Shown here: in pieces, positions 1 through 64,000 of the stretch | Position numbering within the stretch: position 1 is the stretch's first letter | Layout of the letters: each line of letters opens with the position of its first letter | Origin: Methanoplanus limicola DSM 2279 | Lineage (GTDB): Archaea > Halobacteriota > Methanomicrobia > Methanomicrobiales > Methanomicrobiaceae | Assembly: GCF_000243255.1 (NCBI RefSeq) | Contig: NZ_CM001436.1 | Span: 2,258,957-2,322,956 of the forward strand | Reading direction: 5' to 3' | Length of the DNA stretch: 64,000 nucleotides | Notes under the pieces: model-generated | Database searches by the model: none | Seen by the model: only the letters and a program-made list of their open reading frames with translations | Told to the model about the DNA's origin: nothing | Program-made: the position numbers and the translations under genes

Positions 1-1355
1 AAAATATCCCCATATCACTCTCCATCGTAACTCTGGAAGGTGACGTAGTCTATGCAAACCCAAAAGCTCATGAACTCTTCGGGTTAAATCCGGACGGGAG
101 CAATTACAGGGGAGGTGCTCCGGTTGTCTGGAAAGAACCCTCCGGGCGTAAACTATGGCTGGACGGGATCAGGAAAAACGGAGTTATATCGGGCCTCCAG
201 GCCGATTTTACAACTTTTTCCGGTGAGGAAAAAACCCTCCTGCTCTCCGGAATGAAGATAAATTACAAAAACCAGCCCTGCGTCCTCTCCGTTCATCAGG
301 ACATCACTGACCGGATTTTGGCAGAAAAGGCACTTAAGGAAACAACAGACGCATTCAGAACTTATATTGACAATTCATATGATGCAGTGCTCATACATGA
401 CACTGAAGGCAGAATTGTAGATGTTAATAAAAAAATGCTTGCCATGTATGGTGTAACCTACGAAGAGGCTCTTAATCATACAATACGGGATTATTCAGCA
501 CCAAATAAAAATATGGATGATGTCCGGAAGATCTGGAGAGATGTCATGGCCGGAAATAACCGCATATTCTTCTGGCAGGCAAGAAGACCGCATGACGGCT
601 CTTTATTTAATGTAGAGGTCTTCCTCACAAGAATTGAGCTTGATAACCGGACATTTGTCCTCGCAAATGTAAGGGATATTACTGAGAGAAAGAAAGCTGA
701 AAAGGCACTTTACCTTGCCAACCGCAAGCTGAAACTGCTCTCATCTGTCACAAGGCATGACATCTTAAATCAGATTATGGTCTTCTTTGGAAACCTTGAA
801 TTCGCCATAGAAGACTGCACTGATGAAAATATTACAGAATATCTCAGGAAGATGAAAAAGGCAGTAATGTCAATTCAGCACCAGATAGAATTCACAAAGG
901 AGTATGACGACTTAGGATCAAAAGCACCTGTGTGGTTTTCGCCCGGAAGTCTTACCTTTAAGGACACAAACGGCATAATTCCGGTGAAAAACGAAATATT
1001 GGATGTTGAAATATTTGCAGACCCTATGATTGACCTTGCATTCAATAACCTCTATGACAATGCAGTCAGACATGCAGAAGGTGCAACGGGGATCAGAATT
1101 ACCGGCAGACCTGATAACGAGGATTATATAATAATATTTGAAGATGACGGGTGCGGAATTTTAGATGAGATGAAAGAGAAGATCTTTGAGCGTAATGTCG
1201 GGAAAAATACCGGACTTGGACTATTTCTGATCAGGGAAATTCTGTCAATTACAGGAATTACCATCCGGGAAAACGGGAACTTAAAGGAAGGGGCAAGGTT
1301 TGAGATGAGGCTGCCAAAAGGGGTCTGGAGAATGCGGGGAGATTCTCATTCCTGA
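1..1355 (+). CDS. PAS sensor histidine kinase, 5' end outside window
   Basis: The reading frame is open from base 3 with no start codon that fits the domain structure, so the gene begins left of the window. The visible part holds the end of one PAS domain (about bases 3-310, closing with 'VHQDITDR'), a second PAS domain (about 340-690, 'FRTYIDNSYDAVLIHD' to 'VRDITERKKAEKA') and a histidine kinase core. The H-box is 'TRHDILNQ' with the likely phospho-accepting His at 756-758. The ATP-binding domain shows an N-box 'NNLYDNAVRH', a G1 box 'DDGCGI' and a G2 box 'NTGLGLFL'. It is probably a cytoplasmic sensor, since no membrane segment is visible in this part. The signal is unknown. The stop TGA lies at 1353-1355, and the next gene converges on it. 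Confidence 0.85.
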   Translation, partial: NIPISLSIVTLEGDVVYANPKAHELFGLNPDGSNYRGGAPVVWKEPSGRKLWLDGIRKNGVISGLQADFTTFSGEEKTLLLSGMKINYKNQPCVLSVHQDITDRILAEKALKETTDAFRTYIDNSYDAVLIHDTEGRIVDVNKKMLAMYGVTYEEALNHTIRDYSAPNKNMDDVRKIWRDVMAGNNRIFFWQARRPHDGSLFNVEVFLTRIELDNRTFVLANVRDITERKKAEKALYLANRKLKLLSSVTRHDILNQIMVFFGNLEFAIEDCTDENITEYLRKMKKAVMSIQHQIEFTKEYDDLGSKAPVWFSPGSLTFKDTNGIIPVKNEILDVEIFADPMIDLAFNNLYDNAVRHAEGATGIRITGRPDNEDYIIIFEDDGCGILDEMKEKIFERNVGKNTGLGLFLIREILSITGITIRENGNLKEGARFEMRLPKGVWRMRGDSHS

Positions 1356-1459
1356 GAGTTTGCAGGTATTGATAAGGGCAGTAAATCCTAAACCAGGTGA
1401 TAAACTGAGAGCTTATATTCCGGACCGAACACAGACCGGCATCTCTGCCTTTAAGAGAG

Positions 1460-3667
1460 CTAATCCTTTTTCCAGGAATCTGCCGGAACTGTGATCTCAA
1501 ACCGTGCCCCGCTGCCAAAGACCCCGCTCTCCTTTATTGAAATTCCGGTAATGGAGAGGATCTCTCTTGTCAGGAAAAGGCCAAACCCCGTGTTTTTGCC
1601 AACTCCTCTCTGAAAAATTCTCTCCTTCTCTTCATCAGGCACGCCGGTCCCGTCGTCCTCCCATGTAATGACAAGCCCCCCGTTATTGTCATGCCTGCAC
1701 CTGACATAAACCTCAGTGGCCTTCTCACCATGCCTGACCGTATTGTCCATCAGGTTTTCAAAGACTTTACTGAGCATAGGATCGGCATATATCATAATAT
1801 CTTCACAGAGGTTGTGCACCGGCAGTTTTCCAAATGACCTCCTGTCAGTTAAACCTGAAACTGAGATCCATTCAGGTGTATTGACTCCAAGCTGTTCATA
1901 CTCTTTTGTAAACAATATATTTTCTTCAATTGTACGGGCTGCACTGTCAATCTTTCCGATATACTCGGTTTTTTCCTGTTCATCCTCAAGATCATCAATT
2001 ATGTCGGCAATGCCCCTGATAACTGTTATCTGGTTGAGGATATCGTGCCTTGTAATTCCGGAGAGCAGTTTTAACTTCCGGTTTGAAAGAAACAGTGCCT
2101 CTTCTGCTTTTTTCCTCTCCGTAATGTCGATTATGCTCCCTTCACAGTATTTCCGGTTATCATCACAGAGCAGTCTTCCGCTAATTGACACCCAGAATGG
2201 CGTGCCGTCCCTTTTTTTATGGATTGCCTCATAACCGGTAACACTGCCGTCTTCTGAAATAATATTTACAACCTTTTCCCTGTCACGGACATCAAAATAA
2301 AAATCCCCTGCATTTTTCCCTGATTTCAGGAACTCCTCTGCATCCGGATAACCATACATACGGGCAAAGGAGTTGTTTACATCAAATATCTCTCCATTGA
2401 AAGTAGTTTTGAACAGTCCGGTGACGGAATTCTCAAAAATATCCCTGTATTTTTTTTCACTTCTGGATATGGCCTCTTCCGCTTTTTTCCTCTCCGTAAT
2501 ATCGTTTACAAGTGAGAGGACATAATGCTCATCCCCTATTTTTAACTTTGTCGCCCGGACCTCTGCTGTGTAAATGGTCCCGTCCTTACGCCGGTGCCTC
2601 GTCTCAATGTAAATATCCCTGTCATCCGGGAATTTATGCCAGATATTTCTTCTGTCATTGCGGATTACCGATTCGGGATCGAGATCATTGACATTCATTG
2701 AGAGGAGTTCATCAAGAGTGTAACCTGTTGTAGTTGTCGCTTTTTCGTTTGCATCCACAAAATTTCCGTCAAGATCAAATAAAAAGAAGATCTGTGAGGC
2801 CTTGTCAAAGAGTTTCCGGAATTTATTCTCGCTTTCACGAAGGGCCTTGTCTGCCATTTTCCAGTCGGTAATATCAGTATGCGTCCCAAGAATCCGGAGA
2901 GCTTTTCCGTCTGAGTCCCTGCTTACAACACTACCCCTGGCCCTCATCCACCGGATTTCACCGCTTTTGGTTTTCATCCGGAACTCAAGATCAAAACCGT
3001 CCCTGCCGTTGTGGATACAGTCATAAACGACCTTTTCAGCCTTTAAAAGGTCATCAGGGAGGACATTCTCTCTCCATGTACTGTATGATGCAGGCACCTC
3101 ATCCGGTTCATAGCCAAGCATGGTAAAGCAGCGTGGACTGAAGAATGCCTCTCCCGTTTTCAGATCCCAGTCCCATATCCCGTCATTTGTTGCTTCAAGC
3201 ACAAGCCGGAGCCTCTCCTGGTTAAAGAGATCTGTTTCAGAGGGTCTTTTCCTGTTTTCAGCTGCAAATCTGATCTTTCCGGCAAGTTCTGCGTAGTAAT
3301 CATCAGGCCTTCCGGTCCTGCGGACGAAGAAATCAGCCCCATTATTAAATGACCCGGCAACTGCATCTTCACCAGAGTCTCCGGAAAAAACAATGTATGG
3401 AATTCTGATATTGTTCTCTTTTATGTATTTAAGCAGAGCATTTTCCGGTGATTTTCCGGTGGAGTCAGTTGGGACAAAACCGGATACAATGACATCGAAT
3501 GGATTTTTATTTAGCAGAGCTATGGCTTCTTCTGCATTTTCAGCGCAATATACAGATATTCTGCCTGATTTTTCAAGATGCTTTTTTGTTTCCGACAGGC
3601 ACTCAGGGTCATAATTGATAAAAAGAACTGCAATTTTTCCCCGGTTATACCCGTTCTTTCTCATCAT
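1460..3667 (-). CDS. Hybrid PAS histidine kinase with degenerate N-terminal receiver
   Basis: 735 residues. An N-terminal receiver-like domain (about 12-130) is followed by three PAS domains (about 150-270, 275-395, 400-520) and a histidine kinase core (about 525-733). The phosphoacceptor His is about residue 541 in 'TRHDILNQ', with N-box 'ENLMDNTVRHG' and G boxes 'DDGTGV' and 'NTGFGLFL'. The receiver has lost its chemistry: where the paralogues in this window read 'SDYQMP' this one has 'SGFVP' (Gly63 replaces Asp), and the acidic pair 'VDDE' is 'INYD'. The conserved Ser/Thr survives in 'IVFSGD'. It is therefore probably a pseudo-receiver used for protein contact rather than phosphotransfer (inference). 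Two ATG codons stand in tandem at the start, and I take the upstream one. Confidence 0.87.
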   Translation of the reverse strand: MMRKNGYNRGKIAVLFINYDPECLSETKKHLEKSGRISVYCAENAEEAIALLNKNPFDVIVSGFVPTDSTGKSPENALLKYIKENNIRIPYIVFSGDSGEDAVAGSFNNGADFFVRRTGRPDDYYAELAGKIRFAAENRKRPSETDLFNQERLRLVLEATNDGIWDWDLKTGEAFFSPRCFTMLGYEPDEVPASYSTWRENVLPDDLLKAEKVVYDCIHNGRDGFDLEFRMKTKSGEIRWMRARGSVVSRDSDGKALRILGTHTDITDWKMADKALRESENKFRKLFDKASQIFFLFDLDGNFVDANEKATTTTGYTLDELLSMNVNDLDPESVIRNDRRNIWHKFPDDRDIYIETRHRRKDGTIYTAEVRATKLKIGDEHYVLSLVNDITERKKAEEAISRSEKKYRDIFENSVTGLFKTTFNGEIFDVNNSFARMYGYPDAEEFLKSGKNAGDFYFDVRDREKVVNIISEDGSVTGYEAIHKKRDGTPFWVSISGRLLCDDNRKYCEGSIIDITERKKAEEALFLSNRKLKLLSGITRHDILNQITVIRGIADIIDDLEDEQEKTEYIGKIDSAARTIEENILFTKEYEQLGVNTPEWISVSGLTDRRSFGKLPVHNLCEDIMIYADPMLSKVFENLMDNTVRHGEKATEVYVRCRHDNNGGLVITWEDDGTGVPDEEKERIFQRGVGKNTGFGLFLTREILSITGISIKESGVFGSGARFEITVPADSWKKD

Positions 3668-3824
3668 ATGACTATGAGAATTTATGAATGATAAAGTTAT
3701 TTAAGGCATAGTCGGACTGAAATGAAGTATCATCATCTGAAGGGGTGATCCTGTGGTAAATGCTATACCAAAAAGCCATATGTCAGAACCCAAAATATAT
3801 CCCAATATTGTCATGATTTGAGAG

Positions 3825-3987
3825 AATATTTTGTTGACGGGTAGTTAACAGACAAAGAGATGGACAGAGAGCCGGCAGTTAACAGATACTTAACCGGCAT
3901 GTTAACAGACAGTTGCATCAAAATCAATCAAACCGCAAATCAGGCTCAGATTTGCAATCCGGAAAAATATTTTGTTGACGGGTAGTT
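3825..3987. repeat. Pair of identical 22-bp direct repeats
   Basis: The same 22 bases (beginning 'aatattttgttgacgg' and ending 'gtagtt') occur at 3825-3846 and 3966-3987, 141 bp apart. Short variants of 'gtagtt' and 'gttaacagac' lie between and after them. The function is unknown. They could be a regulatory site or the edges of a small duplication. Confidence 0.7.
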
Positions 3988-4100
3988 CAACACCGGACAA
4001 AAAACGACAGAATCAAAAATTAAACAGATTTTTTAGTTCACAGGTAGTTCATGGTAAGTTCACGGTAAGTTCAGCACCGGACAAAAAAAGGAAAAAGGTC

Positions 4101-4204
4101 ACATCACCACCACACCACCACATCCCCACATCCCCACATCACCACATCCCCACATCACCACATCCCCACCACATCCTCACACCCCCACCACATCACCAAA
4201 TCCA
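4101..4204. repeat. CAC/CCA-rich low-complexity tract
   Basis: About 100 bp built from 'cacatcacc' and 'cacatcccc' units with almost no G on the plus strand. It sits just downstream of the stop codon of the minus-strand SulP gene. The strand asymmetry is strong. I see no hairpin. It is a simple-sequence expansion of unknown role. Confidence 0.75.
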
Positions 4205-4212
4205 TTAAATCC

Positions 4213-5652
4213 TCATGAAAAGCCCTTATCAAGCGTCTCCTGACTCTCCGGATTTAAACCCGTAACATACACCGACTTACCCTCCTGCTGATACTTGTCA
4301 ATCACCCTGACAATCGCCTCAACAGCAGAATGGTCCCATATATGCGAACTGACAAAATCAATCTCAATCCTTTCAGGATCGCCGGCATAATCAAAGAGAT
4401 CAACAAAAGCCGACATAGTCGCGAAGAAGAGCTGGCCCCTTACAGTATAAACCTTAACACCGTCATCCCTGACACTGCCGGAGACAGAAATTGCAGACAT
4501 CTTCCAGACCATAGCAAGTGCAGCAATCACAACTCCGGTTAAGACACCCTTAGCAAGGTCATGAGTATAGACAACAATCGCGATAGTGACCAGCATAACA
4601 AAGGCGTCACTCTTCGGCATCTTTCCGAGATCCTTTAAAGAACTCCACTCAAAAGTCCCGACAGCCACCATAATCATCACCCCGACAAGAGCAGCCATAG
4701 GAATCTGAGCGACAAGATCGCCAAGAACAATAATGAGAAATATCAGAAAAAGACCGGCAGTAAGCGACGAAAGCCTGCCCCTCCCTCCGGAAGTGACATT
4801 GATAACAGACTGCCCAATCATAGCACAGCCGGCCATCCCGCCAAAAACGCCCGCAACAACATTGGAAATACCCTGACCCTTAACCTCCCGGTCCTTATCA
4901 CTTTTAGTATCAGTCATCTCATCGACAATAGACGCAGTGAGAAGCGACTCCAAAAGTCCGACAATAACAAGCGTCACCGAATACGGCAGGACAATGAGCA
5001 GAGATTCAACAGAGAGAGGCACAGCCGGCAGATGGAATAGAGGCAGTGCACGGGTAATAGTGCCAAGATCGCCAACCGTTAAGACATCAATCCCGGCAGT
5101 GATGGTAATTCCGGCCATAACCGCAATTGCGACAAGCGGTGCAGGAACGGCCTTCGTAACCTTTGGCAGAAGAACCACAATCCCGACAGTCGCAGCCGTA
5201 ATCAGATACACAACAGGCGGCACACCAATCAGAAACGGAATCTGCGAGATAAAAATCAGAATAGCAAGCGAATTTACAAACCCAAGAACAGCAGAATAAG
5301 GAATAAACGAGATAAGCCGCCCTACCTTTAAAAATCCAAGACATAACTGCATAATTCCGGTTATAACAGTCGCTAAAAAGAGATACTCAACCCCGAAATC
5401 CCGCACCAGGACAACCATCACAAGGGCCATCGAACCTGTCGCAGCCGAGATCATACCCGGCCTTCCGCCTGCAAAAGCAATAACAACAGCAATGCAGAAC
5501 GATGCATACAGGCCCACCATCGGATCAACCCCTGCAATGATGGAAAACGCAATAGCTTCAGGAATAAGAGCCAGAGCTACTGTAATTCCGGCGAGGAAGT
5601 CGCCCCTGACATTTGAAAACCACTCAGCCCTTAATCTCTGCGCGAATGACAC
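4213..5652 (-). CDS. SulP-family anion permease with STAS domain
   Basis: 479 residues, a multi-pass membrane transporter of the SulP/SLC26 family (sulfate, bicarbonate or related anions; substrate not predictable here). The N-terminus '[20 protein letters not shown]' is the family signature of the first membrane segment, and further hydrophobic segments run to about residue 390. The C-terminus (about 390-479) is a cytoplasmic STAS domain with '[16 protein letters not shown]'. The protein is slightly shorter than many SulP proteins because the STAS domain is compact. The divergent neighbour is a UspA protein, an arrangement that suggests, but does not prove, shared control. Confidence 0.9.
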
Positions 5653-6034
5653 CTAAACCTCCAACCTCTCTAAAAATTCACATATAGCCATAATCCATTA
5701 ATCCAAAGAATATCTGTTTATATTCATAACCGGAAATATACTGCATAAACCGGGCAGAAATTCATAAATCCGGCAGAAAATCCCATCACGGCGGGACTTC
5801 CTGAAACTGTAATATATTTATCACCAAAAAAGATAACATTTCCGGACAAACACAGAAAAAACATATTATTAAATGACCCAGACATACGATCCGCACCACA
5901 TTAAACCAGACAGACAAACAATATTCCGGACACCCGTATAACAGAGAGCATAAAAGCATGAATAATTAAAGCATAACAACAAACAAAAAATTAAACACTA
6001 TTGCAGATAAGACCTTTAGGGAGACTTAATTTAA
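5653..6034. promoter_or_regulatory. Divergent promoter region, SulP / UspA
   Basis: 382 bp of A+T-rich sequence between divergent genes. The right part has runs such as 'taaagcataacaacaaac', and 'agggaga' stands about 11 bases ahead of the uspA ATG as a likely ribosome-binding site. Several TATA-like stretches exist (for example near 5810-5820) but I cannot assign exact promoters. No coding frame was found. Confidence 0.45.
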
Positions 6035-6454
6035 ATGTATAAAAAAATACTCCTGGCATCAGACGGCTCAGACAACGCAGAACGTGCAGCAAAGGAGGCT
6101 GCCGGACTTGCAGAAGAACTGTCATCACAGATAATTCTTACATATATCACCGGCACACCACCCCAGTCAAAACTTGTAAAGGACAATTTCGATGTCCACA
6201 AAGTACTGAAAGACGATGCAGAAAAGAAGATAAAACAGACAATATCGGCGCTGACAGAAAAAGAGATCCCATACACACTCAAAGTTGCAATAGGCGACCC
6301 TGCCGATGAGATAATACGAATTGCAGAAAAGGAGAAAGCCGACCTGATAATACTCGGCAGCCGCGGACTTGGAACGATAAAAGGCGTCGTTCTTGGGAGT
6401 GTTAGCCGGAAAGTCACCCACAGTGCAGAATGCCCCGTCATGATAATAAAATAA
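6035..6454 (+). CDS. Universal stress protein, UspA family
   Basis: 139 residues, the usual length of a single-domain UspA protein. The N-terminus 'KKILLASDGSDNAERAAKEA' is typical. The C-terminal nucleotide-binding loop 'GSRGLGTIKGVVLGS' fits G-2x-G-9x-G-S, so it should belong to the ATP-binding branch. It is a cytoplasmic alpha/beta protein, probably dimeric. In archaea such proteins often stand beside transporters, and this one diverges from a SulP permease, which suggests it may modulate or be co-regulated with it (inference). Confidence 0.92.
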   Translation: MYKKILLASDGSDNAERAAKEAAGLAEELSSQIILTYITGTPPQSKLVKDNFDVHKVLKDDAEKKIKQTISALTEKEIPYTLKVAIGDPADEIIRIAEKEKADLIILGSRGLGTIKGVVLGSVSRKVTHSAECPVMIIK

Positions 6455-6510
6455 AAACTCCACCGGTTTTTTCCGGAAGGAAAAAAACAACCGCATAACA
6501 GAAAATATTT

Positions 6511-6536
6511 ACCATATATTAAATCTATAGTATATT
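6511..6536 (+). promoter_or_regulatory. TATA-like box just ahead of the 6537 kinase
   Basis: 'catatatta' at 6513-6521 lies only about 20 bases before the ATG at 6537, with no Shine-Dalgarno-like sequence between. In archaea the TATA box sits about 25 bases before transcription start, so this message may be leaderless or nearly so. This is inferred from spacing only. Confidence 0.35.
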
Positions 6537-9500
6537 ATGAATGACCCCTCCTCCGGCAGTTCAAAGATCTCCGTTCTTTATGTGGATGACGAACCGTCAC
6601 TGCTTGATATCGGAAAGATATTTCTTGAGAGATTTGGGGATTTTAAGGTTACAACCTGCGAAAATGCTGTAGATGCCTTAAAACTGCTGAAACAGAAACA
6701 ATTCGATGCAGTCATATCAGACTACCAGATGCCGGAATGCGACGGACTCTCATTTCTACGCCACTTCCGCGAGAGAGGCGACAATACACCATTCATCATC
6801 TTCACCGGAAAGGGCCGTGAAGATGTCGTAATTGAAGCCTTAAACAGCGGAGCAGACTTTTATCTCCAGAAAGGCGGCAACCCGAAACCGCAGTTTGCAG
6901 AACTCGCCAATAAAATACGCTACGCAGTCTCAAAGAAAAAGAGCGAAGAAGCACTGATAAAAAGCGAGGAGAAATACTTCAGCCTCTTCAATAACGCAAT
7001 ACTCGGCATATTCAGGACAACACCGAAAGGAGTCTATCTCGATATAAACCCGGCCTTTGCCCGGATTTACGGCTACAACACCCCAAAGGAGATGATTGAT
7101 GACATACACAATATCCGCGACCAGTTATATGTAAATCCGGAGGTGAGAGACACCTTCAGGCATATCCTCGATACCAAAGGAGAGGTTAAAAATTTCATAG
7201 CGGAAAACAGACATCGTGACGGCCACAGCATCTGGATCTCCATCAATGCCACTGCCATAAAAGATGACAGCAGCGAGGAAATATACTACGAAGGGACAAT
7301 CGAAGAGATAACTCAGCAGAGAGCCTCAATGGAAGCTCTTGAGCGCCGGATAATTGCCCTGACAAGACCATTTGAGAGCAACGGCGAGATATCATTTGAA
7401 GACCTCTTCAGCCGGGACGAGATCCAGCGCCTCCAGGACGAATTTGCGGAAGCGACCGGCGTTGCCTCCGTAATCATACGCCCGGACGGAACACCGGTTA
7501 CAAAAGCATCCAAATCCACCCGGTTATGCAGCGAAATTCTCCGGAAAACAGAAAAAGGAGTGGAGAACTGCAATAAATCCAATTCAGTCACCGGCAGACC
7601 GGACAAAAACGGCCCGACTATCAGCCAGTGCCCCTGCGGACTTATGAGCGCAGGAGCAGGAATTACCGTAAACAACAGGCATATCGCCAGCTGGATCATA
7701 GGTCAGGTCAGAAACGAAAACTACTCCGAAGATAAAATACGTGAATATGCACAGGAAATTGGTGCAGACGGGGAAAAAGCAGTTATTGCATACCGGGAAA
7801 TTGCCTCTGTGCCGGAAGAGCAGTTCAGAAAGATAGCACAGGTCATCTATACCCTCTCAAAAAAACTCTCAGATCTCGCATTCCAGAACGTCTCACAGGC
7901 ACGGACCATCAGAGACCTCAAAGCAGCCAGAACAGAGCTGTCAGCCAGTGAAGAAAAACTCCGCTCCCTCTTTGAAAACCTTAAGGAGATATACTACATA
8001 CTTGACGAAAACGGGACAGTCATAGAGATATCGCCAAATATAGAGAGTGTAACCGGATATCCTCCCTCAGAATATACAGGAAGGCCATACTACGAATTTG
8101 TCCATCCGGATGACAGAAAAGAGAGAAAAGACCGTTTCCGGGAGATATTATCCGGAAAGATCAGACCGACTGAATTTCGCCTCCTCAGAAGAGACGGCAG
8201 TTCAGTCTGGGTAAGAACAGAAGCCCGTCCGGCAATAAAAGACGGACATCTCTCCGGAATTCAGGGAATATTTACAGAGATCGAAGACCTGAAGATGATG
8301 GAAGAGAAGCTAAAACATCACTCCAGAACCCTTGCTGCGGTAAATGAGATGATATCAGCCGCAAACAGGGCTAAAGACCTCCCTTCACTCTTTGAAAATA
8401 TTATTGACAGGACTCTCTCCCTCCTTGATTTCGATGCAGGAGGGATTTATATCATAGATGAGGAGAGCGGGACAGCATCAGTCGTCTGCTCCAGAAATGT
8501 CCCACAATTCCTGCTTGAGGAGGCAGGAAAAATAACGGCTGACAGAGAACCCTACTACTCACTGTTTATGAAAGGTGAGACTATAATCACCGACCATTAC
8601 GAAGAGATATCACCGGAACATGCAGAAAGAAGCGGCTTTTCTTCCATGGCAAGTGTCCCCCTGGTATCAAAAGGCAGGGTAATAGGTGCACTGAATGTCG
8701 CCGGCAAAAAACGGCATGAGATTACAGACGAAGAAAGGGAGACTCTCATCTCTGCCGGAGAGTCACTTGGCAGTACAATTGAGAGGTTCACGGCCGAGGA
8801 TAAACTCCGGAAGAGCGAAGAGCAGTACAGGGCGATATATGACAATTCCACGATTGCAATCGAGCTTTTCGATTCAGCCGGAAGGCTCATCCATGTAAAC
8901 CCGGCATGCCTTGAGATATTCGGCGTCAGTGACATTGAAGATATCAAAGGTTTCCCGCTCTTTGAGGACCCCAATGTCACTGATGAGCATAAGGAAAAAC
9001 TGCTCAGGGGTGAGACTGTACGCTACGAAGTTGAATTTGATTTTGATACGGTCATCTCGCTAAATCTCTATCCGACAATAAAGAGTGGTTCTGCCTGGCT
9101 GGACGTCCTGATAACACCCCTAAAAACAGATGACGGTACAGTTACAGGCTATCTTGTCCACGTCCAGGACATAACAGATAAGAAAGTTGTGGAGGATACA
9201 ATAAAAAAATCCGAAGAGAAATACCGCAGTCTTGCAGAGAACTCTCCGGTTGGCATCCTCACCTGTGACAGAGAGGGCACAATTACGTATGTGAACCAAA
9301 GGGTTGCAGAGATTCTCGGCTCTCCGGGAATTGAGAAGACGGCTGAGATAAATCTCCTGCACACTAAAAATCTGATAGTTTCAGGCTTTGCAGATATTTT
9401 AAGAGATGTCATTGATACAGGAAAGCCGGTCTTAAAAACTGAGATGAAGTACATCTCCGTCTGGGGCAGGGAAGTTTATCTAAGAATTCATATAATTCCG

Positions 9501-10262
9501 CTCCAGACCGGCAGAAATACCAGAGGGGCAATGATAATCATAGATGACATCACTGAGAGAAAAAGGACTGAGAAAGCTCTGCTCATCTCAAACAAAAAAC
9601 TCCAGCTCCTCTCCGGAATCACCAGGCATGACATCCTCAACCATGTTATGGTCATCGGCGGGTATCTTGATCTCGCAGGGAATAAGGAGATGGGGGAGAA
9701 ACTTAAGGGATACTGCAATAATATCCGTATAGCAAACGATGCAATAAAACGGCAGATCGAATTTACACGGGAATATGATGAACTTGGTGCAAAAGAGCCG
9801 GACTGGTACAGCCCATGCCCGTCAGCAGATAAAAACGGGAGAGGGCCGGTAAATATAACCTGCGAATGTGAAGATATTGAGATATTTGCCGACCCGATGA
9901 TAGAGAAGGTCTTTTACAACCTCTATGACAATACCATCCGGCACAGCAGAGGTGCGGATGAGATAAGAATTTCATGCGGACCAAAAGGAGGAAAGACCGG
10001 TGAAACAGGACATCCGGACTGCCTGATTATCTTTGAGGACAACGGGTGCGGAGTTTTAGATGAGATGAAGGAGAGGATATTTGAGCGTGGTGTCGGTGAA
10101 AATACCGGGCTTGGCCTCTTTTTGATCCGTGAAATACTTGCCATTACAGGAATTACTATCCGGGAGAACGGGGTGCACGGAAAAGGTGCACGCTTTGAGA
10201 TGACTGTTCCTGCCGGTGCATGGAGAATCCAGGAAGGCCCGGATATTGATAATCAGCCATAA
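6537..10262 (+). CDS. Receiver-PAS-PocR-PAS-GAF-PAS-PAS histidine kinase
   Basis: 1241 residues, no membrane segment seen. Order of domains: receiver (about 12-130, acidic pair Asp17-Asp18, phosphoacceptor Asp62 in 'ISDYQMPECDG'), PAS (about 140-260), a PocR-type ligand domain (about 285-450, with 'CNKSNSVTGRP', 'QCPCGLMSAGAGI' and 'WIIGQV'), PAS (465-590), GAF (600-745), two PAS (760-885, 890-1010) and a kinase core (1015-1235, His1031 in 'TRHDILNH', G boxes 'DNGCGV' and 'NTGLGLFL'). PocR domains are known as small-molecule sensors linked to cobalamin and propanediol regulation in bacteria, and the Cys cluster here could bind a ligand or metal (inference). It is one of four tandem paralogues. 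Confidence 0.88.
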   Translation: MNDPSSGSSKISVLYVDDEPSLLDIGKIFLERFGDFKVTTCENAVDALKLLKQKQFDAVISDYQMPECDGLSFLRHFRERGDNTPFIIFTGKGREDVVIEALNSGADFYLQKGGNPKPQFAELANKIRYAVSKKKSEEALIKSEEKYFSLFNNAILGIFRTTPKGVYLDINPAFARIYGYNTPKEMIDDIHNIRDQLYVNPEVRDTFRHILDTKGEVKNFIAENRHRDGHSIWISINATAIKDDSSEEIYYEGTIEEITQQRASMEALERRIIALTRPFESNGEISFEDLFSRDEIQRLQDEFAEATGVASVIIRPDGTPVTKASKSTRLCSEILRKTEKGVENCNKSNSVTGRPDKNGPTISQCPCGLMSAGAGITVNNRHIASWIIGQVRNENYSEDKIREYAQEIGADGEKAVIAYREIASVPEEQFRKIAQVIYTLSKKLSDLAFQNVSQARTIRDLKAARTELSASEEKLRSLFENLKEIYYILDENGTVIEISPNIESVTGYPPSEYTGRPYYEFVHPDDRKERKDRFREILSGKIRPTEFRLLRRDGSSVWVRTEARPAIKDGHLSGIQGIFTEIEDLKMMEEKLKHHSRTLAAVNEMISAANRAKDLPSLFENIIDRTLSLLDFDAGGIYIIDEESGTASVVCSRNVPQFLLEEAGKITADREPYYSLFMKGETIITDHYEEISPEHAERSGFSSMASVPLVSKGRVIGALNVAGKKRHEITDEERETLISAGESLGSTIERFTAEDKLRKSEEQYRAIYDNSTIAIELFDSAGRLIHVNPACLEIFGVSDIEDIKGFPLFEDPNVTDEHKEKLLRGETVRYEVEFDFDTVISLNLYPTIKSGSAWLDVLITPLKTDDGTVTGYLVHVQDITDKKVVEDTIKKSEEKYRSLAENSPVGILTCDREGTITYVNQRVAEILGSPGIEKTAEINLLHTKNLIVSGFADILRDVIDTGKPVLKTEMKYISVWGREVYLRIHIIPLQTGRNTRGAMIIIDDITERKRTEKALLISNKKLQLLSGITRHDILNHVMVIGGYLDLAGNKEMGEKLKGYCNNIRIANDAIKRQIEFTREYDELGAKEPDWYSPCPSADKNGRGPVNITCECEDIEIFADPMIEKVFYNLYDNTIRHSRGADEIRISCGPKGGKTGETGHPDCLIIFEDNGCGVLDEMKERIFERGVGENTGLGLFLIREILAITGITIRENGVHGKGARFEMTVPAGAWRIQEGPDIDNQP

Positions 10263-10485
10263 AAATATCCATTAAACATTTAAAACCCTCTGTTTTTACC
10301 GCATTCAGCACAATAGAAAATTACCACCCCATTCACTGTTAATTCATCAGCAGAACTTCTCTTTTACAGACAAGTCGCAATCTGACAGACCAATGCGCAC
10401 ATCAATAATGATATTTTATTAACTAAGCAGGACAATATAACAGACAGCACAGTCTGAACATGAATAATACAGATCAGGGATTATT
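10263..10485. other. Intergenic A+T-rich spacer between kinase genes
   Basis: 223 bp. It contains 'atgatattttattaac' near 10411, a possible TATA-type promoter for the next gene. No coding frame and no hairpin were noticed. Confidence 0.4.
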
Positions 10486-13400
10486 GTGAATAAGGAAGAG
10501 AACAAAGTGGCAAAGGAGATAATATCAGTCCTTTATATTGACGATGAACTGATCTTTCTTAAGGCAGGACAGATATATCTGGAGTTCAACAATGATTTTA
10601 AAGTTACAGCCTGCGAAAGCGCTGCTAAAGCCCTAAAGCTTCTGTCAGATGAGAAATTTGACGCAATAATATCAGATTACCAGATGCCGGGGATGTCCGG
10701 TACAGAATTACTCCGGCAGATAAGAGCCGGAAGTGACAAAACCCCGTTTATTATCTTCACCGGAAAAAGCCGTGAAGAGGTCGCCATTGAAGCCTTAAAC
10801 AGTGGTGCAGACTTTTTTCTCCAGAAAGGCGGCGAACCTAAATCACAGTTTTCAGAACTTGCCAATAAAGTGAGATACGCAGTATCAAAGAAGAGAAATG
10901 AGGATAAACTCAAAATAAAAAATGAAGAACTCCTTGCCGCAAACAGCCGCCTTGAAGCCACTGAAGAGAGACTCCGGCAGCAGCTCAAAGAGAACATCAG
11001 CGCCAGAAATGAACTTTCAGAATTAAATGACTACTTAAACAGACTGATTGAAAACGCAAACGCCCCGATAATCGTCTGGGACAGTGACCTTGTAATTACC
11101 CGTTTTAACCGTGCATCTGAAGAGCTTACCGGAATTTTGGCCGATGAAGCAATCGGAGAAGAGATCGGGATAATATTTCCGGATGATAAAAAAGAGGAAT
11201 ATACAGAAAATATCTGCCAGTCTGTAGCAGGAAGAGAACCGGTAATGACCGAAATTCCGGTGAAAAACCGCCCTGGCATTATAAAGACCGTCATCTGGAA
11301 TACAGCAGAAATAAAAGAGAATAGCAGAAGCAGAGCAAAGGCGTTCATAGCACAGGGCCAGGACATTACAGAACGCAGGCAGGCGGAGTCTGAACTAAAG
11401 GAGAGCGAAGAGCGCCACAGGGCAATTATCCAGACCACAATGGACGGGTTCTGGACAATCGGACTTCCGGAGAAGAGACTGACCGATGTCAATGAGACAT
11501 ACTGCACAATGTCAGGTTACACCAGGGACGAAATTCTGGCCCAGGGTATTAACGACCTTGACGCATATGAAAATCCGGCTGAGACCGCCAGACGTATCAG
11601 GCGCATAACTGAGAATGGTTCTGAGATATTTGAAGCAAAACACCAGAGAAAAGACGGTAGTATCTTTGATGTAGAGATCTCTGCATCTTATCTCGAAGAT
11701 AAAGGAGGCATTATAATCTGCTTCTGCCGGGATATTACCGGAAGAAAAGAGACCGAAGAGGCATTAAGAAAGAGCGAGGAGAAGTTCAGGAGCTATATAG
11801 AAAATGCTCCGGACGCTATATTCATAACCGACAAAGAGGGCAGGTATATTGACGTCAATCCGGCCGCATCTGAGATGACCGGATATACGCAGTCTGAGAT
11901 GCTTAATATGACAGTCTCCGACCTTGCCTCACCCAATGCCCCGCAGGAGACAGTTGCGTCCTTTATAAAACTGAAAGAAGAAGGTTCAGTGCAGGGTGAA
12001 CTGCTTCTCCAAAGAAAGGACGGGACTGATTTTTATGCAATGCTCAAGGCGGTTGCCCTGGATGAAGATCGCTATATGGGATTTTGTTCTGATATTACAG
12101 AGCTTAAAATTACTGAGGCAGAACTGATTAAAACACGGGAAGATCTAAGGGAAGCCCACAGGCTTTCAGAGATTGGTATCTGGGACTGGGATATTAAAAC
12201 CGACACTATAACCTGGTCAGAGGAGATTTACACCATAACCGGCATTGACCCGTCAGTGAAGCCGCCGTCATATCCCGACCTTACAGATATATACACGGAG
12301 AAAAGCCAGGCAATACTCAGTTCTGCCGTTAAAAAAGCGCTTGAATACGGGGAGTCATATTCCGCAGAACTTGAACTCATAAGGCCGGACGGGACAATAC
12401 GCTTTGTTCATGCATTTGGCGGCGTAAAGAAGAGCGGTGACGGCACAGTCACCGGGCTTCACGGGACACTGCAGGATATAACTGAAAGAAAGAAGGCCGA
12501 GATAGAACTTGCAGACCAGAAAAGAAGGCTTAGTGCCATAATCTCCGGAACAAACGTTGGAACCTGGGAATGGAATGTTATGACAGGAGAGGCGATATTC
12601 AACGAGCGTTGGGCAGAGATTATCGGCTATACCCTTGAGGAGATCTCCCCCGTATCTATCAGGACATGGATGAAATATGCCCATCCTGACGACCTTGAAG
12701 AGAGCAACCGCCTGATGGAGAGGCATTTTAAGAAAGAGACGGACTATTACCAGTTTGAATCACGGATGCGGCATAAAGACGGCCACTGGGTATGGGTGCT
12801 TGATCGCGGAAAGGTTACAGAATGGACAGATGACGGCAGACCTGTCTGGATGTACGGGACACATCTTGACATTACCCGGAGAAAGAGGGCCGAAGAGGAA
12901 CTCCGGAAGAGTGAAGAGAAGTACCGGGACCTTGCAGATAATGCCCCTGTGGGTATAATTGCCTCAGACAGGAATGGGAAAATTCTCTATGCGAACCGGA
13001 GGGTTCCTGAGATCCTTGGCTCTACCGGTATTGATATGAGATATGACCTGAATCTGCTGGAAAATAATATCGTCATAAAATCAGGTTTTTCAAAGCTGTT
13101 ACGGGACGTTATTGAGAGCGGAGAGGGCATATTCAATTTTGAGATGGAGCATCTCTCCCCAGCCGGAAATGAGCTGTATTTAAGGCTGCATGTAATTCCG
13201 GTAATGAAAGATAGAGATGTTACCGGAGTCAGGATAATTCTTGACGACATCACTGACAGAAAAAGAAATGAAGAGGCTTTGCGTATTGCCAATAATAAAC
13301 TTCAGATGCTCAATTCGATAACCCGGCATGATATACTCAATCAGGTTACAGGTTTGCATTCTTTTATCGATCTGACCGGGAGAAAAAATTCAGAACCTGT

Positions 13401-14004
13401 TATTTCTGAATATCTGGCGATTATGAAAGAGGCCGCCATGACAATTCAGAACCAGATTGAATTTACAGGTGAATATAACATGCTTGGCTCAGGTGACACT
13501 GCATGGTTCAGGCTCTCTGAAGTCTTAGAAGATGCGGCTGTTGGCCCTGTACCTGTGAAATCCGAATGCAAAGATATTGAGATTTTTGCAGACCCGATGG
13601 TTGAGAAGGTCTTTTACAACCTCTATGACAATACCCTCAGGCATGGCAGGGGAGTGGATGAAGTATGTATATCAGTAATTCTGCCAAAAGAACCTGTCAG
13701 AGATGAAAATACCGATATTAAAGCAGATTATTCAGCACCCGGAGATAAAAGAGATGGCTGTGTCATCATCTGGGAGGACAACGGGTGCGGAGTTTTAGAT
13801 GAGATGAAGGAGAAGATCTTTAAGCGTGGTGTCGGTGCAAATACCGGACTTGGCCTCTTTTTGATCCGTGAAATCCTTGCCATTACCGGAATTACTATCC
13901 GGGAGAACGGGGTGCACGGAAAAGGTGCACGCTTTGAGATGACTGTTCCTGCCGGTGCTTGGAGAACTGAGAAAGATATTAATACAATCTCGCCGGACAT
14001 TTAA
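10486..14004 (+). CDS. Receiver plus six-PAS histidine kinase
   Basis: 1172 residues starting at GTG. The nearby ATG at 10460 is in another frame. Domains: receiver (about 12-130, 'LYIDDE' and 'ISDYQMPGMSG' intact), a coiled-coil linker (about 135-190), six PAS domains (about 190-300, 310-425, 430-545, 560-670, 675-805, 810-930) and a kinase core (935-1165, His948 in 'TRHDILNQ', N-box 'YNLYDNTLRHG', G boxes 'DNGCGV' and 'NTGLGLFL'). PAS4 and PAS5 are of the 'WDWD'/'WEWN' type. It is cytoplasmic, and a receiver ahead of the kinase suggests it is fed by another phosphodonor. It is followed after 2 bp by the next kinase, so the two are co-transcribed. PAS3 closely resembles PAS5 of the protein at 16496. 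Confidence 0.87.
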   Translation: MNKEENKVAKEIISVLYIDDELIFLKAGQIYLEFNNDFKVTACESAAKALKLLSDEKFDAIISDYQMPGMSGTELLRQIRAGSDKTPFIIFTGKSREEVAIEALNSGADFFLQKGGEPKSQFSELANKVRYAVSKKRNEDKLKIKNEELLAANSRLEATEERLRQQLKENISARNELSELNDYLNRLIENANAPIIVWDSDLVITRFNRASEELTGILADEAIGEEIGIIFPDDKKEEYTENICQSVAGREPVMTEIPVKNRPGIIKTVIWNTAEIKENSRSRAKAFIAQGQDITERRQAESELKESEERHRAIIQTTMDGFWTIGLPEKRLTDVNETYCTMSGYTRDEILAQGINDLDAYENPAETARRIRRITENGSEIFEAKHQRKDGSIFDVEISASYLEDKGGIIICFCRDITGRKETEEALRKSEEKFRSYIENAPDAIFITDKEGRYIDVNPAASEMTGYTQSEMLNMTVSDLASPNAPQETVASFIKLKEEGSVQGELLLQRKDGTDFYAMLKAVALDEDRYMGFCSDITELKITEAELIKTREDLREAHRLSEIGIWDWDIKTDTITWSEEIYTITGIDPSVKPPSYPDLTDIYTEKSQAILSSAVKKALEYGESYSAELELIRPDGTIRFVHAFGGVKKSGDGTVTGLHGTLQDITERKKAEIELADQKRRLSAIISGTNVGTWEWNVMTGEAIFNERWAEIIGYTLEEISPVSIRTWMKYAHPDDLEESNRLMERHFKKETDYYQFESRMRHKDGHWVWVLDRGKVTEWTDDGRPVWMYGTHLDITRRKRAEEELRKSEEKYRDLADNAPVGIIASDRNGKILYANRRVPEILGSTGIDMRYDLNLLENNIVIKSGFSKLLRDVIESGEGIFNFEMEHLSPAGNELYLRLHVIPVMKDRDVTGVRIILDDITDRKRNEEALRIANNKLQMLNSITRHDILNQVTGLHSFIDLTGRKNSEPVISEYLAIMKEAAMTIQNQIEFTGEYNMLGSGDTAWFRLSEVLEDAAVGPVPVKSECKDIEIFADPMVEKVFYNLYDNTLRHGRGVDEVCISVILPKEPVRDENTDIKADYSAPGDKRDGCVIIWEDNGCGVLDEMKEKIFKRGVGANTGLGLFLIREILAITGITIRENGVHGKGARFEMTVPAGAWRTEKDINTISPDI

Positions 14005-14006
14005 TA

Positions 14007-16175
14007 ATGAACGGTTCAGAGTCCTCAGACCAGCCGGTATCAATATTATATGTGGATGACGAACCGGTACTTCTTGATGCAGGAAAGTTATATATTGAGC
14101 ATACCGGAAATTTTACTGTCACAACCTGCGATAATGCGTCTGATGCCTTAAATCTGCTGACAGAGAATAAATACGACGCCATAATATCAGACTACCAGAT
14201 GCCGGAATGTGACGGCATCTCATTTTTAAAAATACTCCGCGGACGCGGAGATGATACTCCGTTTATAATCTTCACAGGGAAAAGCCGCGAAGAGATAGTA
14301 ATTGAAGCCTTAAACAGCGGCGCAGACTTTTATCTCCAGAAGGGCGGTGAACCGAGGTCACAGTTTGCCGAACTCACCAATAAGATACATTATGCGGTCT
14401 CAAAGAGGAAGGGGGAAGAGGCGCTCCGGAAGAACGAAGAACTCTTCAGGGGACTTTTTGATACAATCACAAGCGGTTCTGCCATCTATGAGGTCAAAAA
14501 CGATGGCAGATGCGGCAGAGATTACATTGTCAGGGACTTTAACCGGATGGCACTTGAGATTGAGGGCAGAACAAAATCTGAAGTGGTGGGAAAGAGCCTC
14601 TTAGACCTCCGCCCGAATATTGACGAATACGGGCTGATTCCGGTCTTTCAGAGGGTCTGGAAGACAGGTGTCCCGGAATATTACCCCGAGAAGGCATATA
14701 CTGATGACAAATATGCCAGCTGGTACGACAACCGGGTCTTTTGTCTCCAAACCGGAGAGATCGTCTCGGTATATAACGATGTAACCGACCGGGTAAAGGC
14801 AGATGTGGAACTTAAGGAGAGCGAGGATTACCTGAAGAAAGTTCTGCATACGGCAAGGGACGGCTTTGTCGTAATTGACGGGGAGGGGAGAATTAAGGAT
14901 GTAAACGAGGCCTACTCTGCAATGACGGGTTATTCGCCGGAGGAACTTTTGGACATGAATATCACTGATATCGATGCAGAGGAGACCTTCGAACATACCC
15001 TGGCAAGGATTGAGAGTATCAGGAGCAGATCTGAGCTTTTTGAAACTGCCCACAAAAAGAAAGACGGCAGTCTCATCGATATTGAAGTCTCGGCAACCTG
15101 GCTGGATACTCACGGCGGAGAGGTAATCTGCTTCTGCCGGGATATTACAGGACGCAGGCAGGCAGAAAGGGCACTACGGGAGAGCGAGGCGCATTTCAGG
15201 GACCTCTTCAGAAATCACGCCGCAGTCAAGATGGTCATTGATCCAAAGGACGGCAGGATAACTGACGCCAACCCGGCAGCGGTAAAGTTCTACGGGTGGA
15301 GTGAGGAGGAACTTAAGCGGATGAGAATTCATGATATCAATACCCTCACACCTGAAGAGATAGACCGGGAGATAAAGAGAGCAACAGAAGAGGGGAAGAT
15401 TCATTTTGAGTTCCGCCACAGGCGTGCTGACGGTTCGGTCCGGGATGTTGACGTGTACAGCACAAAAATCACAATAAACAAAAAAACTCTGCTGTACTCT
15501 ATCATCCATGATATTACCGAACGTAAACAGGCAGAATCGGCCCTTATACGTACTAACCGCCAGCTAAACCTCCTGTCCGGCATAACCCGCCATGATATCC
15601 TCAACAAGGTCATGGTGCTTCAGGCATTCCTTGAATTCGCCGGTGAGAACTGTGCCGATAATACCCGGTGTGGGCATCTGAAGAAGGCCTCTGATGCAGC
15701 TTCTGCAATTCAGCGCCAGATTGAGTTCACACGCGAGTATGAACAGCTTGGCGTTCATGAACCGGTGTGGCTCCCAGTAGCCGCTCTTCTTGAGAAGATA
15801 GATGATAGACAGTTCCCCATAACATGCAGCTGCCCCGAGGTCTTAATCTATGCAGACCCGATGGTGGAGAAGGTCTTTTACAATCTATATGACAATACTG
15901 TCCGGCATGCAGAAGGGGCAACCGGGATCTCTGTATCATGCAGGCCGGCAGATTCAGCCTTTGTAATCATCTGGGAGGATGACGGATGCGGTGTGCCGGA
16001 CGATATGAAGGAGAAGATCTTTAAGCGTGGTGTCGGTGCGAATACGGGACTTGGTCTATTCCTTATTAGAGAAATCCTTGCCATCACAGGAATTACTATC
16101 CGGGAGAACGGGGTGCACGGAAAAGGTGCACGCTTTGAGATGACTGTTCCTGCCGGTGCATGGAAATATGAGTGA
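14007..16175 (+). CDS. Receiver plus three-PAS histidine kinase
   Basis: 722 residues. Start ATG lies 2 bp after the stop of the upstream kinase, so translation is probably coupled. Domains: receiver (about 10-125, 'LYVDDEP' and 'ISDYQMPECDG' intact), PAS (about 145-265), PAS (about 270-390), PAS (about 395-510) and kinase core (515-720, His529 in 'TRHDILNK', N-box 'YNLYDNTVRHAEG', G boxes 'DDGCGV' and 'NTGLGLFL'). The last ~80 bp of coding sequence are almost identical to those of the two upstream kinases, although the rest has diverged. The signal is unknown, and no transmembrane segment is visible. Confidence 0.88.
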   Translation: MNGSESSDQPVSILYVDDEPVLLDAGKLYIEHTGNFTVTTCDNASDALNLLTENKYDAIISDYQMPECDGISFLKILRGRGDDTPFIIFTGKSREEIVIEALNSGADFYLQKGGEPRSQFAELTNKIHYAVSKRKGEEALRKNEELFRGLFDTITSGSAIYEVKNDGRCGRDYIVRDFNRMALEIEGRTKSEVVGKSLLDLRPNIDEYGLIPVFQRVWKTGVPEYYPEKAYTDDKYASWYDNRVFCLQTGEIVSVYNDVTDRVKADVELKESEDYLKKVLHTARDGFVVIDGEGRIKDVNEAYSAMTGYSPEELLDMNITDIDAEETFEHTLARIESIRSRSELFETAHKKKDGSLIDIEVSATWLDTHGGEVICFCRDITGRRQAERALRESEAHFRDLFRNHAAVKMVIDPKDGRITDANPAAVKFYGWSEEELKRMRIHDINTLTPEEIDREIKRATEEGKIHFEFRHRRADGSVRDVDVYSTKITINKKTLLYSIIHDITERKQAESALIRTNRQLNLLSGITRHDILNKVMVLQAFLEFAGENCADNTRCGHLKKASDAASAIQRQIEFTREYEQLGVHEPVWLPVAALLEKIDDRQFPITCSCPEVLIYADPMVEKVFYNLYDNTVRHAEGATGISVSCRPADSAFVIIWEDDGCGVPDDMKEKIFKRGVGANTGLGLFLIREILAITGITIRENGVHGKGARFEMTVPAGAWKYE

Positions 16176-16495
16176 TCTTCAGACGGGACTGTATTTTTCG
16201 GAATTTTTAACGCAACATTTTATCCGGTGAAAAAGAGAAACAGTCAGAAAGAACTTCTTTCTGATATAGCCGGATTCAGTCAGCAAGTACCCCGCAAGCA
16301 CCCCGCAAGCACCCCGCAAGCACCCCGCAAGCACTTGGCAAGACGGAATAACTTTTTTTTTGAAGTAAGAGAGAGAGCAGCCCTTTTTTTGCCTCTCATC
16401 TGCCGCTTATGCCAGTCCGCCATGCCGAGAATATATAATATATGCGGACAATAACACTAACCGGGAGGAGATCAGGTCAGATTGCAGATACAGAT
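16176..16495. other. 320-bp spacer with 11-bp repeats and promoter
   Basis: This spacer holds an array of 11-bp repeats (listed separately), a poly-T stretch near 16349-16356, and a TATA-like stretch 'atatataatata' around 16431-16442 that would serve the gene starting at 16496. A 75-codon open frame over the repeats is not convincing as a gene. Confidence 0.5.
16283..16342. repeat. Tandem 11-bp repeats (gcaagcacccc)
   Basis: Five copies of an 11-base unit 'gcaagcacccc', the first and last slightly changed, followed by a final 'gcaag'. It lies between two kinase genes, upstream of the promoter of 16496. Role unknown. Copy number may vary between strains. Confidence 0.8.
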
Positions 16496-19400
16496 ATGAA
16501 TACAGAAGATATATCGGGGGAAAAAGGATTAATCTCTGTTCTTTACGTGGATGACGAGGCAATACTTCTGAAGGGCGGGAAAATATTCCTTGAAAAGAGC
16601 GGAGAAATCACAGTTACAACCTGCGATAACGCAGAGGATGCTATAAAACTGATATCAGAAAAACCATTTGACGCAATAATATCCGACATCCAGATGCCCG
16701 GACTGGACGGGATATCCTTCCTTAGCCATATCCGGAAACGCGGCGACAATACGCCGTTTATAATCTTCACCGGCAAAGGTAGCGAAGAACTTATTATTGA
16801 AGCCTTAAACAGCGGTGCAGACTATTACCTTGAGAAAGGAAGAGATCCAAAAGGGCAGTTTAAAAAACTGACAGAACAGGTCAAACATCTCGCTGACAGA
16901 AAGAGAAGTGAGGCACTGGCCCAGTCCTTCTTTTATACAAACAGCGATATGATGTTTGTCAAAGATGAAAATTTCAGATATATCACAGCAAATGATGCAA
17001 ACCTGAAATTTTTTGGCATCAGCCACGACAAACTCATGAATAAGACCGATTACGACCTGATGGCGCCGGACGCTGCTGCAGAATGCCTCGAATCAGATAA
17101 AAAAGCTCTTTTTACCGGAAAAAAGGTGGTTTCAGAGGAGACTTACGGCAAACGAATCTATGAGACCACAAAATTCCCGATAAAAATCGCCCATAACAGG
17201 ACAGGAGTCGCAGGAATAATCCGGGACATAACTGACATAAAAGAGGTATCTTACAAACTCAGTGAAATTGAGCACCTGAACCGGCATATCATAGATGCAA
17301 TCCCCGACATACTCATACGGTGCAAAGAGGACGGAACCCTGGCTGACATCCGGACACCTGACGAGAGCCGCCTGATTGTACCAAGAGAAGAGAGCCTTGG
17401 AAAGGCCATAACCGAAGTGATTCCCGGCGAACTCGGCATAATACTGATGGAAAAGATCAGGTCGGCACTGGAGAATGAAAATATTGAAAAGATCGAATAT
17501 CCGGTTGAAACACCCGCCGGACTATCATATTATGAAGCCAGGATAATCCCGTACCTCAAAGATGAGATTCTCGCACTTATCCGTGATATAACCGACAAGT
17601 GGGAGGCTGAAGAAGAGCTTAAAAGAAAGAACGAAGAGCTTTCGGCCGCCGAAGAGGAGCTGAGACAGCAGGTTGACGAGATTGTCAATGCCCGCAATGA
17701 ACTCTCTGAAACAAACGAATATCTAAACAGCCTTATAAATTATGCAAATGCCCCGATAATAGTCTGGGACGCTGACCTCACAATCACACGCTTCAATAAG
17801 GCCGCAGAGTACCTCACCGGAATTTTAGCCGGTGACGCTCTCGGCAAAAACCTTCAGATACTCTTCCCAAAAGAGAAGAGGGAAGCGTCCATGGAGACTG
17901 TCCGGCAGGCTATGGCAGGCAGATGGCTGAAAGGAGAAGAAATTCCCGTCCGGAACCTCTCTTCAGGAGATGTCAAAAACGTCATCTGGAATTCTGCAAA
18001 TATTCTGAACCGGGACGGCTCAAAACTGATTTCAGTCATCGCACAGGGGCAGGACATCACTGAACGCAAGCGGGCAGAGCTTGAGCTTAAAGAGAGTGAA
18101 GAGAAATTTAAGCAGCTCTTTGAGAATATGAGCAGCGGGGTGGCAGTTTTACGTCCGGATGACAACGGTGAGGATTTCGTCTTTGTCGATATAAATAAAG
18201 CTGCTGAGGAGATAGACAGAATTAAAAGAGAGGATGTAATCGGAAAGAAAGTAACAGAAATTTTTCCGGGAGTAAAGGACCTGGGACTGTTTGATATTTT
18301 TAAAGAAGTTGCAAAGACAGGCAGACCGGCATTTCACCCGACAGGAGAGTACAGGGACGACAGGATCTACGGCTGGCGGGAGAACAGAGTGTACAGGCTG
18401 CCGTCCGGCCTTATAGTCGCAGTATATAACGACATCACTCCTTTGAAACAGGCAGAGGAGGAACTTAAGGGAAGCGAAGAGAAGTTCAGGAGCTATATCG
18501 AAAATGCTCCGGTAGGGGTTTTCATTACAGATAAAGAGGGACGCTACATTGACGTCAATCCCGCTGCGGCTGAGATGACCGGCTACTCCATGGAAGAGAT
18601 GCTGAATATGACAGTCCGGGACCTTGCCTCACCCAATGCCCCGCCAAAGACTGTTTTGTCCTTTATAAAATTGAGAGATGAAGGCTCAGTAGAGAGCGAA
18701 TTACTACTCAGAAGAAAGGACGGGACTGATTTTTATTCAATGCTAAAGGCAGTTGCGCTGGACAAAGACCGCCTGATAGGGTTCTGCTCAGATATTACAG
18801 AACTTAAAGAGACCGAAGACGAACTGAAAAGAAAGAACGAAGAGCTTGGGGCCGCCGAGGAGGAGCTGCGCCAGCAGCTTGACGAACTTGTGCAGGCACA
18901 GGAGAGGCTTGAAGAGAGGGAGGCATACATAAGAGCAGTAGTTGACAATATCCCGGTCGGGATAGCTGTAAATTCAGTGACCTCTGAGGTTAAGTTTGAA
19001 TACCACAATGAAAACTTCCTGAAATATTACAGGATTACTGCAAAGGACCTTGATGAACCGGACAGATTCTGGGAGAGTGTATATAAAGATCCGGACTTCA
19101 GAGATGAGATAAAAAACAGAGTCCTGACAGATATAAAAAGCGGTGACCAGAACCGGATGCACTGGGAAGAGATACCCATAACACGTCCCGGAGAGGAGAC
19201 CACCTACATTAACGCAGGAAACATTCCGCTTGAGAAAGACGGTTCTCTCATCTCAATGGTCTGGGACGTAACGGAAGAGAAGAGGTCAAAGGATCAGATC
19301 AACCTGCACCTCTTACGGGTAAAGTCTCTACTGGGCCTTCACAGAATTTCTGACCGGGAGGATGCGGAGATACTGGACTATGCACTTGAAAACAGTATTT

Positions 19401-20824
19401 CCATGACGGAGAGCCGTTACGCATTTATTGGCATTATATCACCGGACGAATCCGGGATGTCCATACACAGGTGGTCCGGGAGTGTTATGCAGGAATGCAG
19501 TGTTAAGGACAGACCAATACATTTCCCAGTCGCATCTGCCGGAATCTGGAGTGAATGTGTCAGAAAGCGTGCCCCGTTTGTAGTCAATGACTACTCGGCC
19601 CCCCATCCTGAAAAACACGGCTGCCCCAAAGGGCATGTCGAGGTAACCCGCTTCCTTTCCGTTCCGATATTTGACGGCAACAGGATTGCAGCGGTAATTG
19701 CGGTTGCGAACAAAGAGGACGATTACCGGGAAGATGACGTCAATGCCGCTGTAAGTCTTGGCAATATGATGTGGGAGATATTCCGGAACAGAAGAGCACA
19801 GGAGAAGATCGAAGAGAGTGAGAGCCGCCTGCGTGCCATCGTTGACAATCTGCCGCGTGGTGCCATCCATATCATGGACAGGGATCTCTGCTATGTATTC
19901 AGTGCAGGGCCTGAACTTGAAAAGAATAAACTCTCCAATGACTTCCTCGCCGGAAAGTCATTATATGACGTCCTTGACCCGGACAATGCCGGAATCATAG
20001 CCTCTGCCCTGAAATCTGTCTTTGATGGAGGTGAAAATGTCACAACCGAAGCGAAATTCTCCGGACAGGACTTCCTTGTGCAGATGGCGCCGCTTAGAGA
20101 CCCGGACGGCAGGATCAACCGCGTGATAGAGCTGTCTGTCAATATTACCCAGGAAAAGGAGGCAGAAGAGAAACTCAAAAAACAAAAAGAGCTTTTCAAA
20201 CGGACTTTTGAATCGCTCCAGGATGCAGGATTTGTCCTCGGTGCCGAACCTGCCGTTATTCTGGCTGTAAACAGTGCTGCCGTCTCGCTCTTTGGCTACA
20301 ACCGCGGGGAGACTGTCGGGAAGACGACAGATTTCCTGCATGTGGATAAGGCATCATCTGAGGAGTATGGCAGGCATATTTATCAATATATAAAGGATGA
20401 GATGAAGATACCCAGGTTTGAGTTCCGGATGAGAAGAAAGGACGGTTCCGTCTTCCCTGCCGAACATTCGATAACCCCTCTGTATGATTCCGGCGGAGAA
20501 ATTTCAGGATGGGTACTCATTATCCGGGATATTACTGACAGAAAGGAGACGGAGAAACGCGAGAGAAAAGCCCTTGAGCAGATTGAGGAGAATATGGAGC
20601 AGCTTGCAACCCTGAATGACCAGATCAGAAACCCGCTTGCCGTTATATCGGGCTATGTGGAGATTAAATGTCCGGATATATCAACAGAGATAGATGAGCA
20701 GGTAAAGCTTATTGATGATATCGTTGCAAGGCTTGATGCCGGATGGATACGTTCAGAGAAGATCTGGGAGTATTTAAAGACGCATTACGGGATTGGAGGC
20801 ATAAATCCGGAGGAGATGAGATGA
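16496..20824 (+). CDS. Giant receiver / eight-PAS / GAF sensor without kinase catalytic domain
   Basis: 1442 residues from ATG 16496. An in-frame ATG at 16442 overlaps the TATA-like sequence, and paralogues also begin 'MN' about 13 residues before the receiver. Domains: receiver (about 14-130, 'LYVDDEA' and 'ISDIQMPGLDG' intact), about eight PAS domains separated by two glutamate-rich coiled coils, one GAF domain before the last two PAS domains ('CPKGHVEVTRFLSVPIF'), then a short HisKA-like helix. That helix reads 'LNDQIRNPLAVISGY', where a true kinase has His at the Asp or Gln, and the protein ends without any ATP-binding domain. It overlaps the next gene by ATGA. It therefore probably senses several inputs and acts through protein contact with the response regulator encoded next (inference). 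Confidence 0.85.
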   Translation: MNTEDISGEKGLISVLYVDDEAILLKGGKIFLEKSGEITVTTCDNAEDAIKLISEKPFDAIISDIQMPGLDGISFLSHIRKRGDNTPFIIFTGKGSEELIIEALNSGADYYLEKGRDPKGQFKKLTEQVKHLADRKRSEALAQSFFYTNSDMMFVKDENFRYITANDANLKFFGISHDKLMNKTDYDLMAPDAAAECLESDKKALFTGKKVVSEETYGKRIYETTKFPIKIAHNRTGVAGIIRDITDIKEVSYKLSEIEHLNRHIIDAIPDILIRCKEDGTLADIRTPDESRLIVPREESLGKAITEVIPGELGIILMEKIRSALENENIEKIEYPVETPAGLSYYEARIIPYLKDEILALIRDITDKWEAEEELKRKNEELSAAEEELRQQVDEIVNARNELSETNEYLNSLINYANAPIIVWDADLTITRFNKAAEYLTGILAGDALGKNLQILFPKEKREASMETVRQAMAGRWLKGEEIPVRNLSSGDVKNVIWNSANILNRDGSKLISVIAQGQDITERKRAELELKESEEKFKQLFENMSSGVAVLRPDDNGEDFVFVDINKAAEEIDRIKREDVIGKKVTEIFPGVKDLGLFDIFKEVAKTGRPAFHPTGEYRDDRIYGWRENRVYRLPSGLIVAVYNDITPLKQAEEELKGSEEKFRSYIENAPVGVFITDKEGRYIDVNPAAAEMTGYSMEEMLNMTVRDLASPNAPPKTVLSFIKLRDEGSVESELLLRRKDGTDFYSMLKAVALDKDRLIGFCSDITELKETEDELKRKNEELGAAEEELRQQLDELVQAQERLEEREAYIRAVVDNIPVGIAVNSVTSEVKFEYHNENFLKYYRITAKDLDEPDRFWESVYKDPDFRDEIKNRVLTDIKSGDQNRMHWEEIPITRPGEETTYINAGNIPLEKDGSLISMVWDVTEEKRSKDQINLHLLRVKSLLGLHRISDREDAEILDYALENSISMTESRYAFIGIISPDESGMSIHRWSGSVMQECSVKDRPIHFPVASAGIWSECVRKRAPFVVNDYSAPHPEKHGCPKGHVEVTRFLSVPIFDGNRIAAVIAVANKEDDYREDDVNAAVSLGNMMWEIFRNRRAQEKIEESESRLRAIVDNLPRGAIHIMDRDLCYVFSAGPELEKNKLSNDFLAGKSLYDVLDPDNAGIIASALKSVFDGGENVTTEAKFSGQDFLVQMAPLRDPDGRINRVIELSVNITQEKEAEEKLKKQKELFKRTFESLQDAGFVLGAEPAVILAVNSAAVSLFGYNRGETVGKTTDFLHVDKASSEEYGRHIYQYIKDEMKIPRFEFRMRRKDGSVFPAEHSITPLYDSGGEISGWVLIIRDITDRKETEKRERKALEQIEENMEQLATLNDQIRNPLAVISGYVEIKCPDISTEIDEQVKLIDDIVARLDAGWIRSEKIWEYLKTHYGIGGINPEEMR

Positions 20825-21429
20825 AAAAAATTATGATGTGTGATGATGACAGGTCTGTGAGAGGCCTTTTCCAGAAAATACTGGAAGGTATGGGATATTC
20901 GGTAACTGTTGCAGAAAGCGGCAGTGAAGCAATTCAGGCTCTCTCCCAAGAACTGCCTGATCTTGTACTGCTGGACATTATGATGGAGCCGATGGACGGA
21001 TGGGAGGTGCTCTGCCGGATTAGGGAGGACGAACGGACAAAGGATGTCCCTGTGATTGTCTTCACCGGAAAGATGCCTCTTCCGGAGGAAATTGACAGAT
21101 ATGGGAAGCTTCTGCACGGTTTTGCAATGAAGCCTCTGCGAAGGAAGGCTTTTGAGGATATCGTCACCGGGTATTTCAGAGAAGATGATAATATTGCGGC
21201 TTTCTGTGAGAAGGCGCTTGATTCCGGGGCTGACGAAGAGGCCGTGAGTGAATATGCTGCTCTTCGCAATAATGTCAGGGTGCTTGGCGAGATGTTTACC
21301 TATCTTGAGAAGATAATAATCTCAAATCCAAAGCCGGGCGATGAACAGAATCCGGAGGTACTGAAGGTACGTGAACTTCTGGAAGAGAAGGAGAAGCGCC
21401 TCCATGAACTTGGGAATATTCTGAAGTGA
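20821..21429 (+). CDS. Stand-alone response regulator
   Basis: 202 residues. I use ATG 20821, which overlaps the upstream stop (ATGA) and is preceded by 'ggaggag'. An in-frame ATG at 20743 would lie inside the upstream gene. The receiver (about 1-120) has the acidic triad 'CDDD', phosphoacceptor Asp in 'LVLLDIMMEPMDGWE', Thr in 'IVFTGK' and Lys in 'FAMKP'. The C-terminal ~80 residues are helical and acidic with no DNA-binding motif I recognise. It is probably the partner of the sensor at 16496, to which it is translationally coupled. Confidence 0.88.
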   Translation: MKKIMMCDDDRSVRGLFQKILEGMGYSVTVAESGSEAIQALSQELPDLVLLDIMMEPMDGWEVLCRIREDERTKDVPVIVFTGKMPLPEEIDRYGKLLHGFAMKPLRRKAFEDIVTGYFREDDNIAAFCEKALDSGADEEAVSEYAALRNNVRVLGEMFTYLEKIIISNPKPGDEQNPEVLKVRELLEEKEKRLHELGNILK

Positions 21430-21539
21430 ATTCCCGGAGAGCATATTTCCAACCATAATTCCGGGGAATAACCATTTACTAAATATTCCGGTTTAATCTC
21501 AGCAGCAACATTTAATTAATATAAAATTAACTGTTATCT

Positions 21540-22229
21540 ATGAGCGATTTCAGTGCCCGGGGGAAGGGGGCTGACGGAAATAAAAAGATAAGATCTCCGG
21601 ATACAGACGATATGGTTGCCGCCCTTATCGCTGTTGACAGGGTTCGTGCGGGAAGAATTGCAGAAGAGTCATGCGGTCACGGCTCTCCCATCCTCTGCAC
21701 TGAAAAACTTATAATGCCGGCACTTGAGGAGGTCGGCAGGCTCTGGGAGTCAGGTGAGCTGTCACTCTCACAGGTCTATATGAGCGGGCGGATATGCGAA
21801 GAGATTGTCGATACAATTCTGCCGCCAAAGGACCCGCAGAGGACTTATCAGCCAAAGATTGGCATAGCGGTCATTGAAGACCATCATACACTTGGCAAAC
21901 GGATTGTTGCATCTGTACTCAGGGCTGGCGGGTATGAGATTACAGATTACGGCCATGGGATTTCTGCTGCTGATCTCGCCGGCATGGTTGTCCGGGATAA
22001 GGTTGAAATTATGCTCATCTCTGCCCTTATGCTCCCGGCTGCTCTCAGTATTAAGGACGCTGTTTCAGTTATCAGGGAGAAGCAGCCCGGAACTGTCATT
22101 ATTGTCGGAGGGGCACCTTTCAGTTTCGATGAAGTGCTCTGGAAGGATGTCGGGGCGGACGCTATGGGGCGTTCTGCTATTGAGTCTTTAGAACTTGTCA
22201 GGAGATATGCAGGAGAGGTGGAAATATGA
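21540..22229 (+). CDS. Corrinoid (B12)-binding methyltransferase-type protein
   Basis: 229 residues, the size of MtaC/MtbC/MtmC-type corrinoid proteins. A helical cap (about 20-95) is followed by a Rossmann-like B12 domain. The cobalamin His motif D-x-H-x-x-G is present as 'DHHTLG', and the later 'IIVGGAPF' and 'GADAMGRSA' fit the nucleotide-tail groove. The gene overlaps the next, an MtaA/UroD-like gene, by 4 bp (ATGA). In methylotrophic methanogens such proteins carry methyl groups from substrate to the CoM methyltransferase. Here no substrate-specific methyltransferase gene is next to it, and the third gene in the run is a histidine kinase, so a sensory job is more likely (inference). Confidence 0.87.
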   Translation: MSDFSARGKGADGNKKIRSPDTDDMVAALIAVDRVRAGRIAEESCGHGSPILCTEKLIMPALEEVGRLWESGELSLSQVYMSGRICEEIVDTILPPKDPQRTYQPKIGIAVIEDHHTLGKRIVASVLRAGGYEITDYGHGISAADLAGMVVRDKVEIMLISALMLPAALSIKDAVSVIREKQPGTVIIVGGAPFSFDEVLWKDVGADAMGRSAIESLELVRRYAGEVEI

Positions 22230-23263
22230 GCGAATATATGACTCCGATGCAGAGAACGCTCACAGCGATGGAGTTTCGTGAGCCTGACCGGGTTCCGCTC
22301 TTTCTCCTGCTGACGATGCACGGTGCAAAGGAGCTTGGTCTTTCGGTTAAGGACTATTTTTCAGAACCGGAATATGTTGCAGAGGGGCAGGTGAGGCTTC
22401 AGAAGAAGTTTGGGGGCGACTGCTTTTTTGGATTTACCTATGCAGCTTTAGAGGCTGAGGCATGGGGCAGTGATGTCATCTTCATTGATAACGGCCCACC
22501 CAATGCCGGAAGGCCGGTCATCCATGAACCTGAGGATATAGATGATATAGCAGTCCCTGAGATATCAGAGTCTCCGTGTCTGTTAAATACCCTCAGTATA
22601 GTTGAGAAGCTGAATAAAATTTCTGCGGGCGATATTCCGGTAATATCTGCCGCAGTCTCGCCTTTTTCCCTGCCGGTCATGCAGATGGGCTTTGAAGGTT
22701 ATCTCGACCTCATCTATTCGGGCAGTCCTCTCTTTGATAAGCTTATGAAGAAGAATGAGCAGTTCTGCATCTCATGGGCCAATGCACTCTTTGATGCCGG
22801 GGCAACGGCGGTTGCATACTTTGACCCGCTGGCATCCCCGGATATTATTGACTCTGAACTGTTCCGCAGGACCGGGCTTTTAACCGCAAAGAGGGTCATT
22901 TCAAAGGTCAAAGGCCCGATGGCTGTGCACCTTGCCTCGGGGCGTGCACTTCCGGCTGTCGGCTATATATCTGAGACCGGCTGTGTGGGTATCGGTGTGA
23001 GCGCCTTTGACGATCTCGCTGCCGTTAAGGAGGCATGCTATGGCAAAATGACGGTTATGGGCAATTTAAACGGGGTTGAGATGAGGAGGTGGACTCCTGA
23101 AACGGCTGAAAGAAAGGTCAGGGAGGCGATATCAGCGGCAGGGGCTGGTGGGGGATTTATTCTGACCGATAATCACGGTGAGATTCCGTATCAGGTTCCG
23201 GAATCTGTTCTTTATGCTATTGGTGAGGCAGTCCGGAAGTGGGGGCAGTATCCGCTTGACTGA
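22226..23263 (+). CDS. UroD/MtaA-family methyltransferase-like protein with altered zinc site
   Basis: 345 residues, the normal length of the uroporphyrinogen decarboxylase / methylcobamide:CoM methyltransferase family. 'REPDRVPLF' near the start and 'VSPFSLP' are family features. In MtaA/MtbA zinc is held by H-x-C and a distal Cys. Here the matching places appear to read 'VHLASG' (Ala instead of Cys) and 'DNHGEIP' (His instead of Cys), so zinc-thiolate chemistry with coenzyme M is doubtful. It is coupled by ATGA to the corrinoid gene and overlaps the kinase gene behind it. I suggest it senses or services the methyl-corrinoid state, but catalysis cannot be excluded. Confidence 0.82.
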   Translation: MSEYMTPMQRTLTAMEFREPDRVPLFLLLTMHGAKELGLSVKDYFSEPEYVAEGQVRLQKKFGGDCFFGFTYAALEAEAWGSDVIFIDNGPPNAGRPVIHEPEDIDDIAVPEISESPCLLNTLSIVEKLNKISAGDIPVISAAVSPFSLPVMQMGFEGYLDLIYSGSPLFDKLMKKNEQFCISWANALFDAGATAVAYFDPLASPDIIDSELFRRTGLLTAKRVISKVKGPMAVHLASGRALPAVGYISETGCVGIGVSAFDDLAAVKEACYGKMTVMGNLNGVEMRRWTPETAERKVREAISAAGAGGGFILTDNHGEIPYQVPESVLYAIGEAVRKWGQYPLD

Positions 23264-25004
23264 GAAGCGGTTTGTCGTCCTCTGCTGCGGGAATATAAGG
23301 GCAGAGGCGGATGAGGCAGTCGCGGGTTTTGAAGGTGTATCTGTCATATCTTATCCTCCCCATTGCGGGCATGTCAGATCATTTTGGGATACTGTGAGCC
23401 GTTATTATGAGGAGGCCGTCTCAGACGGCAGCAGAGTATTTTTCTGCGGGTGTGGATGCCAGAATACTTTAGACATACCGGATGAGGTGAGAGAAAGTCC
23501 GGATTTCATATCCGGAGGGGATGGGGCGTCGCTTTTCCTCCCGGAATTTCTTGTCAGGAGTTATGAGAGGAAGGGATGTATGGCTGTTCTGCCCGGATTT
23601 TTGCTTAAGTGGCGGGAGAATGCATCCTGTGACGGTCTTGACAGCAGGACTGCGGCGGAGTTATACGGTGAGGCTTTATCTGAGGTCCTGCTCATTGATA
23701 CCGGCCTTCATCCCGGAATTTCCGGCGATTTAAAGGATTTTTCGGAATTTACTAAGCTTCCGGGACGGATTATTCCGGCAGGGACTGAGTATCTCCGTCT
23801 CAGGATAGAACCGGAATATCTGAAGTGGAAGTTTGAGAATGAGAGGGCCGGACTTAAAGGGAGGGTTCGGGAGTGTGAGAAGAAGGCTGCCGATTATTCG
23901 ATGGTCGCTGATCTAACTGACAAAATTATCGGCAGCTATGATGAGGAGATGATCATCCATGAGGTTTTAGACCTCTTTGTGATGCTCTTTTCGCCGGAGA
24001 CGGTATATTATATCAGGTCTGACGGCGGAGTTCCGGGTCAGGTTGTGAGCATCACCGGCGGTGAGGTTTTTTTGGACGGGGACGAGATGGAATTTTTCAG
24101 TTCGGATACAGATACGGCGGTCTTCTCTTCTCTGGACGGTTTCTCTGTCAGGGTATCTTACGGCGGCCATATAAAGGGCGTCATCTCGGTAAAGGGTGTT
24201 TTATTCCCAAAATACCTGGAGAAGTATCTGAATCTTGCACATTTTATATGCAGGATTGCCGGCCTTTCGATTACTGTCGCTGAGACGTACAGTGACCTTT
24301 TGCAGACTGTATCGGACAGGAATTATGAGTTGAGTGAACGCAGGAAGGCCGAGATGGCACTTAAGCATTCCAATAAGAAACTTGGGATTTTATCCGGGAT
24401 TACCAGGCATGACATCTTAAATAATCTGATGATAATTCAGGGTTATCTGGAACTGGTGGATGCTCTTGATATTGATAAAAGTTCTCTGCTTGAGAAGTAT
24501 TTATTAAATGTCAGTAATGCTGCTTCTGCAATCCAGCGTCAGATCGAGTTCACCCGTGAGTATGAGGAGCTTGGGGCTGAAGAGCCGGCCTGGTTTGATC
24601 CGGGCATGATTATTAAAAAGATTGGTCAGGGACGGATTCCTGTGGTCAGTGAATGCAGTGGGTATGAGGTCTTTGCAGACCCGATGATTGAGAGGGCATT
24701 TTACAACCTCTATGACAATACGCTCCGGCATGGTGAGGGTGCCTCTGAGGTGCGGGTTTTCTGTCTGCCGGAGGAGGAATCTGAGGGGTTAATTATTGTC
24801 TTTGAGGATGACGGGGGCGGAGTTTTGGAGGGTATGAAGGAGAGGATATTTGAACGTGGTATTGGCTCAAATACAGGCCTTGGGCTGTTTTTAATCCGCG
24901 AGATTCTTGCGATCACCGGAATTACGATTAAGGAGACGGGGGTTTACGGCGAGGGCGTGAGGTTTGAGATGTATGTGCAGAAAGGTGGATGGCGGACTGC
25001 ATAG
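23256..25004 (+). CDS. Histidine kinase with Cys-rich N-terminal domain, coupled to corrinoid genes
   Basis: 582 residues from TTG 23256, which gives an 8-bp overlap with the upstream gene. ATG codons at 23178 and 23214 are also in frame but lie deeper inside it. Residues ~1-190 form a domain with several Cys ('VVLCCGNIR', 'YPPHCGHVR', 'FFCGCGCQNTL') that recalls DUF1638-type proteins found beside corrinoid methyltransferases (tentative). Then come a coiled coil, a GAF-like region (about 200-350) and a kinase core with His385 in 'TRHDILNN', N-box 'YNLYDNTLRHGEG' and G2 'NTGLGLFL'. No PAS domain and no membrane segment are seen. The Cys cluster could bind a metal or corrinoid. It is the likely signalling output of the three-gene operon. 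Confidence 0.82.
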   Translation: MTEKRFVVLCCGNIRAEADEAVAGFEGVSVISYPPHCGHVRSFWDTVSRYYEEAVSDGSRVFFCGCGCQNTLDIPDEVRESPDFISGGDGASLFLPEFLVRSYERKGCMAVLPGFLLKWRENASCDGLDSRTAAELYGEALSEVLLIDTGLHPGISGDLKDFSEFTKLPGRIIPAGTEYLRLRIEPEYLKWKFENERAGLKGRVRECEKKAADYSMVADLTDKIIGSYDEEMIIHEVLDLFVMLFSPETVYYIRSDGGVPGQVVSITGGEVFLDGDEMEFFSSDTDTAVFSSLDGFSVRVSYGGHIKGVISVKGVLFPKYLEKYLNLAHFICRIAGLSITVAETYSDLLQTVSDRNYELSERRKAEMALKHSNKKLGILSGITRHDILNNLMIIQGYLELVDALDIDKSSLLEKYLLNVSNAASAIQRQIEFTREYEELGAEEPAWFDPGMIIKKIGQGRIPVVSECSGYEVFADPMIERAFYNLYDNTLRHGEGASEVRVFCLPEEESEGLIIVFEDDGGGVLEGMKERIFERGIGSNTGLGLFLIREILAITGITIKETGVYGEGVRFEMYVQKGGWRTA

Positions 25005-25108
25005 ATGCTAAAAAAACCTGCCGGAAAAATCAATGACGATGAATGGGATCCTTTCAGGATATAAACTGACATATAACAGAAGTGACAATTAATCTCATAG
25101 AGGTTTTT

Positions 25109-26776
25109 ATGAATATCAATGCAGGTATTGTTATTCAAAGGGTTACAGGCATTATTGAAAATAATCCCGAATATCTGCCTGCCGACAGTGACATCAACAA
25201 AAAGAAGTCATCTGCATTTGTTCTTCTCTGCATCTCAACCTGCCTGGACATCCCTCTGAAAGAAGCAGCAGAACTCCTCACAGAGGGCGGCAATGATGCC
25301 GGTGTTGACGGTCTTCATATCGGAGAGGTTGAAGACGGTGAATTTCCGGTTACGATATTTCAGGGCAAATATAAGGTCAGTAACCTGAAAGGCGGATCAA
25401 ATTTCCCGGAAAACGGCGTTGAAAAGGCAGTCAATACAGTGCAGGTTCTCTTTAACCCTTACCGTAAAGTCTCACTTAATAAAAAAATTGCCCCAATGAT
25501 CGAGGAGATACGTTCATTAATCCGGGATGGATATATACCAAATGTCCGTGTTATCCTCTGCAATAACGGGCTTAAATGGAAAGAACAGGCAGATAACTGG
25601 ATAAACGAGGCAAAGAAGGAGTACGGCGACCGTGTGGATTTCATCCACTTCAATCATGATTCCATAGTAAATATTCTCCAGAGCAGTAAAAAAGTTGATG
25701 TAACATTGATGATGAACGGCAAGGCGATTGCAGAGGATATGAATTATATGCGGGTCCTTGTCGGACGGGTATCTGTAGAAGAGATTCAGCGCCTCTTTAA
25801 TGAATACGGAGATAAACTGCTTGAGCGTAACATCCGGCGTTATTTAGGCCTCCATTCAAACCGCGTAAATACGGCAATTCATGAAACTCTCATAAATACT
25901 GATAAATCTGACAAATTTTACTTTTACAATAACGGAATTACTGTCGTCTGTGACAAATTTGACTACAATGCCTTTCAGACTTCTGACTATAAAGTACAGA
26001 TTAAAAATATGCAGGTGATAAACGGAGGTCAGACGTGCAGAACGATTCAGGAGACGCTCAATCAGTACCCGTCCGGCAGAGCAGGTGAATCAGCTTATGT
26101 TATGATCCGGATTTATCAGCTGCCGGAGATGCACAGGGATTTTGTGCAGGACATTACCTACTCTACAAACAGCCAGAATCCTGTTGATCTTCGTGATTTA
26201 CATTCAAACGATGAGATACAGAAATCACTTGAGATCGGCATGTCAGATCTTGGATATGTGTATAAGCGCCAGAGAGAAGAAGGTGGCAGTGGCTCAAATG
26301 TGATAACAAGTTCAATTGTTGCGGAATCGGTCCTGGCCATCTGGAGAGAGAAGCCCAACCAGGCAAAATTCCGGAGAAAAGAACACTTTGGAAAGCTCTA
26401 TCAGGATATCTTCAAAGACCTCAGCGCATCACAGGCTATACTTGCGGTTCTGATATTCCGGGCTGTTGAGAACCGGAGAAAAAGGCCGGTCGATGAGAAT
26501 GTTCCTGAATTTATTCCTTATGCCTCACATTATATATCAATGCTCATCGGGAGAAATCTGCTGAAAGATAATAATACAGAAGAAAGTGAGCTTTCACACC
26601 GGAATTTTAAGTCCATTGCTTCGGCATTTGAATCTGATCAGGAGAGATATTACAGGGAGGCCCTTGATTCGATATCAACTGCACTCAGAGAATGTTATGG
26701 CGAAAGGCCGGTTTCACTTCAGCAGCTCTCTGCAACTTTCCGGCGTGGTGATCTCCTGGAGATGCTTGGGGTCTGA
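25109..26776 (+). CDS. AIPR-family abortive phage infection protein
   Basis: 555 residues. ATG 25109 is preceded by 'agagg' at good spacing, and an upstream GTG at 25082 is possible. The C-terminal two thirds match the AIPR family (abortive infection phage resistance), with 'FYFYNNGITVVCDKF' and 'MQVINGGQTCRTIQETL' as hallmark segments. The N-terminus has 'GNDAGVDGLHI' followed by 'FPVTIFQGKYK', the D...QxK spacing of a PD-(D/E)xK nuclease (inference). AIPR proteins are thought to kill or arrest an infected cell. The gene stands alone with no obvious antitoxin, and codon use resembles its neighbours. Decayed zinc-finger antitoxin-like copies follow. Confidence 0.85.
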   Translation: MNINAGIVIQRVTGIIENNPEYLPADSDINKKKSSAFVLLCISTCLDIPLKEAAELLTEGGNDAGVDGLHIGEVEDGEFPVTIFQGKYKVSNLKGGSNFPENGVEKAVNTVQVLFNPYRKVSLNKKIAPMIEEIRSLIRDGYIPNVRVILCNNGLKWKEQADNWINEAKKEYGDRVDFIHFNHDSIVNILQSSKKVDVTLMMNGKAIAEDMNYMRVLVGRVSVEEIQRLFNEYGDKLLERNIRRYLGLHSNRVNTAIHETLINTDKSDKFYFYNNGITVVCDKFDYNAFQTSDYKVQIKNMQVINGGQTCRTIQETLNQYPSGRAGESAYVMIRIYQLPEMHRDFVQDITYSTNSQNPVDLRDLHSNDEIQKSLEIGMSDLGYVYKRQREEGGSGSNVITSSIVAESVLAIWREKPNQAKFRRKEHFGKLYQDIFKDLSASQAILAVLIFRAVENRRKRPVDENVPEFIPYASHYISMLIGRNLLKDNNTEESELSHRNFKSIASAFESDQERYYREALDSISTALRECYGERPVSLQQLSATFRRGDLLEMLGV

Positions 26777-26908
26777 TAGGTGGCAGCTATAATTCCGGAC
26801 TAATCCAAAAAATTACGGAGGAGAGATAATGATTCCTGACAGGTGCAGTTATTGCAGGATGCCAAATATTATTTATTGGTGGATTTCAAAACATAATTCT
26901 GAGAAATA

Positions 26909-27157
26909 ATGATTCCTGACAGGTGCAGTTATTGCAGGGGAAAGCTGGAATATGGGAAGACTGAATTTATCGCAGGAGCCGGAGAGAAAATAATTGTCAT
27001 AAAAGAGATCCCGGCATATGTATGCAGAAAGTAGCGGTGAGGCGTATTTCACACCCGAAATTTCCCGTAAAATTGATGAAATAATGAAAAGACCTCCATA
27101 AAGGCAAAATCTGCTGTCGTCTTTGTTGCTGCCGGAGAGATTGAGATCAGTGTATAA
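26909..27157 (+). pseudogene. YgiT-type zinc-finger antitoxin, frameshifted copy 1
   Basis: The ATG and first ~40 codons ('MIPDRCSYCRGKLEYGK' onward) match the intact gene at 63096. Just after the third Cys the frame breaks ('VCRK' then TAG), and the remaining codons ('YFTPEISRKIDEIM'-like) continue in another frame. The second C-x-x-C is thus lost. A fragment of the same start stands at 26829-26866. Confidence 0.85.
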
Positions 27158-27237
27158 CCTGCCGGACAATATTAATAGTCCGTCAGTAGTGGCAGCTATA
27201 ATTCCGGATTAATCTAAAAATTTAGGGAGGAGAGATG

Positions 27238-27546
27238 ATGACTCCTGACAGGTGCAGTTATTGCAGGGGGAAGCTGAAAATATTGGAAGACTGGATTTAT
27301 CGCAGGAGCCGGAGAGCAAATAATTGTCATAAAAGTCACCCATGAGCCTGCGGGTTCACAGATGATGAATAAAACAGTGCGCTGTTTCATAAGAGATATC
27401 CCGGTGTCATGTATGCAGCCAATGTGGTGAGGCGTATTTCACACCCGAAATTTCCCGTAAAATTGATGAAATAATGAAAGACTTCCATAAAGGCAAAATC
27501 TGCTGTCGTCTTTGTTGCCGCCGGCGGGATTTAGATCAATGTATAA
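27238..27546 (+). pseudogene. YgiT-type zinc-finger antitoxin, copy 2 split by a 56-bp element
   Basis: It begins ATG ACT CCT with 'TPDRCSYCRGKLK', then shifts frame at the equivalent of 'EYGK'. A 56-bp element is inserted at 27335-27390 where copy 1 reads 'cataaaagagatccc'. The 3' part ('YFTPEISRKIDEIM'-like) is still recognisable in the DNA. No functional product is expected. Confidence 0.85.
27335..27390 (+). repeat. 56-bp dispersed element, copy A
   Basis: It starts 'gtcacccatgagcctgc' and ends with a short hairpin, 'aaacag'-tgcg-'ctgttt', then 'cat'. It interrupts the second zinc-finger pseudogene, while the first unit (26991-27010) preserves the sequence without it. Two flanking bases ('aa') may be a target duplication. 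Other copies are at 55963, 58220 and 62336. Confidence 0.85.
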
Positions 27547-27571
27547 CCTGCCGGACAATGTCTATAGTCCG

Positions 27572-28486
27572 TCACTTTTTCTTTGCTGTTATCCTCCCGA
27601 TTTCTGATTTTATATCTGCAACTGACTGCCAGGACGCGATATCCGGCTCCATCTCAAGGGCATGGCTTTTTGCATCCTCTGCTTCGGCTTCGTTTTTAAA
27701 GGCTGCCTGTATCAGGTATATTATGTAATAGTCTTCCGGGCCGGGATTTTTCTTTAAGAGTCTTTTTATCAGTTTTTTTGCTTCATCTTCCGAGTTCAGT
27801 CCGAGGTAGGAGAGGAGCATATAGTAATAGGAACACTGCTTTGATGTGTCTGCCAGTACTGCCTCTTCAAATGATTCGAGTGCCCGTTCATATCTGCCGG
27901 ATCTCAGGTACGCTATGCCTTTGCAGAGCCATCCTCTCTGTGAGTCTTCTTCAGAGGCTATGCCTTTGTCGGCCGACCTTATCGCCTCTTTGTATTTTTC
28001 AAGTTCTGTCAGGCACATGGCCCTGGCAACCCATACTGCCGCTGAATGTTTGTTCTTTTTTATGGAGGCATCGTAGATTTTTACTGCTGAGAGGTAGTCT
28101 TTTCTGGCAATGAAGCAGGATGCCCGAATTGTTTCAGTCTCTGACTCTATCGCTTTGACCATACTGAGCATGTTCAGTCCGAGTTTTCTGCCGGTCTTAT
28201 TGATTCTCTGCAGATTTTTGTTTATTTCGTCGCAGAGAGCTGTTATCTCCCCGTATTCTTCTGACCGCAGAAGGTCGGTGTGGATGTTCTGAAGTGTTAT
28301 GAAGGCTTCATTGAATGATTCAGAACTTTTGCTGAAGGCTTCTTCAGCTTTTTTGATATCTTTTTCAGATATGCAGTCTTCGGTTCTGTCCAGGCATTCT
28401 GCACATTTAATAAGGGCATCTCTGATGGTAAGGACATCCTTTATCCCTTCTGCCGGTGAGTTCTCTGTTATTATATTTGATTCCAT
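27572..28486 (-). CDS. TPR-repeat protein
   Basis: 304 residues. The N-terminal half is helical and acidic, and the C-terminal half (about 125-280) has consecutive TPR units, for example 'AAVWVARAMCLTELEKYKEA' and 'RGWLCKGIAYLRSGRYERA'. No signal peptide, so it is cytoplasmic. TPR arrays bind other proteins, but the partner is unknown. It lies upstream of, and on the same strand as, nothing obviously related; the next minus-strand gene is a PEGA surface protein. The stop codon abuts the end of the duplicated YgiT unit. The region just before its start is also present ahead of the gene at 31226. Confidence 0.82.
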   Translation of the reverse strand: MESNIITENSPAEGIKDVLTIRDALIKCAECLDRTEDCISEKDIKKAEEAFSKSSESFNEAFITLQNIHTDLLRSEEYGEITALCDEINKNLQRINKTGRKLGLNMLSMVKAIESETETIRASCFIARKDYLSAVKIYDASIKKNKHSAAVWVARAMCLTELEKYKEAIRSADKGIASEEDSQRGWLCKGIAYLRSGRYERALESFEEAVLADTSKQCSYYYMLLSYLGLNSEDEAKKLIKRLLKKNPGPEDYYIIYLIQAAFKNEAEAEDAKSHALEMEPDIASWQSVADIKSEIGRITAKKK

Positions 28487-28548
28487 TGTATTTTCCTGAA
28501 TGATTGTTAGTTAATATGCCGGGAGATGATAAAATCATTGTGAGGGAT
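28487..28548. repeat. ~60-bp sequence also found at 31197-31258
   Basis: Bases from 'tgtattttcctgaatg' to 'gataaaatcatt' are repeated with a few mismatches at 31197-31258. At 31226 the repeat contains the ATG and first codons ('MPGDDKII') of a gene, whereas here the matching ATG (28516) opens only a short remnant frame. It lies in the promoter region of the minus-strand TPR gene. Confidence 0.75.
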
Positions 28549-28656
28549 GGGAGTTTTTTGAAAAACTTTAGTTATGTCATAACGGGAAAGATAACATTTC
28601 AAAGAGTAGTTCTGCTGTGAATATTTAATCTGTTGAATTCTGAGATTTAACGGGCT

Positions 28657-30165
28657 TTATTTAACCGGATCATTTTGATCAAAGATTACGCTTTTTTCAA
28701 CCGTTTTTGTCCCATATCTTTTTTTGTTGATGACTAAATGTAATTTCAGTTCGTGAGTGCCAGAGGAGATATTTTCAATGCTGACTTCTGTTCTTCCGGG
28801 ACTGGTAATTATGTCTGATAATTTATCATCCAGATATACGGGGCATACAAATCCTTTGTAATAATTATCCAGAGTGAGGTTTACAGCCGCAGTTATGCCT
28901 CCTTTATTTTGGGATTTTATCTCCGGAATTTCGACAACTGCATTTATGCTGCATCTTCTGTAATCTATGTAAATTATCAGGATAGTTATGAGGAGGATTA
29001 TCAGCGGAATTAAGTATATGTACGGGTTCCGGATTTTTGGCTGGATGTCAATTCTGTTGGGCAGGCCGTCTCCGTCAACATCTTTTGCATAATCAATGGC
29101 TTTTTTTGCCGACTCTTCAGAGGAGATGTAATCTTCATCTGCAAGTTCCTCTCTGCTCCGGTTCAGATAATTTATGGCTGTTTCCGGTTCGTAATCCAGG
29201 TTTTTTTCAATCTCTTCTTCAGCAGAGATAATCAGTCTTTCTGCCGAGGGGGTCAAAATGGCAAGTAAGGATTCACCGTCATGTCCAAGTTTTATCTCTT
29301 CTGTGTAGTCCTCAAATGCTTCGGATTTTATGGTTATTTCATAACTGCCCTGTTCAAAGTAATCTGAAAACGGGGTTTTCCCAAGATATCTCTCATTTAT
29401 GTAAACCTGACCTTTGGCAGGGGCTGAGTCGATGCTGATTATGCCGGCCTTCGGGTGCATTACAAACTCAGCAATGTTATCCTCATATTCAGATATGACA
29501 ACTGTCTCTTCCAGACTGTCAAAGCCGGATTTTTCAAGTCTTATTGTATGTTCACCAGGTTCTATATCGTTTAATCTGAAGCTGGTTGTGCCGGCACTTT
29601 TTCCGTCCAGGTATATCCGGGCATTTTCGGGGACGGATTTTACAATGAGGCTGCCTTTATCCGGGACAGGTTCAAGTTCAAAGTAGGTGTCGCCATCAGA
29701 TATGGAGTCAGGATCGGCGTCATAGGTCGATTCCTGAACCAGGTAGCCTTCAAGTTCTATCCTGAGATTATATCTGCCGGCTTCGAGCGATACTCCGGCA
29801 GGTGTTTTGCCATAATAGATGTCGTTTATGTATACTTCTGCCCCTTTTGGGCTGGATGAGATTATTATGTTGTCTTCGGGTTTTTCAAATGTATGCCGTA
29901 CATAGGTTTTGGTGTTGGTCAGCACTTCAAGGTTACTGATGTAATATGTGTCATAGCCTTTAAGCTCCAGTCCGAGGGAATGGATGCCCACATCAACGCC
30001 GTTTATCAGGACGTCACTTCTGTAATCCAGTTTTGTCCGGTCTAAGTAGATCTCAGCGCCGGGAGGATCTGTCGTTATATCGATTGAACCGACAGGGCCT
30101 GCTGCTGCGGGGGCGATTATTGCCGTTATGAAGGTTATCAGAATTATGAGTTTTAGAGTATTCAT
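28657..30165 (-). CDS. PEGA-repeat surface protein with C-terminal membrane anchor
   Basis: 502 residues. It has an N-terminal signal peptide ('LIILITFITAIIAPAAAG'), then four PEGA-type beta repeats (about 25-300; units such as 'GAEVYINDIYYGKTPAGVSL' and 'NARIYLDGKSAGTTSFRL'), an acidic helical linker with a calcium-like 'DVDGDGLPNRID' segment (about 365-380), a transmembrane helix (about 387-407, 'YIYLIPLIILLITILIIYI') and a C-terminal ~95-residue beta domain. The repeats should face outside, with the last domain on the cytoplasmic side. PEGA domains are common in archaeal cell-surface proteins of unknown job. The flanking genes give no further clue. Confidence 0.85.
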   Translation of the reverse strand: MNTLKLIILITFITAIIAPAAAGPVGSIDITTDPPGAEIYLDRTKLDYRSDVLINGVDVGIHSLGLELKGYDTYYISNLEVLTNTKTYVRHTFEKPEDNIIISSSPKGAEVYINDIYYGKTPAGVSLEAGRYNLRIELEGYLVQESTYDADPDSISDGDTYFELEPVPDKGSLIVKSVPENARIYLDGKSAGTTSFRLNDIEPGEHTIRLEKSGFDSLEETVVISEYEDNIAEFVMHPKAGIISIDSAPAKGQVYINERYLGKTPFSDYFEQGSYEITIKSEAFEDYTEEIKLGHDGESLLAILTPSAERLIISAEEEIEKNLDYEPETAINYLNRSREELADEDYISSEESAKKAIDYAKDVDGDGLPNRIDIQPKIRNPYIYLIPLIILLITILIIYIDYRRCSINAVVEIPEIKSQNKGGITAAVNLTLDNYYKGFVCPVYLDDKLSDIITSPGRTEVSIENISSGTHELKLHLVINKKRYGTKTVEKSVIFDQNDPVK

Positions 30166-30519
30166 TGCCGGAAATTTGCTTTGGGTTGTTTAACGGTAGT
30201 ATCTCATTCTTAAGCAGGATATTATTCACTTCCGGAAGAATGTATTATTAAATGATCCGGAAAAGCGTTTTAGATCTTTTCTGTGCCGGTCCTCATTAAT
30301 ATATCCGGTGATGAAATGAATAATCTTTGTGCCAAAGATATCTGCTGTTAATCACCGGTGTTTACTGGAAAAATATAGTGGAGTGTCTCTCTGCTGAATT
30401 CTGCGGTTTTTTGTTTAGAACTTATGGGTTTGATTTTTTCGGAAAAAAACTGTATTGTGCCGGGTGGCATCAGACGGACAATAAGAAATATTTTTATTAT
30501 TGTAAACCTATTGAAAACT
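30166..30519. promoter_or_regulatory. Divergent intergenic region, PEGA protein / lipoprotein
   Basis: 354 bp between divergent genes, A+T-rich with 'cattaatatatccgg' near 30294-30308 as a TATA-like sequence. An open frame in the plus direction begins at 30424, but the lipoprotein signal starts at the ATG at 30520, so I regard the upstream part as untranslated. Confidence 0.4.
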
Positions 30520-31101
30520 ATGGGTAATGGATTGAAGACTGTGGGGGTAATTATAGCTCTGCTTTTTATTTTTTTCACTCTGGGCTGTGTATCGGGTGTT
30601 TCTGAGAAATTAAGTACAGATTCAGGTTCTGCCAATAAAAATACCGGCGTGGCAGAGAAAAATTCAGATGTTTCGGTGCCAAAAGAGACGATTGCAGCCG
30701 GGACACCGGTTCCCAGAACTTCAGAGAAGACGGTGGTTGATCTGAGGTCTGATTCGGGTTCTTCGTCATCAGGTTCTTCATCGGAAGGTCCGAAGTACAC
30801 TGCCGGAGCAATAATCTCTAATGATGATGGTGATAAGATGCTTGTCACTGTGTATAAGGAGGTCTCAAATAAATACTGTACTAAGCCCATTCATTACTCC
30901 GGTTCTTATTACTATGCATATAAAGACGGGAGTTTTAAAGAGCTTGGGACAGATTATGACTATGTGCAGTCTATTGAGAAGATGTATCCTAATCTGGTGA
31001 GCAGTAATCAGCATGTATATATCTACATCAAGGATACTGACAAAAGAATAGGTTATTTATTCCCGGAAAATGACGAAACAATGGGTTTTAACGGGTACTG
31101 A
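30520..31101 (+). CDS. Secreted lipoprotein, function unknown
   Basis: 193 residues from ATG 30520, chosen because it places a clean signal sequence at the N-terminus: 'VIIALLFIFFTLGC' with a lipobox-like L-G-C at about residues 20-22. After the Cys comes a low-complexity Ser/Thr/Glu spacer (about 23-90, including a 'SGSSSSGSSSEG' run) and then a compact beta-rich domain with many Tyr ('YSGSYYYAYKDGSF') that I do not recognise. It is probably anchored outside the cell membrane. It follows the divergent PEGA gene, and both may be cell-envelope proteins. Confidence 0.7.
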   Translation: MGNGLKTVGVIIALLFIFFTLGCVSGVSEKLSTDSGSANKNTGVAEKNSDVSVPKETIAAGTPVPRTSEKTVVDLRSDSGSSSSGSSSEGPKYTAGAIISNDDGDKMLVTVYKEVSNKYCTKPIHYSGSYYYAYKDGSFKELGTDYDYVQSIEKMYPNLVSSNQHVYIYIKDTDKRIGYLFPENDETMGFNGY

Positions 31102-31225
31102 AGGGTTGGATGTGTAATTCAGGCGGTATTTTGGGACTATAGGATTAACTGTCTTTTGTAATCTATAATACCGGTCTGTTCTCTTTTTTATCTCTGTGTA
31201 TTTTCCTGAATGGTTGTTTGTGTAT

Positions 31226-31693
31226 ATGCCGGGGGATGATAAAATCATTGAGAGGAGAAAAGAACTGATACAATTCATTAATTCAGTAATCTCTCCGGAT
31301 GCCGGAAATTATGACTATTCATCTTTAAGCAGTCATGCAGAAAATGTCACTGCAACTGATACATACCTGAATTCTCTTGATTTCTTAAACCATATCCACT
31401 ATCCGGATATCGGTGAAGTTGCTGAATTTCTCTGCAAACATAAGGATATTATCGAAATTGTCCTGACTGGCTGTTCCCTTGCCTGCTCCGGATTTAATAA
31501 TAATGGAAATCTGAATCCTGAAGTCTTTCATGATGAAGAAGACGGAGATGAATATCTGACTCTTGTTATCCGGAAAAATACCTACCCGGATGATTTTATG
31601 GACATGATAAAGGAGATTTCAAATGTTTACAGGAGCGAACCTGCCGGAAAGTCTGCATATTTCCTGATAACAACTGATTTTGAGAAGGTCTGA
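31226..31693 (+). CDS. Small acidic protein, possible partner of a HEPN protein
   Basis: 155 residues. I choose ATG 31226 ('MPGDDKII'), which lies in a sequence repeated at 28516. An upstream ATG at 31196 is also in frame. The protein is acidic and has 'DEEDGDEYLTLVIRKNTYPDDFMDMI' in its C-terminal half and ends '...KSAYFLITTDFEKV'. I recall similar proteins encoded directly before HEPN-domain genes in prokaryotes, but this is memory-based and unverified. A HEPN-like start follows 24 bp after the stop codon. No signal peptide. Confidence 0.55.
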   Translation: MPGDDKIIERRKELIQFINSVISPDAGNYDYSSLSSHAENVTATDTYLNSLDFLNHIHYPDIGEVAEFLCKHKDIIEIVLTGCSLACSGFNNNGNLNPEVFHDEEDGDEYLTLVIRKNTYPDDFMDMIKEISNVYRSEPAGKSAYFLITTDFEKV

Positions 31694-31716
31694 ATTAAAT
31701 TTTTAACTTCTGAATT

Positions 31717-32007
31717 ATGTCGTTTAACTGGTCTGATCTCTTAGAGATTGCCGAATTGCTGCATTCAACAAATATCTCAGTGCCGGTTTGTTTTCACGGG
31801 CGGGATCTTTTAGCATTAAATAATCCTCCCTGTCTGCCATTCCGCTTCAACCGAACTTCCGGCAATGGACCGGGGAATTTAATTCCGGCTAAAGTGAGGA
31901 ATCTTATCCCGATACAACCGGGGAGACTCTCCCCGTCACAAGTGGGGATTTGTGAACCGTCATTGACATTTTTTTTTACCGGACAGGCTTTTTTACGACA
32001 GACCTAA
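31717..32007 (+). pseudogene. Possible truncated HEPN-domain gene remnant
   Basis: The first ~18 residues ('MSFNWSDLLEIAELLHST') resemble the start of small HEPN-domain proteins. The rest of the frame is Pro/Arg-rich without helical character and is probably not the original protein. The open frame runs to 32007 and overlaps the end of the convergent ATPase gene. I regard it as a decayed remnant rather than a working gene. Confidence 0.35.
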
Positions 32008-33347
32008 AAAAGCAGAAACTGCGTAATAGCCATTACCTCAATATCAATACCATTAAAACTCATAAGTTCACTGCGACTTTCTGTGATGATATACCCCTTA
32101 TCAAGCCCGAAATTTTTGCAGGCCATAATCAGTCCATCCACTTCCCTTTGCATATTGTGATTATTCAGATCATAGCATACCTGACAGGCCCCCACAACTT
32201 CATCTCTCTTCTTAATTATAAAATCACACTCAGAATTATTCTGATTCAGGAAAAATATCTCATACCCACGCCGTTTAAGTTCATTAAAGACCACATTCTC
32301 ATACAGCCTCCCAATATTTTCAGAAAACTTAAATGAGACTGCATTTACAAATCCGGTATCGAAAGAGTAATATTTATTGTCGGATTTAAGCTGCTTTTTT
32401 AAAGAGTAGTCATAATTCCGGATACTAAAGAACATATAAGCTTCTTTTAGTGCATTTACATAACTCTCAACAGTAGCGTAATTATATCCCAATGCCTTTG
32501 AAATACTGTTAATGCTGTTTTTTTTGGTGTCATTTGAGAGCAGGTAATAAGTGAGATTTTCAAGTTTTTTATGGTCAATATTATATCTTCCTGCAATATC
32601 TTTCACCAGAATTGTGTTGTAATAAGAGATCAGTTCCTCATGCTTCAGTTCTGTCTTTAGATTAGCAATCTTTGGAAAACCACCTGATTTTATATATTCA
32701 TTAAACAAACGGTTAATCTGAATTTTTTTAGAGGTGTAGTCAAGAAGGCTGCCGCAGGTTACACCTTTAAAAGAGAGATATTCCATAAATGTCAGTGGAT
32801 ATACCTCAATACTGAGATGCCTGCCGCTCAGTGCAGTGGCAATATCGCTTGAAAGCATCTTTGATGATGAACCTGTAATATAGATCTTTGCCTGATTTAA
32901 TTCATAGAGAGTATAGACCCATTTTTCCCACCCGGAAACATTCTGAACCTCATCCAGAAATAAGTAAACTTCACCGTCAGGATTAATATTTTCGCGGTAT
33001 GTGGTAAAAATCAAGGACAAAATATCTTCATTATCGCAATTGTAGAGCCTTAAATCCTCAAAATTTACATACAGGAGACATTTTTTATCCACAGTTTCAG
33101 AGAGGGCCTTCATCTCCAGCTTAAGCAGTGTTGACTTGCCACTTCTTCTGATACCAGTAAGTACAATTATCTCGCCAGAATCTCTGAATAACTCTATTTT
33201 GTCCTGATATTTTGGCCGGTTCAGATATTTGCCAAACGCATCGTAATCTTTTTTCCGGTAATTCCAGTCATTCCAGTCATTCCAGTCATTCCAGTCATTC
33301 CAGTCACTCAGGATCTCCATAACCTGAATCTTGGTAAGCAGAGCCAT
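32004..33347 (-). CDS. AAA ATPase of the AAA_14/DUF4143 type
   Basis: 447 residues. Walker A 'GIRRSGKST' (about 64-72), Walker B 'YLFLDEVQNV' (about 126-135), sensor 'YITGSSSKML' and the 'GRHLSIEVYPLTFMEYL' segment define the archaeal AAA_14 ATPase. The C-terminal domain (about 230-447) is DUF4143 with a nuclease-like '...ECDFIIKKRDEVVGACQVCYDL'. The N-terminus carries five copies of a Trp-Asn-Asp repeat from a 9-bp DNA repeat, absent from the family norm. The gene is more A+T-rich than the signalling genes, which suggests transfer. Such ATPases are often lineage-specific mobile genes of unknown role. It may be defence-related, given its neighbours. Confidence 0.85.
   Translation of the reverse strand: MALLTKIQVMEILSDWNDWNDWNDWNDWNYRKKDYDAFGKYLNRPKYQDKIELFRDSGEIIVLTGIRRSGKSTLLKLEMKALSETVDKKCLLYVNFEDLRLYNCDNEDILSLIFTTYRENINPDGEVYLFLDEVQNVSGWEKWVYTLYELNQAKIYITGSSSKMLSSDIATALSGRHLSIEVYPLTFMEYLSFKGVTCGSLLDYTSKKIQINRLFNEYIKSGGFPKIANLKTELKHEELISYYNTILVKDIAGRYNIDHKKLENLTYYLLSNDTKKNSINSISKALGYNYATVESYVNALKEAYMFFSIRNYDYSLKKQLKSDNKYYSFDTGFVNAVSFKFSENIGRLYENVVFNELKRRGYEIFFLNQNNSECDFIIKKRDEVVGACQVCYDLNNHNMQREVDGLIMACKNFGLDKGYIITESRSELMSFNGIDIEVMAITQFLLF
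33261..33305. repeat. Five tandem 9-bp units in the ATPase coding sequence
   Basis: Five copies of 'attccagtc' (plus strand) encode repeated Trp-Asn-Asp near the N-terminus of the DUF4143 ATPase. The unit length is a multiple of three, so gain or loss of copies keeps the frame and changes only linker length. Confidence 0.9.
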
Positions 33348-33680
33348 TACAATCTAATATGATTCTATCCTTAAAAAACTTATAGTGCAATAGAAGTTAT
33401 TCCAGGAATAAGTTATATTGGAGCATAACCGGATTGTCCATTTACCTATACTATAACAGAGGTTTTCAGACCAAATCTTACTTTCCGGCCCATATTAACT
33501 TCCTGCCTTTATTAAAATCAACAGTTGGTTATGCCATATCTGGTAAAGATATGCTAATAATACCGACTTTGCATTAACAATTTCCGCAACAACCCGCAGT
33601 GATAGTTAATAATTCAGTACAAATGAGAAATTAGTGATTTGAGAAAAGATTAATACCACATTAAGTATTAAGTGTTCAAT
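33348..33680. promoter_or_regulatory. Divergent A+T-rich region, ATPase / GHKL protein
   Basis: 333 bp without a coding frame. Starts diverge on both sides. A+T-rich runs such as 'ctatactataaca' near 33446 and 'taataccacattaagtatta' near 33650 could be promoter elements. I cannot assign a precise box. Confidence 0.4.
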
Positions 33681-35066
33681 ATGAAAAAGTTTGATTTAAA
33701 TGTTGAAAAAGTATTAGAGGATTGGGAAATTTATCATGCAATAAGAGAAGTAATTGCTAATGCTTTAGATGAACAGGCACTTACAAATACATCTGAAGTT
33801 CAGATATTTAGTGAAAACAACAAATGGCATATCAGAGATTTTGGAAGAGGATTGAAATATGAACATTTAACTCAAAATGAATGTGAAGAAAAATTAAAAA
33901 ATCCGGAAAAAGTCATAGGAAAATTTGGTGTGGGATTAAAAGATGCTTTTGCAACTTTTGACAGAAAAAGAATCAAAATTTTGATAAAATCCAGATATGG
34001 AGATATTACCCTTGATAAATCCTCAAAAGCAGATTTTGATGAAATTATTACATTACATGCAGTTATTTCTGAACCGTCAGAACCTGGCATGACAGGTACA
34101 GATTTTATTATTGAAGGAATAAATAATAGAGATATTGAATTAGCCAAAAGTTTTTTCCTTAAATTTTCAAATGAAATGCTATTGGAGGAAACACAATATG
34201 GCTCAGTTTTAGAGAATAGACAACCAGTATCAAGAATATACATAAACGGGCTAAAAGTTGCAGAAGAAGAGAATTTTCTTTTTTCATATAATATAACATC
34301 CATTACAACACAAATAAAAAAGGCATTGAACAGGGAGAGGACCAATGTTGGAAGAGGTGCATACACTGACAGAGTCAAATCTATTTTATTAAAATGTACG
34401 GATAAGAAGGTAGCTGAATACCTTGTTGATGACCTGAAGAAATTTGAATCCGGGGATTTACATGATGAACTAAAATGGACAGATATTTCGGCCCATGCCT
34501 GTAAAATACTTAATTCCTATGAAAAAACTATTTTCTTAACTCCCCGTGAGTTGTTGAATAAACACTCGGTAATAGAAGATTCAAAAAAGGAGGGTTATAA
34601 GATTAATATAATTCCGGATAATGTTAAATCAAAAATAAAGGGTCAAACCGATATAAAAGGGAATAAAATCAGAGACATCGAAGAATATACCAGAGAATAT
34701 AACGAAAGTTTTCAGTTCAAGTTTATTGATGAAGATTCCTTATCATCAAGTGAAAGGAAAATTTTCTCAAAGAAATATGAAATAATTAATTTAATTGGGG
34801 GGAAACCTAAATCCGTTAAAGAAATACTGATTTCCGAAACCATGCGTAAGGATATTATAAATGATGAAGAGGTTGAAGGTTTATGGGAAGAAAAAAATAA
34901 CAGAATCATTATCAAAAGAGACCAACTGAGAAACATAAATTCCTTTGCGGGAACTCTTCTTCATGAAATTGCTCATGCAAGTAGTGGTGCAGGAGATCAT
35001 TCAAGGGAATTTGAGAGTGAACTAACACAATATATTGGTCTGTTATGCAATAATATATTTAAATAA
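33681..35066 (+). CDS. GHKL (Hsp90/MutL-type) ATPase with C-terminal HExxH motif
   Basis: 461 residues from ATG 33681 (a GTG at 33672 is also in frame). The N-terminal ~200 residues show the GHKL ATP pocket: N-box 'REVIANALDEQ', 'DFGRGL', and 'GKFGVGLKDAF' as the glycine lid. The C-terminus has 'TLLHEIAHASSGAGDHSREFE', an H-E-x-x-H with a downstream Asp-His and Glu, as in zinc metallopeptidases. The combination is unusual. The gene is strongly A+T-rich and converges on the end of the BREX operon, 41 bp away, so it may be a defence-island cargo gene (inference). Its substrate is unknown. Confidence 0.72.
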   Translation: MKKFDLNVEKVLEDWEIYHAIREVIANALDEQALTNTSEVQIFSENNKWHIRDFGRGLKYEHLTQNECEEKLKNPEKVIGKFGVGLKDAFATFDRKRIKILIKSRYGDITLDKSSKADFDEIITLHAVISEPSEPGMTGTDFIIEGINNRDIELAKSFFLKFSNEMLLEETQYGSVLENRQPVSRIYINGLKVAEEENFLFSYNITSITTQIKKALNRERTNVGRGAYTDRVKSILLKCTDKKVAEYLVDDLKKFESGDLHDELKWTDISAHACKILNSYEKTIFLTPRELLNKHSVIEDSKKEGYKINIIPDNVKSKIKGQTDIKGNKIRDIEEYTREYNESFQFKFIDEDSLSSSERKIFSKKYEIINLIGGKPKSVKEILISETMRKDIINDEEVEGLWEEKNNRIIIKRDQLRNINSFAGTLLHEIAHASSGAGDHSREFESELTQYIGLLCNNIFK

Positions 35067-35107
35067 TCTCACTTTTTTAATTATCTGGATGCCTGTTTTC
35101 AAAGAAC
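35067..35107. terminator. Short convergent spacer with T-run
   Basis: 41 bp between the convergent GHKL gene and brxL. The plus strand has 'cttttttaatt' right after the GHKL stop, a T-run that fits archaeal termination. No strong hairpin was seen. Confidence 0.35.
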
Positions 35108-37159
35108 TCACTCCCCTAAAACTTTAAACAGAGCATCCCTTGGATCTTTATAATAAATCACCATAAGCCGGGAAGCAAGATCATCTGACATATCAATAAG
35201 CTGCTTCCTGCTGGCAACCGGAAGAAGTATTGCAACGGCTCCGTTCTCAGCAGCAAGTTCTGCCATATCAAGTGCATTGTAAACCGGCTCAATTGTACCG
35301 CCAACACTCATACCACCGACAATAACTATTCCACCCTTAAGGCTCTTTCCAATTGATGCCGAGCATAAAGCCAGAAGAATCGGCATACTTATCGAGCTTC
35401 CGCCCTTTGCTGAAGTCAGAGATCTCACCTGAATGGAGAATTCAGCCTCTTTAGGATTGTGATCGCCAATCAGAATTCTGTTCTGTGTATATAAGACCTG
35501 TTCAGCAGTCTTTACACTCTCTCTTAACCCTGACGGAGCCTTGACATTTATCAGCCGGATTGTTGAACCGGGTGTTGTGGTGACTTCAATTTTATAAAGA
35601 CCACTTCCCTCATTCTGATCTCCCGGCCCGATCCCCCATACCTGTCCTGGAGGAAGAGGATCTGAACTGATCTCATTTTCACTGTGTAATTCCGGGGTGG
35701 AAACATACTGCTCAATACCGTCAACACCAAGCCGGTAGCTAAACATAGTATTTCTGAATTCGGCAGAACCTATTCTCTTCTGCTGTTCCTTAACCCTTCT
35801 TCTGCACTCAAGTGCAGTTCTTACAGCCCATTCAATATCCTCTTCTTCAATGTCCATATCTGAAGAAGGATAGAGCAGTTTTAACAACCCGTCAATGGTT
35901 TTGTTGACTGCACGCCTGTCCCTGCCGCTTAGTGCATCACCAAAGAAGACCCTGCCATTAATTTTATGCAGCCTGCTCTCACCTCTGAGTCGGTTCCATG
36001 ATTCCGCAAGGAAATCACTGACAAAGCCGTAATGCTCAGTCAGAAGGTCAGGGTGGACTTTTGGATAGTCCCATCCGGGGATGTAACTGTGAATTCTGTC
36101 CATAAACGCAGTATCATCCCTGATCTCTTTTGGAAGCGGACCAAATAAATGCCCGATTCTCTGTTGATGCTCAACATCAACATCAAAGTTACCAAGCATT
36201 GCAATGCCGCCTTCTGCCCTTATATTCTCCTTGCCTCTGGAAAACTCCCCGCTCTCCATATAGCCTTTCATGATATTAACGCCGTCTTTCTGATCAAAGC
36301 TGATTCCTGAGACCTCATCAAAACAGACTATATCATACTGACAGACAAGCCCTCTCTGTCCGGATGAATTATTGACAAACATCTTTGCAACGGTTGCTTT
36401 TCCGCCGGAAACCAGATGGGAATAAGGACTTATCTGCTGGAATAAGTAACTTTTACCCGTTCCTCTCGGACCAAGTTCAATAAAATTATAATTCTTTTCA
36501 ACAAAGGGTATCATCCGGAGAAAAAGAACGGCTTTTGCACGCTCGGATAATACAGAAGGTTCAAGCCCGACACTCCGGCAGAGAAAATCCTTCCACTCTT
36601 CTGTTGTCATCTTTTCCCTGCCGGCAGCAAGGTCATCGAGTACATTTCTTTTTGAAAGCTGGATAGGCCGGAGATTTTTCACAGTAAAAGGATATGATCT
36701 CTGCCCTTCTGTCTGCGTAGCCCCGTATTCAACCTCAATTTCCGCATAAAAACCTCCGGTGAGCATCCTTTCATGCTCATAGACAAATTCAGACGGGATA
36801 AAGGCATCATTGATGAGAAGAGAGGGAATTGCGGCAAAGAAATTGTCTGATCTTGCATCAAGTCTTGCCGTGATTAAGTCAATAACCTTTACAGTCCCTT
36901 TGTCTTTGGCCCTTGCCTTAAACAGTTCCTGTTCTCCGGCTTTTACAACTTTATCCCTAAGCTGTTTATGAACTATCTCCAGACCTTCAGCAATCTCATC
37001 TTCATCTGTTGTCGCACAGAATTTTCCGATTAAGAACTCTGCTACGTAATTTGGAACCGGATATTTTTCTGCAAACTCTCTTGCAAGGTCTTTTCTGACT
37101 ACATAGCCCTCAAAAAGGTCTGTGGTCTTTTCATCAAGGGAGTCAAGTTCAAAAGACAT
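35108..37159 (-). CDS. brxL: BREX Lon-like AAA+ protein BrxL
   Basis: 683 residues, normal for BrxL of type 1 BREX systems. AAA+ core: Walker A 'GPRGTGKS' (230-237), Walker B 'DIVCFDEV' with acidic pair 281-282. The C-terminal domain (about 530-680) is Lon-protease-like: 'SAKGGSSIS' stands where Lon has its catalytic Ser segment. However 'GGTIEPVYNALDMAELAA' stands where Lon has 'GGLKEK', so I do not see the catalytic Lys, and proteolysis is doubtful. It is the last gene of the operon and starts 1 bp after the pglZ stop. In known systems BrxL is a ring-forming factor needed for phage restriction. Confidence 0.93.
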   Translation of the reverse strand: MSFELDSLDEKTTDLFEGYVVRKDLAREFAEKYPVPNYVAEFLIGKFCATTDEDEIAEGLEIVHKQLRDKVVKAGEQELFKARAKDKGTVKVIDLITARLDARSDNFFAAIPSLLINDAFIPSEFVYEHERMLTGGFYAEIEVEYGATQTEGQRSYPFTVKNLRPIQLSKRNVLDDLAAGREKMTTEEWKDFLCRSVGLEPSVLSERAKAVLFLRMIPFVEKNYNFIELGPRGTGKSYLFQQISPYSHLVSGGKATVAKMFVNNSSGQRGLVCQYDIVCFDEVSGISFDQKDGVNIMKGYMESGEFSRGKENIRAEGGIAMLGNFDVDVEHQQRIGHLFGPLPKEIRDDTAFMDRIHSYIPGWDYPKVHPDLLTEHYGFVSDFLAESWNRLRGESRLHKINGRVFFGDALSGRDRRAVNKTIDGLLKLLYPSSDMDIEEEDIEWAVRTALECRRRVKEQQKRIGSAEFRNTMFSYRLGVDGIEQYVSTPELHSENEISSDPLPPGQVWGIGPGDQNEGSGLYKIEVTTTPGSTIRLINVKAPSGLRESVKTAEQVLYTQNRILIGDHNPKEAEFSIQVRSLTSAKGGSSISMPILLALCSASIGKSLKGGIVIVGGMSVGGTIEPVYNALDMAELAAENGAVAILLPVASRKQLIDMSDDLASRLMVIYYKDPRDALFKVLGE

Positions 37160-37160
37160 A

Positions 37161-39518
37161 TTATTCTTCTCCTATTGTGATTTCCTTTTGATAGCATACA
37201 GTTTTATCTGAGTCTATGAGAACCAGAAATGCCTCAGAACCTTCAAGACTGTCATCTAAAACCAAAAGGGAGAGTTTTTCATCTGATATTTCCTTAACGG
37301 AATCAATAAGGGAGGAATTCTCATCTCCCGGCTGAGTCCTTATATCAGCAGACAGACCTTCACAGCCTTCGGTCTTTCCTTTTAGTCTCAGTCCTCTCCA
37401 TGTCATTTCTGTTATTTTTACTAATCCGGTTTTGGCTTTTTCCCTGCCCTTTACTGTCATCTGTGGGATTATTACTTCCTGTGGGCTTAGTCCGCCGTGT
37501 TCATATACCTTTCCGGAGTCAAAACAGGTAATTCCGGGTGAGAAAACCACGGTTGCATTTCTGTCCCAATGCCACTTTGAAGTCGGGAAGATGGTTTTCG
37601 CATCCGGGCGAAGTCTGGCACACCTGCTCTTTTTAACTTCTGTGAGGGCCGGGAGGAGTTCAGTCTTATCCATTTCTCCGGGCATGAAAACCCAGCCATG
37701 ATCTGTTACAATTTTTATCTCACTCCAGCCTGCATTTATCAGTTCCTGTACTCTTTTGCTTATTCTTTCAAGTTCTGCCGGAATTATCAGCGGGAGTTCA
37801 ATCTGTTTGTCATGCCCTTCATGGTCGATATTTCCGCAGTCCGTCCATGCTGAACCGTCAGGATCTCCTGTTCGATTATCATCAAGAACCTGAATACTAT
37901 GCTCTTCCATTATTCTTCTAAGGGCCGTGATGTTTGCTGCTGCCTCTGTTTTTGTAAACGGAGTGAATTCACTGCCTGCAATTAGTTCTCCGGCTATTGG
38001 CATTACTGCCGGTTTTGCAGTTGAGGTTAATGTCGGAAGTGCTGCATAGCTGAAATTAAGGTCTGTTTCAGGATGGTCCTTGCTGATTATTTCTTTAAGT
38101 TCATTTGCCAGGTCAAATCTAAGACCGTCAACGAAGAGGTAAACCGTTCCTTTTTCCGGTTTATAACCCGATTTGGAAATTTCCGGCGGGTTGTTGGTCC
38201 ATTCTTTCTGAAAACTTTCTGCAAGTGAAGAGAACCATGATTTTGATATTGCTGCAATTGCTGCTGATGTTATCCGGAGGCATTCTTTGTCCTTTCCTGC
38301 TTCCCTTATTGCCTTTAATATCGCATCATCGGCTGTGAAGTATTCCTCTGTGTATCTTTCTGCCTGCTCCTGTATTGTTCCGGAAAATCTGTTCTCCCGG
38401 ACTATTTCTGCGAGTTTTGCAAGGTATTTTAATGTGCATGCGTAAGGGCTTTCTCCAATTTTTGCCCAGACCCAGTCTCTTCTGATTTTATGGTTCTTCT
38501 CCAGGGTTAGGACTTTTTTGACTGCATCATTCCGGTTTAGTTCCTGCAAGTGAAGAAGCTCTTCTTTGACTTTTTTCTCCAGTTTATCATTATTCTGAGG
38601 CCATGAGTCCTGATATACAACCAGAGGCGGCATTTTTGAATTTCTAAGAAGGGTAGGAATGTTTACGTATTTGTCCGGATTTTCGCAGTATCTCTCCCAG
38701 ACATTTGACCAGTTGTTCTTAAGTGAGCCAAGTTTTTCTGCGGCTGTTACAGGAGTATCTTTTTCCGGGTCAAATTCATATTCGGATTTACAGATTGAGC
38801 AGAATGGCCGCCACTGTTCCGGCCCCATTCTCTCTTTTTCTTCTTTTGGAGAGTTCATCCAGAGGAGGAGCTGTTTTTTTGTGTCGGGGTGAATGAGGGA
38901 GTTAAAGTAAGAGGCGTTTAAGGGTGCTCTGTTTTTGATTAATGTTACATCTTCGTCACAGAGAGCACCGACTGCATTTATAGCGGCCTGTCTTGTCTCT
39001 TTATCCATTATTATGTCAATATCAAGGATATTTTTGATAAAGGCGGGTATTGTCCAGTCCCTGTTATTTTTCTGTGACCATACTATCCCTCTGTACTGAA
39101 GTTCAAAGAGCTGAAGCAGTTCTTCCGGGCAGTTTTCCGGGTTTCTTAAAACATCTTTTGAATATCCGGGAAGGTATATGACCGGAGTTCCTTCTTTTGG
39201 AAATTCCGGTACGCCTGATTCATCAGACACTCCGGAATCCGGGGAAACATCAGCAACCCCAAAACTGCCACCGTTCAGATTATGCGAAATTAAGCACCGG
39301 ATATAAATTGCAGGGCCTTTAAATTCCTCAGGATCATAACTGCCAAATGTTGCAATCGGCATCCCGTGATCTTTTACAAGTTTTTCAACAACCGGCTCCC
39401 ATTCCCGGTTATGATCTGTCCATATCAGTGCAACCGGAGCGGATAACCTCTCCCTGTCATAGTCAGACGCTGCACTCAAAATAGCCTTCTTCACTTCCTC
39501 AATAAATTTCCCCGGCAT
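37161..39518 (-). CDS. pglZ: BREX phosphatase-like protein PglZ
   Basis: 785 residues. The alkaline-phosphatase-superfamily core starts at about 457 with 'VYLFVDGLRFDLANE' (Asp464 and Asp469 as likely metal ligands), followed by 'LPTLTSTAKPAVMP', the usual nucleophile region, and 'VTDHGWVFMPGEM', a metal-binding Asp-His. The N-terminal ~450 residues are helical and typical of type 1 PglZ. It is cytoplasmic, and in BREX it is essential for both methylation and defence with PglX and BrxC. It is separated from brxL by 1 bp and from the membrane-protein gene upstream by 32 bp. Confidence 0.93.
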   Translation of the reverse strand: MPGKFIEEVKKAILSAASDYDRERLSAPVALIWTDHNREWEPVVEKLVKDHGMPIATFGSYDPEEFKGPAIYIRCLISHNLNGGSFGVADVSPDSGVSDESGVPEFPKEGTPVIYLPGYSKDVLRNPENCPEELLQLFELQYRGIVWSQKNNRDWTIPAFIKNILDIDIIMDKETRQAAINAVGALCDEDVTLIKNRAPLNASYFNSLIHPDTKKQLLLWMNSPKEEKERMGPEQWRPFCSICKSEYEFDPEKDTPVTAAEKLGSLKNNWSNVWERYCENPDKYVNIPTLLRNSKMPPLVVYQDSWPQNNDKLEKKVKEELLHLQELNRNDAVKKVLTLEKNHKIRRDWVWAKIGESPYACTLKYLAKLAEIVRENRFSGTIQEQAERYTEEYFTADDAILKAIREAGKDKECLRITSAAIAAISKSWFSSLAESFQKEWTNNPPEISKSGYKPEKGTVYLFVDGLRFDLANELKEIISKDHPETDLNFSYAALPTLTSTAKPAVMPIAGELIAGSEFTPFTKTEAAANITALRRIMEEHSIQVLDDNRTGDPDGSAWTDCGNIDHEGHDKQIELPLIIPAELERISKRVQELINAGWSEIKIVTDHGWVFMPGEMDKTELLPALTEVKKSRCARLRPDAKTIFPTSKWHWDRNATVVFSPGITCFDSGKVYEHGGLSPQEVIIPQMTVKGREKAKTGLVKITEMTWRGLRLKGKTEGCEGLSADIRTQPGDENSSLIDSVKEISDEKLSLLVLDDSLEGSEAFLVLIDSDKTVCYQKEITIGEE

Positions 39519-39550
39519 GATTTTTACTCCCTGTTAACTCCTAAATTCAT

Positions 39551-41284
39551 TTATTCAATGTAAATCCTTTTTTTTATATATTCAGCCTCTTCATCACTGC
39601 ACGAATATGGTCTTTCCAAAGTGTTTATCATATCAGTAATTATTAAGCCACAGCGATTTTCAAGTTCCTCTTCACCAGCATAAACCCCGGAACTATAGGC
39701 AAATCTGTTTTTTGAATCATTTTCAATTTCTTCAAGCCCGTCACATAAATAGTGTAATTTAGCAAGATAATCAACCACAATATCATTTAATTCAGAATTG
39801 TCTTTATCCATAAAATGCAGACCTAAATCAAATAATTCCCTTTTTATCAGAATAGTTATTTCAGGCAGGTTATATTTCCGATAAGCATCTCTTCCTATAT
39901 CTTTCAATATCTCCAAAATATTCTCTATCTCTTCTTTATTTAAATGACTAATTTTGGAATAAGATACTAATTCCCATATTGGCTCTAAGTAGTATTGTCC
40001 TTTTTGGCACTCAGGTGATTTCATATACCTATAAACAAGATCATTCCACTTATCAACCAGTAAATTTATAATTTCATTTGGAACTTCTTTACTATTGTCA
40101 ATAAAACTTTGGTTAATATTTTTAATTTCAGAAACTATTTCATCATAACTTTGACTGTTTCCAGATTTCATAAATTTGTAAGCCATTTTGTTAAGAGACA
40201 ATAGTTTACTCTTCATAATAAAAATATAATCATCATCATGTTTGTAGTAATATAAACCCAAACAGTGAGCAATTCTTCCTGAGATCAAATTAATACTATA
40301 GGAATAAATTGATTCAAATTCATGATCAATTGCATTATTTCCTAAAAATGCTATAATATTATGAATATTAATCTCAATACTTTCATCCAGATTTAACGTA
40401 TCCTCTTTAAATTTTAATATATTATTACAATCAATTCTCCTTACAATATTATTCATATTGATAATGATCTCAAAAATAAACTTTTCTTCCCGTTTTTCAA
40501 AGAGAATTAACGAAGTTCTTTTGACATTATCATAAAATCCAGAGCAGATAGAATTTGAGTCTAATTCCTGCTCTGAAGAATTAACTATCTCAATAAATTT
40601 CTCTCTGATTCTTTTAAGCCCATAACTAAAGGTTACCATATCACCTTTAATTGCAGAACTGTTAATTATCACAAAAAGATCATGGAATGGATCATCTTTA
40701 GGCTGCAAACTGATAAGTTTCTCAGAAGTCAGATCGTCAAATAGATTATCAATTACCTTCTCCGCATTCATACTATTAAGAGTAATTCTGATATGTGGAA
40801 TTAATGTAACGAGGAGAGCAATAAACAGGAAAAACGAATAAAAAACAGCATATGATTTAATTCCGTAAACTACCTCTGAATCTGAAATACTCATCAGAAT
40901 AAATGCAAATAGAGATATCCCGGAGATATATCCGGCAATTATCGCCCACATTGCATGGTTTTTCTTAAAAACCTCAATGACCCTTGAAGAATATTCCGAG
41001 GCAGTAAACTGAATTGCAACCAGTGTTAAGGATACAACAATAGCAATTACAGCAGCAAGACTCTGGATAAACGCACTTAAGAGGTACCTTGTTGTATCAT
41101 CATCCAGAGTTGTTGGAAATTTGAAAATTTTTAGCAGAAGATATAATCCGGCCGCTAAAACTAAAGGAACAAAAAAAACCAAAAAGTAAACATTTGTCCA
41201 GAACTCACCCGGATTTTCCGCCTCTTTTTCGTCAATATACTCCAATAACCTAAATCCGGACATAATATTTCCCAAAATCCCCAA
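39551..41284 (-). CDS. DUF2254-like membrane protein inside the BREX operon
   Basis: 577 residues. Four hydrophobic segments lie in the N-terminal third (about 25-48, 66-92, 112-134, 144-166), with 'VSLTLVAIQFTASEYSSRVIEVF' resembling DUF2254 membrane proteins. The remaining ~400 residues are hydrophilic, Asn/Ile/Lys-rich and helical, probably cytoplasmic. The gene is clearly more A+T-rich than pglX and pglZ on either side and is not part of the core BREX set. It is probably an accessory gene recruited into the operon, perhaps a membrane effector (inference). It lies 29 bp after the DUF1016 gene. Confidence 0.7.
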   Translation of the reverse strand: MGILGNIMSGFRLLEYIDEKEAENPGEFWTNVYFLVFFVPLVLAAGLYLLLKIFKFPTTLDDDTTRYLLSAFIQSLAAVIAIVVSLTLVAIQFTASEYSSRVIEVFKKNHAMWAIIAGYISGISLFAFILMSISDSEVVYGIKSYAVFYSFFLFIALLVTLIPHIRITLNSMNAEKVIDNLFDDLTSEKLISLQPKDDPFHDLFVIINSSAIKGDMVTFSYGLKRIREKFIEIVNSSEQELDSNSICSGFYDNVKRTSLILFEKREEKFIFEIIINMNNIVRRIDCNNILKFKEDTLNLDESIEINIHNIIAFLGNNAIDHEFESIYSYSINLISGRIAHCLGLYYYKHDDDYIFIMKSKLLSLNKMAYKFMKSGNSQSYDEIVSEIKNINQSFIDNSKEVPNEIINLLVDKWNDLVYRYMKSPECQKGQYYLEPIWELVSYSKISHLNKEEIENILEILKDIGRDAYRKYNLPEITILIKRELFDLGLHFMDKDNSELNDIVVDYLAKLHYLCDGLEEIENDSKNRFAYSSGVYAGEEELENRCGLIITDMINTLERPYSCSDEEAEYIKKRIYIE

Positions 41285-41313
41285 TCACAAAACTAAAAAC
41301 CTAAAAGATACAC

Positions 41314-42345
41314 TCATTCATCATCTTCAATTATACCCTGCAACTCCTTAACAGTAGGAAGTAGTTTCTCCATCTCTTCCGGAGGTGTCTTTAGGTAATA
41401 TGTTGAAATTCCCATAGGTTTAGATAAATCCCGGAGTGCATACTCAGCAACAATATCATTTCTTTCCTTACAGAGCAGTAATCCGATTGTCGGGTTGTCA
41501 GCCGGAAGGTCTCTTAACAGGTCATCAACGGCTGAGAGATAGAAATTTAATTTCCCGGCATATTCCGGTTTAAAACTATCAATCTTCAGTTCTATTACCA
41601 CATAGCAGTGAAGTTTCGTATGGTAAAACAGAAGGTCAATAAAAAAATCCTCCCCACCAACTGACAACCTGTATTCATTGCCGACAAATGCAAAGCCTTT
41701 TCCAAGTTCGATAAGGAAATCCCTCAGTCTAAAGATTAATGATCTCTGAAGTTCCCTCTCCTTTACATCTTCAGATACTCCGAGGAACTCAAGGCAGAGG
41801 GGGTCTTTCATAATTGATACTGCAAGTTCAGACTGTTTTTCCGGTAGTGTACTCCTGAAATTATTTACACTTTTTTTCTGAGCATTGAGAGTTCTTGAGT
41901 ATAAATCACTCTCAATCTGATGTATAAGGACATTTCTTGACCAGCCGTTCTCAATCGTCTTTTTTATATAGAATTCCCGTTCATCTGTGGATTTAATTTT
42001 CTCAATTATCACTATGTTGTGACCCCAGGGAATTTCTGCCACAGGCTGTGGCAGATCAATAAACTTTATATATTCCCTTGCGAACTTCCTCATTCTCCAT
42101 AGATTTCTTGCAGAGAATCCTTTCATTTCCGGAAATTCTCTCAGCAGGTCTGATGAAATACAGTCAACAACAGATTTTCCCCAGCCTTCTGTCTCCTGTT
42201 TTAAGAGTATGTTCTTTCCAATCCGGAAGTACATATTGATTAATCCACGGTTAACAGAAGCAACTGCCTGTGTCCTTGATGTCCGGACAATGGACTTTAT
42301 TTCATAAATAAGCTCATTGTACTCTTTTGTATCTGCGATTTCCAT
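41314..42345 (-). CDS. DUF1016 / YhcG-type PD-(D/E)xK nuclease
   Basis: 343 residues from ATG at 42345, one base after the pglX stop. A longer frame reaches 42384 but would overlap pglX. The N-terminal domain (about 1-150) has 'RTQAVASVNRGLINMYFRIG', 'FSARNLWRMRKFAREY' and 'AEIPWGHNI', all typical of DUF1016. The C-terminal domain (about 170-330) is a PD-(D/E)xK nuclease: 'GEDFFIDLLFYHTKLHCYVVIELKI', with Asp and E-x-K at the expected places. It should bind and perhaps cut DNA. Such genes are often in restriction or BREX loci. A frameshifted paralogue is at 60604-61688. Confidence 0.88.
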   Translation of the reverse strand: MEIADTKEYNELIYEIKSIVRTSRTQAVASVNRGLINMYFRIGKNILLKQETEGWGKSVVDCISSDLLREFPEMKGFSARNLWRMRKFAREYIKFIDLPQPVAEIPWGHNIVIIEKIKSTDEREFYIKKTIENGWSRNVLIHQIESDLYSRTLNAQKKSVNNFRSTLPEKQSELAVSIMKDPLCLEFLGVSEDVKERELQRSLIFRLRDFLIELGKGFAFVGNEYRLSVGGEDFFIDLLFYHTKLHCYVVIELKIDSFKPEYAGKLNFYLSAVDDLLRDLPADNPTIGLLLCKERNDIVAEYALRDLSKPMGISTYYLKTPPEEMEKLLPTVKELQGIIEDDE

Positions 42346-42346
42346 C

Positions 42347-45300
42347 TCACTCTGCCTCTTTTCTCGCTTTCCTCTTCTCCTCAAGAGTAAAGTGCAGATC
42401 GTTATGCCTTTCTACCGTTCCGGAACAGTTAGGCACTGCATCTTTACCCCTGTCCTTGCCCCACTTAATCGCAGTAATTTTGGACCTCAAAACTTCAGCT
42501 TCGACAAAAGGCCGGATATTAAGCCTCACTCCGTCATTAATGTCCGGCTCCCAGCCGACAGCCTGCTCATGCAGAGGCTTCCACCGGACGTAAATATCAT
42601 AAGGAGCCTCACCTTCAAGAATAAGCTCAAGTCTTCTCTTAAGCTCTTTGGCTGCAACAAGCCTCTTTTCAGCACCGGCTTTATTGTCTGCCTTCTCCCT
42701 CTCCTGCTGTGAAATCCAGGGGCCAAGATATGAATATATAAGCCGCTCAAGATTCCGGCGATCAAGCTTATGATAATTGACAAGAACAGAAAAACCGTCC
42801 TTCTCCCCGTCCCAGATATGCCAGATAAACGGACGGTTATGGAATAACTTACAGTGTGATTTAAAGAACTCATCCCGGAGGAACTTCTCAAGGTCTCCTT
42901 TCAGACTGCCGTCCTTCTTTACATAACCAAGGTCAGCAAGCATCTTCTCTTCATGCCTCGCAGACCATTCACTGCCAAAAGCAGCCTTAAGCACTTCACG
43001 TACCCTCTCATCCATCCGCCCTTCACCACGGACAGAAGGAATACAGACAATCCCGTCATCATCTGCAAACGATAGAAGCTTCTCACTCTCTTTTATCCAG
43101 TCCCGTGCCTCAGAGGAGAGTTCCATCTCAGTATCGGTTTCAGCCGGCCATCTGTAACCAAGCAGCCGTGCAACTGCCACATGAAGCGGACTTTCTGACG
43201 GTTTTGGATGCCCGTGAAACAGCCACTGTGTAGGATCATCTGAATATGGTTCAGGAAGTCCATCCGGATACTTTTCAGCAGCCACCTTCTGCCAGTATTC
43301 AAGATCGAAGGGGACTTTGGCAAGTGTCTGATTGGTAACTTTTAAAGCCTGATCGATTTTCCGAACCTCATTATAATAATCTTCTGTCTGACAATATGTC
43401 CAAATAGGCAAAACAAGATCTTGATTAAATGGGCAAATTACTGCACTATTCGAATCGAAAGTTGTACCAATATATAGCGAAATTGGTAATTTATTCATTT
43501 GGCTTATTGTAATGCCAATCTTTCCCCATACTTTATTTCCCCTTTTGTCACTATCATGTAATTTTTCTCTTCGAATCCATGCTTCTTCCCTAAGATGACC
43601 TTCAGCAAAATTGAAATAAATTATCAAATTTAATCCACCAAATGTTACATTTTTATTTACTGTTGTTTGCTGAAAGCACCACAATTCATTTAATTGATAT
43701 ATTTCCCAAAAAAACTTCAAAAAATGGGGAGAATCACCATTAAACAATCCAGAATAGGATTCTGCATATTCAGAAAGTAATTTACCAGTTGTAGATTTTT
43801 CACACAATACAATTCTTGAATCAGGATTTTCCAACTGTTTTGCCTGTTCAATATGCATAATATTTTCTGAAATCAGAGAAGCTGCTTTATCAGAAGCACA
43901 AATTTTATTAGACACATCAAATCCAAACAATATCTGATCCTTAGGAGGAGAAATGTGTATCAGATTTATGAGAATTGCTTTCACAATTTCACCAGATATT
44001 GTTTCAAAAGCCCCTGAACCAAGCTTGCCGATCATCTCACAAATCTCATTTTTCAATAGATTTTCTCTGAATTTTCTGTACCTTGTTAAAAACAGCCAAT
44101 TCTGAGGAAGTACGATACTAACTCTTCCTCTCTTTTTTACTAATGATAAACACCTTTCTAAAAATACAGTAGATATGTCTATTTTGGAAAGGGGATAATT
44201 TAAATCACAGAAATTTCTTATTATTTCACTCTGTTTTCCTCTTGCAAGATAAGGAACATTCGTCACAACATAGTCGTATCTGGAGTTTAGGAGATGGGCA
44301 GCCTTCATGATGGCGTTGGCGGTTTCTCCGAAGGTTTCTGCAACGGGATCTCCGGCTGCTGTTTCTTTCTTTAAAGCCTGCTCAAGTTTTTCCATCAGGG
44401 TATCCTGATCGATAAGGCTCTGGGTAAAGGAGTTATCTGTTCCGGAACTGAACTTTTTGCCGGATTTGTCTGAAATGTTGTGCTTTCCTGATTTACCGGT
44501 TTTGCCGGATTTGTTATTTTGACTGGTGTCAAGCTGGATTAGACTGCCTAAAGAATCGGCGTTCTTAAATAACTCATAATAGTTCTCAAGGGCAGACTCA
44601 AGCATACCGTCACCGCCGGCAAGCTTAAGCCAGTCCTCCTTCTCAGCCTTAATCGGAATTCCGGTGCAGGCAAGATTTGGAACAGGCAGATAGGAATCAG
44701 TCGGGGAAAAACCCTCCTTCCATGCCTCAAGGGCAAGGGCAAAGGTTGCAATCTGGATACAGCGGGGGTCAAGCTCAAGCCCGTGAAGATTCTTTGAAAT
44801 TATCGCAGAAATAGCCGCCTCGTCCTCCTCGCCCTTCTCCCTCCTCATAGAAAGAAGCATATGAAAAGCCCGGACTAAAAAATGCCCCGAACCACAGCAT
44901 GGATCAAGGACCTTTAACTCATCAATATCACTTGGCCACCCGGAAAAGTCATGCTCAACCTCAGACCTGTAAAACTCCCACTCAGACTTAAGACCTGAAT
45001 CCGGATGCAAAGAAAGCCACCATGCACCAAGAGTATTCTCAAGCAGAAACTTAACCATATACGGCTCAGTAAAAAGCTGAGTCACAGCACAGATGTCATA
45101 ACCTTCGATCTTCCTCTCCGAATCATTGACCTCCTTTTTCTTCTCACTCTGCCAGAACTGATAAGTCCAGCCAAGTGCATCCTCAGCCATAAAACTCTCA
45201 GATGAAATACCGTCAAGCACACCCTGAAGTGAAATCCTGTCCTCAGGACTAAACTTAACCATCAGAAAAGGGTCATCCTGCCTGAAAATTCCGGGCAGCA

Positions 45301-45685
45301 TATGAGAAGCAAATTCCGCTGCAACCTCCCAGGCCTCACTTCCTTTCTCATCCGCAATCTCAGTTATATCAGAAAAAGAGACAGGAACCTTAAATTTCGG
45401 ATGAATCAGCAGATCATTTTCAAGCAGAAAACGGGCAAAAAGCATCCTGTGCCACTGCTCATAGGCAACCGAAGAGATAAGGACATCATAACTCCCAAGC
45501 CTCCTCATCTCAGAACGCAATCTCCTTCTAAGCTCTGCCTCAGCATCACTCAGATGAAAAGGCTTCTTATCCGCTTCAACGCCAAGATAATTCAGGGCAT
45601 TAACAGCACCGGCTTCAGCCTTCCTGTGGGCATCAAGAACAGACTTTTCAAGGCCCTTCCTCTCAGTATCAGTAAGAACAGTCAT
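42347..45685 (-). CDS. pglX: BREX adenine methyltransferase PglX
   Basis: 1112 residues. SAM-binding motif I is 'LDPCCGSGHFL' (from about residue 260), and the catalytic motif is 'NVPY' at 476-479 (a variant of NPPY), typical of N6-adenine methyltransferases of the PglX/BrxX family. A Ser/Gly/Lys linker ('SGKTGKSGKHNISDKSGKK', about 393-411) interrupts the domain between the two motifs. From roughly residue 475 to 770 (bases ~43380-44260) the DNA is much more A+T-rich than on both sides, which suggests exchange of a target-recognition segment. In BREX, PglX marks host DNA and is also required for phage exclusion. Confidence 0.93.
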   Translation of the reverse strand: MTVLTDTERKGLEKSVLDAHRKAEAGAVNALNYLGVEADKKPFHLSDAEAELRRRLRSEMRRLGSYDVLISSVAYEQWHRMLFARFLLENDLLIHPKFKVPVSFSDITEIADEKGSEAWEVAAEFASHMLPGIFRQDDPFLMVKFSPEDRISLQGVLDGISSESFMAEDALGWTYQFWQSEKKKEVNDSERKIEGYDICAVTQLFTEPYMVKFLLENTLGAWWLSLHPDSGLKSEWEFYRSEVEHDFSGWPSDIDELKVLDPCCGSGHFLVRAFHMLLSMRREKGEEDEAAISAIISKNLHGLELDPRCIQIATFALALEAWKEGFSPTDSYLPVPNLACTGIPIKAEKEDWLKLAGGDGMLESALENYYELFKNADSLGSLIQLDTSQNNKSGKTGKSGKHNISDKSGKKFSSGTDNSFTQSLIDQDTLMEKLEQALKKETAAGDPVAETFGETANAIMKAAHLLNSRYDYVVTNVPYLARGKQSEIIRNFCDLNYPLSKIDISTVFLERCLSLVKKRGRVSIVLPQNWLFLTRYRKFRENLLKNEICEMIGKLGSGAFETISGEIVKAILINLIHISPPKDQILFGFDVSNKICASDKAASLISENIMHIEQAKQLENPDSRIVLCEKSTTGKLLSEYAESYSGLFNGDSPHFLKFFWEIYQLNELWCFQQTTVNKNVTFGGLNLIIYFNFAEGHLREEAWIRREKLHDSDKRGNKVWGKIGITISQMNKLPISLYIGTTFDSNSAVICPFNQDLVLPIWTYCQTEDYYNEVRKIDQALKVTNQTLAKVPFDLEYWQKVAAEKYPDGLPEPYSDDPTQWLFHGHPKPSESPLHVAVARLLGYRWPAETDTEMELSSEARDWIKESEKLLSFADDDGIVCIPSVRGEGRMDERVREVLKAAFGSEWSARHEEKMLADLGYVKKDGSLKGDLEKFLRDEFFKSHCKLFHNRPFIWHIWDGEKDGFSVLVNYHKLDRRNLERLIYSYLGPWISQQEREKADNKAGAEKRLVAAKELKRRLELILEGEAPYDIYVRWKPLHEQAVGWEPDINDGVRLNIRPFVEAEVLRSKITAIKWGKDRGKDAVPNCSGTVERHNDLHFTLEEKRKARKEAE

Positions 45686-45756
45686 TAAAACACCCCTTCA
45701 TTCAAAAATCCCAAAAAACTGGTTTATTTTTAACGGAAAAAAAACACCCGTTTTAA

Positions 45757-48700
45757 TCATCTCAGCATCACCGGATTTCCGTCATTCAAAGCCTTCTCTG
45801 CCTCTTCTTTAACAGAAAGAAGATAATCCTCAAGTTCCTCAGAAGATTTAATCGTAACCGGAGATTTAAGTGAAATAACAACCGTCTCCGGCTCAAGCAT
45901 TCTGGCAATCCTCTCCTTAATCTTGGGAAGATAAGACCTCGTAAGTTCAGCCCTGGACTTAAGGCTGTTTACCGGAATTTTTCTCAGCTGAGTAAATATC
46001 TCCTCATCACTCCCGACAGTGACAGTAAACTCATCATCAAGCCCGTATTCCTTTAACAGACTCTCTCTTTTATCATCTGCAAGTTCCCGGCAGTAACTGT
46101 CTGACTCAAGTGAGTCCGTTACTTCCTTCCTTGCTTTATTGACACTGCCAGCACCGGCAGTATAATAATCCCTGATACTGTTTCTCAGATCAGACAGCAG
46201 AGGTTCAACCGGATCAGGATCACTGAGCAGTGATCTCCCGGCAATAACACTCTTTGCTTCACCATCAAACAGGTCATAATCAGGCAGACCTTCAGAGTGA
46301 TCAAGAAGCCTTGAAAAAGTAGCCCACTCCTTACTCCTGGAATCTATCAGTTCAGCAGTCGCCTTCCATAACTTAATATCAGAAAGAATAATCTCTCTTC
46401 GTTCATTCAGCTCTTTAACAAGACTGTTCCCCGAATATCCGGCAAGTTCAGAGAGATAAGGAGGTTCTGCAGCATAAGGAAGAGGTGCATCCCCGCCTGT
46501 ACTTTTTGCAAGAGCATTCAGCTTTTCCAGAAACAGACCTGCCTCCTCAGTCTCTTTCCCGCTCTTCCCGGAGAGGCCAAGTTCAGCATACATCTTCCTT
46601 GCACCAAATTTCTCATTAGTGGAAAGGACCACATCCTCAACTTCAAAAGATGCATTGCCAATATTTCTGGCGTTTAAGTCCACCGCTCCTGCGGGTCTGT
46701 TATTTAACTTAACATTGACATATTCAGAAGCAACAAGCACAATCAGCCCGGCATTTATTGCATCTTTAGGCCATCCAAACGGAGGTTCACCCAGGGCCTT
46801 AAGAAGTTCACTGCCTTTCTTCTCACTATTCAGCCTCTTTAAAATCTCCCGGCAGACCGGGTGCTCCTTTGGATCTCTGCTAAAACCAATCTTTGAGAGC
46901 GGGGACTGTTCCCCCTTAGCTACCGCTCTTATTACTTTATCCCATCCGGCAGCGTCCCCATCGTCGAATTTTGGATACATCCGGACCATTGCCCGGTTTG
47001 AAGCATCCTTAATGCATTCAGAAACAGAATCACCGGGTACAACAGTTCCGCCGCCAAGAATAACCTTTGCATCCCTTAAAATATCATCAACAATTCTCTC
47101 AGCTCTTGCCTTATGCCTTTCACGTTTGGTCTCAATATTCTGTTTAGCCTGAATACCGTCCTGAGTGTTTGGCGTCCCTTTTCTGTCAATAACACGGTCT
47201 GCTGCAAGATAACCAGCAATCTCATTCTTCAGTTCATCATTAAACTCAAGCGGAATAAATACCGTAACAATAGAACTCTCATTCCCCTCAGCAGCACACT
47301 CATTAATAACATCCTTTTCCGGGATGTCCCATCCGTTCCGTACCCAGACGGGAATTTCCTTACCGGTTCTTGGCCTTTCGTCTCCAAAGTATGTAACACT
47401 GACATTACGGGGAGTCCGGCTTTCACCCTGAATAAGATTCACACTGCCTAAAATACCCGACATTCTGTTTTTGATGAACTTCACCCTTTCATCAATAATC
47501 CTTGTATCATCACCCTTAAATTTCGCTCTTCTTTTCTGATAATCTCCTTCCCAGACACCACCTTCTTCTGTCTGAATACGATACTCCGTATCTATATGTG
47601 CAAGCACTCCCCTTGTATGCATATCCTCAAGAAGTAAAGGCACAGACTGCCTGAGAGATTCACTACCGGAAACAAGATCGCTTACCATAAGATCGCAGAT
47701 AGTCTCAGGTTCAGCCTTAATCCCATACGAAGGGTCTATATGCTGTATCAGAAATATCGTGGCACAGATACGTGAGCGGAGTTCACCTTTTTCTGTTCCG
47801 TCATTTTCTCTGCTGATGAGGTCATCGACATTCTGAGTAAGAATATAATTCTGCCTCAGATACCGCTTATTCTGAGTATAAATGTAATCCGCAGGAATAA
47901 AATGTCCAATATCACAGCCGGCATAGTCCTTTAGTCCGTCAAAGACAAGCCTGAGCTGATTCCTGAGCTGATTACCCATCCCGTCCGGATCAACGGATGC
48001 CAAAACCCTCTCCCAGAAACGCTTCCTTGTCGGAAGAAGAGGATAATCAGAGAGAATGAACCTGTCATCCTCCTGTCTGTGTGCCAGCTTTGAGTTGGAG
48101 ATGTGCCTTGAAATCTCACCGTTAACCCTGTCCAGAACTGATCTCAGTTCCGGTTTCATGGATTCTTTCTTTAGTAATACAGTCTCTCTAAGGACAGTAT
48201 CCACATCCTTTGACTCTAAAATAACCTTTTCAGAAAACCTGCCCTGAAGTCTCTGAAGCTGGGTATTTGCCTGAAGGGCCTCCTGTCCTGTCGCAATAAA
48301 CAGGACTTTCCCGCTAAACCTTCTGCAGCACTCTTCAACAGCTTCCTGAAAATCAAGCAGTTTATCCGAACCATCACCAATAGTCAGATACTGCTGGACC
48401 TCATCAAGGATAATCAGCACAAGAGGCAGTTTATCCTTATTCTCAGACTGCATCAGGAAGATCTGATTAAGCATGGAAACCATCTCTGTATTGGAAATCC
48501 CTGAACTTGTCCTGAATTCCCGTCTTAAATCGTTTTTAACATCCTTTGGATCTTCATCTCCGGAATAATCCGGATGAAACTTAATAACAGCCTCAATAAA
48601 CTTTGGAGAAACAAAAGGATGGAGCAGGTCCTTTTCCTTATCTATTGAGATCAGATATTCACGGACATCATCAAGAATCCCGCATTCTTCAAGCCACAGA

Positions 48701-49230
48701 TGAACTCTTGCAACTTCAATATTCTCAGGAAGCCCTGCTGAACGAAGAACGAGCTGAAGAAGATCTGTTCTTGGCCCGTCTCCGCCTCCGGCACTCATTG
48801 TACCTGCCGCAGACCATATTCCTCCACTCCTTTTGGTCTCGGTTGATAACTCTTTTAACAGCACCTTCACATCATCAGGGAGGTTACAGAGGTCTCTTCC
48901 TTTAGTCCCGTCCGAAAATTCGATATTTCTCCATAAAAAGTCCAGAATCCTGACAAGATGTGATTTACCGCAGCCAAAAAAGCCGCTTACCCAGACCGCA
49001 GGCTGACTTGCCTTATCCAGATGGTCAAGGTATGACTGGAGAATTCTTCTAAGCCCTTCATGATATGAACCCTTACAGACAAAATTTTCAAGTTCATATC
49101 TGGCTACAATCCAGTCGTTTTTATCACTTTTGCTTAATGGTGCTACCTTTGCGACACCATCATTAGGTATTGTATATGTTGTTGGATCTTTGAAAAATAC
49201 TTCACTATTTTTTATTGTTACCATGATCAA
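45757..49230 (-). CDS. brxC: BREX P-loop ATPase BrxC
   Basis: 1157 residues, the usual size. Walker A 'GFFGCGKSHL' (about 83-92, preceded by 'AVWVS'), Walker B 'PLVLIILDEVQQYL' (about 270-285) and 'GKVLFIATGQEALQ' as sensor segment. The rest is a long helical region with no further motif that I recognise. It is cytoplasmic and is thought to power or scaffold the BREX complex. The start overlaps the end of brxB by 4 bp, showing tight coupling, and 71 bp separate it from pglX. Confidence 0.94.
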   Translation of the reverse strand: MIMVTIKNSEVFFKDPTTYTIPNDGVAKVAPLSKSDKNDWIVARYELENFVCKGSYHEGLRRILQSYLDHLDKASQPAVWVSGFFGCGKSHLVRILDFLWRNIEFSDGTKGRDLCNLPDDVKVLLKELSTETKRSGGIWSAAGTMSAGGGDGPRTDLLQLVLRSAGLPENIEVARVHLWLEECGILDDVREYLISIDKEKDLLHPFVSPKFIEAVIKFHPDYSGDEDPKDVKNDLRREFRTSSGISNTEMVSMLNQIFLMQSENKDKLPLVLIILDEVQQYLTIGDGSDKLLDFQEAVEECCRRFSGKVLFIATGQEALQANTQLQRLQGRFSEKVILESKDVDTVLRETVLLKKESMKPELRSVLDRVNGEISRHISNSKLAHRQEDDRFILSDYPLLPTRKRFWERVLASVDPDGMGNQLRNQLRLVFDGLKDYAGCDIGHFIPADYIYTQNKRYLRQNYILTQNVDDLISRENDGTEKGELRSRICATIFLIQHIDPSYGIKAEPETICDLMVSDLVSGSESLRQSVPLLLEDMHTRGVLAHIDTEYRIQTEEGGVWEGDYQKRRAKFKGDDTRIIDERVKFIKNRMSGILGSVNLIQGESRTPRNVSVTYFGDERPRTGKEIPVWVRNGWDIPEKDVINECAAEGNESSIVTVFIPLEFNDELKNEIAGYLAADRVIDRKGTPNTQDGIQAKQNIETKRERHKARAERIVDDILRDAKVILGGGTVVPGDSVSECIKDASNRAMVRMYPKFDDGDAAGWDKVIRAVAKGEQSPLSKIGFSRDPKEHPVCREILKRLNSEKKGSELLKALGEPPFGWPKDAINAGLIVLVASEYVNVKLNNRPAGAVDLNARNIGNASFEVEDVVLSTNEKFGARKMYAELGLSGKSGKETEEAGLFLEKLNALAKSTGGDAPLPYAAEPPYLSELAGYSGNSLVKELNERREIILSDIKLWKATAELIDSRSKEWATFSRLLDHSEGLPDYDLFDGEAKSVIAGRSLLSDPDPVEPLLSDLRNSIRDYYTAGAGSVNKARKEVTDSLESDSYCRELADDKRESLLKEYGLDDEFTVTVGSDEEIFTQLRKIPVNSLKSRAELTRSYLPKIKERIARMLEPETVVISLKSPVTIKSSEELEDYLLSVKEEAEKALNDGNPVMLR

Positions 49231-49775
49231 TCCTCCTCCGCTTCAATCGGATATGCAAGATAATTCCACCCATCCCTGGCTTTTAGTAATCTGTAGTTAT
49301 TCTTATCCCGTTCTCCTGGGAAAAAGACCAAAAGCCTTCCTGAGATTTTAATTTTATCAATAATAAGCTCAACAATCTGACTTGCCCTTAATATTCCAAA
49401 CATTGATGCAATGCCAAGAACAGCAATCACTGTGTCCTCATCTGAATCAGTAGTTTTTTCCCTGATCTTTCCAACCAGAAATTCCTTTAATTCAGTTAAA
49501 TCATCCAGCAGATATTCCGGTTCGGAAAAATACTCTTCCCGATATTCATTTGCAGACAACCATTCCTCAAAAAACGGGCTTAAATCTATTTCAGTCCATT
49601 TATGCCCGGACTGTATAGTATAAATCTCAAACTCCTTTATGCCTGCACGGATTTTTCTCTCGGAATTTGGATCATAAATACAGAACCAGACTTTTTCCGG
49701 TCCGGAAATATTCCTTTGCCATTCAAGTTCTACGTGATCTTTGTACTTTTTTGACAGATTCTGTAGTTTAGTCAT
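49227..49775 (-). CDS. brxB: BREX protein BrxB (DUF1788)
   Basis: 182 residues, normal for BrxB. The C-terminal signature 'GRLLVFFPGERDKNNYRLL' followed by 'ARDGWNYLAYPI' is characteristic of DUF1788. It overlaps brxA by 4 bp and brxC by 4 bp. Its biochemical role is unsettled, but it is a core component of type 1 BREX. No membrane or catalytic motif visible. Confidence 0.92.
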   Translation of the reverse strand: MTKLQNLSKKYKDHVELEWQRNISGPEKVWFCIYDPNSERKIRAGIKEFEIYTIQSGHKWTEIDLSPFFEEWLSANEYREEYFSEPEYLLDDLTELKEFLVGKIREKTTDSDEDTVIAVLGIASMFGILRASQIVELIIDKIKISGRLLVFFPGERDKNNYRLLKARDGWNYLAYPIEAEED

Positions 49776-50593
49776 TGAGTACCCCCAATCAAATCTTCCG
49801 GAAATGTTATCTCAACTACACTTCCGGCTTTTTTTACTGACATCAAACCTTTTCTGTTTGACTCTTTGATAAATTCTTTAATCTCTAAGTTACTCAGGCA
49901 TAATACCAAAACCCAGGGAGAATGAAATATTCTCTTTCCCCTAAATCCGGAAAGATATGCCAGATAGCAGGCATATGCAAACGAATATACAGATATTTCA
50001 GGTATAATCCTTATTTTATTGGACCTGCCTTCAAGATACCCTGCCTGAGTCCATGATGACATCAGGTTCCTGACCATCGACTCACGGACTTTTTCACTGT
50101 AAATGTTCTGATAATAATTATCAACTATTTCTTTTAAACCGGATTTATCAGCAGAATCTCCGGCTTTAACTGACAGTATATACCCGGATGATAATCTTAA
50201 TGCTTCATCACGGGATAATGCACAAAGGAGTGCCATTATTTTATTATCAGGTGATTTCTCCTTCCAGTACTTCAAAAGTCCCTGAAAATTTTTATTTTCA
50301 GAGTCCAGACCATAAAGGTGCTTTAAATAATAGAAAGATATTTTCCTCCCGGAAATACTCTCTTTTTTAAGTAAGTTGTCTTCAACAAATATTTTTTTAA
50401 GAATTTCTTTATCATTAAAGCCGGGTGCGTTATCCATTACAGTTATGAATTCAGAAAGCATGACTGTACGCCCCGTATGAGAACTTTTTGAATAAAATCC
50501 AAAGTTTTCGGGATAATCCTGTTTAACAAAAAAATCAGACTGTTCCACTATTGATCTGTTATCTTTATAACAAATAATATTTATGAATTTCAT
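49772..50593 (-). CDS. brxA: BREX protein BrxA (DUF1819)
   Basis: 273 residues, longer than typical BrxA (about 200) because of an N-terminal extension of ~40 residues ahead of 'GRTVMLSEF'. The DUF1819 fold follows ('VEDNLLKKESISGRKISFYY', 'LKHLYGLDS', 'SGYILSVKAGD'). Known BrxA proteins are small helical DNA-binding proteins. It is more A+T-rich than the peptidase-like gene 54 bp upstream, but overlaps brxB by 4 bp. A later start would give the normal length, but no better start is evident. Confidence 0.88.
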   Translation of the reverse strand: MKFINIICYKDNRSIVEQSDFFVKQDYPENFGFYSKSSHTGRTVMLSEFITVMDNAPGFNDKEILKKIFVEDNLLKKESISGRKISFYYLKHLYGLDSENKNFQGLLKYWKEKSPDNKIMALLCALSRDEALRLSSGYILSVKAGDSADKSGLKEIVDNYYQNIYSEKVRESMVRNLMSSWTQAGYLEGRSNKIRIIPEISVYSFAYACYLAYLSGFRGKRIFHSPWVLVLCLSNLEIKEFIKESNRKGLMSVKKAGSVVEITFPEDLIGGTQ

Positions 50594-50647
50594 TTAATTC
50601 TATCCTCCGTTTGAAATATGCCTTTTTGCTGAAGCTTTCTGCATTCA

Positions 50648-53128
50648 TCATAAACTTAGGGATTTACTCTCATCTTTCAAAAAACCAACAACAACCCTCA
50701 TCACGCCAAAAACGTCATTTAAGTCAAGCCACTCACTCTCCCGGTGCTCATTGTAATATCCGGCAGAGACATTTAACACATCAAGGTTAGGGAAAGCCGC
50801 ACGGATATTATAAGCATCGGCAATACTTCCCTTTGCAACCGCCATCGGGTGATAAACCTTCTTTGAAACGTCAATGAATTTTTCAAGAAACTCATCACTG
50901 CATAACTTCAGCCTGGGCGAACTTTCGGAGCCAAAACCATAAGAAGCAATAATATCCCTGCCACCCTGCCGGTCAATTGTCAGGACACAGGCAGAATTCT
51001 TAAAAAATTCCGGGTTCTTCAAAATGGCATAATCAATACCGCCACCGCCCCCACGCCCGTACTTCGCCGGATAAGTTACTGCCTGCTCCTCCTGCACAGT
51101 GAACACAGCCTTAAATTTCAGGGAAGTGTACTTCATCAGGTAAAGCACCATCGCAACCCCGGCCTTATCGTCAAATCCGGCATTAAAACCAGGGATGATC
51201 TTGTTCAAACCGGACAAACCGGAGACCACAGCAGAACCGGAAGACCCGGAGAACTCAGAAGAAATCCGGTAACCTGAAAGTTTTTCAATAAAACCGGCCT
51301 CATCTTCATGGCCCTTATAATAATGCGGGAAAGTGTCAAGATGCACATTTAATAAAGGCAGGTCCTCCGGGCAGCCATAACTCTCACAGCCCTCATCAAT
51401 ATCACAGCCGCGATAACCCTCAACCTCATTCCGGCCATAATTTTTACAGTTAACATCACCACTGCCACCCTTACAAAAAGCCTCTATCTCCCCAAAGGCA
51501 ACCGCCGGCACTATCTCAAAGGAATCATTGCCATAACGGTCCACATGACCGCCGTAATCTGCGTAGACCTCATCACTATCATCACTCCCGCAGTCCGCAT
51601 AGGCCTGATAACCCTTAGAAGTTTTAAAACCATCCGGACCTGCTGAACTCTTAAAGCACTCAGACCTCCCGGATTTAAAACCCTCCAGACCAACAGATCT
51701 CTTTAAAGATTTATCACCCTCACCATAACCTTTCGGCCTGATGTACAGATTGCACAGTTCATCGGATGAGACCACCCATCTCCCCCTCCCGTACTTCCGG
51801 ACGATAAACTCAGCAAGCTCCTGCTCCCGTCCGGACGGACTGTAAATCCTCACCAGGTCCTCAAGAATCCTGTTGTACCGCCTGAAAAAGACCTTAGGAT
51901 TTTCAATGCAGTCGCTCTTTTCACTACAGACACCACGGCCAGTCCTTCCGGCAGCAGGCCGGCTCAAAAGAGATTTTCCAACAGCAGAACGGTCCGGCTC
52001 CGGGCCACCTCTTATAAGACTTCCTGCCCTCTTACGGAGCCGGTCAATATTCTCCTCCGGAATATCACACGGCTTATCTAAATTATCCAGTTCAATGGAG
52101 AAGAAAGCAAGTCTCTTATGGTCCTCACAGACCTTTCCCTTGACCTGCCTTAAAAGGACCCTGTGCTCATACAGAAATGCCGCAATCCTCTGGATTTCCA
52201 TATAATCCGGAACAGGACTCCGTCCGGAGAAATAAACATTAACATCCCCGGAAAGGTGGCCACGCTTCCCGTAATCAAATCTTATCTTTGGATGTAGCAG
52301 CGGCTGTATAACACACTCATTTAAAATCCTAAACCACTGAAGGTCCTGACGGCTATAAAAATTAATCCAGGCAGCGTCCTTCTGACCAAAATGACCGTCA
52401 CAGGCCATCTCAGTCGTAATCCCACATGCCGAGACAGCCTTACACAGACGTGCAATGGCGCAGTCCATTACACAGACCGGCACTTTTATCCCGTGCTCAT
52501 GCCCAAAGAAATGCTCCTCTTTCGCCTTTTGGCTGTGACTGAAATACTGAATAGTCGATCCCTCAAGGCCCTGAAAAATATTCACTGCCGCTGTTAAGTG
52601 CCTGAACTTTGGGTCATGCACAATATTCAGCCGGTATTTTGCACGGTCATTTGGCCCCGGACAAAAATTCCGGCTATAACGGCCACGAGCCGGATTTACC
52701 ACACCACCAGGTCTCCGGTCATCAATAACATCAAGAGTGCCAAGACCGTTACCCTCAAGGAAACCTGAAAGGACCACCTGGTCAAGGTCATCATTAGAGC
52801 AGTGTGCACCGGGATTTCTCAGGCAGGAGTTGTCACTCAGGTAATACTCACCGTCCAATTCATCAATTAAAAATCCCCTGGCACGAAGGACTTCGACCAA
52901 CTCTTCCTCTGGAGTCCGGCAGTCCTTTATGACCTCCCGTACAAACTCATCAACAAATTCTTCCCTTCTCTCCCGGTGCCTGTGAAGATTTTTCCGTTCA
53001 GAATAATCTCTTTCAGGTACTTCCGGTCTCCGGGAAGACCCCGGCATTCCTCTTTCAGGGAAAGATTTTCTTCCCATATCGCTGTTTAAACCCTCTCTGC
53101 CAAAATTCCGGTTTGTAATTTCTGACAT
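50648..53128 (-). CDS. Novel fusion: unknown domain plus M20/M28/M42-like peptidase, BREX-linked
   Basis: 826 residues. Residues 1-75 are charged and low complexity (many Arg/Glu). Residues ~75-380 form a domain I do not recognise, with 'VCVMDCAIARLCKAVSACG' and 'EMACDGHFGQKDAAWINF'. Residues ~400-826 resemble di-zinc aminopeptidases: 'LVRIYSPSGREQELAEF', 'NVHLDT', 'GFDDKAGVAM', 'FTVQEEQA', 'TIDRQGG' and 'NEHRESEWLDL' match the order of metal ligands and catalytic Glu. A Gly/Ser/Tyr/Asp-rich insert of about 115 residues splits the fold between 'CNLYIRPKG' and 'LLNVHLDT'. It is first in the minus-strand run, 54 bp ahead of brxA. Probably a BREX accessory or regulator acting on a peptide (inference). 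Confidence 0.72.
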   Translation of the reverse strand: MSEITNRNFGREGLNSDMGRKSFPERGMPGSSRRPEVPERDYSERKNLHRHRERREEFVDEFVREVIKDCRTPEEELVEVLRARGFLIDELDGEYYLSDNSCLRNPGAHCSNDDLDQVVLSGFLEGNGLGTLDVIDDRRPGGVVNPARGRYSRNFCPGPNDRAKYRLNIVHDPKFRHLTAAVNIFQGLEGSTIQYFSHSQKAKEEHFFGHEHGIKVPVCVMDCAIARLCKAVSACGITTEMACDGHFGQKDAAWINFYSRQDLQWFRILNECVIQPLLHPKIRFDYGKRGHLSGDVNVYFSGRSPVPDYMEIQRIAAFLYEHRVLLRQVKGKVCEDHKRLAFFSIELDNLDKPCDIPEENIDRLRKRAGSLIRGGPEPDRSAVGKSLLSRPAAGRTGRGVCSEKSDCIENPKVFFRRYNRILEDLVRIYSPSGREQELAEFIVRKYGRGRWVVSSDELCNLYIRPKGYGEGDKSLKRSVGLEGFKSGRSECFKSSAGPDGFKTSKGYQAYADCGSDDSDEVYADYGGHVDRYGNDSFEIVPAVAFGEIEAFCKGGSGDVNCKNYGRNEVEGYRGCDIDEGCESYGCPEDLPLLNVHLDTFPHYYKGHEDEAGFIEKLSGYRISSEFSGSSGSAVVSGLSGLNKIIPGFNAGFDDKAGVAMVLYLMKYTSLKFKAVFTVQEEQAVTYPAKYGRGGGGGIDYAILKNPEFFKNSACVLTIDRQGGRDIIASYGFGSESSPRLKLCSDEFLEKFIDVSKKVYHPMAVAKGSIADAYNIRAAFPNLDVLNVSAGYYNEHRESEWLDLNDVFGVMRVVVGFLKDESKSLSL

Positions 53129-53478
53129 ATTTGATCTTCTCCCTGTAGTTTCTATACTACTTCATAGGAGGCGATCATATATAAATTATGTGCCTAATAC
53201 AACAAATATAGCTAATGTTTAAAATATAGTTTAAGTGTATAATATAGCCAATGTGACAAATATAGTTAATGTGTCAAACCTATTTAGAATTTTATATTTT
53301 GAATTCCACTATTAATATTATAAAATTCATCAACCATATTAGAGTCAGATGATTATTTTACCAATAATTTCAATTGTATTTCAAAATATATAAATAATAC
53401 TCCAAAAAATGTTCAAATGCTGACTTATGTTTATTAGCAAGATTAATATCCAATCGAAAGAATACATACAGTACAACT
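53129..53478. promoter_or_regulatory. Divergent control region between BREX operon and 53479 gene
   Basis: 350 bp, very A+T-rich. It contains four 18-bp-period direct repeats (listed separately) about 75-145 bp before the start of the 826-residue gene, and A+T-rich runs such as 'tttcaaaatatataaata' near 53380-53397 that could be the TATA box for the plus-strand gene. No coding frame. It very likely controls both transcription units. Confidence 0.6.
53204..53273. repeat. Four direct repeats, exact 18-bp period: candidate operator
   Basis: The core 'atatag' occurs at 53206, 53224, 53242 and 53260, each 18 bases apart. Each is followed by a variant of 'ttaatgtg' (for example 'aaatatagttaatgtg'), the second copy being the most divergent ('atatagtttaagtg'). 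Such regular spacing (about two helical turns) is typical of operators bound cooperatively by dimeric repressors. The ribbon-helix-helix protein encoded next (53479) is the obvious candidate. Confidence 0.85.
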
Positions 53479-54129
53479 ATGGCAGGAAAAGACAGTTCAG
53501 ACTTAAGCGGATACACCACAATCAGAATTAAAAACAGTACACTTCAGAGGCTTAAATACAATAAATTATATTCAGATTCCCTCAGTGGAAAAATAGATTA
53601 TCTCATAACATACTGGGAAGCAGCAGCCGAGCATTTTCACAAGACCAACATGGATTTTTTAAAAACCTATATTGATTTTTTCAATGACAATAACAGTAAT
53701 AACCAGGCTATTGAAGATCTAAAAAAAGAGATCGAAGAAATCGAAAAATTCAAAAAAACCTCTGAAAAAGACGAAATAACATATGTAACCGCCGAGATGG
53801 TCACCACTGATTCTTCCGGAATTGAAGAGAAGAAACTCTACGTAACATTCTATCGCAAGGGCGAAATACCCCATAAAGACATGAAGCGCCACCCGTTCGC
53901 GCTCCTGATTACGACGAGAGGCAGTTATAAGTTCTATATCCCATTCAATGAAGAGTGCCTTACAGGCAGTGCCTCCTTAAAAGAAGTTGAAAAAAAGCTC
54001 GAAATCCCGGAATGGATTGAAGCAGGGCTTATAATCAAAAAGAATAAAGACGATACCAAAACAGTTACTGCAACCATCAGCGTTGATGAGTCATATAAAA
54101 GAGTAATTCCGGGAGGAGACCGAGAGTAA
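53479..54129 (+). CDS. Probable ribbon-helix-helix DNA-binding protein, BREX-divergent
   Basis: 216 residues. The N-terminus 'YTTIRIKNSTLQRLKYNKLY' and following 'SLSGKIDYLITYW' fit a ribbon-helix-helix fold (one beta strand, two helices), a common archaeal repressor type. A coiled coil (about 70-95) and a C-terminal beta-rich domain (about 95-205) follow, which I do not recognise and which could bind a ligand. It diverges from the BREX operon across a region with an 18-bp-period repeat array, so I propose it as local regulator. The WYL-type BrxR regulator known from some bacterial systems is not seen. Confidence 0.6.
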   Translation: MAGKDSSDLSGYTTIRIKNSTLQRLKYNKLYSDSLSGKIDYLITYWEAAAEHFHKTNMDFLKTYIDFFNDNNSNNQAIEDLKKEIEEIEKFKKTSEKDEITYVTAEMVTTDSSGIEEKKLYVTFYRKGEIPHKDMKRHPFALLITTRGSYKFYIPFNEECLTGSASLKEVEKKLEIPEWIEAGLIIKKNKDDTKTVTATISVDESYKRVIPGGDRE

Positions 54130-54259
54130 AAATATCCGGAACTGAAAGGATGTACCAAAAGAAATCCAGAGATAATTACCCGGTTCAGCACAACGGACTA
54201 ATTTAAAATTGAAATTATGAAACTATACATAAGAGCCTGAGGATGAAATGAAAAAATGG

Positions 54260-54673
54260 TTAATGGCTGATGATTTCAAGACCTGGTATTCTTGAAAAAT
54301 CCTTTGCGTTATTGGTGACAAGCTTTGATTTGTTATATATGGCAATTGCTGCAATCAGTTCATCAAATTTTCCGATTGGCGTTCCGTTTTTCTCTAATTC
54401 TGCTGATATTTCACCGTAAGCATCATAGTAAGCATCTTCAAATTCAATGACGGAGAGCATCTTAAGCACTTTATCAACACTTTCTTTTGCTTTTGCTGCA
54501 TTTGATGATTTATAAGCGCCTTTTTTTAGTTCAAGGACACTCACAAAGGTTATAAATACTTTATCATTTCCATTCTCTTCAATTTCCTCTAAAAATGCTA
54601 CTGCTTTTTTATATTTAGTGCTGTTTTGACTTCTGATCAAATCTATTAGAATAGTCGAGTCTAAAATAATCAT
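54260..54673 (-). CDS. VapC-type PIN-domain toxin
   Basis: 137 residues. PIN domain: 'MIILDSTILIDLI' carries the first catalytic Asp, 'FVSVLELKKGAYKS' the Glu, and 'FDELIAAIAI' and 'LVTNNAKDF' the remaining acidic residues. It is an RNase toxin of a type II module, and its start overlaps the end of the antitoxin gene by 4 bp. All acidic positions look intact, so it is likely functional. Confidence 0.9.
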   Translation of the reverse strand: MIILDSTILIDLIRSQNSTKYKKAVAFLEEIEENGNDKVFITFVSVLELKKGAYKSSNAAKAKESVDKVLKMLSVIEFEDAYYDAYGEISAELEKNGTPIGKFDELIAAIAIYNKSKLVTNNAKDFSRIPGLEIISH

Positions 54674-54870
54674 TCTATATCCTTTAACATTTGATCAGCT
54701 TCTTCATCAGTCAGGCCTTTTCTATCCTTTTCATACTCCTTTAGCACTTCTTTAAATGGTCTTGTATCCGGCAAATACCTCATAACCACACTTGAGAAAC
54801 TTTCATTTTCTTTCTTCCAGTGCTTCATTCGTTCGTATGCCTCATCTGAGAGGCTCACTGTTTTTGTCAT
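54670..54870 (-). CDS. VapB-type antitoxin
   Basis: 66 residues from ATG at 54868-54870 ('MTKTVSLSDEAYERM'). An open frame extends upstream to 55074, but that part is not protein-like and the short start matches the family. The N-terminus is a beta strand followed by helices, as in small archaeal VapB antitoxins. The C-terminus is acidic ('DEEADQMLKDIE') and should bind the PIN toxin encoded next, with which it overlaps by 4 bp. Confidence 0.87.
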   Translation of the reverse strand: MTKTVSLSDEAYERMKHWKKENESFSSVVMRYLPDTRPFKEVLKEYEKDRKGLTDEEADQMLKDIE

Positions 54871-55094
54871 ATTTGCAATATATAGCTGCGTGTAGTTAAT
54901 AATTATTTTGATGATACAAAATGAGGTGAAAACGGAAATATTACCCGGCTGCTGTACCGGAGATCCGGCCGTAAGAAATTCTGCAATACCCATGCAGGTT
55001 GTGTATCGTGCAGGAATGCCAACGACAGCTGAATTGCCCGGACCACCTGAAAGCCGGATAAAGTATATAACCAAACGGGATCATCAATCAACAT
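54871..55094. promoter_or_regulatory. Divergent spacer, vapB / surface protein
   Basis: 224 bp. TATA-like sequence 'aatatatag' near 54885-54893 (shown on the plus strand) should serve vapB. Sequence further right is of mixed composition. No gene was recognised. Confidence 0.4.
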
Positions 55095-55880
55095 ATGATT
55101 AAAACTCAGGATATAAACCAGAACCGGAAAAATAGCAGAAACAAAACTCCGGACATAAAAGAGCATCAGAGCAAAAACCGGCACATAACAGAAACAATCC
55201 CGGCAATCCCAAAAATCCCTAAAATCCCTAAAATCCCAAAAATCCCTAAAATCCCTAAAATCCCTAAAATCACGGCATTACTCTTCATAACCGTCATAAC
55301 CATCCTCATCACAGCCGGCCCTGCCTCGGCATACATCATAAACTTCGATATGCCATCAACTGTTCAGTCCGGAGAAACACTGGTAATCTCCGGAACAGGC
55401 ACACTTCCGGCAGGGTTTACAACCGGAATGGAATTCTACACCAAGATCCAGACAGGCAACAAAAAGGTCGCAACAGTTCCCTTCACAATTCAGAACAACG
55501 GCCTGTGGTCCGCTGAAGTTGATACCACAGGATGGAGTGCCGGAGAATATACAGTAACCATACTGAAAAACTCAGAATATTCATACGGATCATCATCAAC
55601 ACTACAAAAGTCCTTCACAGTCATCAAAAGCAAAATAACCCCTGCATCGACAGAAACAGCAGCACCTCCAACGGCAACAACAGCAGCAGTCACTGAGAGC
55701 ACAGCAGCACCTCCAACGGCAACAACAGCAACAGTCACAGAGAGCACAACAACACCTGAAAACATTCCCGCCGCCGGAACCACTGCAACCACAGCCGATC
55801 CAAAGGGCACACCCATACCGCTCTGGATATTCGCCCTGGCACTTAGTATAGCAACATTCCGGATAAAAACAAAAAACTAA
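55095..55880 (+). CDS. Archaeal surface protein with signal segment, Thr/Ala stalk and C-terminal anchor
   Basis: 261 residues. An unusual charged N-terminus is followed by a Lys-Ile-Pro repeat (about 37-59, from a 9-bp DNA repeat), a hydrophobic signal segment 'ALLFITVITILITAGPASA', a beta domain (about 80-180, 'TVQSGETLVISGTGTLPAGF' and 'TIQNNGLWSAEVDTTGW'), a Thr/Ala/Pro stalk with a 45-bp tandem repeat, and a C-terminal hydrophobic helix 'PLWIFALALSIATF' with a basic tail. The true start may be later than ATG 55095, close to the signal segment. It is probably displayed on the cell surface. Degenerate copies lie at 56604 and 57454. Confidence 0.72.
   Translation: MIKTQDINQNRKNSRNKTPDIKEHQSKNRHITETIPAIPKIPKIPKIPKIPKIPKIPKITALLFITVITILITAGPASAYIINFDMPSTVQSGETLVISGTGTLPAGFTTGMEFYTKIQTGNKKVATVPFTIQNNGLWSAEVDTTGWSAGEYTVTILKNSEYSYGSSSTLQKSFTVIKSKITPASTETAAPPTATTAAVTESTAAPPTATTATVTESTTTPENIPAAGTTATTADPKGTPIPLWIFALALSIATFRIKTKN
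55202..55272. repeat. 9-bp tandem repeats encoding Lys-Ile-Pro
   Basis: About seven copies of 'aaaatccct' with small changes, in frame inside the surface-protein gene just before its signal segment. Copy-number change would keep the frame. Confidence 0.85.
55656..55745. repeat. 45-bp tandem duplication in the stalk region
   Basis: Two 45-bp units (55656-55700 and 55701-55745) differ at only a few bases and encode the Thr/Ala/Pro stalk segment 'TAAPPTATTA.VTES' twice. Confidence 0.9.
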
Positions 55881-55962
55881 AATTAAAAACAAAAAACGAA
55901 CAACCAACTGTAACCAGAGTAAATACCCCCTATATCATCTTTTGAAGAAATCAATAAATAAA

Positions 55963-56018
55963 GTCACACATGAGCCTGCGGGTTCACAGATGGCGGATGA
56001 AAAATCAAAGTTTTTCAT
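55963..56018 (+). repeat. 56-bp dispersed element, copy B
   Basis: It starts 'gtcacacatgagcctgcgg' and ends with a perfect 8-bp stem: 'atgaaaaa', six-base loop, 'tttttcat'. The flanks ('atcttttgaagaaatcaata' before, 'tgaccatcagaac' after) are also found joined, without the element, at 57915-57955, which marks an empty site. Confidence 0.85.
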
Positions 56019-56170
56019 AGGAGGATTTGACCATCAGAACGTATTGATGCCGGATATTTATTAAATTCTCTGTTTTCACGATCATTTCAGGGCATTCCCG
56101 GAACACTCAGTAATTTATATGATACCAAAGGAAGATAATATAGTTATAGAAAGTCAGGAGAGACTGAATT

Positions 56171-56392
56171 ATGCAGAAACAGCTTACAGCCATTATTGAG
56201 AGGGAAGGCACAGGTTATGTCTCATTCTGCCCTGAATATGACATAGCAAGCCAGGGTGAAACAGTAGAAGAAGCACACAAAAATCTTCAGGAAGCTCTCG
56301 AACTTTTCTTTGAAACAGCCTCACCTCAGGAGATCCAGTCACGTTTCCATGGAGAAATTTATATCACACGGGTGGATGTAGCCCTTGGCTAA
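56171..56392 (+). CDS. HicB-type antitoxin
   Basis: 73 residues. 'MQKQLTAIIEREGTGYVSFC' and 'PEYDIASQGETVEEAHKNLQEALELFFE' are typical of the HicB RNase-H-like fold. It overlaps the adjacent hicA by 8 bp in the normal HicB-HicA order. Since hicA is interrupted by a stop codon, HicB may now be an orphan. A 'gaga'-type ribosome site stands just upstream. Confidence 0.87.
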   Translation: MQKQLTAIIEREGTGYVSFCPEYDIASQGETVEEAHKNLQEALELFFETASPQEIQSRFHGEIYITRVDVALG

Positions 56393-56603
56393 ACTTCGTA
56401 TCTTATCAGGAAAATAAGTCTGCAAAATACTTTCTCAGCATGGCTTTTCAGAGGTCAGGCAAAAGGGCAGCCACATAATAATGCAAAAACAGATTCCCGG
56501 TTCAACAATTACAGTTCCGGTCCCAAACCATGATGAGATACATACAGGAACACTGCAATCAATTATAAGACAGTCGGGAATTCAAAGAACTGAATTTGAG
56601 TGA
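56385..56603 (+). pseudogene. HicA toxin with a single in-frame TAA
   Basis: The frame from TTG 56385 encodes a full-length HicA ('AKLRILSGK', stop, 'VCKILSQHGFSEVRQKGSHI' and on to 'PVPNHDEIHTGTLQSIIRQ'). Only the TAA at 56415-56417 breaks it, where homologues have Glu (GAA), so a single base change explains it. The dsRNA-binding-like fold and the catalytic His in 'GSHI' are otherwise preserved. Either the toxin was silenced recently or the stop is a sequencing error. Confidence 0.87.
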
Positions 56604-56778
56604 TACTTTAAACTTCAAGATGCCCTCAGCCGTCCATTCCGGAGAAACACAGATAATCTCCAAAACAGGCACACTTCCGGCAGGTTTTACAACCGGAACA
56701 GAAATTCTGCACCAAGGCCCAGGTCGGCAACAAAAAGGTCGCAACAGTTCCCTTCACAATTCAGAGCATCGCCCTGTG
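56604..56778 (+). pseudogene. Truncated, frameshifted copy of the surface protein
   Basis: DNA matches the beta-domain part of 55095-55880 ('INF.MPS.VQSGET' region). One extra A in the run after 'ccggaacagaa' shifts the frame, and corrected reading ends in 'VPFTIQSIAL' then TGA. No start or signal sequence. It shares the same frameshift with the copy at 57454, so that change came before their duplication. Confidence 0.85.
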
Positions 56779-56824
56779 ATTTGCACTGACCCCAAAATAT
56801 ATTTTATTTCAGAGAATAGATAAG

Positions 56825-57055
56825 ATGTACATGCAGACCATAGAGATAACAGATAAACTGTACAAAGAAATTATCGCACAAAGAAAAGGTGGTGAATCCA
56901 TCAGTAAAGTCATAGAACGGAACTGGCGTTCAAATGAATCGGAATACACATTACAATCAACAGACAATAAGAGTGAAGCTTTACAGGAAATAAACGAGAT
57001 CAGAAAAGGTAAATTTTACACAAGAACACAAGTCGAGAAAATGTTAAAGGATTAA
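56825..57055 (+). CDS. Small antitoxin-like protein
   Basis: 76 residues. 'MQTIEITDKLYKEIIAQRKGGESISKVIERN' fits a strand-helix-helix antitoxin N-terminus, and the C-terminus is acidic with 'TRTQVEKMLKD'. It faces, tail to tail, a RelE-like toxin on the other strand, with which it shares three bases at the stop codons. This convergent order is not the usual type II operon, so pairing is a guess. Confidence 0.72.
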   Translation: MYMQTIEITDKLYKEIIAQRKGGESISKVIERNWRSNESEYTLQSTDNKSEALQEINEIRKGKFYTRTQVEKMLKD

Positions 57056-57345
57056 GCAGAATTTAACCAGTTATGGTAATCTTCTTCTGATTTAATAAAA
57101 TATATTTTTGCGTGCCTATATGGCCGGACCCCTACAGGTTCATATACAACGACTCTTTTATGTGGCACTTTTAAACGCCATAACCCATTTAGATTTCCTT
57201 TTAGTTCGTGTTTATCACATTCTCCAAGGACATCGAACAGGTGCTCCTCTAAACAGTACTTAAGCTTTTTTAGAATCAGTTCTTTAATTGATCTGTTTTT
57301 TGCCAGGTATTTTTCAGCTTTTTCAGACATTTCATATTCTGTCAT
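57052..57345 (-). CDS. RelE/ParE-type toxin
   Basis: 97 residues from ATG at 57345 ('MTEYEMSEKAEKYL'; an upstream ATG at 57357 is also possible). 'HELKGNLNGLWRLKVPHKRVVVYEP' is the typical RelE-fold core with the Arg-rich active-site strands, and 'KIYFIKSEEDYHNWL' is the C-terminal strand. It is probably an mRNA-cleaving toxin. It is convergent with the antitoxin-like gene at 56825. No antitoxin precedes it on its own strand. Confidence 0.82.
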   Translation of the reverse strand: MTEYEMSEKAEKYLAKNRSIKELILKKLKYCLEEHLFDVLGECDKHELKGNLNGLWRLKVPHKRVVVYEPVGVRPYRHAKIYFIKSEEDYHNWLNSA

Positions 57346-57453
57346 ATTACCCCTCAAAAAATTAAAGGGTAGCCTGTCAGGTTCCCCTGTGTCTTCTCAA
57401 ATGTTCCTGTTATAGTCTTTTTCATAAATATTACCGCCGGTTTAATCTTCTTC

Positions 57454-57914
57454 GTGCTCTGTGGTGTGGACAAATTATATAGCCAGATGGATGTCATTAA
57501 CCAGCATATGAATAACAACCGGAGTATTCCCAAACCTCAGCAGATGGAAAATAATCAACAGACAGGTAAAAATCAGCACATGATAAACAACCAAAAGACG
57601 ATTGAAAATAAAACGGGAAAATCAGGAGAATCAATAAAAACGATGAAAAAGATGCAGATAACCTCAGCAATCCTCCTCATACCCCTCATCACAGCCGGCA
57701 CTGCCCCGGCATACATCATAAACTTCAAGATGCCCTCAGCCGTTCAGTCCGGAGAAACACCGGCAATCTCCAAAACAGGCCCACTTCCGGCAGGGTTTAC
57801 AACCGGAATAAAAATTCTGCACAAAGGCCCAGGTCGGCAACAAAAAGGTTGCAACAGTTCCCTTCACAATTCAGAACAATTGGCCTGTGGTCTGCTGAAG
57901 TAAATACTCAAATA
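57454..57914 (+). pseudogene. Second degenerate copy of the surface protein
   Basis: The N-terminal part is intact (Asn/Gln-rich start, signal segment 'AILLIPLITAGTAPA', then 'YIINFKMPSAVQSGET'). The frame breaks at an extra A in 'ataaaaattctg', as in the copy at 56604, and again near 57886 ('aacaattggcc'). After the Trp-Ser-Ala-Glu equivalent it joins directly to sequence found downstream of the intact gene, so the stalk and anchor are deleted. A decayed paralogue. Confidence 0.82.
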
Positions 57915-58073
57915 TCATCTTTTGAAGAGATGAATAAAAAAGACTCTGACCATCAGAACATATTGCTGCCGGAGATGAATATGACGCCCTATCTGATCGT
58001 GAATGTAATATCCGGCATTAAAAAAGGCTTTAATGACCTGATCTCCTGACAATACAGGAATTTTAGCACTCAT
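57915..58073 (-). pseudogene. HicA toxin, 5' half only
   Basis: It reads ATG AGT GCT AAA... 'MSAKIPVLSGDQVIKAF' and 'AGYYIHDQIGRHIHLR', a clear HicA N-terminus, then runs into unrelated sequence and a stop at 57915. The C-terminal half ('TIPNH...GTL..I.RQAG' in relatives) is missing. Its start overlaps the stop of a HicB remnant by ATGA. Confidence 0.82.
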
Positions 58074-58198
58074 ACATTTACTGCAGCAAAAGTTTCAGTC
58101 ATCCCTTTTGCAGGCCTTAATGGGATACCCTCTTCTGCAGGAGATTTCAGATGAAGTTCTATAGCTTCTTCTAATTCTGGTATTGCTTCTTTAAAAAG
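58070..58198 (-). pseudogene. HicB antitoxin, 3' remnant
   Basis: 42 codons before the stop at 58070 read 'LEEAIELHLKSPAEEGIPL' in the style of the HicB C-terminus. An in-frame stop lies just upstream, and the N-terminal half is gone. The truncation point is close to a dispersed element at 58220. Together with the HicA fragment it is a dead module. Confidence 0.75.
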
Positions 58199-58219
58199 TC
58201 ATTCCTCTGCCAGTCTCCT

Positions 58220-58274
58220 ATGAAACAATAACTGTTTCATTCATCATCTGTGAACCCTCAGGCTCATGGGTGAC
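58220..58274 (-). repeat. 55-bp dispersed element, copy C
   Basis: On the minus strand it starts 'gtcacccatgagcctgagg' and ends in a 'gaaac...gtttc' hairpin followed by 'atagg'. It sits about 20 bp upstream of a truncated hicB remnant and may have taken part in its truncation. Confidence 0.85.
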
Positions 58275-58576
58275 TTTTTTAACCTGCATAACCAGATGAA
58301 AGAGTCGTATCAGTCTCATCATGATGCCTTATCTGAAATTATCTCATCATATAAAAGGAAGTGCAGCCTTATCTTCCGGACTTAAGACTTATCCCGGATA
58401 CTCTGAAAAATAACCATCCGGCCCTTTCCTGTTATCTTTCCGGTTCTAACATCAAAAAAAACTTCAGAGTTTAAAACTTCAGATTACAAATAGTTCAGGA
58501 CACCGGCGATCCACCCCTGGAAAGTCCACCAGAGCCAGAGAAAAAACTTTAAAGTATAAAACTTTAAAGTACACAC
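58275..58576. other. 302-bp spacer before the DUF234 ATPase
   Basis: A+T-rich, no gene seen. Near the right end 'aactttaaagtataaaactttaaagtacac' contains a direct repeat of 'aactttaaagta', which could be a promoter or regulator site for the ATPase gene at 58577. Confidence 0.45.
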
Positions 58577-60019
58577 ATGGCAAAACCACCTTTCCTTGGC
58601 AGACAGTCTGAAATGTCATCCTTAAACAGCAGATGGAAGGGCAAAAGTCCGGAATTCATCGTCATCTACGGGCGAAGAAGAGTTGGAAAATCCGAACTTA
58701 TCGACAGATTCCTCAACAAAAAAAAAGGCCTCCGCCTGCTTGCAAGGGAAGAAGCCAAAGAACTTCAGCTGAGACGGTTTTCAGAAGAAGTTGCAGACTA
58801 CTTCAACGATGACTTCCTCAGAAAAACAGGATTCTCAGACTGGGACTCCTTCTTTGAATACCTGTACCAAAAATCTGATGAAAGAATAATAATTGCCATA
58901 GACGAATTCCCCTACCTCGTAAAGGAAGATAATGCACTGCCCTCCATCCTGCAGTCATTCTGGGACCTAAAACTTAAATACACAAAAATATTCCTGATAC
59001 TCTGTGGGTCATCAATAAGAATGATGGAATCAATGGTCATGGAATACAGCAGTCCCCTTTACGGGAGAAGAACAGGACAGATCCTGCTCAGACCACTCCA
59101 TTTCATCCACATATACGATTATATCAAAGACATAAAAAAATCCATAAATTATTTCTCAGTATATGGCGGAATTCCGGCTTACATCACCGGTCTTAACATC
59201 AGTCAGAGTATAGAGAAGAGCATAACAGATAATATCTTCAGAAAGGACTCCTACCTCTTAAGGGATATTGAATTCGTACTCAGAAATGAACTCAGCGAAC
59301 CAAGATATTACTTCTCAATACTCCTCTCGATCTCAAACGGAAATCACTCACAGGGTCTGATCACCAATGACACCGGACTTTCAAAAGGAATTGTAAACAA
59401 ATACCTCTCAACACTAATCGACCTTGACCTCGTAACAAGAAAAGTTCCGGCAACAGTCTCTAAAAGGAGTCACAGAGGACTTTACTACATCAAAGATAAC
59501 CTATTCTTATTCTGGTTTCGGTTTGCATACCCAAATGTTATGCTGATCGAACGTGATTTAGGCGATGCTGCGGTTAAAAAACAGGTCATGCCATATCTCA
59601 GCGATTACACAGGACTCCGTTTTGAAGAGATAGCAGAAGATATTTTCCTCTCAGTAAACGGCAGAGATGTCCTGCCTTTCTTCTTCACCGGATGGGGCAG
59701 CTGGTGGCACAAAGGCGAAGAGATTGACGGGATCTATTACTCAGAGACTGAAAATAAAATCCTCTTCTGTGAATACAAATGGCAGGACAATGTAAAAGCA
59801 GATGTTCTCATCCGGAAACTAAAAGAGAAATCGCAGAAAGTATCATGGAACAGAGATAACCGGACAGAATATTTCTGTATCGTTGCCCGGTCATTTAATA
59901 ATGGGACATGGGAAACATCAGAACAGACCGAAATTTCCGGGAGAGAAAAAGAGGCTGAAAACATAATCCTCCTTGACATAAACGACATTGAGATTTTATG
60001 CAGAAAGGCCTTAGAGTAG
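58577..60019 (+). CDS. Archaeal AAA ATPase with DUF234 domain
   Basis: 480 residues. Walker A 'YGRRRVGKSEL' (about 31-41), Walker B 'IIIAIDEFPYLV' (about 104-115), sensor 'ILCGSSIRMM' and 'SPLYGRRTGQILLRPL' define the archaeal ATPase_2 family. A winged-helix region ('TGLSKGIVNKYLSTLIDLDLV', about 275-295) and a C-terminal DUF234 nuclease-like domain (about 350-480, 'KILFCEYKWQDN') follow. These ATPases are widespread and mobile in archaea. The function is unknown, and a role in DNA transactions or defence is assumed. The N-terminus is complete. The repeated 'aactttaaag' just upstream may be regulatory. Confidence 0.86.
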   Translation: MAKPPFLGRQSEMSSLNSRWKGKSPEFIVIYGRRRVGKSELIDRFLNKKKGLRLLAREEAKELQLRRFSEEVADYFNDDFLRKTGFSDWDSFFEYLYQKSDERIIIAIDEFPYLVKEDNALPSILQSFWDLKLKYTKIFLILCGSSIRMMESMVMEYSSPLYGRRTGQILLRPLHFIHIYDYIKDIKKSINYFSVYGGIPAYITGLNISQSIEKSITDNIFRKDSYLLRDIEFVLRNELSEPRYYFSILLSISNGNHSQGLITNDTGLSKGIVNKYLSTLIDLDLVTRKVPATVSKRSHRGLYYIKDNLFLFWFRFAYPNVMLIERDLGDAAVKKQVMPYLSDYTGLRFEEIAEDIFLSVNGRDVLPFFFTGWGSWWHKGEEIDGIYYSETENKILFCEYKWQDNVKADVLIRKLKEKSQKVSWNRDNRTEYFCIVARSFNNGTWETSEQTEISGREKEAENIILLDINDIEILCRKALE

Positions 60020-60278
60020 TTTTTTCCGGGACAATTCATGTATAATACAGAGAAGTCCCGAAATAACCTCATTTTTTTAAGACCCAAATAAAGCCAATAA
60101 CGGCTTATTCTCCTCCACCCGCTCAGACTTCCGGCGATAATGTCTGCATCAGAAAATTATTATCATATAAGTCATAATAATACATTTACAACAGAAAATG
60201 TGTTTGATTACACATACCGGAAAAACATACTCTAAATCACAAACGACCTGAAAATGAAAAAGGAGTATCAGAGATATA
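60020..60278. other. Spacer with decayed gene end
   Basis: 259 bp with no intact gene. On the minus strand 60077-60133 reads 'RKSERVEENKPLLALFGS' then stop, the same protein tail as at 62056-62142. It lies inside the first of two 77-bp direct repeats. Confidence 0.5.
60094..60170. repeat. 77-bp direct repeat, copy 1
   Basis: About 90% identical to 62103-62179 in the same orientation ('ggcttattctcctccacccg...' to '...atataa'). The two copies bracket a hicB pseudogene, a hicA fragment and a frameshifted DUF1016 gene. Confidence 0.8.
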
Positions 60279-60494
60279 ATGAAATTCAGAATTATCATAG
60301 AAGAAGACGAAGATTAAAATCTTTGTAGCCAAAATGTCCGTCACTTCCGGGATGCATATCTCATAGGCAAAACCAGAACTGAAGCGCTCGAAAATATTAA
60401 AGACGCCGCCAAAGGATACTTAGAAAGCTTAAAGAAGAATAACGAGCCAATTCCGCCATCAATCTACGAAGAAACCGTAGAGATAACAGCCTGA
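60279..60494 (+). pseudogene. HicB antitoxin, frameshifted
   Basis: Start 'MKFRIIIEEDED' and end 'RTEALENIKDAAKGYLESL', 'EPIPPSIYEETVEI' are in one frame and typical of HicB. Between them the frame has a TAA and reads wrongly, while another frame gives 'KIFVAK' and then 'CPSLPGCIS', the expected middle. At least two compensating indels are needed to explain it. Confidence 0.82.
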
Positions 60495-60497
60495 TTT

Positions 60498-60580
60498 ATG
60501 CCAAAATTACCTTTTTAAGAACTCTGCGGATGACTATAATAAGTGCCGGCATTATCCGGATGCAAAACAGTTTATCTTCT
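60498..60580 (+). pseudogene. HicA toxin fragment, 5' part
   Basis: ATG 60498 opens 'MPKLPF' then stop. Further on, another frame gives 'AGIIRMQNS', similar to the HicA 'GSHIRMQN' segment. The 3' part of a HicA gene lies 1.65 kb away at 62235. The gene is therefore broken and perhaps split by rearrangement. Confidence 0.6.
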
Positions 60581-60603
60581 AAAAACTCCTAATTACTGTG
60601 ATT

Positions 60604-61688
60604 TCATCTTCCTTTCAGGCCCAGGTGCGATTTAAGCAACGATTTGTTTTTTGCATTCGCTATTGCACTATCAAGCTTTTGTTTTAATATATCTGGTGGA
60701 AGTAATTCCGTCAGGTACTCTGCAACATGAATACCTGATTTATTCAGTTCTAAAAGTTCAATTGATTCTTTTTTACCCTCTGAGCAGAGAATTATTCCAA
60801 GCGGTGTTTTTTCACCATCAATCATCTCATACTTTTCCAGCCAGCGGAGATATAATTCAGGCTGACCTTTATATCCTGCTTTGAATTTCCCAATCTTCAA
60901 CTCTATTGCAACTAAACGCTTCAGTCTTCTGTGGTAGAATAATAAATCCAGATAATGATCCTCTCCATCTATGATCATCCTCTTTTGCCGTTCAATAAAT
61001 GTGAACCCGGAACCAAGCTCAAGTACAAAATGTTCTATTTCACGTAGAATTGATTGTTCGAGGTCACTCTCACTATATGTATCACTTAGATCAAGGAAAT
61101 CTAAAAGATAAGGATCTTTTAATACAAGACAGGGTTTTATCTCATCCTTCTCTTTTAACGCTTCTAATTCCTGCTTAATCAGTTCATCAGGCTTTTTTGA
61201 TATTGCAGTTCTTTCAAAGAGCATAGAATCAATTTTTTTTCTGAGTGTGCGGACAGACCAGTTTTCAATACGGCACATCTGAGAATAAAAATCCCGCTGA
61301 ATATCATTTTTTATCGGAATTAACACTGTAAAATGAGTCCAGCTCAATTGTCGCATCAGTGATGCGACAATTTCTTCATCCGGAAATACCTCTGAAAATT
61401 GTATCATTCTCCTTAAATTCCCCATCGAAAAACCCCTGCCAAATTCAGCACTCAGAGGAAGAGAGAGTTCATAAATTACCTGCCGGCCATATTACGTTCG
61501 TTTGAAAGAATATCGTTATTTATTCGTCTGCCTATCTTCCAGTAAAGTAAAGTCTGGGTGGCATTAACAACTGAATAAGCAGATTGTTTTGCATCAATAA
61601 TTAAATCCCTTAAATCATCCAACAGAGCACAATTATTAATCTCTGAGTATAAACCCGGGGATACTATTTTATCTTCCTTATCAGTCAT
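60604..61688 (-). pseudogene. DUF1016 / YhcG-type nuclease, single frameshift
   Basis: The N-terminal part ('YSVVNATQTLLYWKIGRRI') ends at a stop at 61476 after 'MAGR', and the rest continues from about 61478 in another frame ('VIYELSLPLSAEFGRGFSM' then 'GNLRRMIQFSEVF'). One base lost in 'ggcaggtaattt' explains it. The nuclease domain further on ('GEDHYLDLLFYHRRLKRLVAIELKIGKFKAGY') is intact, so a late start might still give a C-terminal product of about 273 residues. It is a paralogue of the BREX-linked gene at 41314. Confidence 0.85.
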
Positions 61689-62228
61689 ATTTCTTCAAAT
61701 CCAATACTCTTTATTGCAGTTTTCGCTTAGGAACAGGCAAAAAATAAGACCTGACGGGAGACCACTTATTTTGCCGTTTCCTCTGTCTGCCTGAAAGTTG
61801 GGTTTTTTCCTGCCTTCCCCCATAAAAGAATCTGTTCAGTTTTTACACCCGCACTATTAACTAAACCTTAATAGTCAGGATGTTAACGTACCCATCTCAG
61901 GACACCCGGACTTATGATTGCAGCAGCTACAATCATTCCTCCTGATATAGTAAATATCTGACGTTATCATAAAATAATTCTTTTCATCCGCAGGATTAAT
62001 TTTGGTTCTTCCTCAGATTGTATGAATATATATGCGGCGACTTATAGCTTCCAAGTCATTTATCCCATAGTTTAGCCCTTAATTTCCGGGCAATCTTACT
62101 TCCCAATACCGGCTTATTCTCCTCCACCCGCTCAGATTTCCGGCAATAATGTCTGCATCAGAAATTTATTATCGTATAATATAGACCATCAGACCGACAG
62201 CCATATTATCCTGAGATAGGATAAAGAA
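61689..62228. other. 540-bp decayed region
   Basis: No intact gene. It includes the minus-strand tail remnant at 62056-62142 ('RKSERVEENKPVLGSKIARK') and the second 77-bp repeat. The rest, 61689-62050, shows nothing I recognise. Confidence 0.5.
62103..62179. repeat. 77-bp direct repeat, copy 2
   Basis: Partner of 60094-60170, same orientation. Beyond it the sequence soon enters a HicA 3' remnant, as copy 1 is followed by HicB/HicA remnants. Confidence 0.8.
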
Positions 62229-62234
62229 CCATAC

Positions 62235-62339
62235 AGAAGGCTCACCATACCTAACCACAGGGAAATCGCAAAGGGAACATTAAAGAGTATTCTCAGACAG
62301 GCCGGGCTTACAAAGGAACAATTCCTAAAAATCCTATGA
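62235..62339 (+). pseudogene. HicA toxin, 3' remnant
   Basis: It reads 'RRLTIPNHREIAKGTLKSIL', 'RQAGLTKEQFLKIL' then TGA, the C-terminal half of HicA. The N-terminal half is absent. Its stop codon lies inside the edge of dispersed element copy D (62336). Confidence 0.85.
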
Positions 62340-62389
62340 AAAACTTCTATTTTTCATCCATCATCTGTGAGCCATTGATCATGAGTGAC
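62336..62389 (-). repeat. 54-bp dispersed element, copy D
   Basis: On the minus strand it runs from 'gtcactcatgatc' to a perfect stem 'atgaaaaa', six-base loop, 'tttttcat', then 'agg'. This is the most diverged copy. It adjoins the HicA 3' remnant, supplying bases of its stop codon. Confidence 0.82.
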
Positions 62390-62785
62390 TATTATAAACA
62401 CAAAATTTAAGCCGGAATTCATCTCCCCCTGTACCATCCCTTATCCTTCATAATCCTCACCAGACAGGAATCACAGACATTAACCCGAAACTCCTCACAC
62501 AGAAAACCTCACCTGTCTCTTCCCGCAGATATGACAGGCACCAGGATCCTTATAAACCCCTGAGAAATCTCCGGACTTAAACAGACCCGGAAGAAGACAT
62601 ACGGGGTTTTAACCGGATAAATGATCGAAATACATACATCACCACAAAATTATAGCTCTCAAATCATCTTTAATAAAATGAGTCTGTCAGAGATACCAAT
62701 AGTCCGGAAAACGGGAAACAAAAATTTTGATAATGACAGATTTTATCACATATTCAATACAATATAGTATAATAAAGGAGATGGG
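62390..62785. other. 396-bp spacer, promoter of the DUF4258/YgiT pair
   Basis: No gene seen in most of it. Just before the pair, 'caatacaatatagtataataa' (62755-62775) is a good TATA-like stretch, and 'aaaggag' (62774-62780) is a ribosome-binding site ahead of ATG 62786. Confidence 0.5.
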
Positions 62786-63106
62786 ATGCCGGATTACTCT
62801 TCAAAAATAAACAGATTTCTAACAGAGGACTCATTCATTATTTCAAATCATGCAAGAACAAGGATGTTTGAAAGGAGAGTTTCTACCGCCGGCATAATTA
62901 AATTATTAATGAAAGGTGAGATAATTGAAGAATACCCTGATGATGAACCCTGCCCATCAGTTCTCATGTTAGGATATATATACGACCAGCCATACCATTT
63001 AGTTACAGGCATATGTGAAGACCATTTAAGGATAATTACAGTTTACCTCCCTGATGAGTTACACTGGATTAACCCAAAAATAAGGAGAAAAAATAATGAT
63101 TCCTGA
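62786..63106 (+). CDS. DUF4258 protein, probable toxin
   Basis: 106 residues. 'IISNHARTRMFERRVSTAGIIKLLMKGEIIEEYPDD' and 'GYIYDQPYHLVTGICEDHLRIITVY' are the conserved parts of DUF4258, a small RelE-like fold found with YgiT-type antitoxins. The ribosome-binding site 'aaaggag' is well spaced. It overlaps the downstream zinc-finger gene by 11 bp, so they form a toxin-antitoxin pair (inference from context and family). It appears intact. Confidence 0.82.
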   Translation: MPDYSSKINRFLTEDSFIISNHARTRMFERRVSTAGIIKLLMKGEIIEEYPDDEPCPSVLMLGYIYDQPYHLVTGICEDHLRIITVYLPDELHWINPKIRRKNNDS

Positions 63107-63341
63107 CAGGTGCAGTCATTGTAAAGGAAAATTAGAATACGGAAAGACAGAATTTATCGCAAGAGTGGGCGAAAAAATAATTGTAATCAAAGAGATCCCT
63201 GCATATATATGTAACCAGTGCGGAGAAGCATATTTCACACCGGAAATTTCCCGCAAAATTGATGAAATTATGGAAGACTTCCACAATGACAAAATCTGCT
63301 GCCGTCCGGTTGCAGCCGGAGAAATAGAGATCAGTGCATAA
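63096..63341 (+). CDS. YgiT/MqsA-type zinc-finger antitoxin
   Basis: 81 residues. Two C-x-x-C pairs, 'CSHC' (residues 6-9) and 'CNQC' (about 39-42), form the zinc finger typical of YgiT-type (MqsA N-terminal) proteins. 'GEAYFTPEISRKIDEIM' follows. The C-terminal DNA-binding domain of full MqsA is missing, as usual in the short family. It overlaps the DUF4258 gene by 11 bp. Two or three decayed copies of this gene lie at 26829-27546. Confidence 0.87.
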   Translation: MIPDRCSHCKGKLEYGKTEFIARVGEKIIVIKEIPAYICNQCGEAYFTPEISRKIDEIMEDFHNDKICCRPVAAGEIEISA

Positions 63342-64000
63342 AAGATCTTACAATCCGCACTTAGACTAAAATAGCAAATAATATTCTATAAGTTTAACCA
63401 TGGTGTGACTTATTAATACATAAATTTCATTTGTTGGGTAAAAATCACACGGTTACAGAAAAATGTATTGAATATTGGCAAATTTGGATCAACCTGCGGA
63501 ATGTCAGAAGATCTTATCTTTTTTCCTCTTTTCAGCCCAAGTTTGACACTCGTTCAAAAATCTATTTTACATCCCCAAAATATCCAAAAAAGCCGGAATT
63601 GTATTTGACAGTTAACCAAATTTAAGGGTAAAATGGGAGTTTTATTTTTAGAATGTTCATGTCATATTAAATCTAAGCTCAAATTAAGGATATTTTGAGA
63701 GATTATTCTGCAAAAGTATGTAACTGTCAAATTCTTTATTGTCACAAATGGTTGGAAATACATGAACTGTCAAACTTAGGTTACATTTAAAGCCGGGAGT
63801 TTCTGCAACAGGCTGTTTCAGATCCGGCACTATCTGAAAAAGTAGTGATGGCCGCTCATTTTTAAGCATAGATTAGTTTTTCAGCTGATCTAAACTGACA
63901 TTGTCTGTTTCAGACATCATATCACTGAAAAATCAGAATGTGCCAGAGCACCTAAACCAATATATAATATTAAAAGAACCTAAATATTATATCACTGAAG
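63342..64000. other. 659-bp region without a recognised gene
   Basis: A+T-rich to the window end. Short open frames at 63431-63625 (plus) and 63684-63869 (minus) lack ribosome sites and protein character. Around 63796-63830 the minus strand reads 'KQPVAETPG', and its DNA resembles the 'QPVAEIPWGHN' part of the DUF1016 gene at 42030, so a tiny fragment of a third DUF1016 gene may lie here (weak). Confidence 0.45.

What the first reader, a model, noticed from the sequence alone, without database searches (positions are those of the whole stretch)
21540..25004. Corrinoid protein, methyltransferase-like protein and histidine kinase in one coupled operon
Consecutive genes overlap by 4 and 8 bp. 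No methylamine or methanol substrate methyltransferase is nearby, but a kinase is, with a Cys-rich N-terminal domain. This looks like a methyl-corrinoid state being used as a signal input to a two-component pathway, next to PocR-containing and other kinases.
Basis: partly seen in the sequence, partly recalled or inferred. Interest (0 to 1): 0.74.

Follow-up and report, generated by a model that had tools for sequence, protein, structure and literature searches.

The report
Corrinoid methyltransferase pair feeding a kinase
Three tightly linked genes in a methane-making archaeon look like a widespread, apparently undescribed sensor in which a vitamin B12 protein and an enzyme-like partner that has lost its metal site feed a signal to a kinase, offering a possible way for many anaerobes to sense small methylated compounds.

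Summary
A corrinoid protein, a URO-D/MtaA-fold protein and a histidine kinase overlap by 4 and 8 bp. They form a conserved module, not a local accident. In 30 of 232 Methanomicrobiales genomes a relative of the kinase's N-terminal domain is found; 27 of these 30 have the intact trio in the same order. Of 390 relatives of the middle protein in GTDB contigs, the best 80 were examined: corrinoid gene upstream in 80/80, kinase-like gene downstream in 77/80, DUF1638 domain in 69/80, across many bacterial phyla and three archaeal groups.

The Cys-rich kinase domain is a divergent DUF1638, a family linked genetically to B12 reactivation, followed by GAF. It is fused to histidine kinases or, in bacteria, GGDEF domains: interchangeable outputs, as expected of a signal-input domain. 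The MtaA-like protein lost both zinc cysteines in 94/94 sequences, so it is not a standard CoM methyltransferase; zinc-free URO-D-fold CdmB shows that such proteins can methylate corrinoid proteins.

Best reading: substrate-dependent methylation or redox change of the corrinoid protein is read by DUF1638-GAF. The sensory-module part is well supported; methyl-corrinoid as the signal, and the ligand, are inferred. I found no description in the searched open papers.

The parts
21540..22229 (+). Corrinoid protein (B12-binding_2 cap + B12-binding Rossmann domain); DxHxxG (D114, H116, G119), SxL and GG conserved
22226..23263 (+). URO-D/MtaA-fold protein without the MtaA zinc cysteines (A237, H317)
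23256..25004 (+). Sensor histidine kinase DUF1638-GAF-DHp-CA (ORF open from GTG 23178; TTG 23256 preferred start)
23262..23837 (+). Divergent DUF1638 input domain; Cys codons at 23286, 23364, 23451, 23457
23931..24296 (+). GAF domain (residues 224-345 of the A5 model)
24408..24422 (+). H-box HDILN (phosphoacceptor His)
   Evidence: (relatives)
24687..24980 (+). HATPase_c catalytic domain with N-box (NLYDN), DDGGG and GSNTGLGL
20743..21429 (+). Response regulator REC + MetOD2 directly upstream; same gene directly upstream in the sister species; candidate partner
16442..20824 (+). REC-PAS(n)-GAF protein upstream, also conserved in the sister species; possible co-member
21430..21539 (+). 110-bp gap with an A+T-rich stretch before the corrinoid gene; possible promoter (reading only, not tested)

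Best explanation
The trio is a sensory module. The URO-D-fold protein binds one particular small ligand, probably a methyl donor, and delivers its methyl group to (or otherwise changes the cobalt state of) the corrinoid protein. The DUF1638 domain of the kinase docks on the corrinoid protein, reads that state (possibly through its conserved Cys site), and passes it through the GAF domain and the long connecting helix to the DHp/CA kinase core, which signals to response regulators such as the REC-MetOD2 protein directly upstream. Shown by sequence: the unit, its conservation, the intact corrinoid ligand, the lost zinc site, DUF1638+GAF fused to interchangeable outputs, and an intact kinase core. 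Inferred: methyl transfer, docking, direction of the signal, identity of the ligand, partner regulator.
For: Conserved order B12-MT-kinase: 23 of 24 loci of the order (the window included), 4 of 6 further ones; 80/80 B12, 77/80 kinase-like, 69/80 DUF1638 in the best 80 of 390 relatives (10 of the 80 appear to be contigs already counted in the order; without them 70/70, 67/70, 59/70). DUF1638: 17 of 23 relatives match PF07796, best 2e-7, 59 of 74 kinases/cyclases. Outputs swap: HATPase_c 48, GGDEF 11, Response_reg 11 of 74; at least 6 HK/GGDEF changes on a poorly resolved MT tree. DUF1638 is linked by fitness data to B12 reactivation next to a split methionine synthase (PMC5764234, passages). 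Corrinoid lower-ligand motif invariant in 22/22. MtaA Cys235 -> Ala/Gly and Cys311 -> His in 94/94; zinc-free URO-D-fold CdmB is a proven MTI (PMC13222342, passages). The three domains' distance matrices agree, r 0.70-0.73, n=72, against permutation maxima of 0.21-0.26. In Azoarcus KH32C the trio lies in a methanol-oxidation/H4MPT island.
Against: No biochemistry. 11 of 80 loci lack a detected DUF1638 and 8 of these have another kinase, so DUF1638 is not indispensable. One genome (L180) has the DUF1638 kinase without the other two genes. The window's own domain has no direct Pfam hit; membership rests on relatives. Correlated distances also follow from common inheritance of one operon. No recurring target gene, and neighbours of other proteobacterial loci are housekeeping or further signalling genes, so the Azoarcus context is a single case. 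No RamA-like activase was seen at the trio; the genome's only one is about 0.8 Mb away.
Confidence: 0.55

Rival explanations
1. A metabolic methyltransferase operon with its own regulator: the corrinoid and URO-D proteins carry flux, and the kinase merely controls their expression.
For: URO-D proteins and corrinoid proteins are normally enzymes; the mec cassette for dichloromethane has a PocR kinase, a response regulator, a corrinoid protein and URO-D proteins together (PMC9768040, passages).
Against: No second methyltransferase, activase or transporter recurs at the loci; the MtaA acceptor site is lost in 94/94; the kinase carries a B12-linked domain; the module occurs in organisms with unrelated metabolism, and outputs swap to GGDEF. 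No association with the order's Cdm-like systems: 12 of 232 genomes have one, 2 of these also have the trio, about 1.6 expected.
Confidence: 0.2
2. A redox or oxygen sensor: the cobalt oxidation state of the corrinoid protein (or a metal on the DUF1638 cysteines) reports cellular redox, with no methyl substrate; the URO-D protein is a scaffold.
For: DUF1638 is tied to B12 reactivation; conserved C9, C35, C66 plus C88 or, in methanogens, C64; the organisms are mostly anaerobes or live at redox gradients; thiol-based redox sensing is published for the methyltransferase-associated kinase RdmS (title in a reference list).
Against: The URO-D-fold protein is the most conserved of the three (65% mean column identity against 49% for the corrinoid protein and 46% for the DUF1638 domain), with an invariant HGEIP motif, which suggests a specific ligand or reaction.
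Confidence: 0.17
3. A B12-availability or light sensor of the CarH type.
For: Separate corrinoid protein with a helical cap; B12 photoreceptors are among its PDB relatives.
Against: The CarH W-x9-EH motif (recalled) is W-x9-[VI]Y in 22/22 rows; the closest PDB relatives are methylamine corrinoid proteins.
Confidence: 0.05

Closest known systems
MtaA/MtbA methylcobalamin:CoM methyltransferases (PDB 4AY7/4AY8)
   Same: Fold: VIA Z 40.8, rmsd 2.2 over 333 residues; profile E 2.2e-18
   Different: Zinc ligands HxC...C replaced by (H)xA...H in all 94 sequences (G for A in 4); scores far below NCBIfam cut-offs
CdmB chloromethane methyltransferase of Acetobacterium dehalogenans (PDB 9RUI)
   Same: URO-D superfamily, zinc-free, works with a separate corrinoid protein as the substrate enzyme (PMC13222342, passages)
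   Different: Only remote relation to the trio protein (hhalign probability 86%, local, to its homologue in this genome); belongs to a metabolic system with MTII
mec cassette (DCM fermentation)
   Same: Two-component genes, corrinoid protein and URO-D-superfamily proteins in one cluster; role of MecC unclear (PMC9768040, passages)
   Different: Kinase is a PocR protein, MTII present; sequences not compared here
DUF1638 (PF07796) of split methionine synthase and glycine betaine systems
   Same: Same domain family, adjacent to a B12-binding protein gene in Phaeobacter (PMC5764234, PMC12478193, passages)
   Different: Free-standing there; here fused to GAF and kinase or GGDEF
MsmS/RdmS methyltransferase-associated sensor kinases of Methanosarcina
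   Same: Sensor kinases tied to methyltransferases (PMC11784639, passages)
   Different: No DUF1638 and no partner corrinoid/URO-D pair described in those passages

Membership tests
MtaA/MtbA (CoM methyltransferase, MT2) | Zinc site HxC...C | tested here: not met
   Against an MtaA-like outgroup (L140): Cys235 is A 90/G 4 and Cys311 is H in 94 of 94 rows; His233 kept in 80 of 94
MtaA/MtbA (CoM methyltransferase, MT2) | NCBIfam score over curated cut-off | tested here: not met
   83.5 of 400 (MtaA), 64.7 of 600 (MtbA), 100.3 of 235.4 (MtaA/CmuA)
URO-D superfamily (PF01208) | Pfam gathering score and fold | tested here: met
   172.7 bits against 23.9; VIA Z up to 36.8 to URO-D
Uroporphyrinogen decarboxylase (hemE) | TIGR01464 cut-off | tested here: not met
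   36.9 of 302.95 bits
Methyl-carrying corrinoid proteins | Helical cap + B12 domain with DxHxxG, SxL, GG | tested here: met
   Pfam; invariant in 22 of 22 rows
Methyl-carrying corrinoid proteins | Binds corrinoid and carries a methyl group | not testable with these tools
   needs protein
DUF1638 (PF07796) | Pfam match | tested here: met
   17 of 23 relatives (best 2e-7), 59 of 74 wider kinases/cyclases; the window's own domain alone: none at E<=10
Histidine kinase | H-box, N-box, G-boxes, HATPase_c | tested here: met
   HisKA below cut-off (E 0.035)
CarH/LitR B12 photoreceptors | W-x9-EH cap motif (recalled) | tested here: not met
   [VI]Y in 22 of 22 rows
Cdm-type MTI | Sequence homology to CdmB over full length | tested here: inconclusive
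   only a local profile match, probability 86%, to the CdmB homologue of this genome; CdmB not among PDB sequence hits at E<=0.001

The most novel reading that the evidence does not exclude
A new class of chemosensor found in archaea and bacteria: an enzyme pair that runs the first half of a corrinoid methyl transfer as a detector, storing the encounter with one conserved methylated compound as a methyl-Co(III) mark on a carrier protein, which a DUF1638 domain reads to drive histidine kinases or diguanylate cyclases; the same compound would be sensed by hydrogenotrophic methanogens, sulfate reducers, sulfur bacteria and methylotrophs.
Probability: 0.35. Interest if true: 0.9.

Novelty: new variant of a known kind. 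Interest (0 to 1): 0.72.

Why it matters
How anaerobes sense methylated compounds is largely open; the CdmB paper says regulation of such systems remains largely unexplored (PMC13222342, passage). A reaction-based sensor built from a corrinoid protein and a zinc-less methyltransferase fold would be a new input mechanism for two-component and c-di-GMP signalling, would give DUF1638 a testable role (reader or reactivator of corrinoid proteins), and would explain many genes now annotated as URO-D family or cobalamin-dependent protein in genomes without methylotrophy.

Tried and rejected
Pfam PF07796 on the own genome gave no match; the link to DUF1638 appeared only through relatives. PDB sequence search with the DUF1638 profile gave nothing meaningful (best E 0.84). 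Fold search of the DUF1638+GAF model was filled by GAF matches; the DUF1638 part is thereby barely tested and no known fold can be denied or claimed for it. No published account of the trio was found in searches of the open PMC library (no bioRxiv collection, most subscription papers missing). The census of archaeal two-component systems does not contain the words corrinoid, B12, cobalamin or methyltransferase in its main text.

Considered and dropped: a functional link to the genome's Cdm-like cluster (no co-occurrence); methanol as the general ligand (only Azoarcus has the trio in a methanol island; 20 flanking proteins of nine other proteobacterial loci, out of 73 selected, were scanned and gave no C1 genes); CarH-like light sensing. 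Neighbour clustering lost the MT gene in 16 of 103 loci through antisense ORFs, so its 'no other recurring neighbour' is a weak negative. The HK label in the tree count was given to every long non-GGDEF protein, 38 of 90 inner branches are open, and 25 rows had no group; treat 6 changes as indicative. The GGDEF regular expression also fired in three archaeal kinases with H-box and DxGxG; these were counted as kinases. One of the two DUF1638 profiles used was built partly from the loci it was then searched in; the Pfam count (59 of 74) is the independent figure. One search stopped with an error after 17 loci and was finished.
Full report
Observation. The corrinoid gene 21540-22229 and the URO-D gene 22226-23263 overlap by 4 bp. 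The kinase ORF opens at GTG 23178, but similarity to relatives starts at the residue encoded at 23262 and an in-frame TTG at 23256 gives the 8-bp overlap. The window lies in a single 3,200,946-base contig of a Methanomicrobiales genome (for the contig; the order is read from the named records of its relatives); the size suggests Methanoplanus limicola to me, from memory only.

Anatomy. P0001 has a B12-binding_2 cap and a B12-binding domain. Its closest solved relatives are the trimethylamine and monomethylamine corrinoid proteins. The cobalt-ligand motif DxHxxG, and SxL and GG, are invariant in 22 of 22 relatives. P0002 is a URO-D-superfamily protein (172.7 bits) whose model (pLDDT 94.7) is closest to MtaA (VIA Z 40.8, rmsd 2.2, 333 residues) and then to URO-D (Z 36.8). 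Aligned with an MtaA-like protein of a related genome (L140; 334.8 bits, itself below the 400-bit MtaA cut-off), the two zinc cysteines are gone in 94 of 94 sequences: the first is A in 90 and G in 4, the second H in 94. The zinc histidine is kept in 80. An HGEIP motif is invariant. P0003 is DUF1638-GAF-DHp-CA. The window's own N-terminal domain scores in no Pfam family, but 17 of 23 order members and 59 of 74 wider relatives match PF07796. The GAF domain follows from the structure model (pLDDT 90.7; VIA Z 15.6, rmsd 2.6, 117 residues). The H-, N- and G-boxes are intact.

Conservation. The N-terminal domain was found in 24 of 232 genomes of the order by single sequence and in 30 of 232 by profile. 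Of these 30 loci, 27 have the intact trio in the same order and strand (23, 4), one (L037) has lost the corrinoid gene and the first third of the URO-D gene, one is cut by a contig end (L177) and one (L180) has the kinase without the other two. A scan of one genome per species found 390 relatives of P0002, of which only the best 80 are held. In these 80 the corrinoid gene lies directly upstream in 80, a DUF1638 domain follows in 69 and a match to DUF1638 or to the window kinase's C-terminal part follows in 77. Two of the remaining three contigs end within 103 bases of the gene, and the third (L070) has 4.5 kb without one. Ten of the 80 appear to be contigs already counted in the order; without them the figures are 70, 59 and 67 of 70. 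Hosts include Thiocapsa, Allochromatium, Desulfonema, Heliophilum, Geomonas, Magnetobacterium, Chloroflexota, methanotrophs, Methanosarcinaceae and Methanomassiliicoccales (record titles), isolates among them.

Signalling character. Among 74 downstream proteins, Pfam finds HATPase_c in 48, HisKA in 34, GGDEF in 11 and Response_reg in 11. The same DUF1638+GAF input is thus joined to different outputs, with at least six changes between GGDEF and other outputs on a weakly resolved tree of P0002 relatives. Distances of the three domains correlate (r 0.70-0.73, n=72; largest of 500 permutations 0.21-0.26), as expected for a unit inherited together. Clustering of neighbours found no other recurring family beyond signalling proteins (with the weakness told under Tried and rejected). 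In the sister species the REC-PAS protein and the REC-MetOD2 response regulator precede the trio as in the window, and in other relatives a PAS or kinase gene often does.

DUF1638. In Phaeobacter a DUF1638 gene next to a B12-binding subunit gene is needed for methionine synthesis and was linked to B12 reactivation with a RamA-like protein, without a specific proposal (PMC5764234, passages). In Ruegeria it is described likewise (PMC12478193, passages). I aligned 34 kinase-type and 25 free-standing archaeal DUF1638 domains. Position C9 is Cys in 34 of 34 kinase rows, E15 is Glu in 33 of 34, C35 is Cys in 32 of 34. C66 and C88 are invariant in the 25 free-standing ones, whereas methanogen kinases lack C88 and most have C64 instead. 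This pattern suggests a metal or redox-active cysteine site; that is inference.

Mechanism. CdmB, a URO-D-fold MTI that needs no zinc and is thought to guide its substrate to the cobalt of a separate corrinoid protein (PMC13222342, passages), shows that loss of the zinc site is compatible with corrinoid methylation. I therefore propose that P0002 is an MTI-like detector for one conserved small molecule, that the corrinoid protein records the encounter, and that DUF1638 reads it. The first part (a signalling module) I hold at about 0.8, the methyl-state reading at about 0.55. The ligand is unknown. The one telling context is Azoarcus sp. KH32C, where the trio sits on plasmid pAZKH between fae/fhc genes and a PQQ methanol dehydrogenase region; the 20 flanking proteins scanned from nine other proteobacterial loci gave housekeeping or further signalling genes and no C1 genes.

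Rivals. A metabolic operon with its regulator is disfavoured by the lost acceptor site, the missing MTII and activase, the swapping outputs, and the lack of association with the order's Cdm-like systems (12 of 232 genomes, 2 shared, about 1.6 expected). A pure redox sensor cannot be excluded. A CarH-like photoreceptor is unlikely.

Novelty. Every component family is known. The combination was not found described in nine searches of the open PMC library. The nearest published arrangement is the mec cassette, with a PocR kinase beside corrinoid and URO-D proteins (PMC9768040, passages); its sequences were not compared here.

Noticed in passing
L143 5276-12335 (own genome, C1 about 1.456-1.463 Mb): A separate cluster of MtrH-like protein, RamA-like activase, corrinoid protein and a CdmB homologue (phmmer 6.5e-76 to PDB 9RUI) in a methanogen of the Methanomicrobiales: a possible chloromethane or O-demethylase-like system.
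   Followed up: partly
G119:C3:296980-312964: Seven matches to the CdmB-like gene in tandem in another genome of the same family, at least one with a stop inside.
   Followed up: no
L142 8921-9559 (own genome): A second corrinoid protein with no methyltransferase among the few flanking ORFs scanned (DUF711, Fic, S41 peptidase).
   Followed up: no
window 25082-26776: AIPR family gene directly downstream, weakly like MzaE of an anti-phage system; not part of the module.
   Followed up: no
window 6537-10262: REC-PocR-PAS-GAF histidine kinase, first of a run of large kinases leading to the trio.
   Followed up: no
L182 (Azoarcus sp. KH32C plasmid pAZKH 246000-295000): The trio lies inside a methylotrophy island with RuBisCO, fae, fhc genes and a PQQ methanol/ethanol dehydrogenase.
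   Followed up: partly
L102 and L110: A second URO-D-fold gene precedes the trio in two Desulfobulbaceae.
   Followed up: no
L180 7496-9277: DUF1638-like histidine kinase without corrinoid or URO-D neighbours.
   Followed up: partly

Follow-up and report, generated by a model that had tools for sequence, protein, structure and literature searches.

Why does a gene for a predicted metallopeptidase stand at the head of a BREX operon in Methanoplanus limicola, and does its product belong to the defence system? We analysed a 64,000-nucleotide stretch of the genome of strain DSM 2279 (contig NZ_CM001436.1), referred to here as the window, in which this gene encodes a two-domain protein of 826 aa.

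The BREX cluster and its first gene

The BREX cluster of M. limicola is a complete type-1 system with the order brxA-brxB-brxC-pglX-yhcG nuclease-577-aa protein-pglZ type B-brxL, and the 826-aa gene is the first in the same-strand run (Table 1). The cluster shares brxA, brxB, brxC, pglX, pglZ, and brxL with BREX type 1 systems containing a type B PglZ, but differs from them in the additional peptidase gene, the YhcG nuclease, and the 577-aa protein. An open reading frame of the same size as that of the 577-aa protein is present in the sister species from the same genus.

The reading frame of the 826-aa protein is intact, with an ATG start and without an internal stop. The match of its neighbor to the PADLOC BrxA model confirms the position ahead of brxA given in a preliminary description of this DNA. 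The two genes are on the same strand and separated by a 54 bp gap in both species, and the motif GGAGG precedes brxA. The orthologue from the sister species is 87% identical and heads the same BREX cluster, in which the sizes of the downstream reading frames agree, apart from one extra gene of 536 aa, as judged by size. The common strand, short gap, and conserved synteny place the peptidase gene within the predicted BREX operon.

A second copy in the sister species is a paralogue of 713 aa with 56% identity to the 826-aa protein. The existence of the orthologue and paralogue, together with dN/dS values between the two BREX-linked copies of 0.13 for the peptidase core and 0.31 for the N-terminal domain, argues that the 826-aa frame is not a chance reading frame. 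The linker has a dN/dS of 0.86. Judged from these ratios, both domains are under purifying selection. Residues 413–620 (51269-51892, minus strand), which include an insert, have dS values of 0–0.06 between the two species, compared with 0.16–0.45 elsewhere, and the small number of silent changes suggests recent recombination in this segment.

Table 1 Features of the BREX locus and of the 826-aa protein in the window
Feature	Position	Strand	Remarks
brxL	35108..37159	(-)	
pglZ (BREX-1 type B)	37161..39518	(-)	Scores over curated cut-off
577-aa protein within BREX cluster	39551..41284	(-)	Hydrophobic N-terminus by eye; without PADLOC match
YhcG/DUF1016 PD-(D/E)XK nuclease, within BREX cluster	41314..42384	(-)	
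pglX adenine methyltransferase	42347..45685	(-)	
brxC	45757..49230	(-)	PADLOC
brxB	49227..49775	(-)	
brxA	49772..50593	(-)	PADLOC BrxA model, E 2e-68; 54 bp downstream of peptidase gene
Two-domain protein, 826 aa	50648..53128	(-)	CxGH/TYW3-like N-domain and compact M42/M28-like metallopeptidase
Metallopeptidase half, residues 413-826	50651..51892	(-)	Ligands H596, D598, D653, E680/E681, D719, H795
Insert, residues 467-582	51383..51730	(-)	116 aa, Gly/Asp/Glu/Ser/Tyr-rich; modelled as disordered
N-terminal domain, residues 55-345	52094..52966	(-)	Kept in 3/3 full-length copies (alignment); dN/dS 0.31
CxGH core, residues ~217-312	52193..52480	(-)	GITTEMACDGHF ... AWINFY ...; TYW3-like via transitive profile comparison
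Four degenerate 18-bp direct repeats	53200..53271	(-)	Near CATTAGCTATATTTGT; CATTAACTATATTTGT-like; divergent promoter region
Divergent partner, 216 aa	53479..54129	(+)	N-terminal ribbon-helix-helix-like stretch by eye; without Pfam support

A compact metallopeptidase half

The C-terminal half of the 826-aa protein is a compact metallopeptidase of the MH clan (M42/M28-like) with an intact set of metal ligands. Residues 651–814 match the phrog_4191 profile ‘peptidase’ with an E-value of 7.5e-20. The motifs HLDT (596), GFDDKAG (651), QEEQ (679), DRQGG (719), and EHRESEW (794) were all found within the intact frame in the order reported in the preliminary description, and supply the ligand set HxD, D, EE, D, H in the sequence characteristic of the clan. 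The earlier proposal of a di-zinc peptidase half with complete ligands is borne out by the invariance of the ligands in six sequences from the same genus and two other Methanomicrobiales.

The AlphaFold model of the peptidase half has moderate confidence, with a mean pLDDT of 59 and a disordered insert. A Foldseek search of the PDB with this model identified M42 aminopeptidases (E-value 1.3e-7, probability 1.0). The M42 aminopeptidases (TET; MJ0555, TmPep1050) provide the nearest solved fold and have the same ligand order. However, alignment to M42 structures, including 9qr6, shows that, in the peptidase half, the stretch from the first to the second ligand segment lacks about 70 residues that form part of the extra M42 subdomain. 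Therefore, we classify it as a compact M42/M28-like enzyme and not as a strict M42 member; its score against Pfam M42 is 14 bits, below the gathering cut-off of 23.2 bits. The phage and plasmid M20/M42-like peptidases of phrog_4191, such as those of Brevibacillus phage Jenst and Bacillus phage vB_BcoS-136, are likewise compact metallopeptidases with the same ordered ligands. They differ from the M. limicola protein in being stand-alone proteins of 320–370 aa, which lack the CxGH N-domain and the insert, and are encoded outside BREX loci.

The insert of ~115 residues, previously noted to split the peptidase half, is real and precedes the first metal ligand, at residues ~467–582. Only the BREX-linked copies have it; the sister-species paralogue and all other relatives do not. 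Since the paralogue does without it, the insert is not required for the fold; it is a natural but dispensable element. A match of the insert to G134 (loci L010 and L018) was discarded as low-complexity. The location of the insert just before the first ligand and its pLDDT of about 25 could also point to an inactive relic, a decaying gene whose product lost its fold through the large insertion. Such decay is highly improbable, as the model retains the M42-like fold around the insert, all ligands and the peptidase core are conserved, and the frame is intact in both species. Based on the ligand conservation and the model, the predicted metal-dependent peptidase half is probably active.

The CxGH core of the N-terminal half

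The N-terminal half contains the motifs DCAIAR (222) and CDGH (243). Searches of Pfam, NCBIfam, PADLOC, and PDB sequences did not identify a confident family for it, in agreement with the preliminary description, which did not recognize this domain. Its core, however, is a CxGH domain that can be linked to orphan proteins of F plasmids and, transitively, to TYW3. Structure prediction, proposed earlier as a check of both halves, produced the M42-like peptidase fold described above, but a poor model of the N-domain (mean pLDDT 51). A Foldseek search of the PDB with the N-domain model gave no match, and a search of viral models gave weak matches only, one of which carries an SCEGH motif. From its length and position, we infer that this match is gp7 of phage 201phi2-1. 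A tblastn search with the N-domain gave a weak match on a Providencia plasmid (E-value 4) with the same CxGH motif.

Since the motif recurred in the weak plasmid and phage matches, the plasmid family was tested by profile comparison. Hhalign aligned the N-domain core with the F-plasmid family over 92 columns with a probability of 89.6 and an E-value of 1.9e-6, which is inflated, because the plasmid protein was selected as a weak match before being tested. The best probability in 300 column shuffles was 4.7. In a reverse search with a plasmid-only HMM, the N-domain proteins rank first among 1261 reading frames. The founder of the F-plasmid family matches 933 plasmid records, mostly conjugative, and the family members are orphan genes among tra genes. 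Distantly TYW3-like SCxGH orphans occur among trbC, traW, and traF on F-type and Vibrio plasmids (L110, L111, L112, L113, L114).

The F-plasmid family matches an archaeal SCGGH family with a probability of 96.6. All ten archaeal SCGGH proteins tested match Pfam TYW3, with a best E-value of 2.9e-7 and mostly under the curated cut-off, and their profile finds TYW3 structures (2qg3, E-value 1e-4). The direct comparison of the N-domain with the archaeal SCGGH family is weak (probability 3.7), and the TYW3 link is therefore only transitive. The Pfam search with the N-domain gave no direct match to TYW3 (PF02676), and when 40 relatives were searched for TYW3 directly, only a sub-threshold match resulted. 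The profile phrog_6638, which weakly matches the motif region, had no match on peptidase-carrying phages and plasmids, and the control was equally silent. From these profile comparisons, we regard the core of the N-terminal half as a CxGH domain that is TYW3-like by transitive evidence only. It shares a helix, a T-x-CxGH/R strand and turn, and a further strand with TYW3/Taw3 and the F-plasmid and archaeal SCxGH orphans, but sits inside a longer domain and is fused to a peptidase. An orphan domain common to archaea, a jumbo phage, and many F-type plasmids would thereby receive its first family assignment.

TYW3/Taw3 is a SAM-dependent wyosine tRNA methyltransferase acting on a substrate that bears an amino-acid side chain. 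It could be imagined that the TYW3-like domain recognizes an amino-acid-decorated nucleobase or nucleotide and that the peptidase strips off its aminoacyl group; hypermodified viral DNA, for example, would in this way become accessible to BREX or restriction-type systems. We regard this as a very long shot; if true, the protein would be a defence hydrolase of a new, nucleic-acid-linked kind.

Relatives, neighboring genes, and proposed role

Full-length fusions were detected in no other genus: two species carry one each at the head of BREX, and a third copy is the non-BREX paralogue. Scans of genome and viral contigs yielded no further full-length relative. Genes similar to brxA are present in 18 of 231 genomes of the class, and the fusion in two of these 18, both congeners. 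In twelve other brxA-bearing genomes inspected, the roughly 1.5 kb upstream of brxA contain no peptidase gene. Since the two BREX-linked species are congeneric, the co-occurrence with BREX represents one evolutionary event. The preliminary description had named homologues located mostly away from BREX as evidence against a BREX connection, and this is largely the distribution observed: of the three full-length copies, one is not in BREX, and the fusion is missing from 16 of the 18 brxA-bearing genomes. On this count, we reject the protein as a BREX core component; it is an accessory and, strictly speaking, no BREX component.

A 2026 survey of BREX covers auxiliary effectors that are nucleases, as well as a Lon domain in BrxL that is proteolytically inactive; in its main text, peptidases come up solely in connection with vWA-MoxR systems (PMC12839542). 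Within the scope of that text, the earlier statement that a peptidase is not a known BREX component holds. The protein might still be a true BREX effector, a protease attacking phage or host proteins within the BREX complex, as its place as the first gene of the operon and the synteny kept in both species would allow. The paralogue outside BREX, the many brxA-bearing genomes without the fusion, and the absence of such a peptidase from the survey's main text, which covers auxiliary nucleases (PMC12839542), make this very unlikely. In the vWA-MoxR-peptidase conflict systems, a peptidase is likewise a proposed regulated part of defence (PMC12839542), but no MoxR or vWA gene was seen beside the M. 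limicola peptidase, and both the peptidase and the partner genes are different. Relative to the survey's main text, a CxGH-peptidase fusion heading BREX appears to be a new combination and a variant of an already known kind of system. With it, the accessories of BREX operons, according to the survey mainly nucleases (PMC12839542), come to include a metallopeptidase.

Outside the genus, relatives of the peptidase half were never found in BREX. They occur as stand-alone proteins encoded in hsdM/hsdS loci or next to CHAT-caspase genes, as well as on plasmids and on phages of Bacillus and Brevibacillus. A Methanofollis MAG has the gene order hsdS-hsdM-peptidase-hsdS-hsdM, and a second peptidase gene separated by about 20 bp from a gene for a CHAT-type caspase, and a Methanomicrobiales MAG has an overlapping run of genes for a peptidase, a 241-aa protein, and a CHAT protein. 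Adjacent or overlapping peptidase and CHAT-type caspase genes were observed in two Methanomicrobiales outside this genus (L016 496-2020 and L017 439-2551). It is possible that the two genes form a two-protease module. A CHAT gene belonging to this family also adjoins a relative of the ribbon-helix-helix (RHH)-like gene at 53479-54129 in M. limicola itself, about 39 kb outside the window; near the peptidase gene of the window, no CHAT gene was found. This CHAT/RHH-like pair (L098 8665-9282 and 9430-10380) is next to a gene for a 788-aa HEAT-repeat-like protein. The few cases, from two other genera and the RHH-like/CHAT pair elsewhere in the same genome, suggest a peptidase theme of M42-like peptidases and CHAT caspases around methylation-type defence loci in methanogens. 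Units of hsdS-like and hsdM-like genes are located near CHAT genes in related genomes (L102 and L016).

The paralogue of the sister species adjoins a gene for a HerA/DndH/mad8-like ATPase, and a protein with similarity to type I specificity subunits is encoded about 4 kb away. An RHH-like partner is divergent to the peptidase gene at both sister-species loci, although its comparison with Pfam gave no RHH family match. The 18-bp repeats in the divergent promoter region of the window are possible operators, and are absent from the same region in the sister species. By analogy to ImmA/IrrE with ImmR, the peptidase might remove or inactivate the RHH-like protein upon infection and thereby de-repress BREX. 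The divergent pair kept at two loci and the promoter repeats are consistent with such a switch. We nevertheless find it doubtful, given that the repeats are not conserved, the RHH-like pattern was recognized by eye, and clan MH enzymes are mainly exopeptidases and amidohydrolases, which rarely cut folded proteins.

A somewhat unlikely alternative, although less so than the switch, is that the gene pair is cargo, a mobile-element module that landed in a defence island and serves some other purpose, for instance the salvage of peptides or amides. Peptidase relatives are carried by phages of Bacillus and Brevibacillus and by plasmids, CxGH relatives by F plasmids and by phage 201phi2-1, the GC content is 46–54% in the 826-aa gene compared with 34% in brxA, and the fusion is rare among brxA-bearing genomes, all of which would be expected of cargo. 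The same-strand arrangement with the 54 bp gap in both species, the presence of the pair at a second defence-type locus, and the location of peptidase relatives from other genera inside hsdM/hsdS loci and next to CHAT caspase genes would not be.

The same peptidase and RHH-like gene pair thus occurs at two unlike loci, with BREX and with the HerA/DndH-like ATPase gene. We favor, with a probability of roughly 0.4, the reading that the fusion is a portable accessory which serves defence-type loci and is specific to this lineage; here it heads a type-1 BREX operon and would tune defence as follows. The peptidase gene would be co-transcribed with brxA-brxB-brxC, and the RHH-like partner would control the shared divergent promoter and hence the operon. 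The N-domain may bind a small nucleotide-derived or peptide ligand, which would position or switch on the peptidase. The peptidase would then cleave a single residue or acyl-amide group off its target, which could be a protein of the defence or of the invader, or a small molecule. This trimming or deacylation would tune the defence, while restriction itself would not be carried out by the peptidase. We favor ligand-directed trimming or deacylation over bulk proteolysis because of the predominance of exopeptidases and amidohydrolases in clan MH.

A gene pair for a PIN-domain toxin and a VapB-type antitoxin adjoins the RHH-like gene (54260-55074, minus strand).
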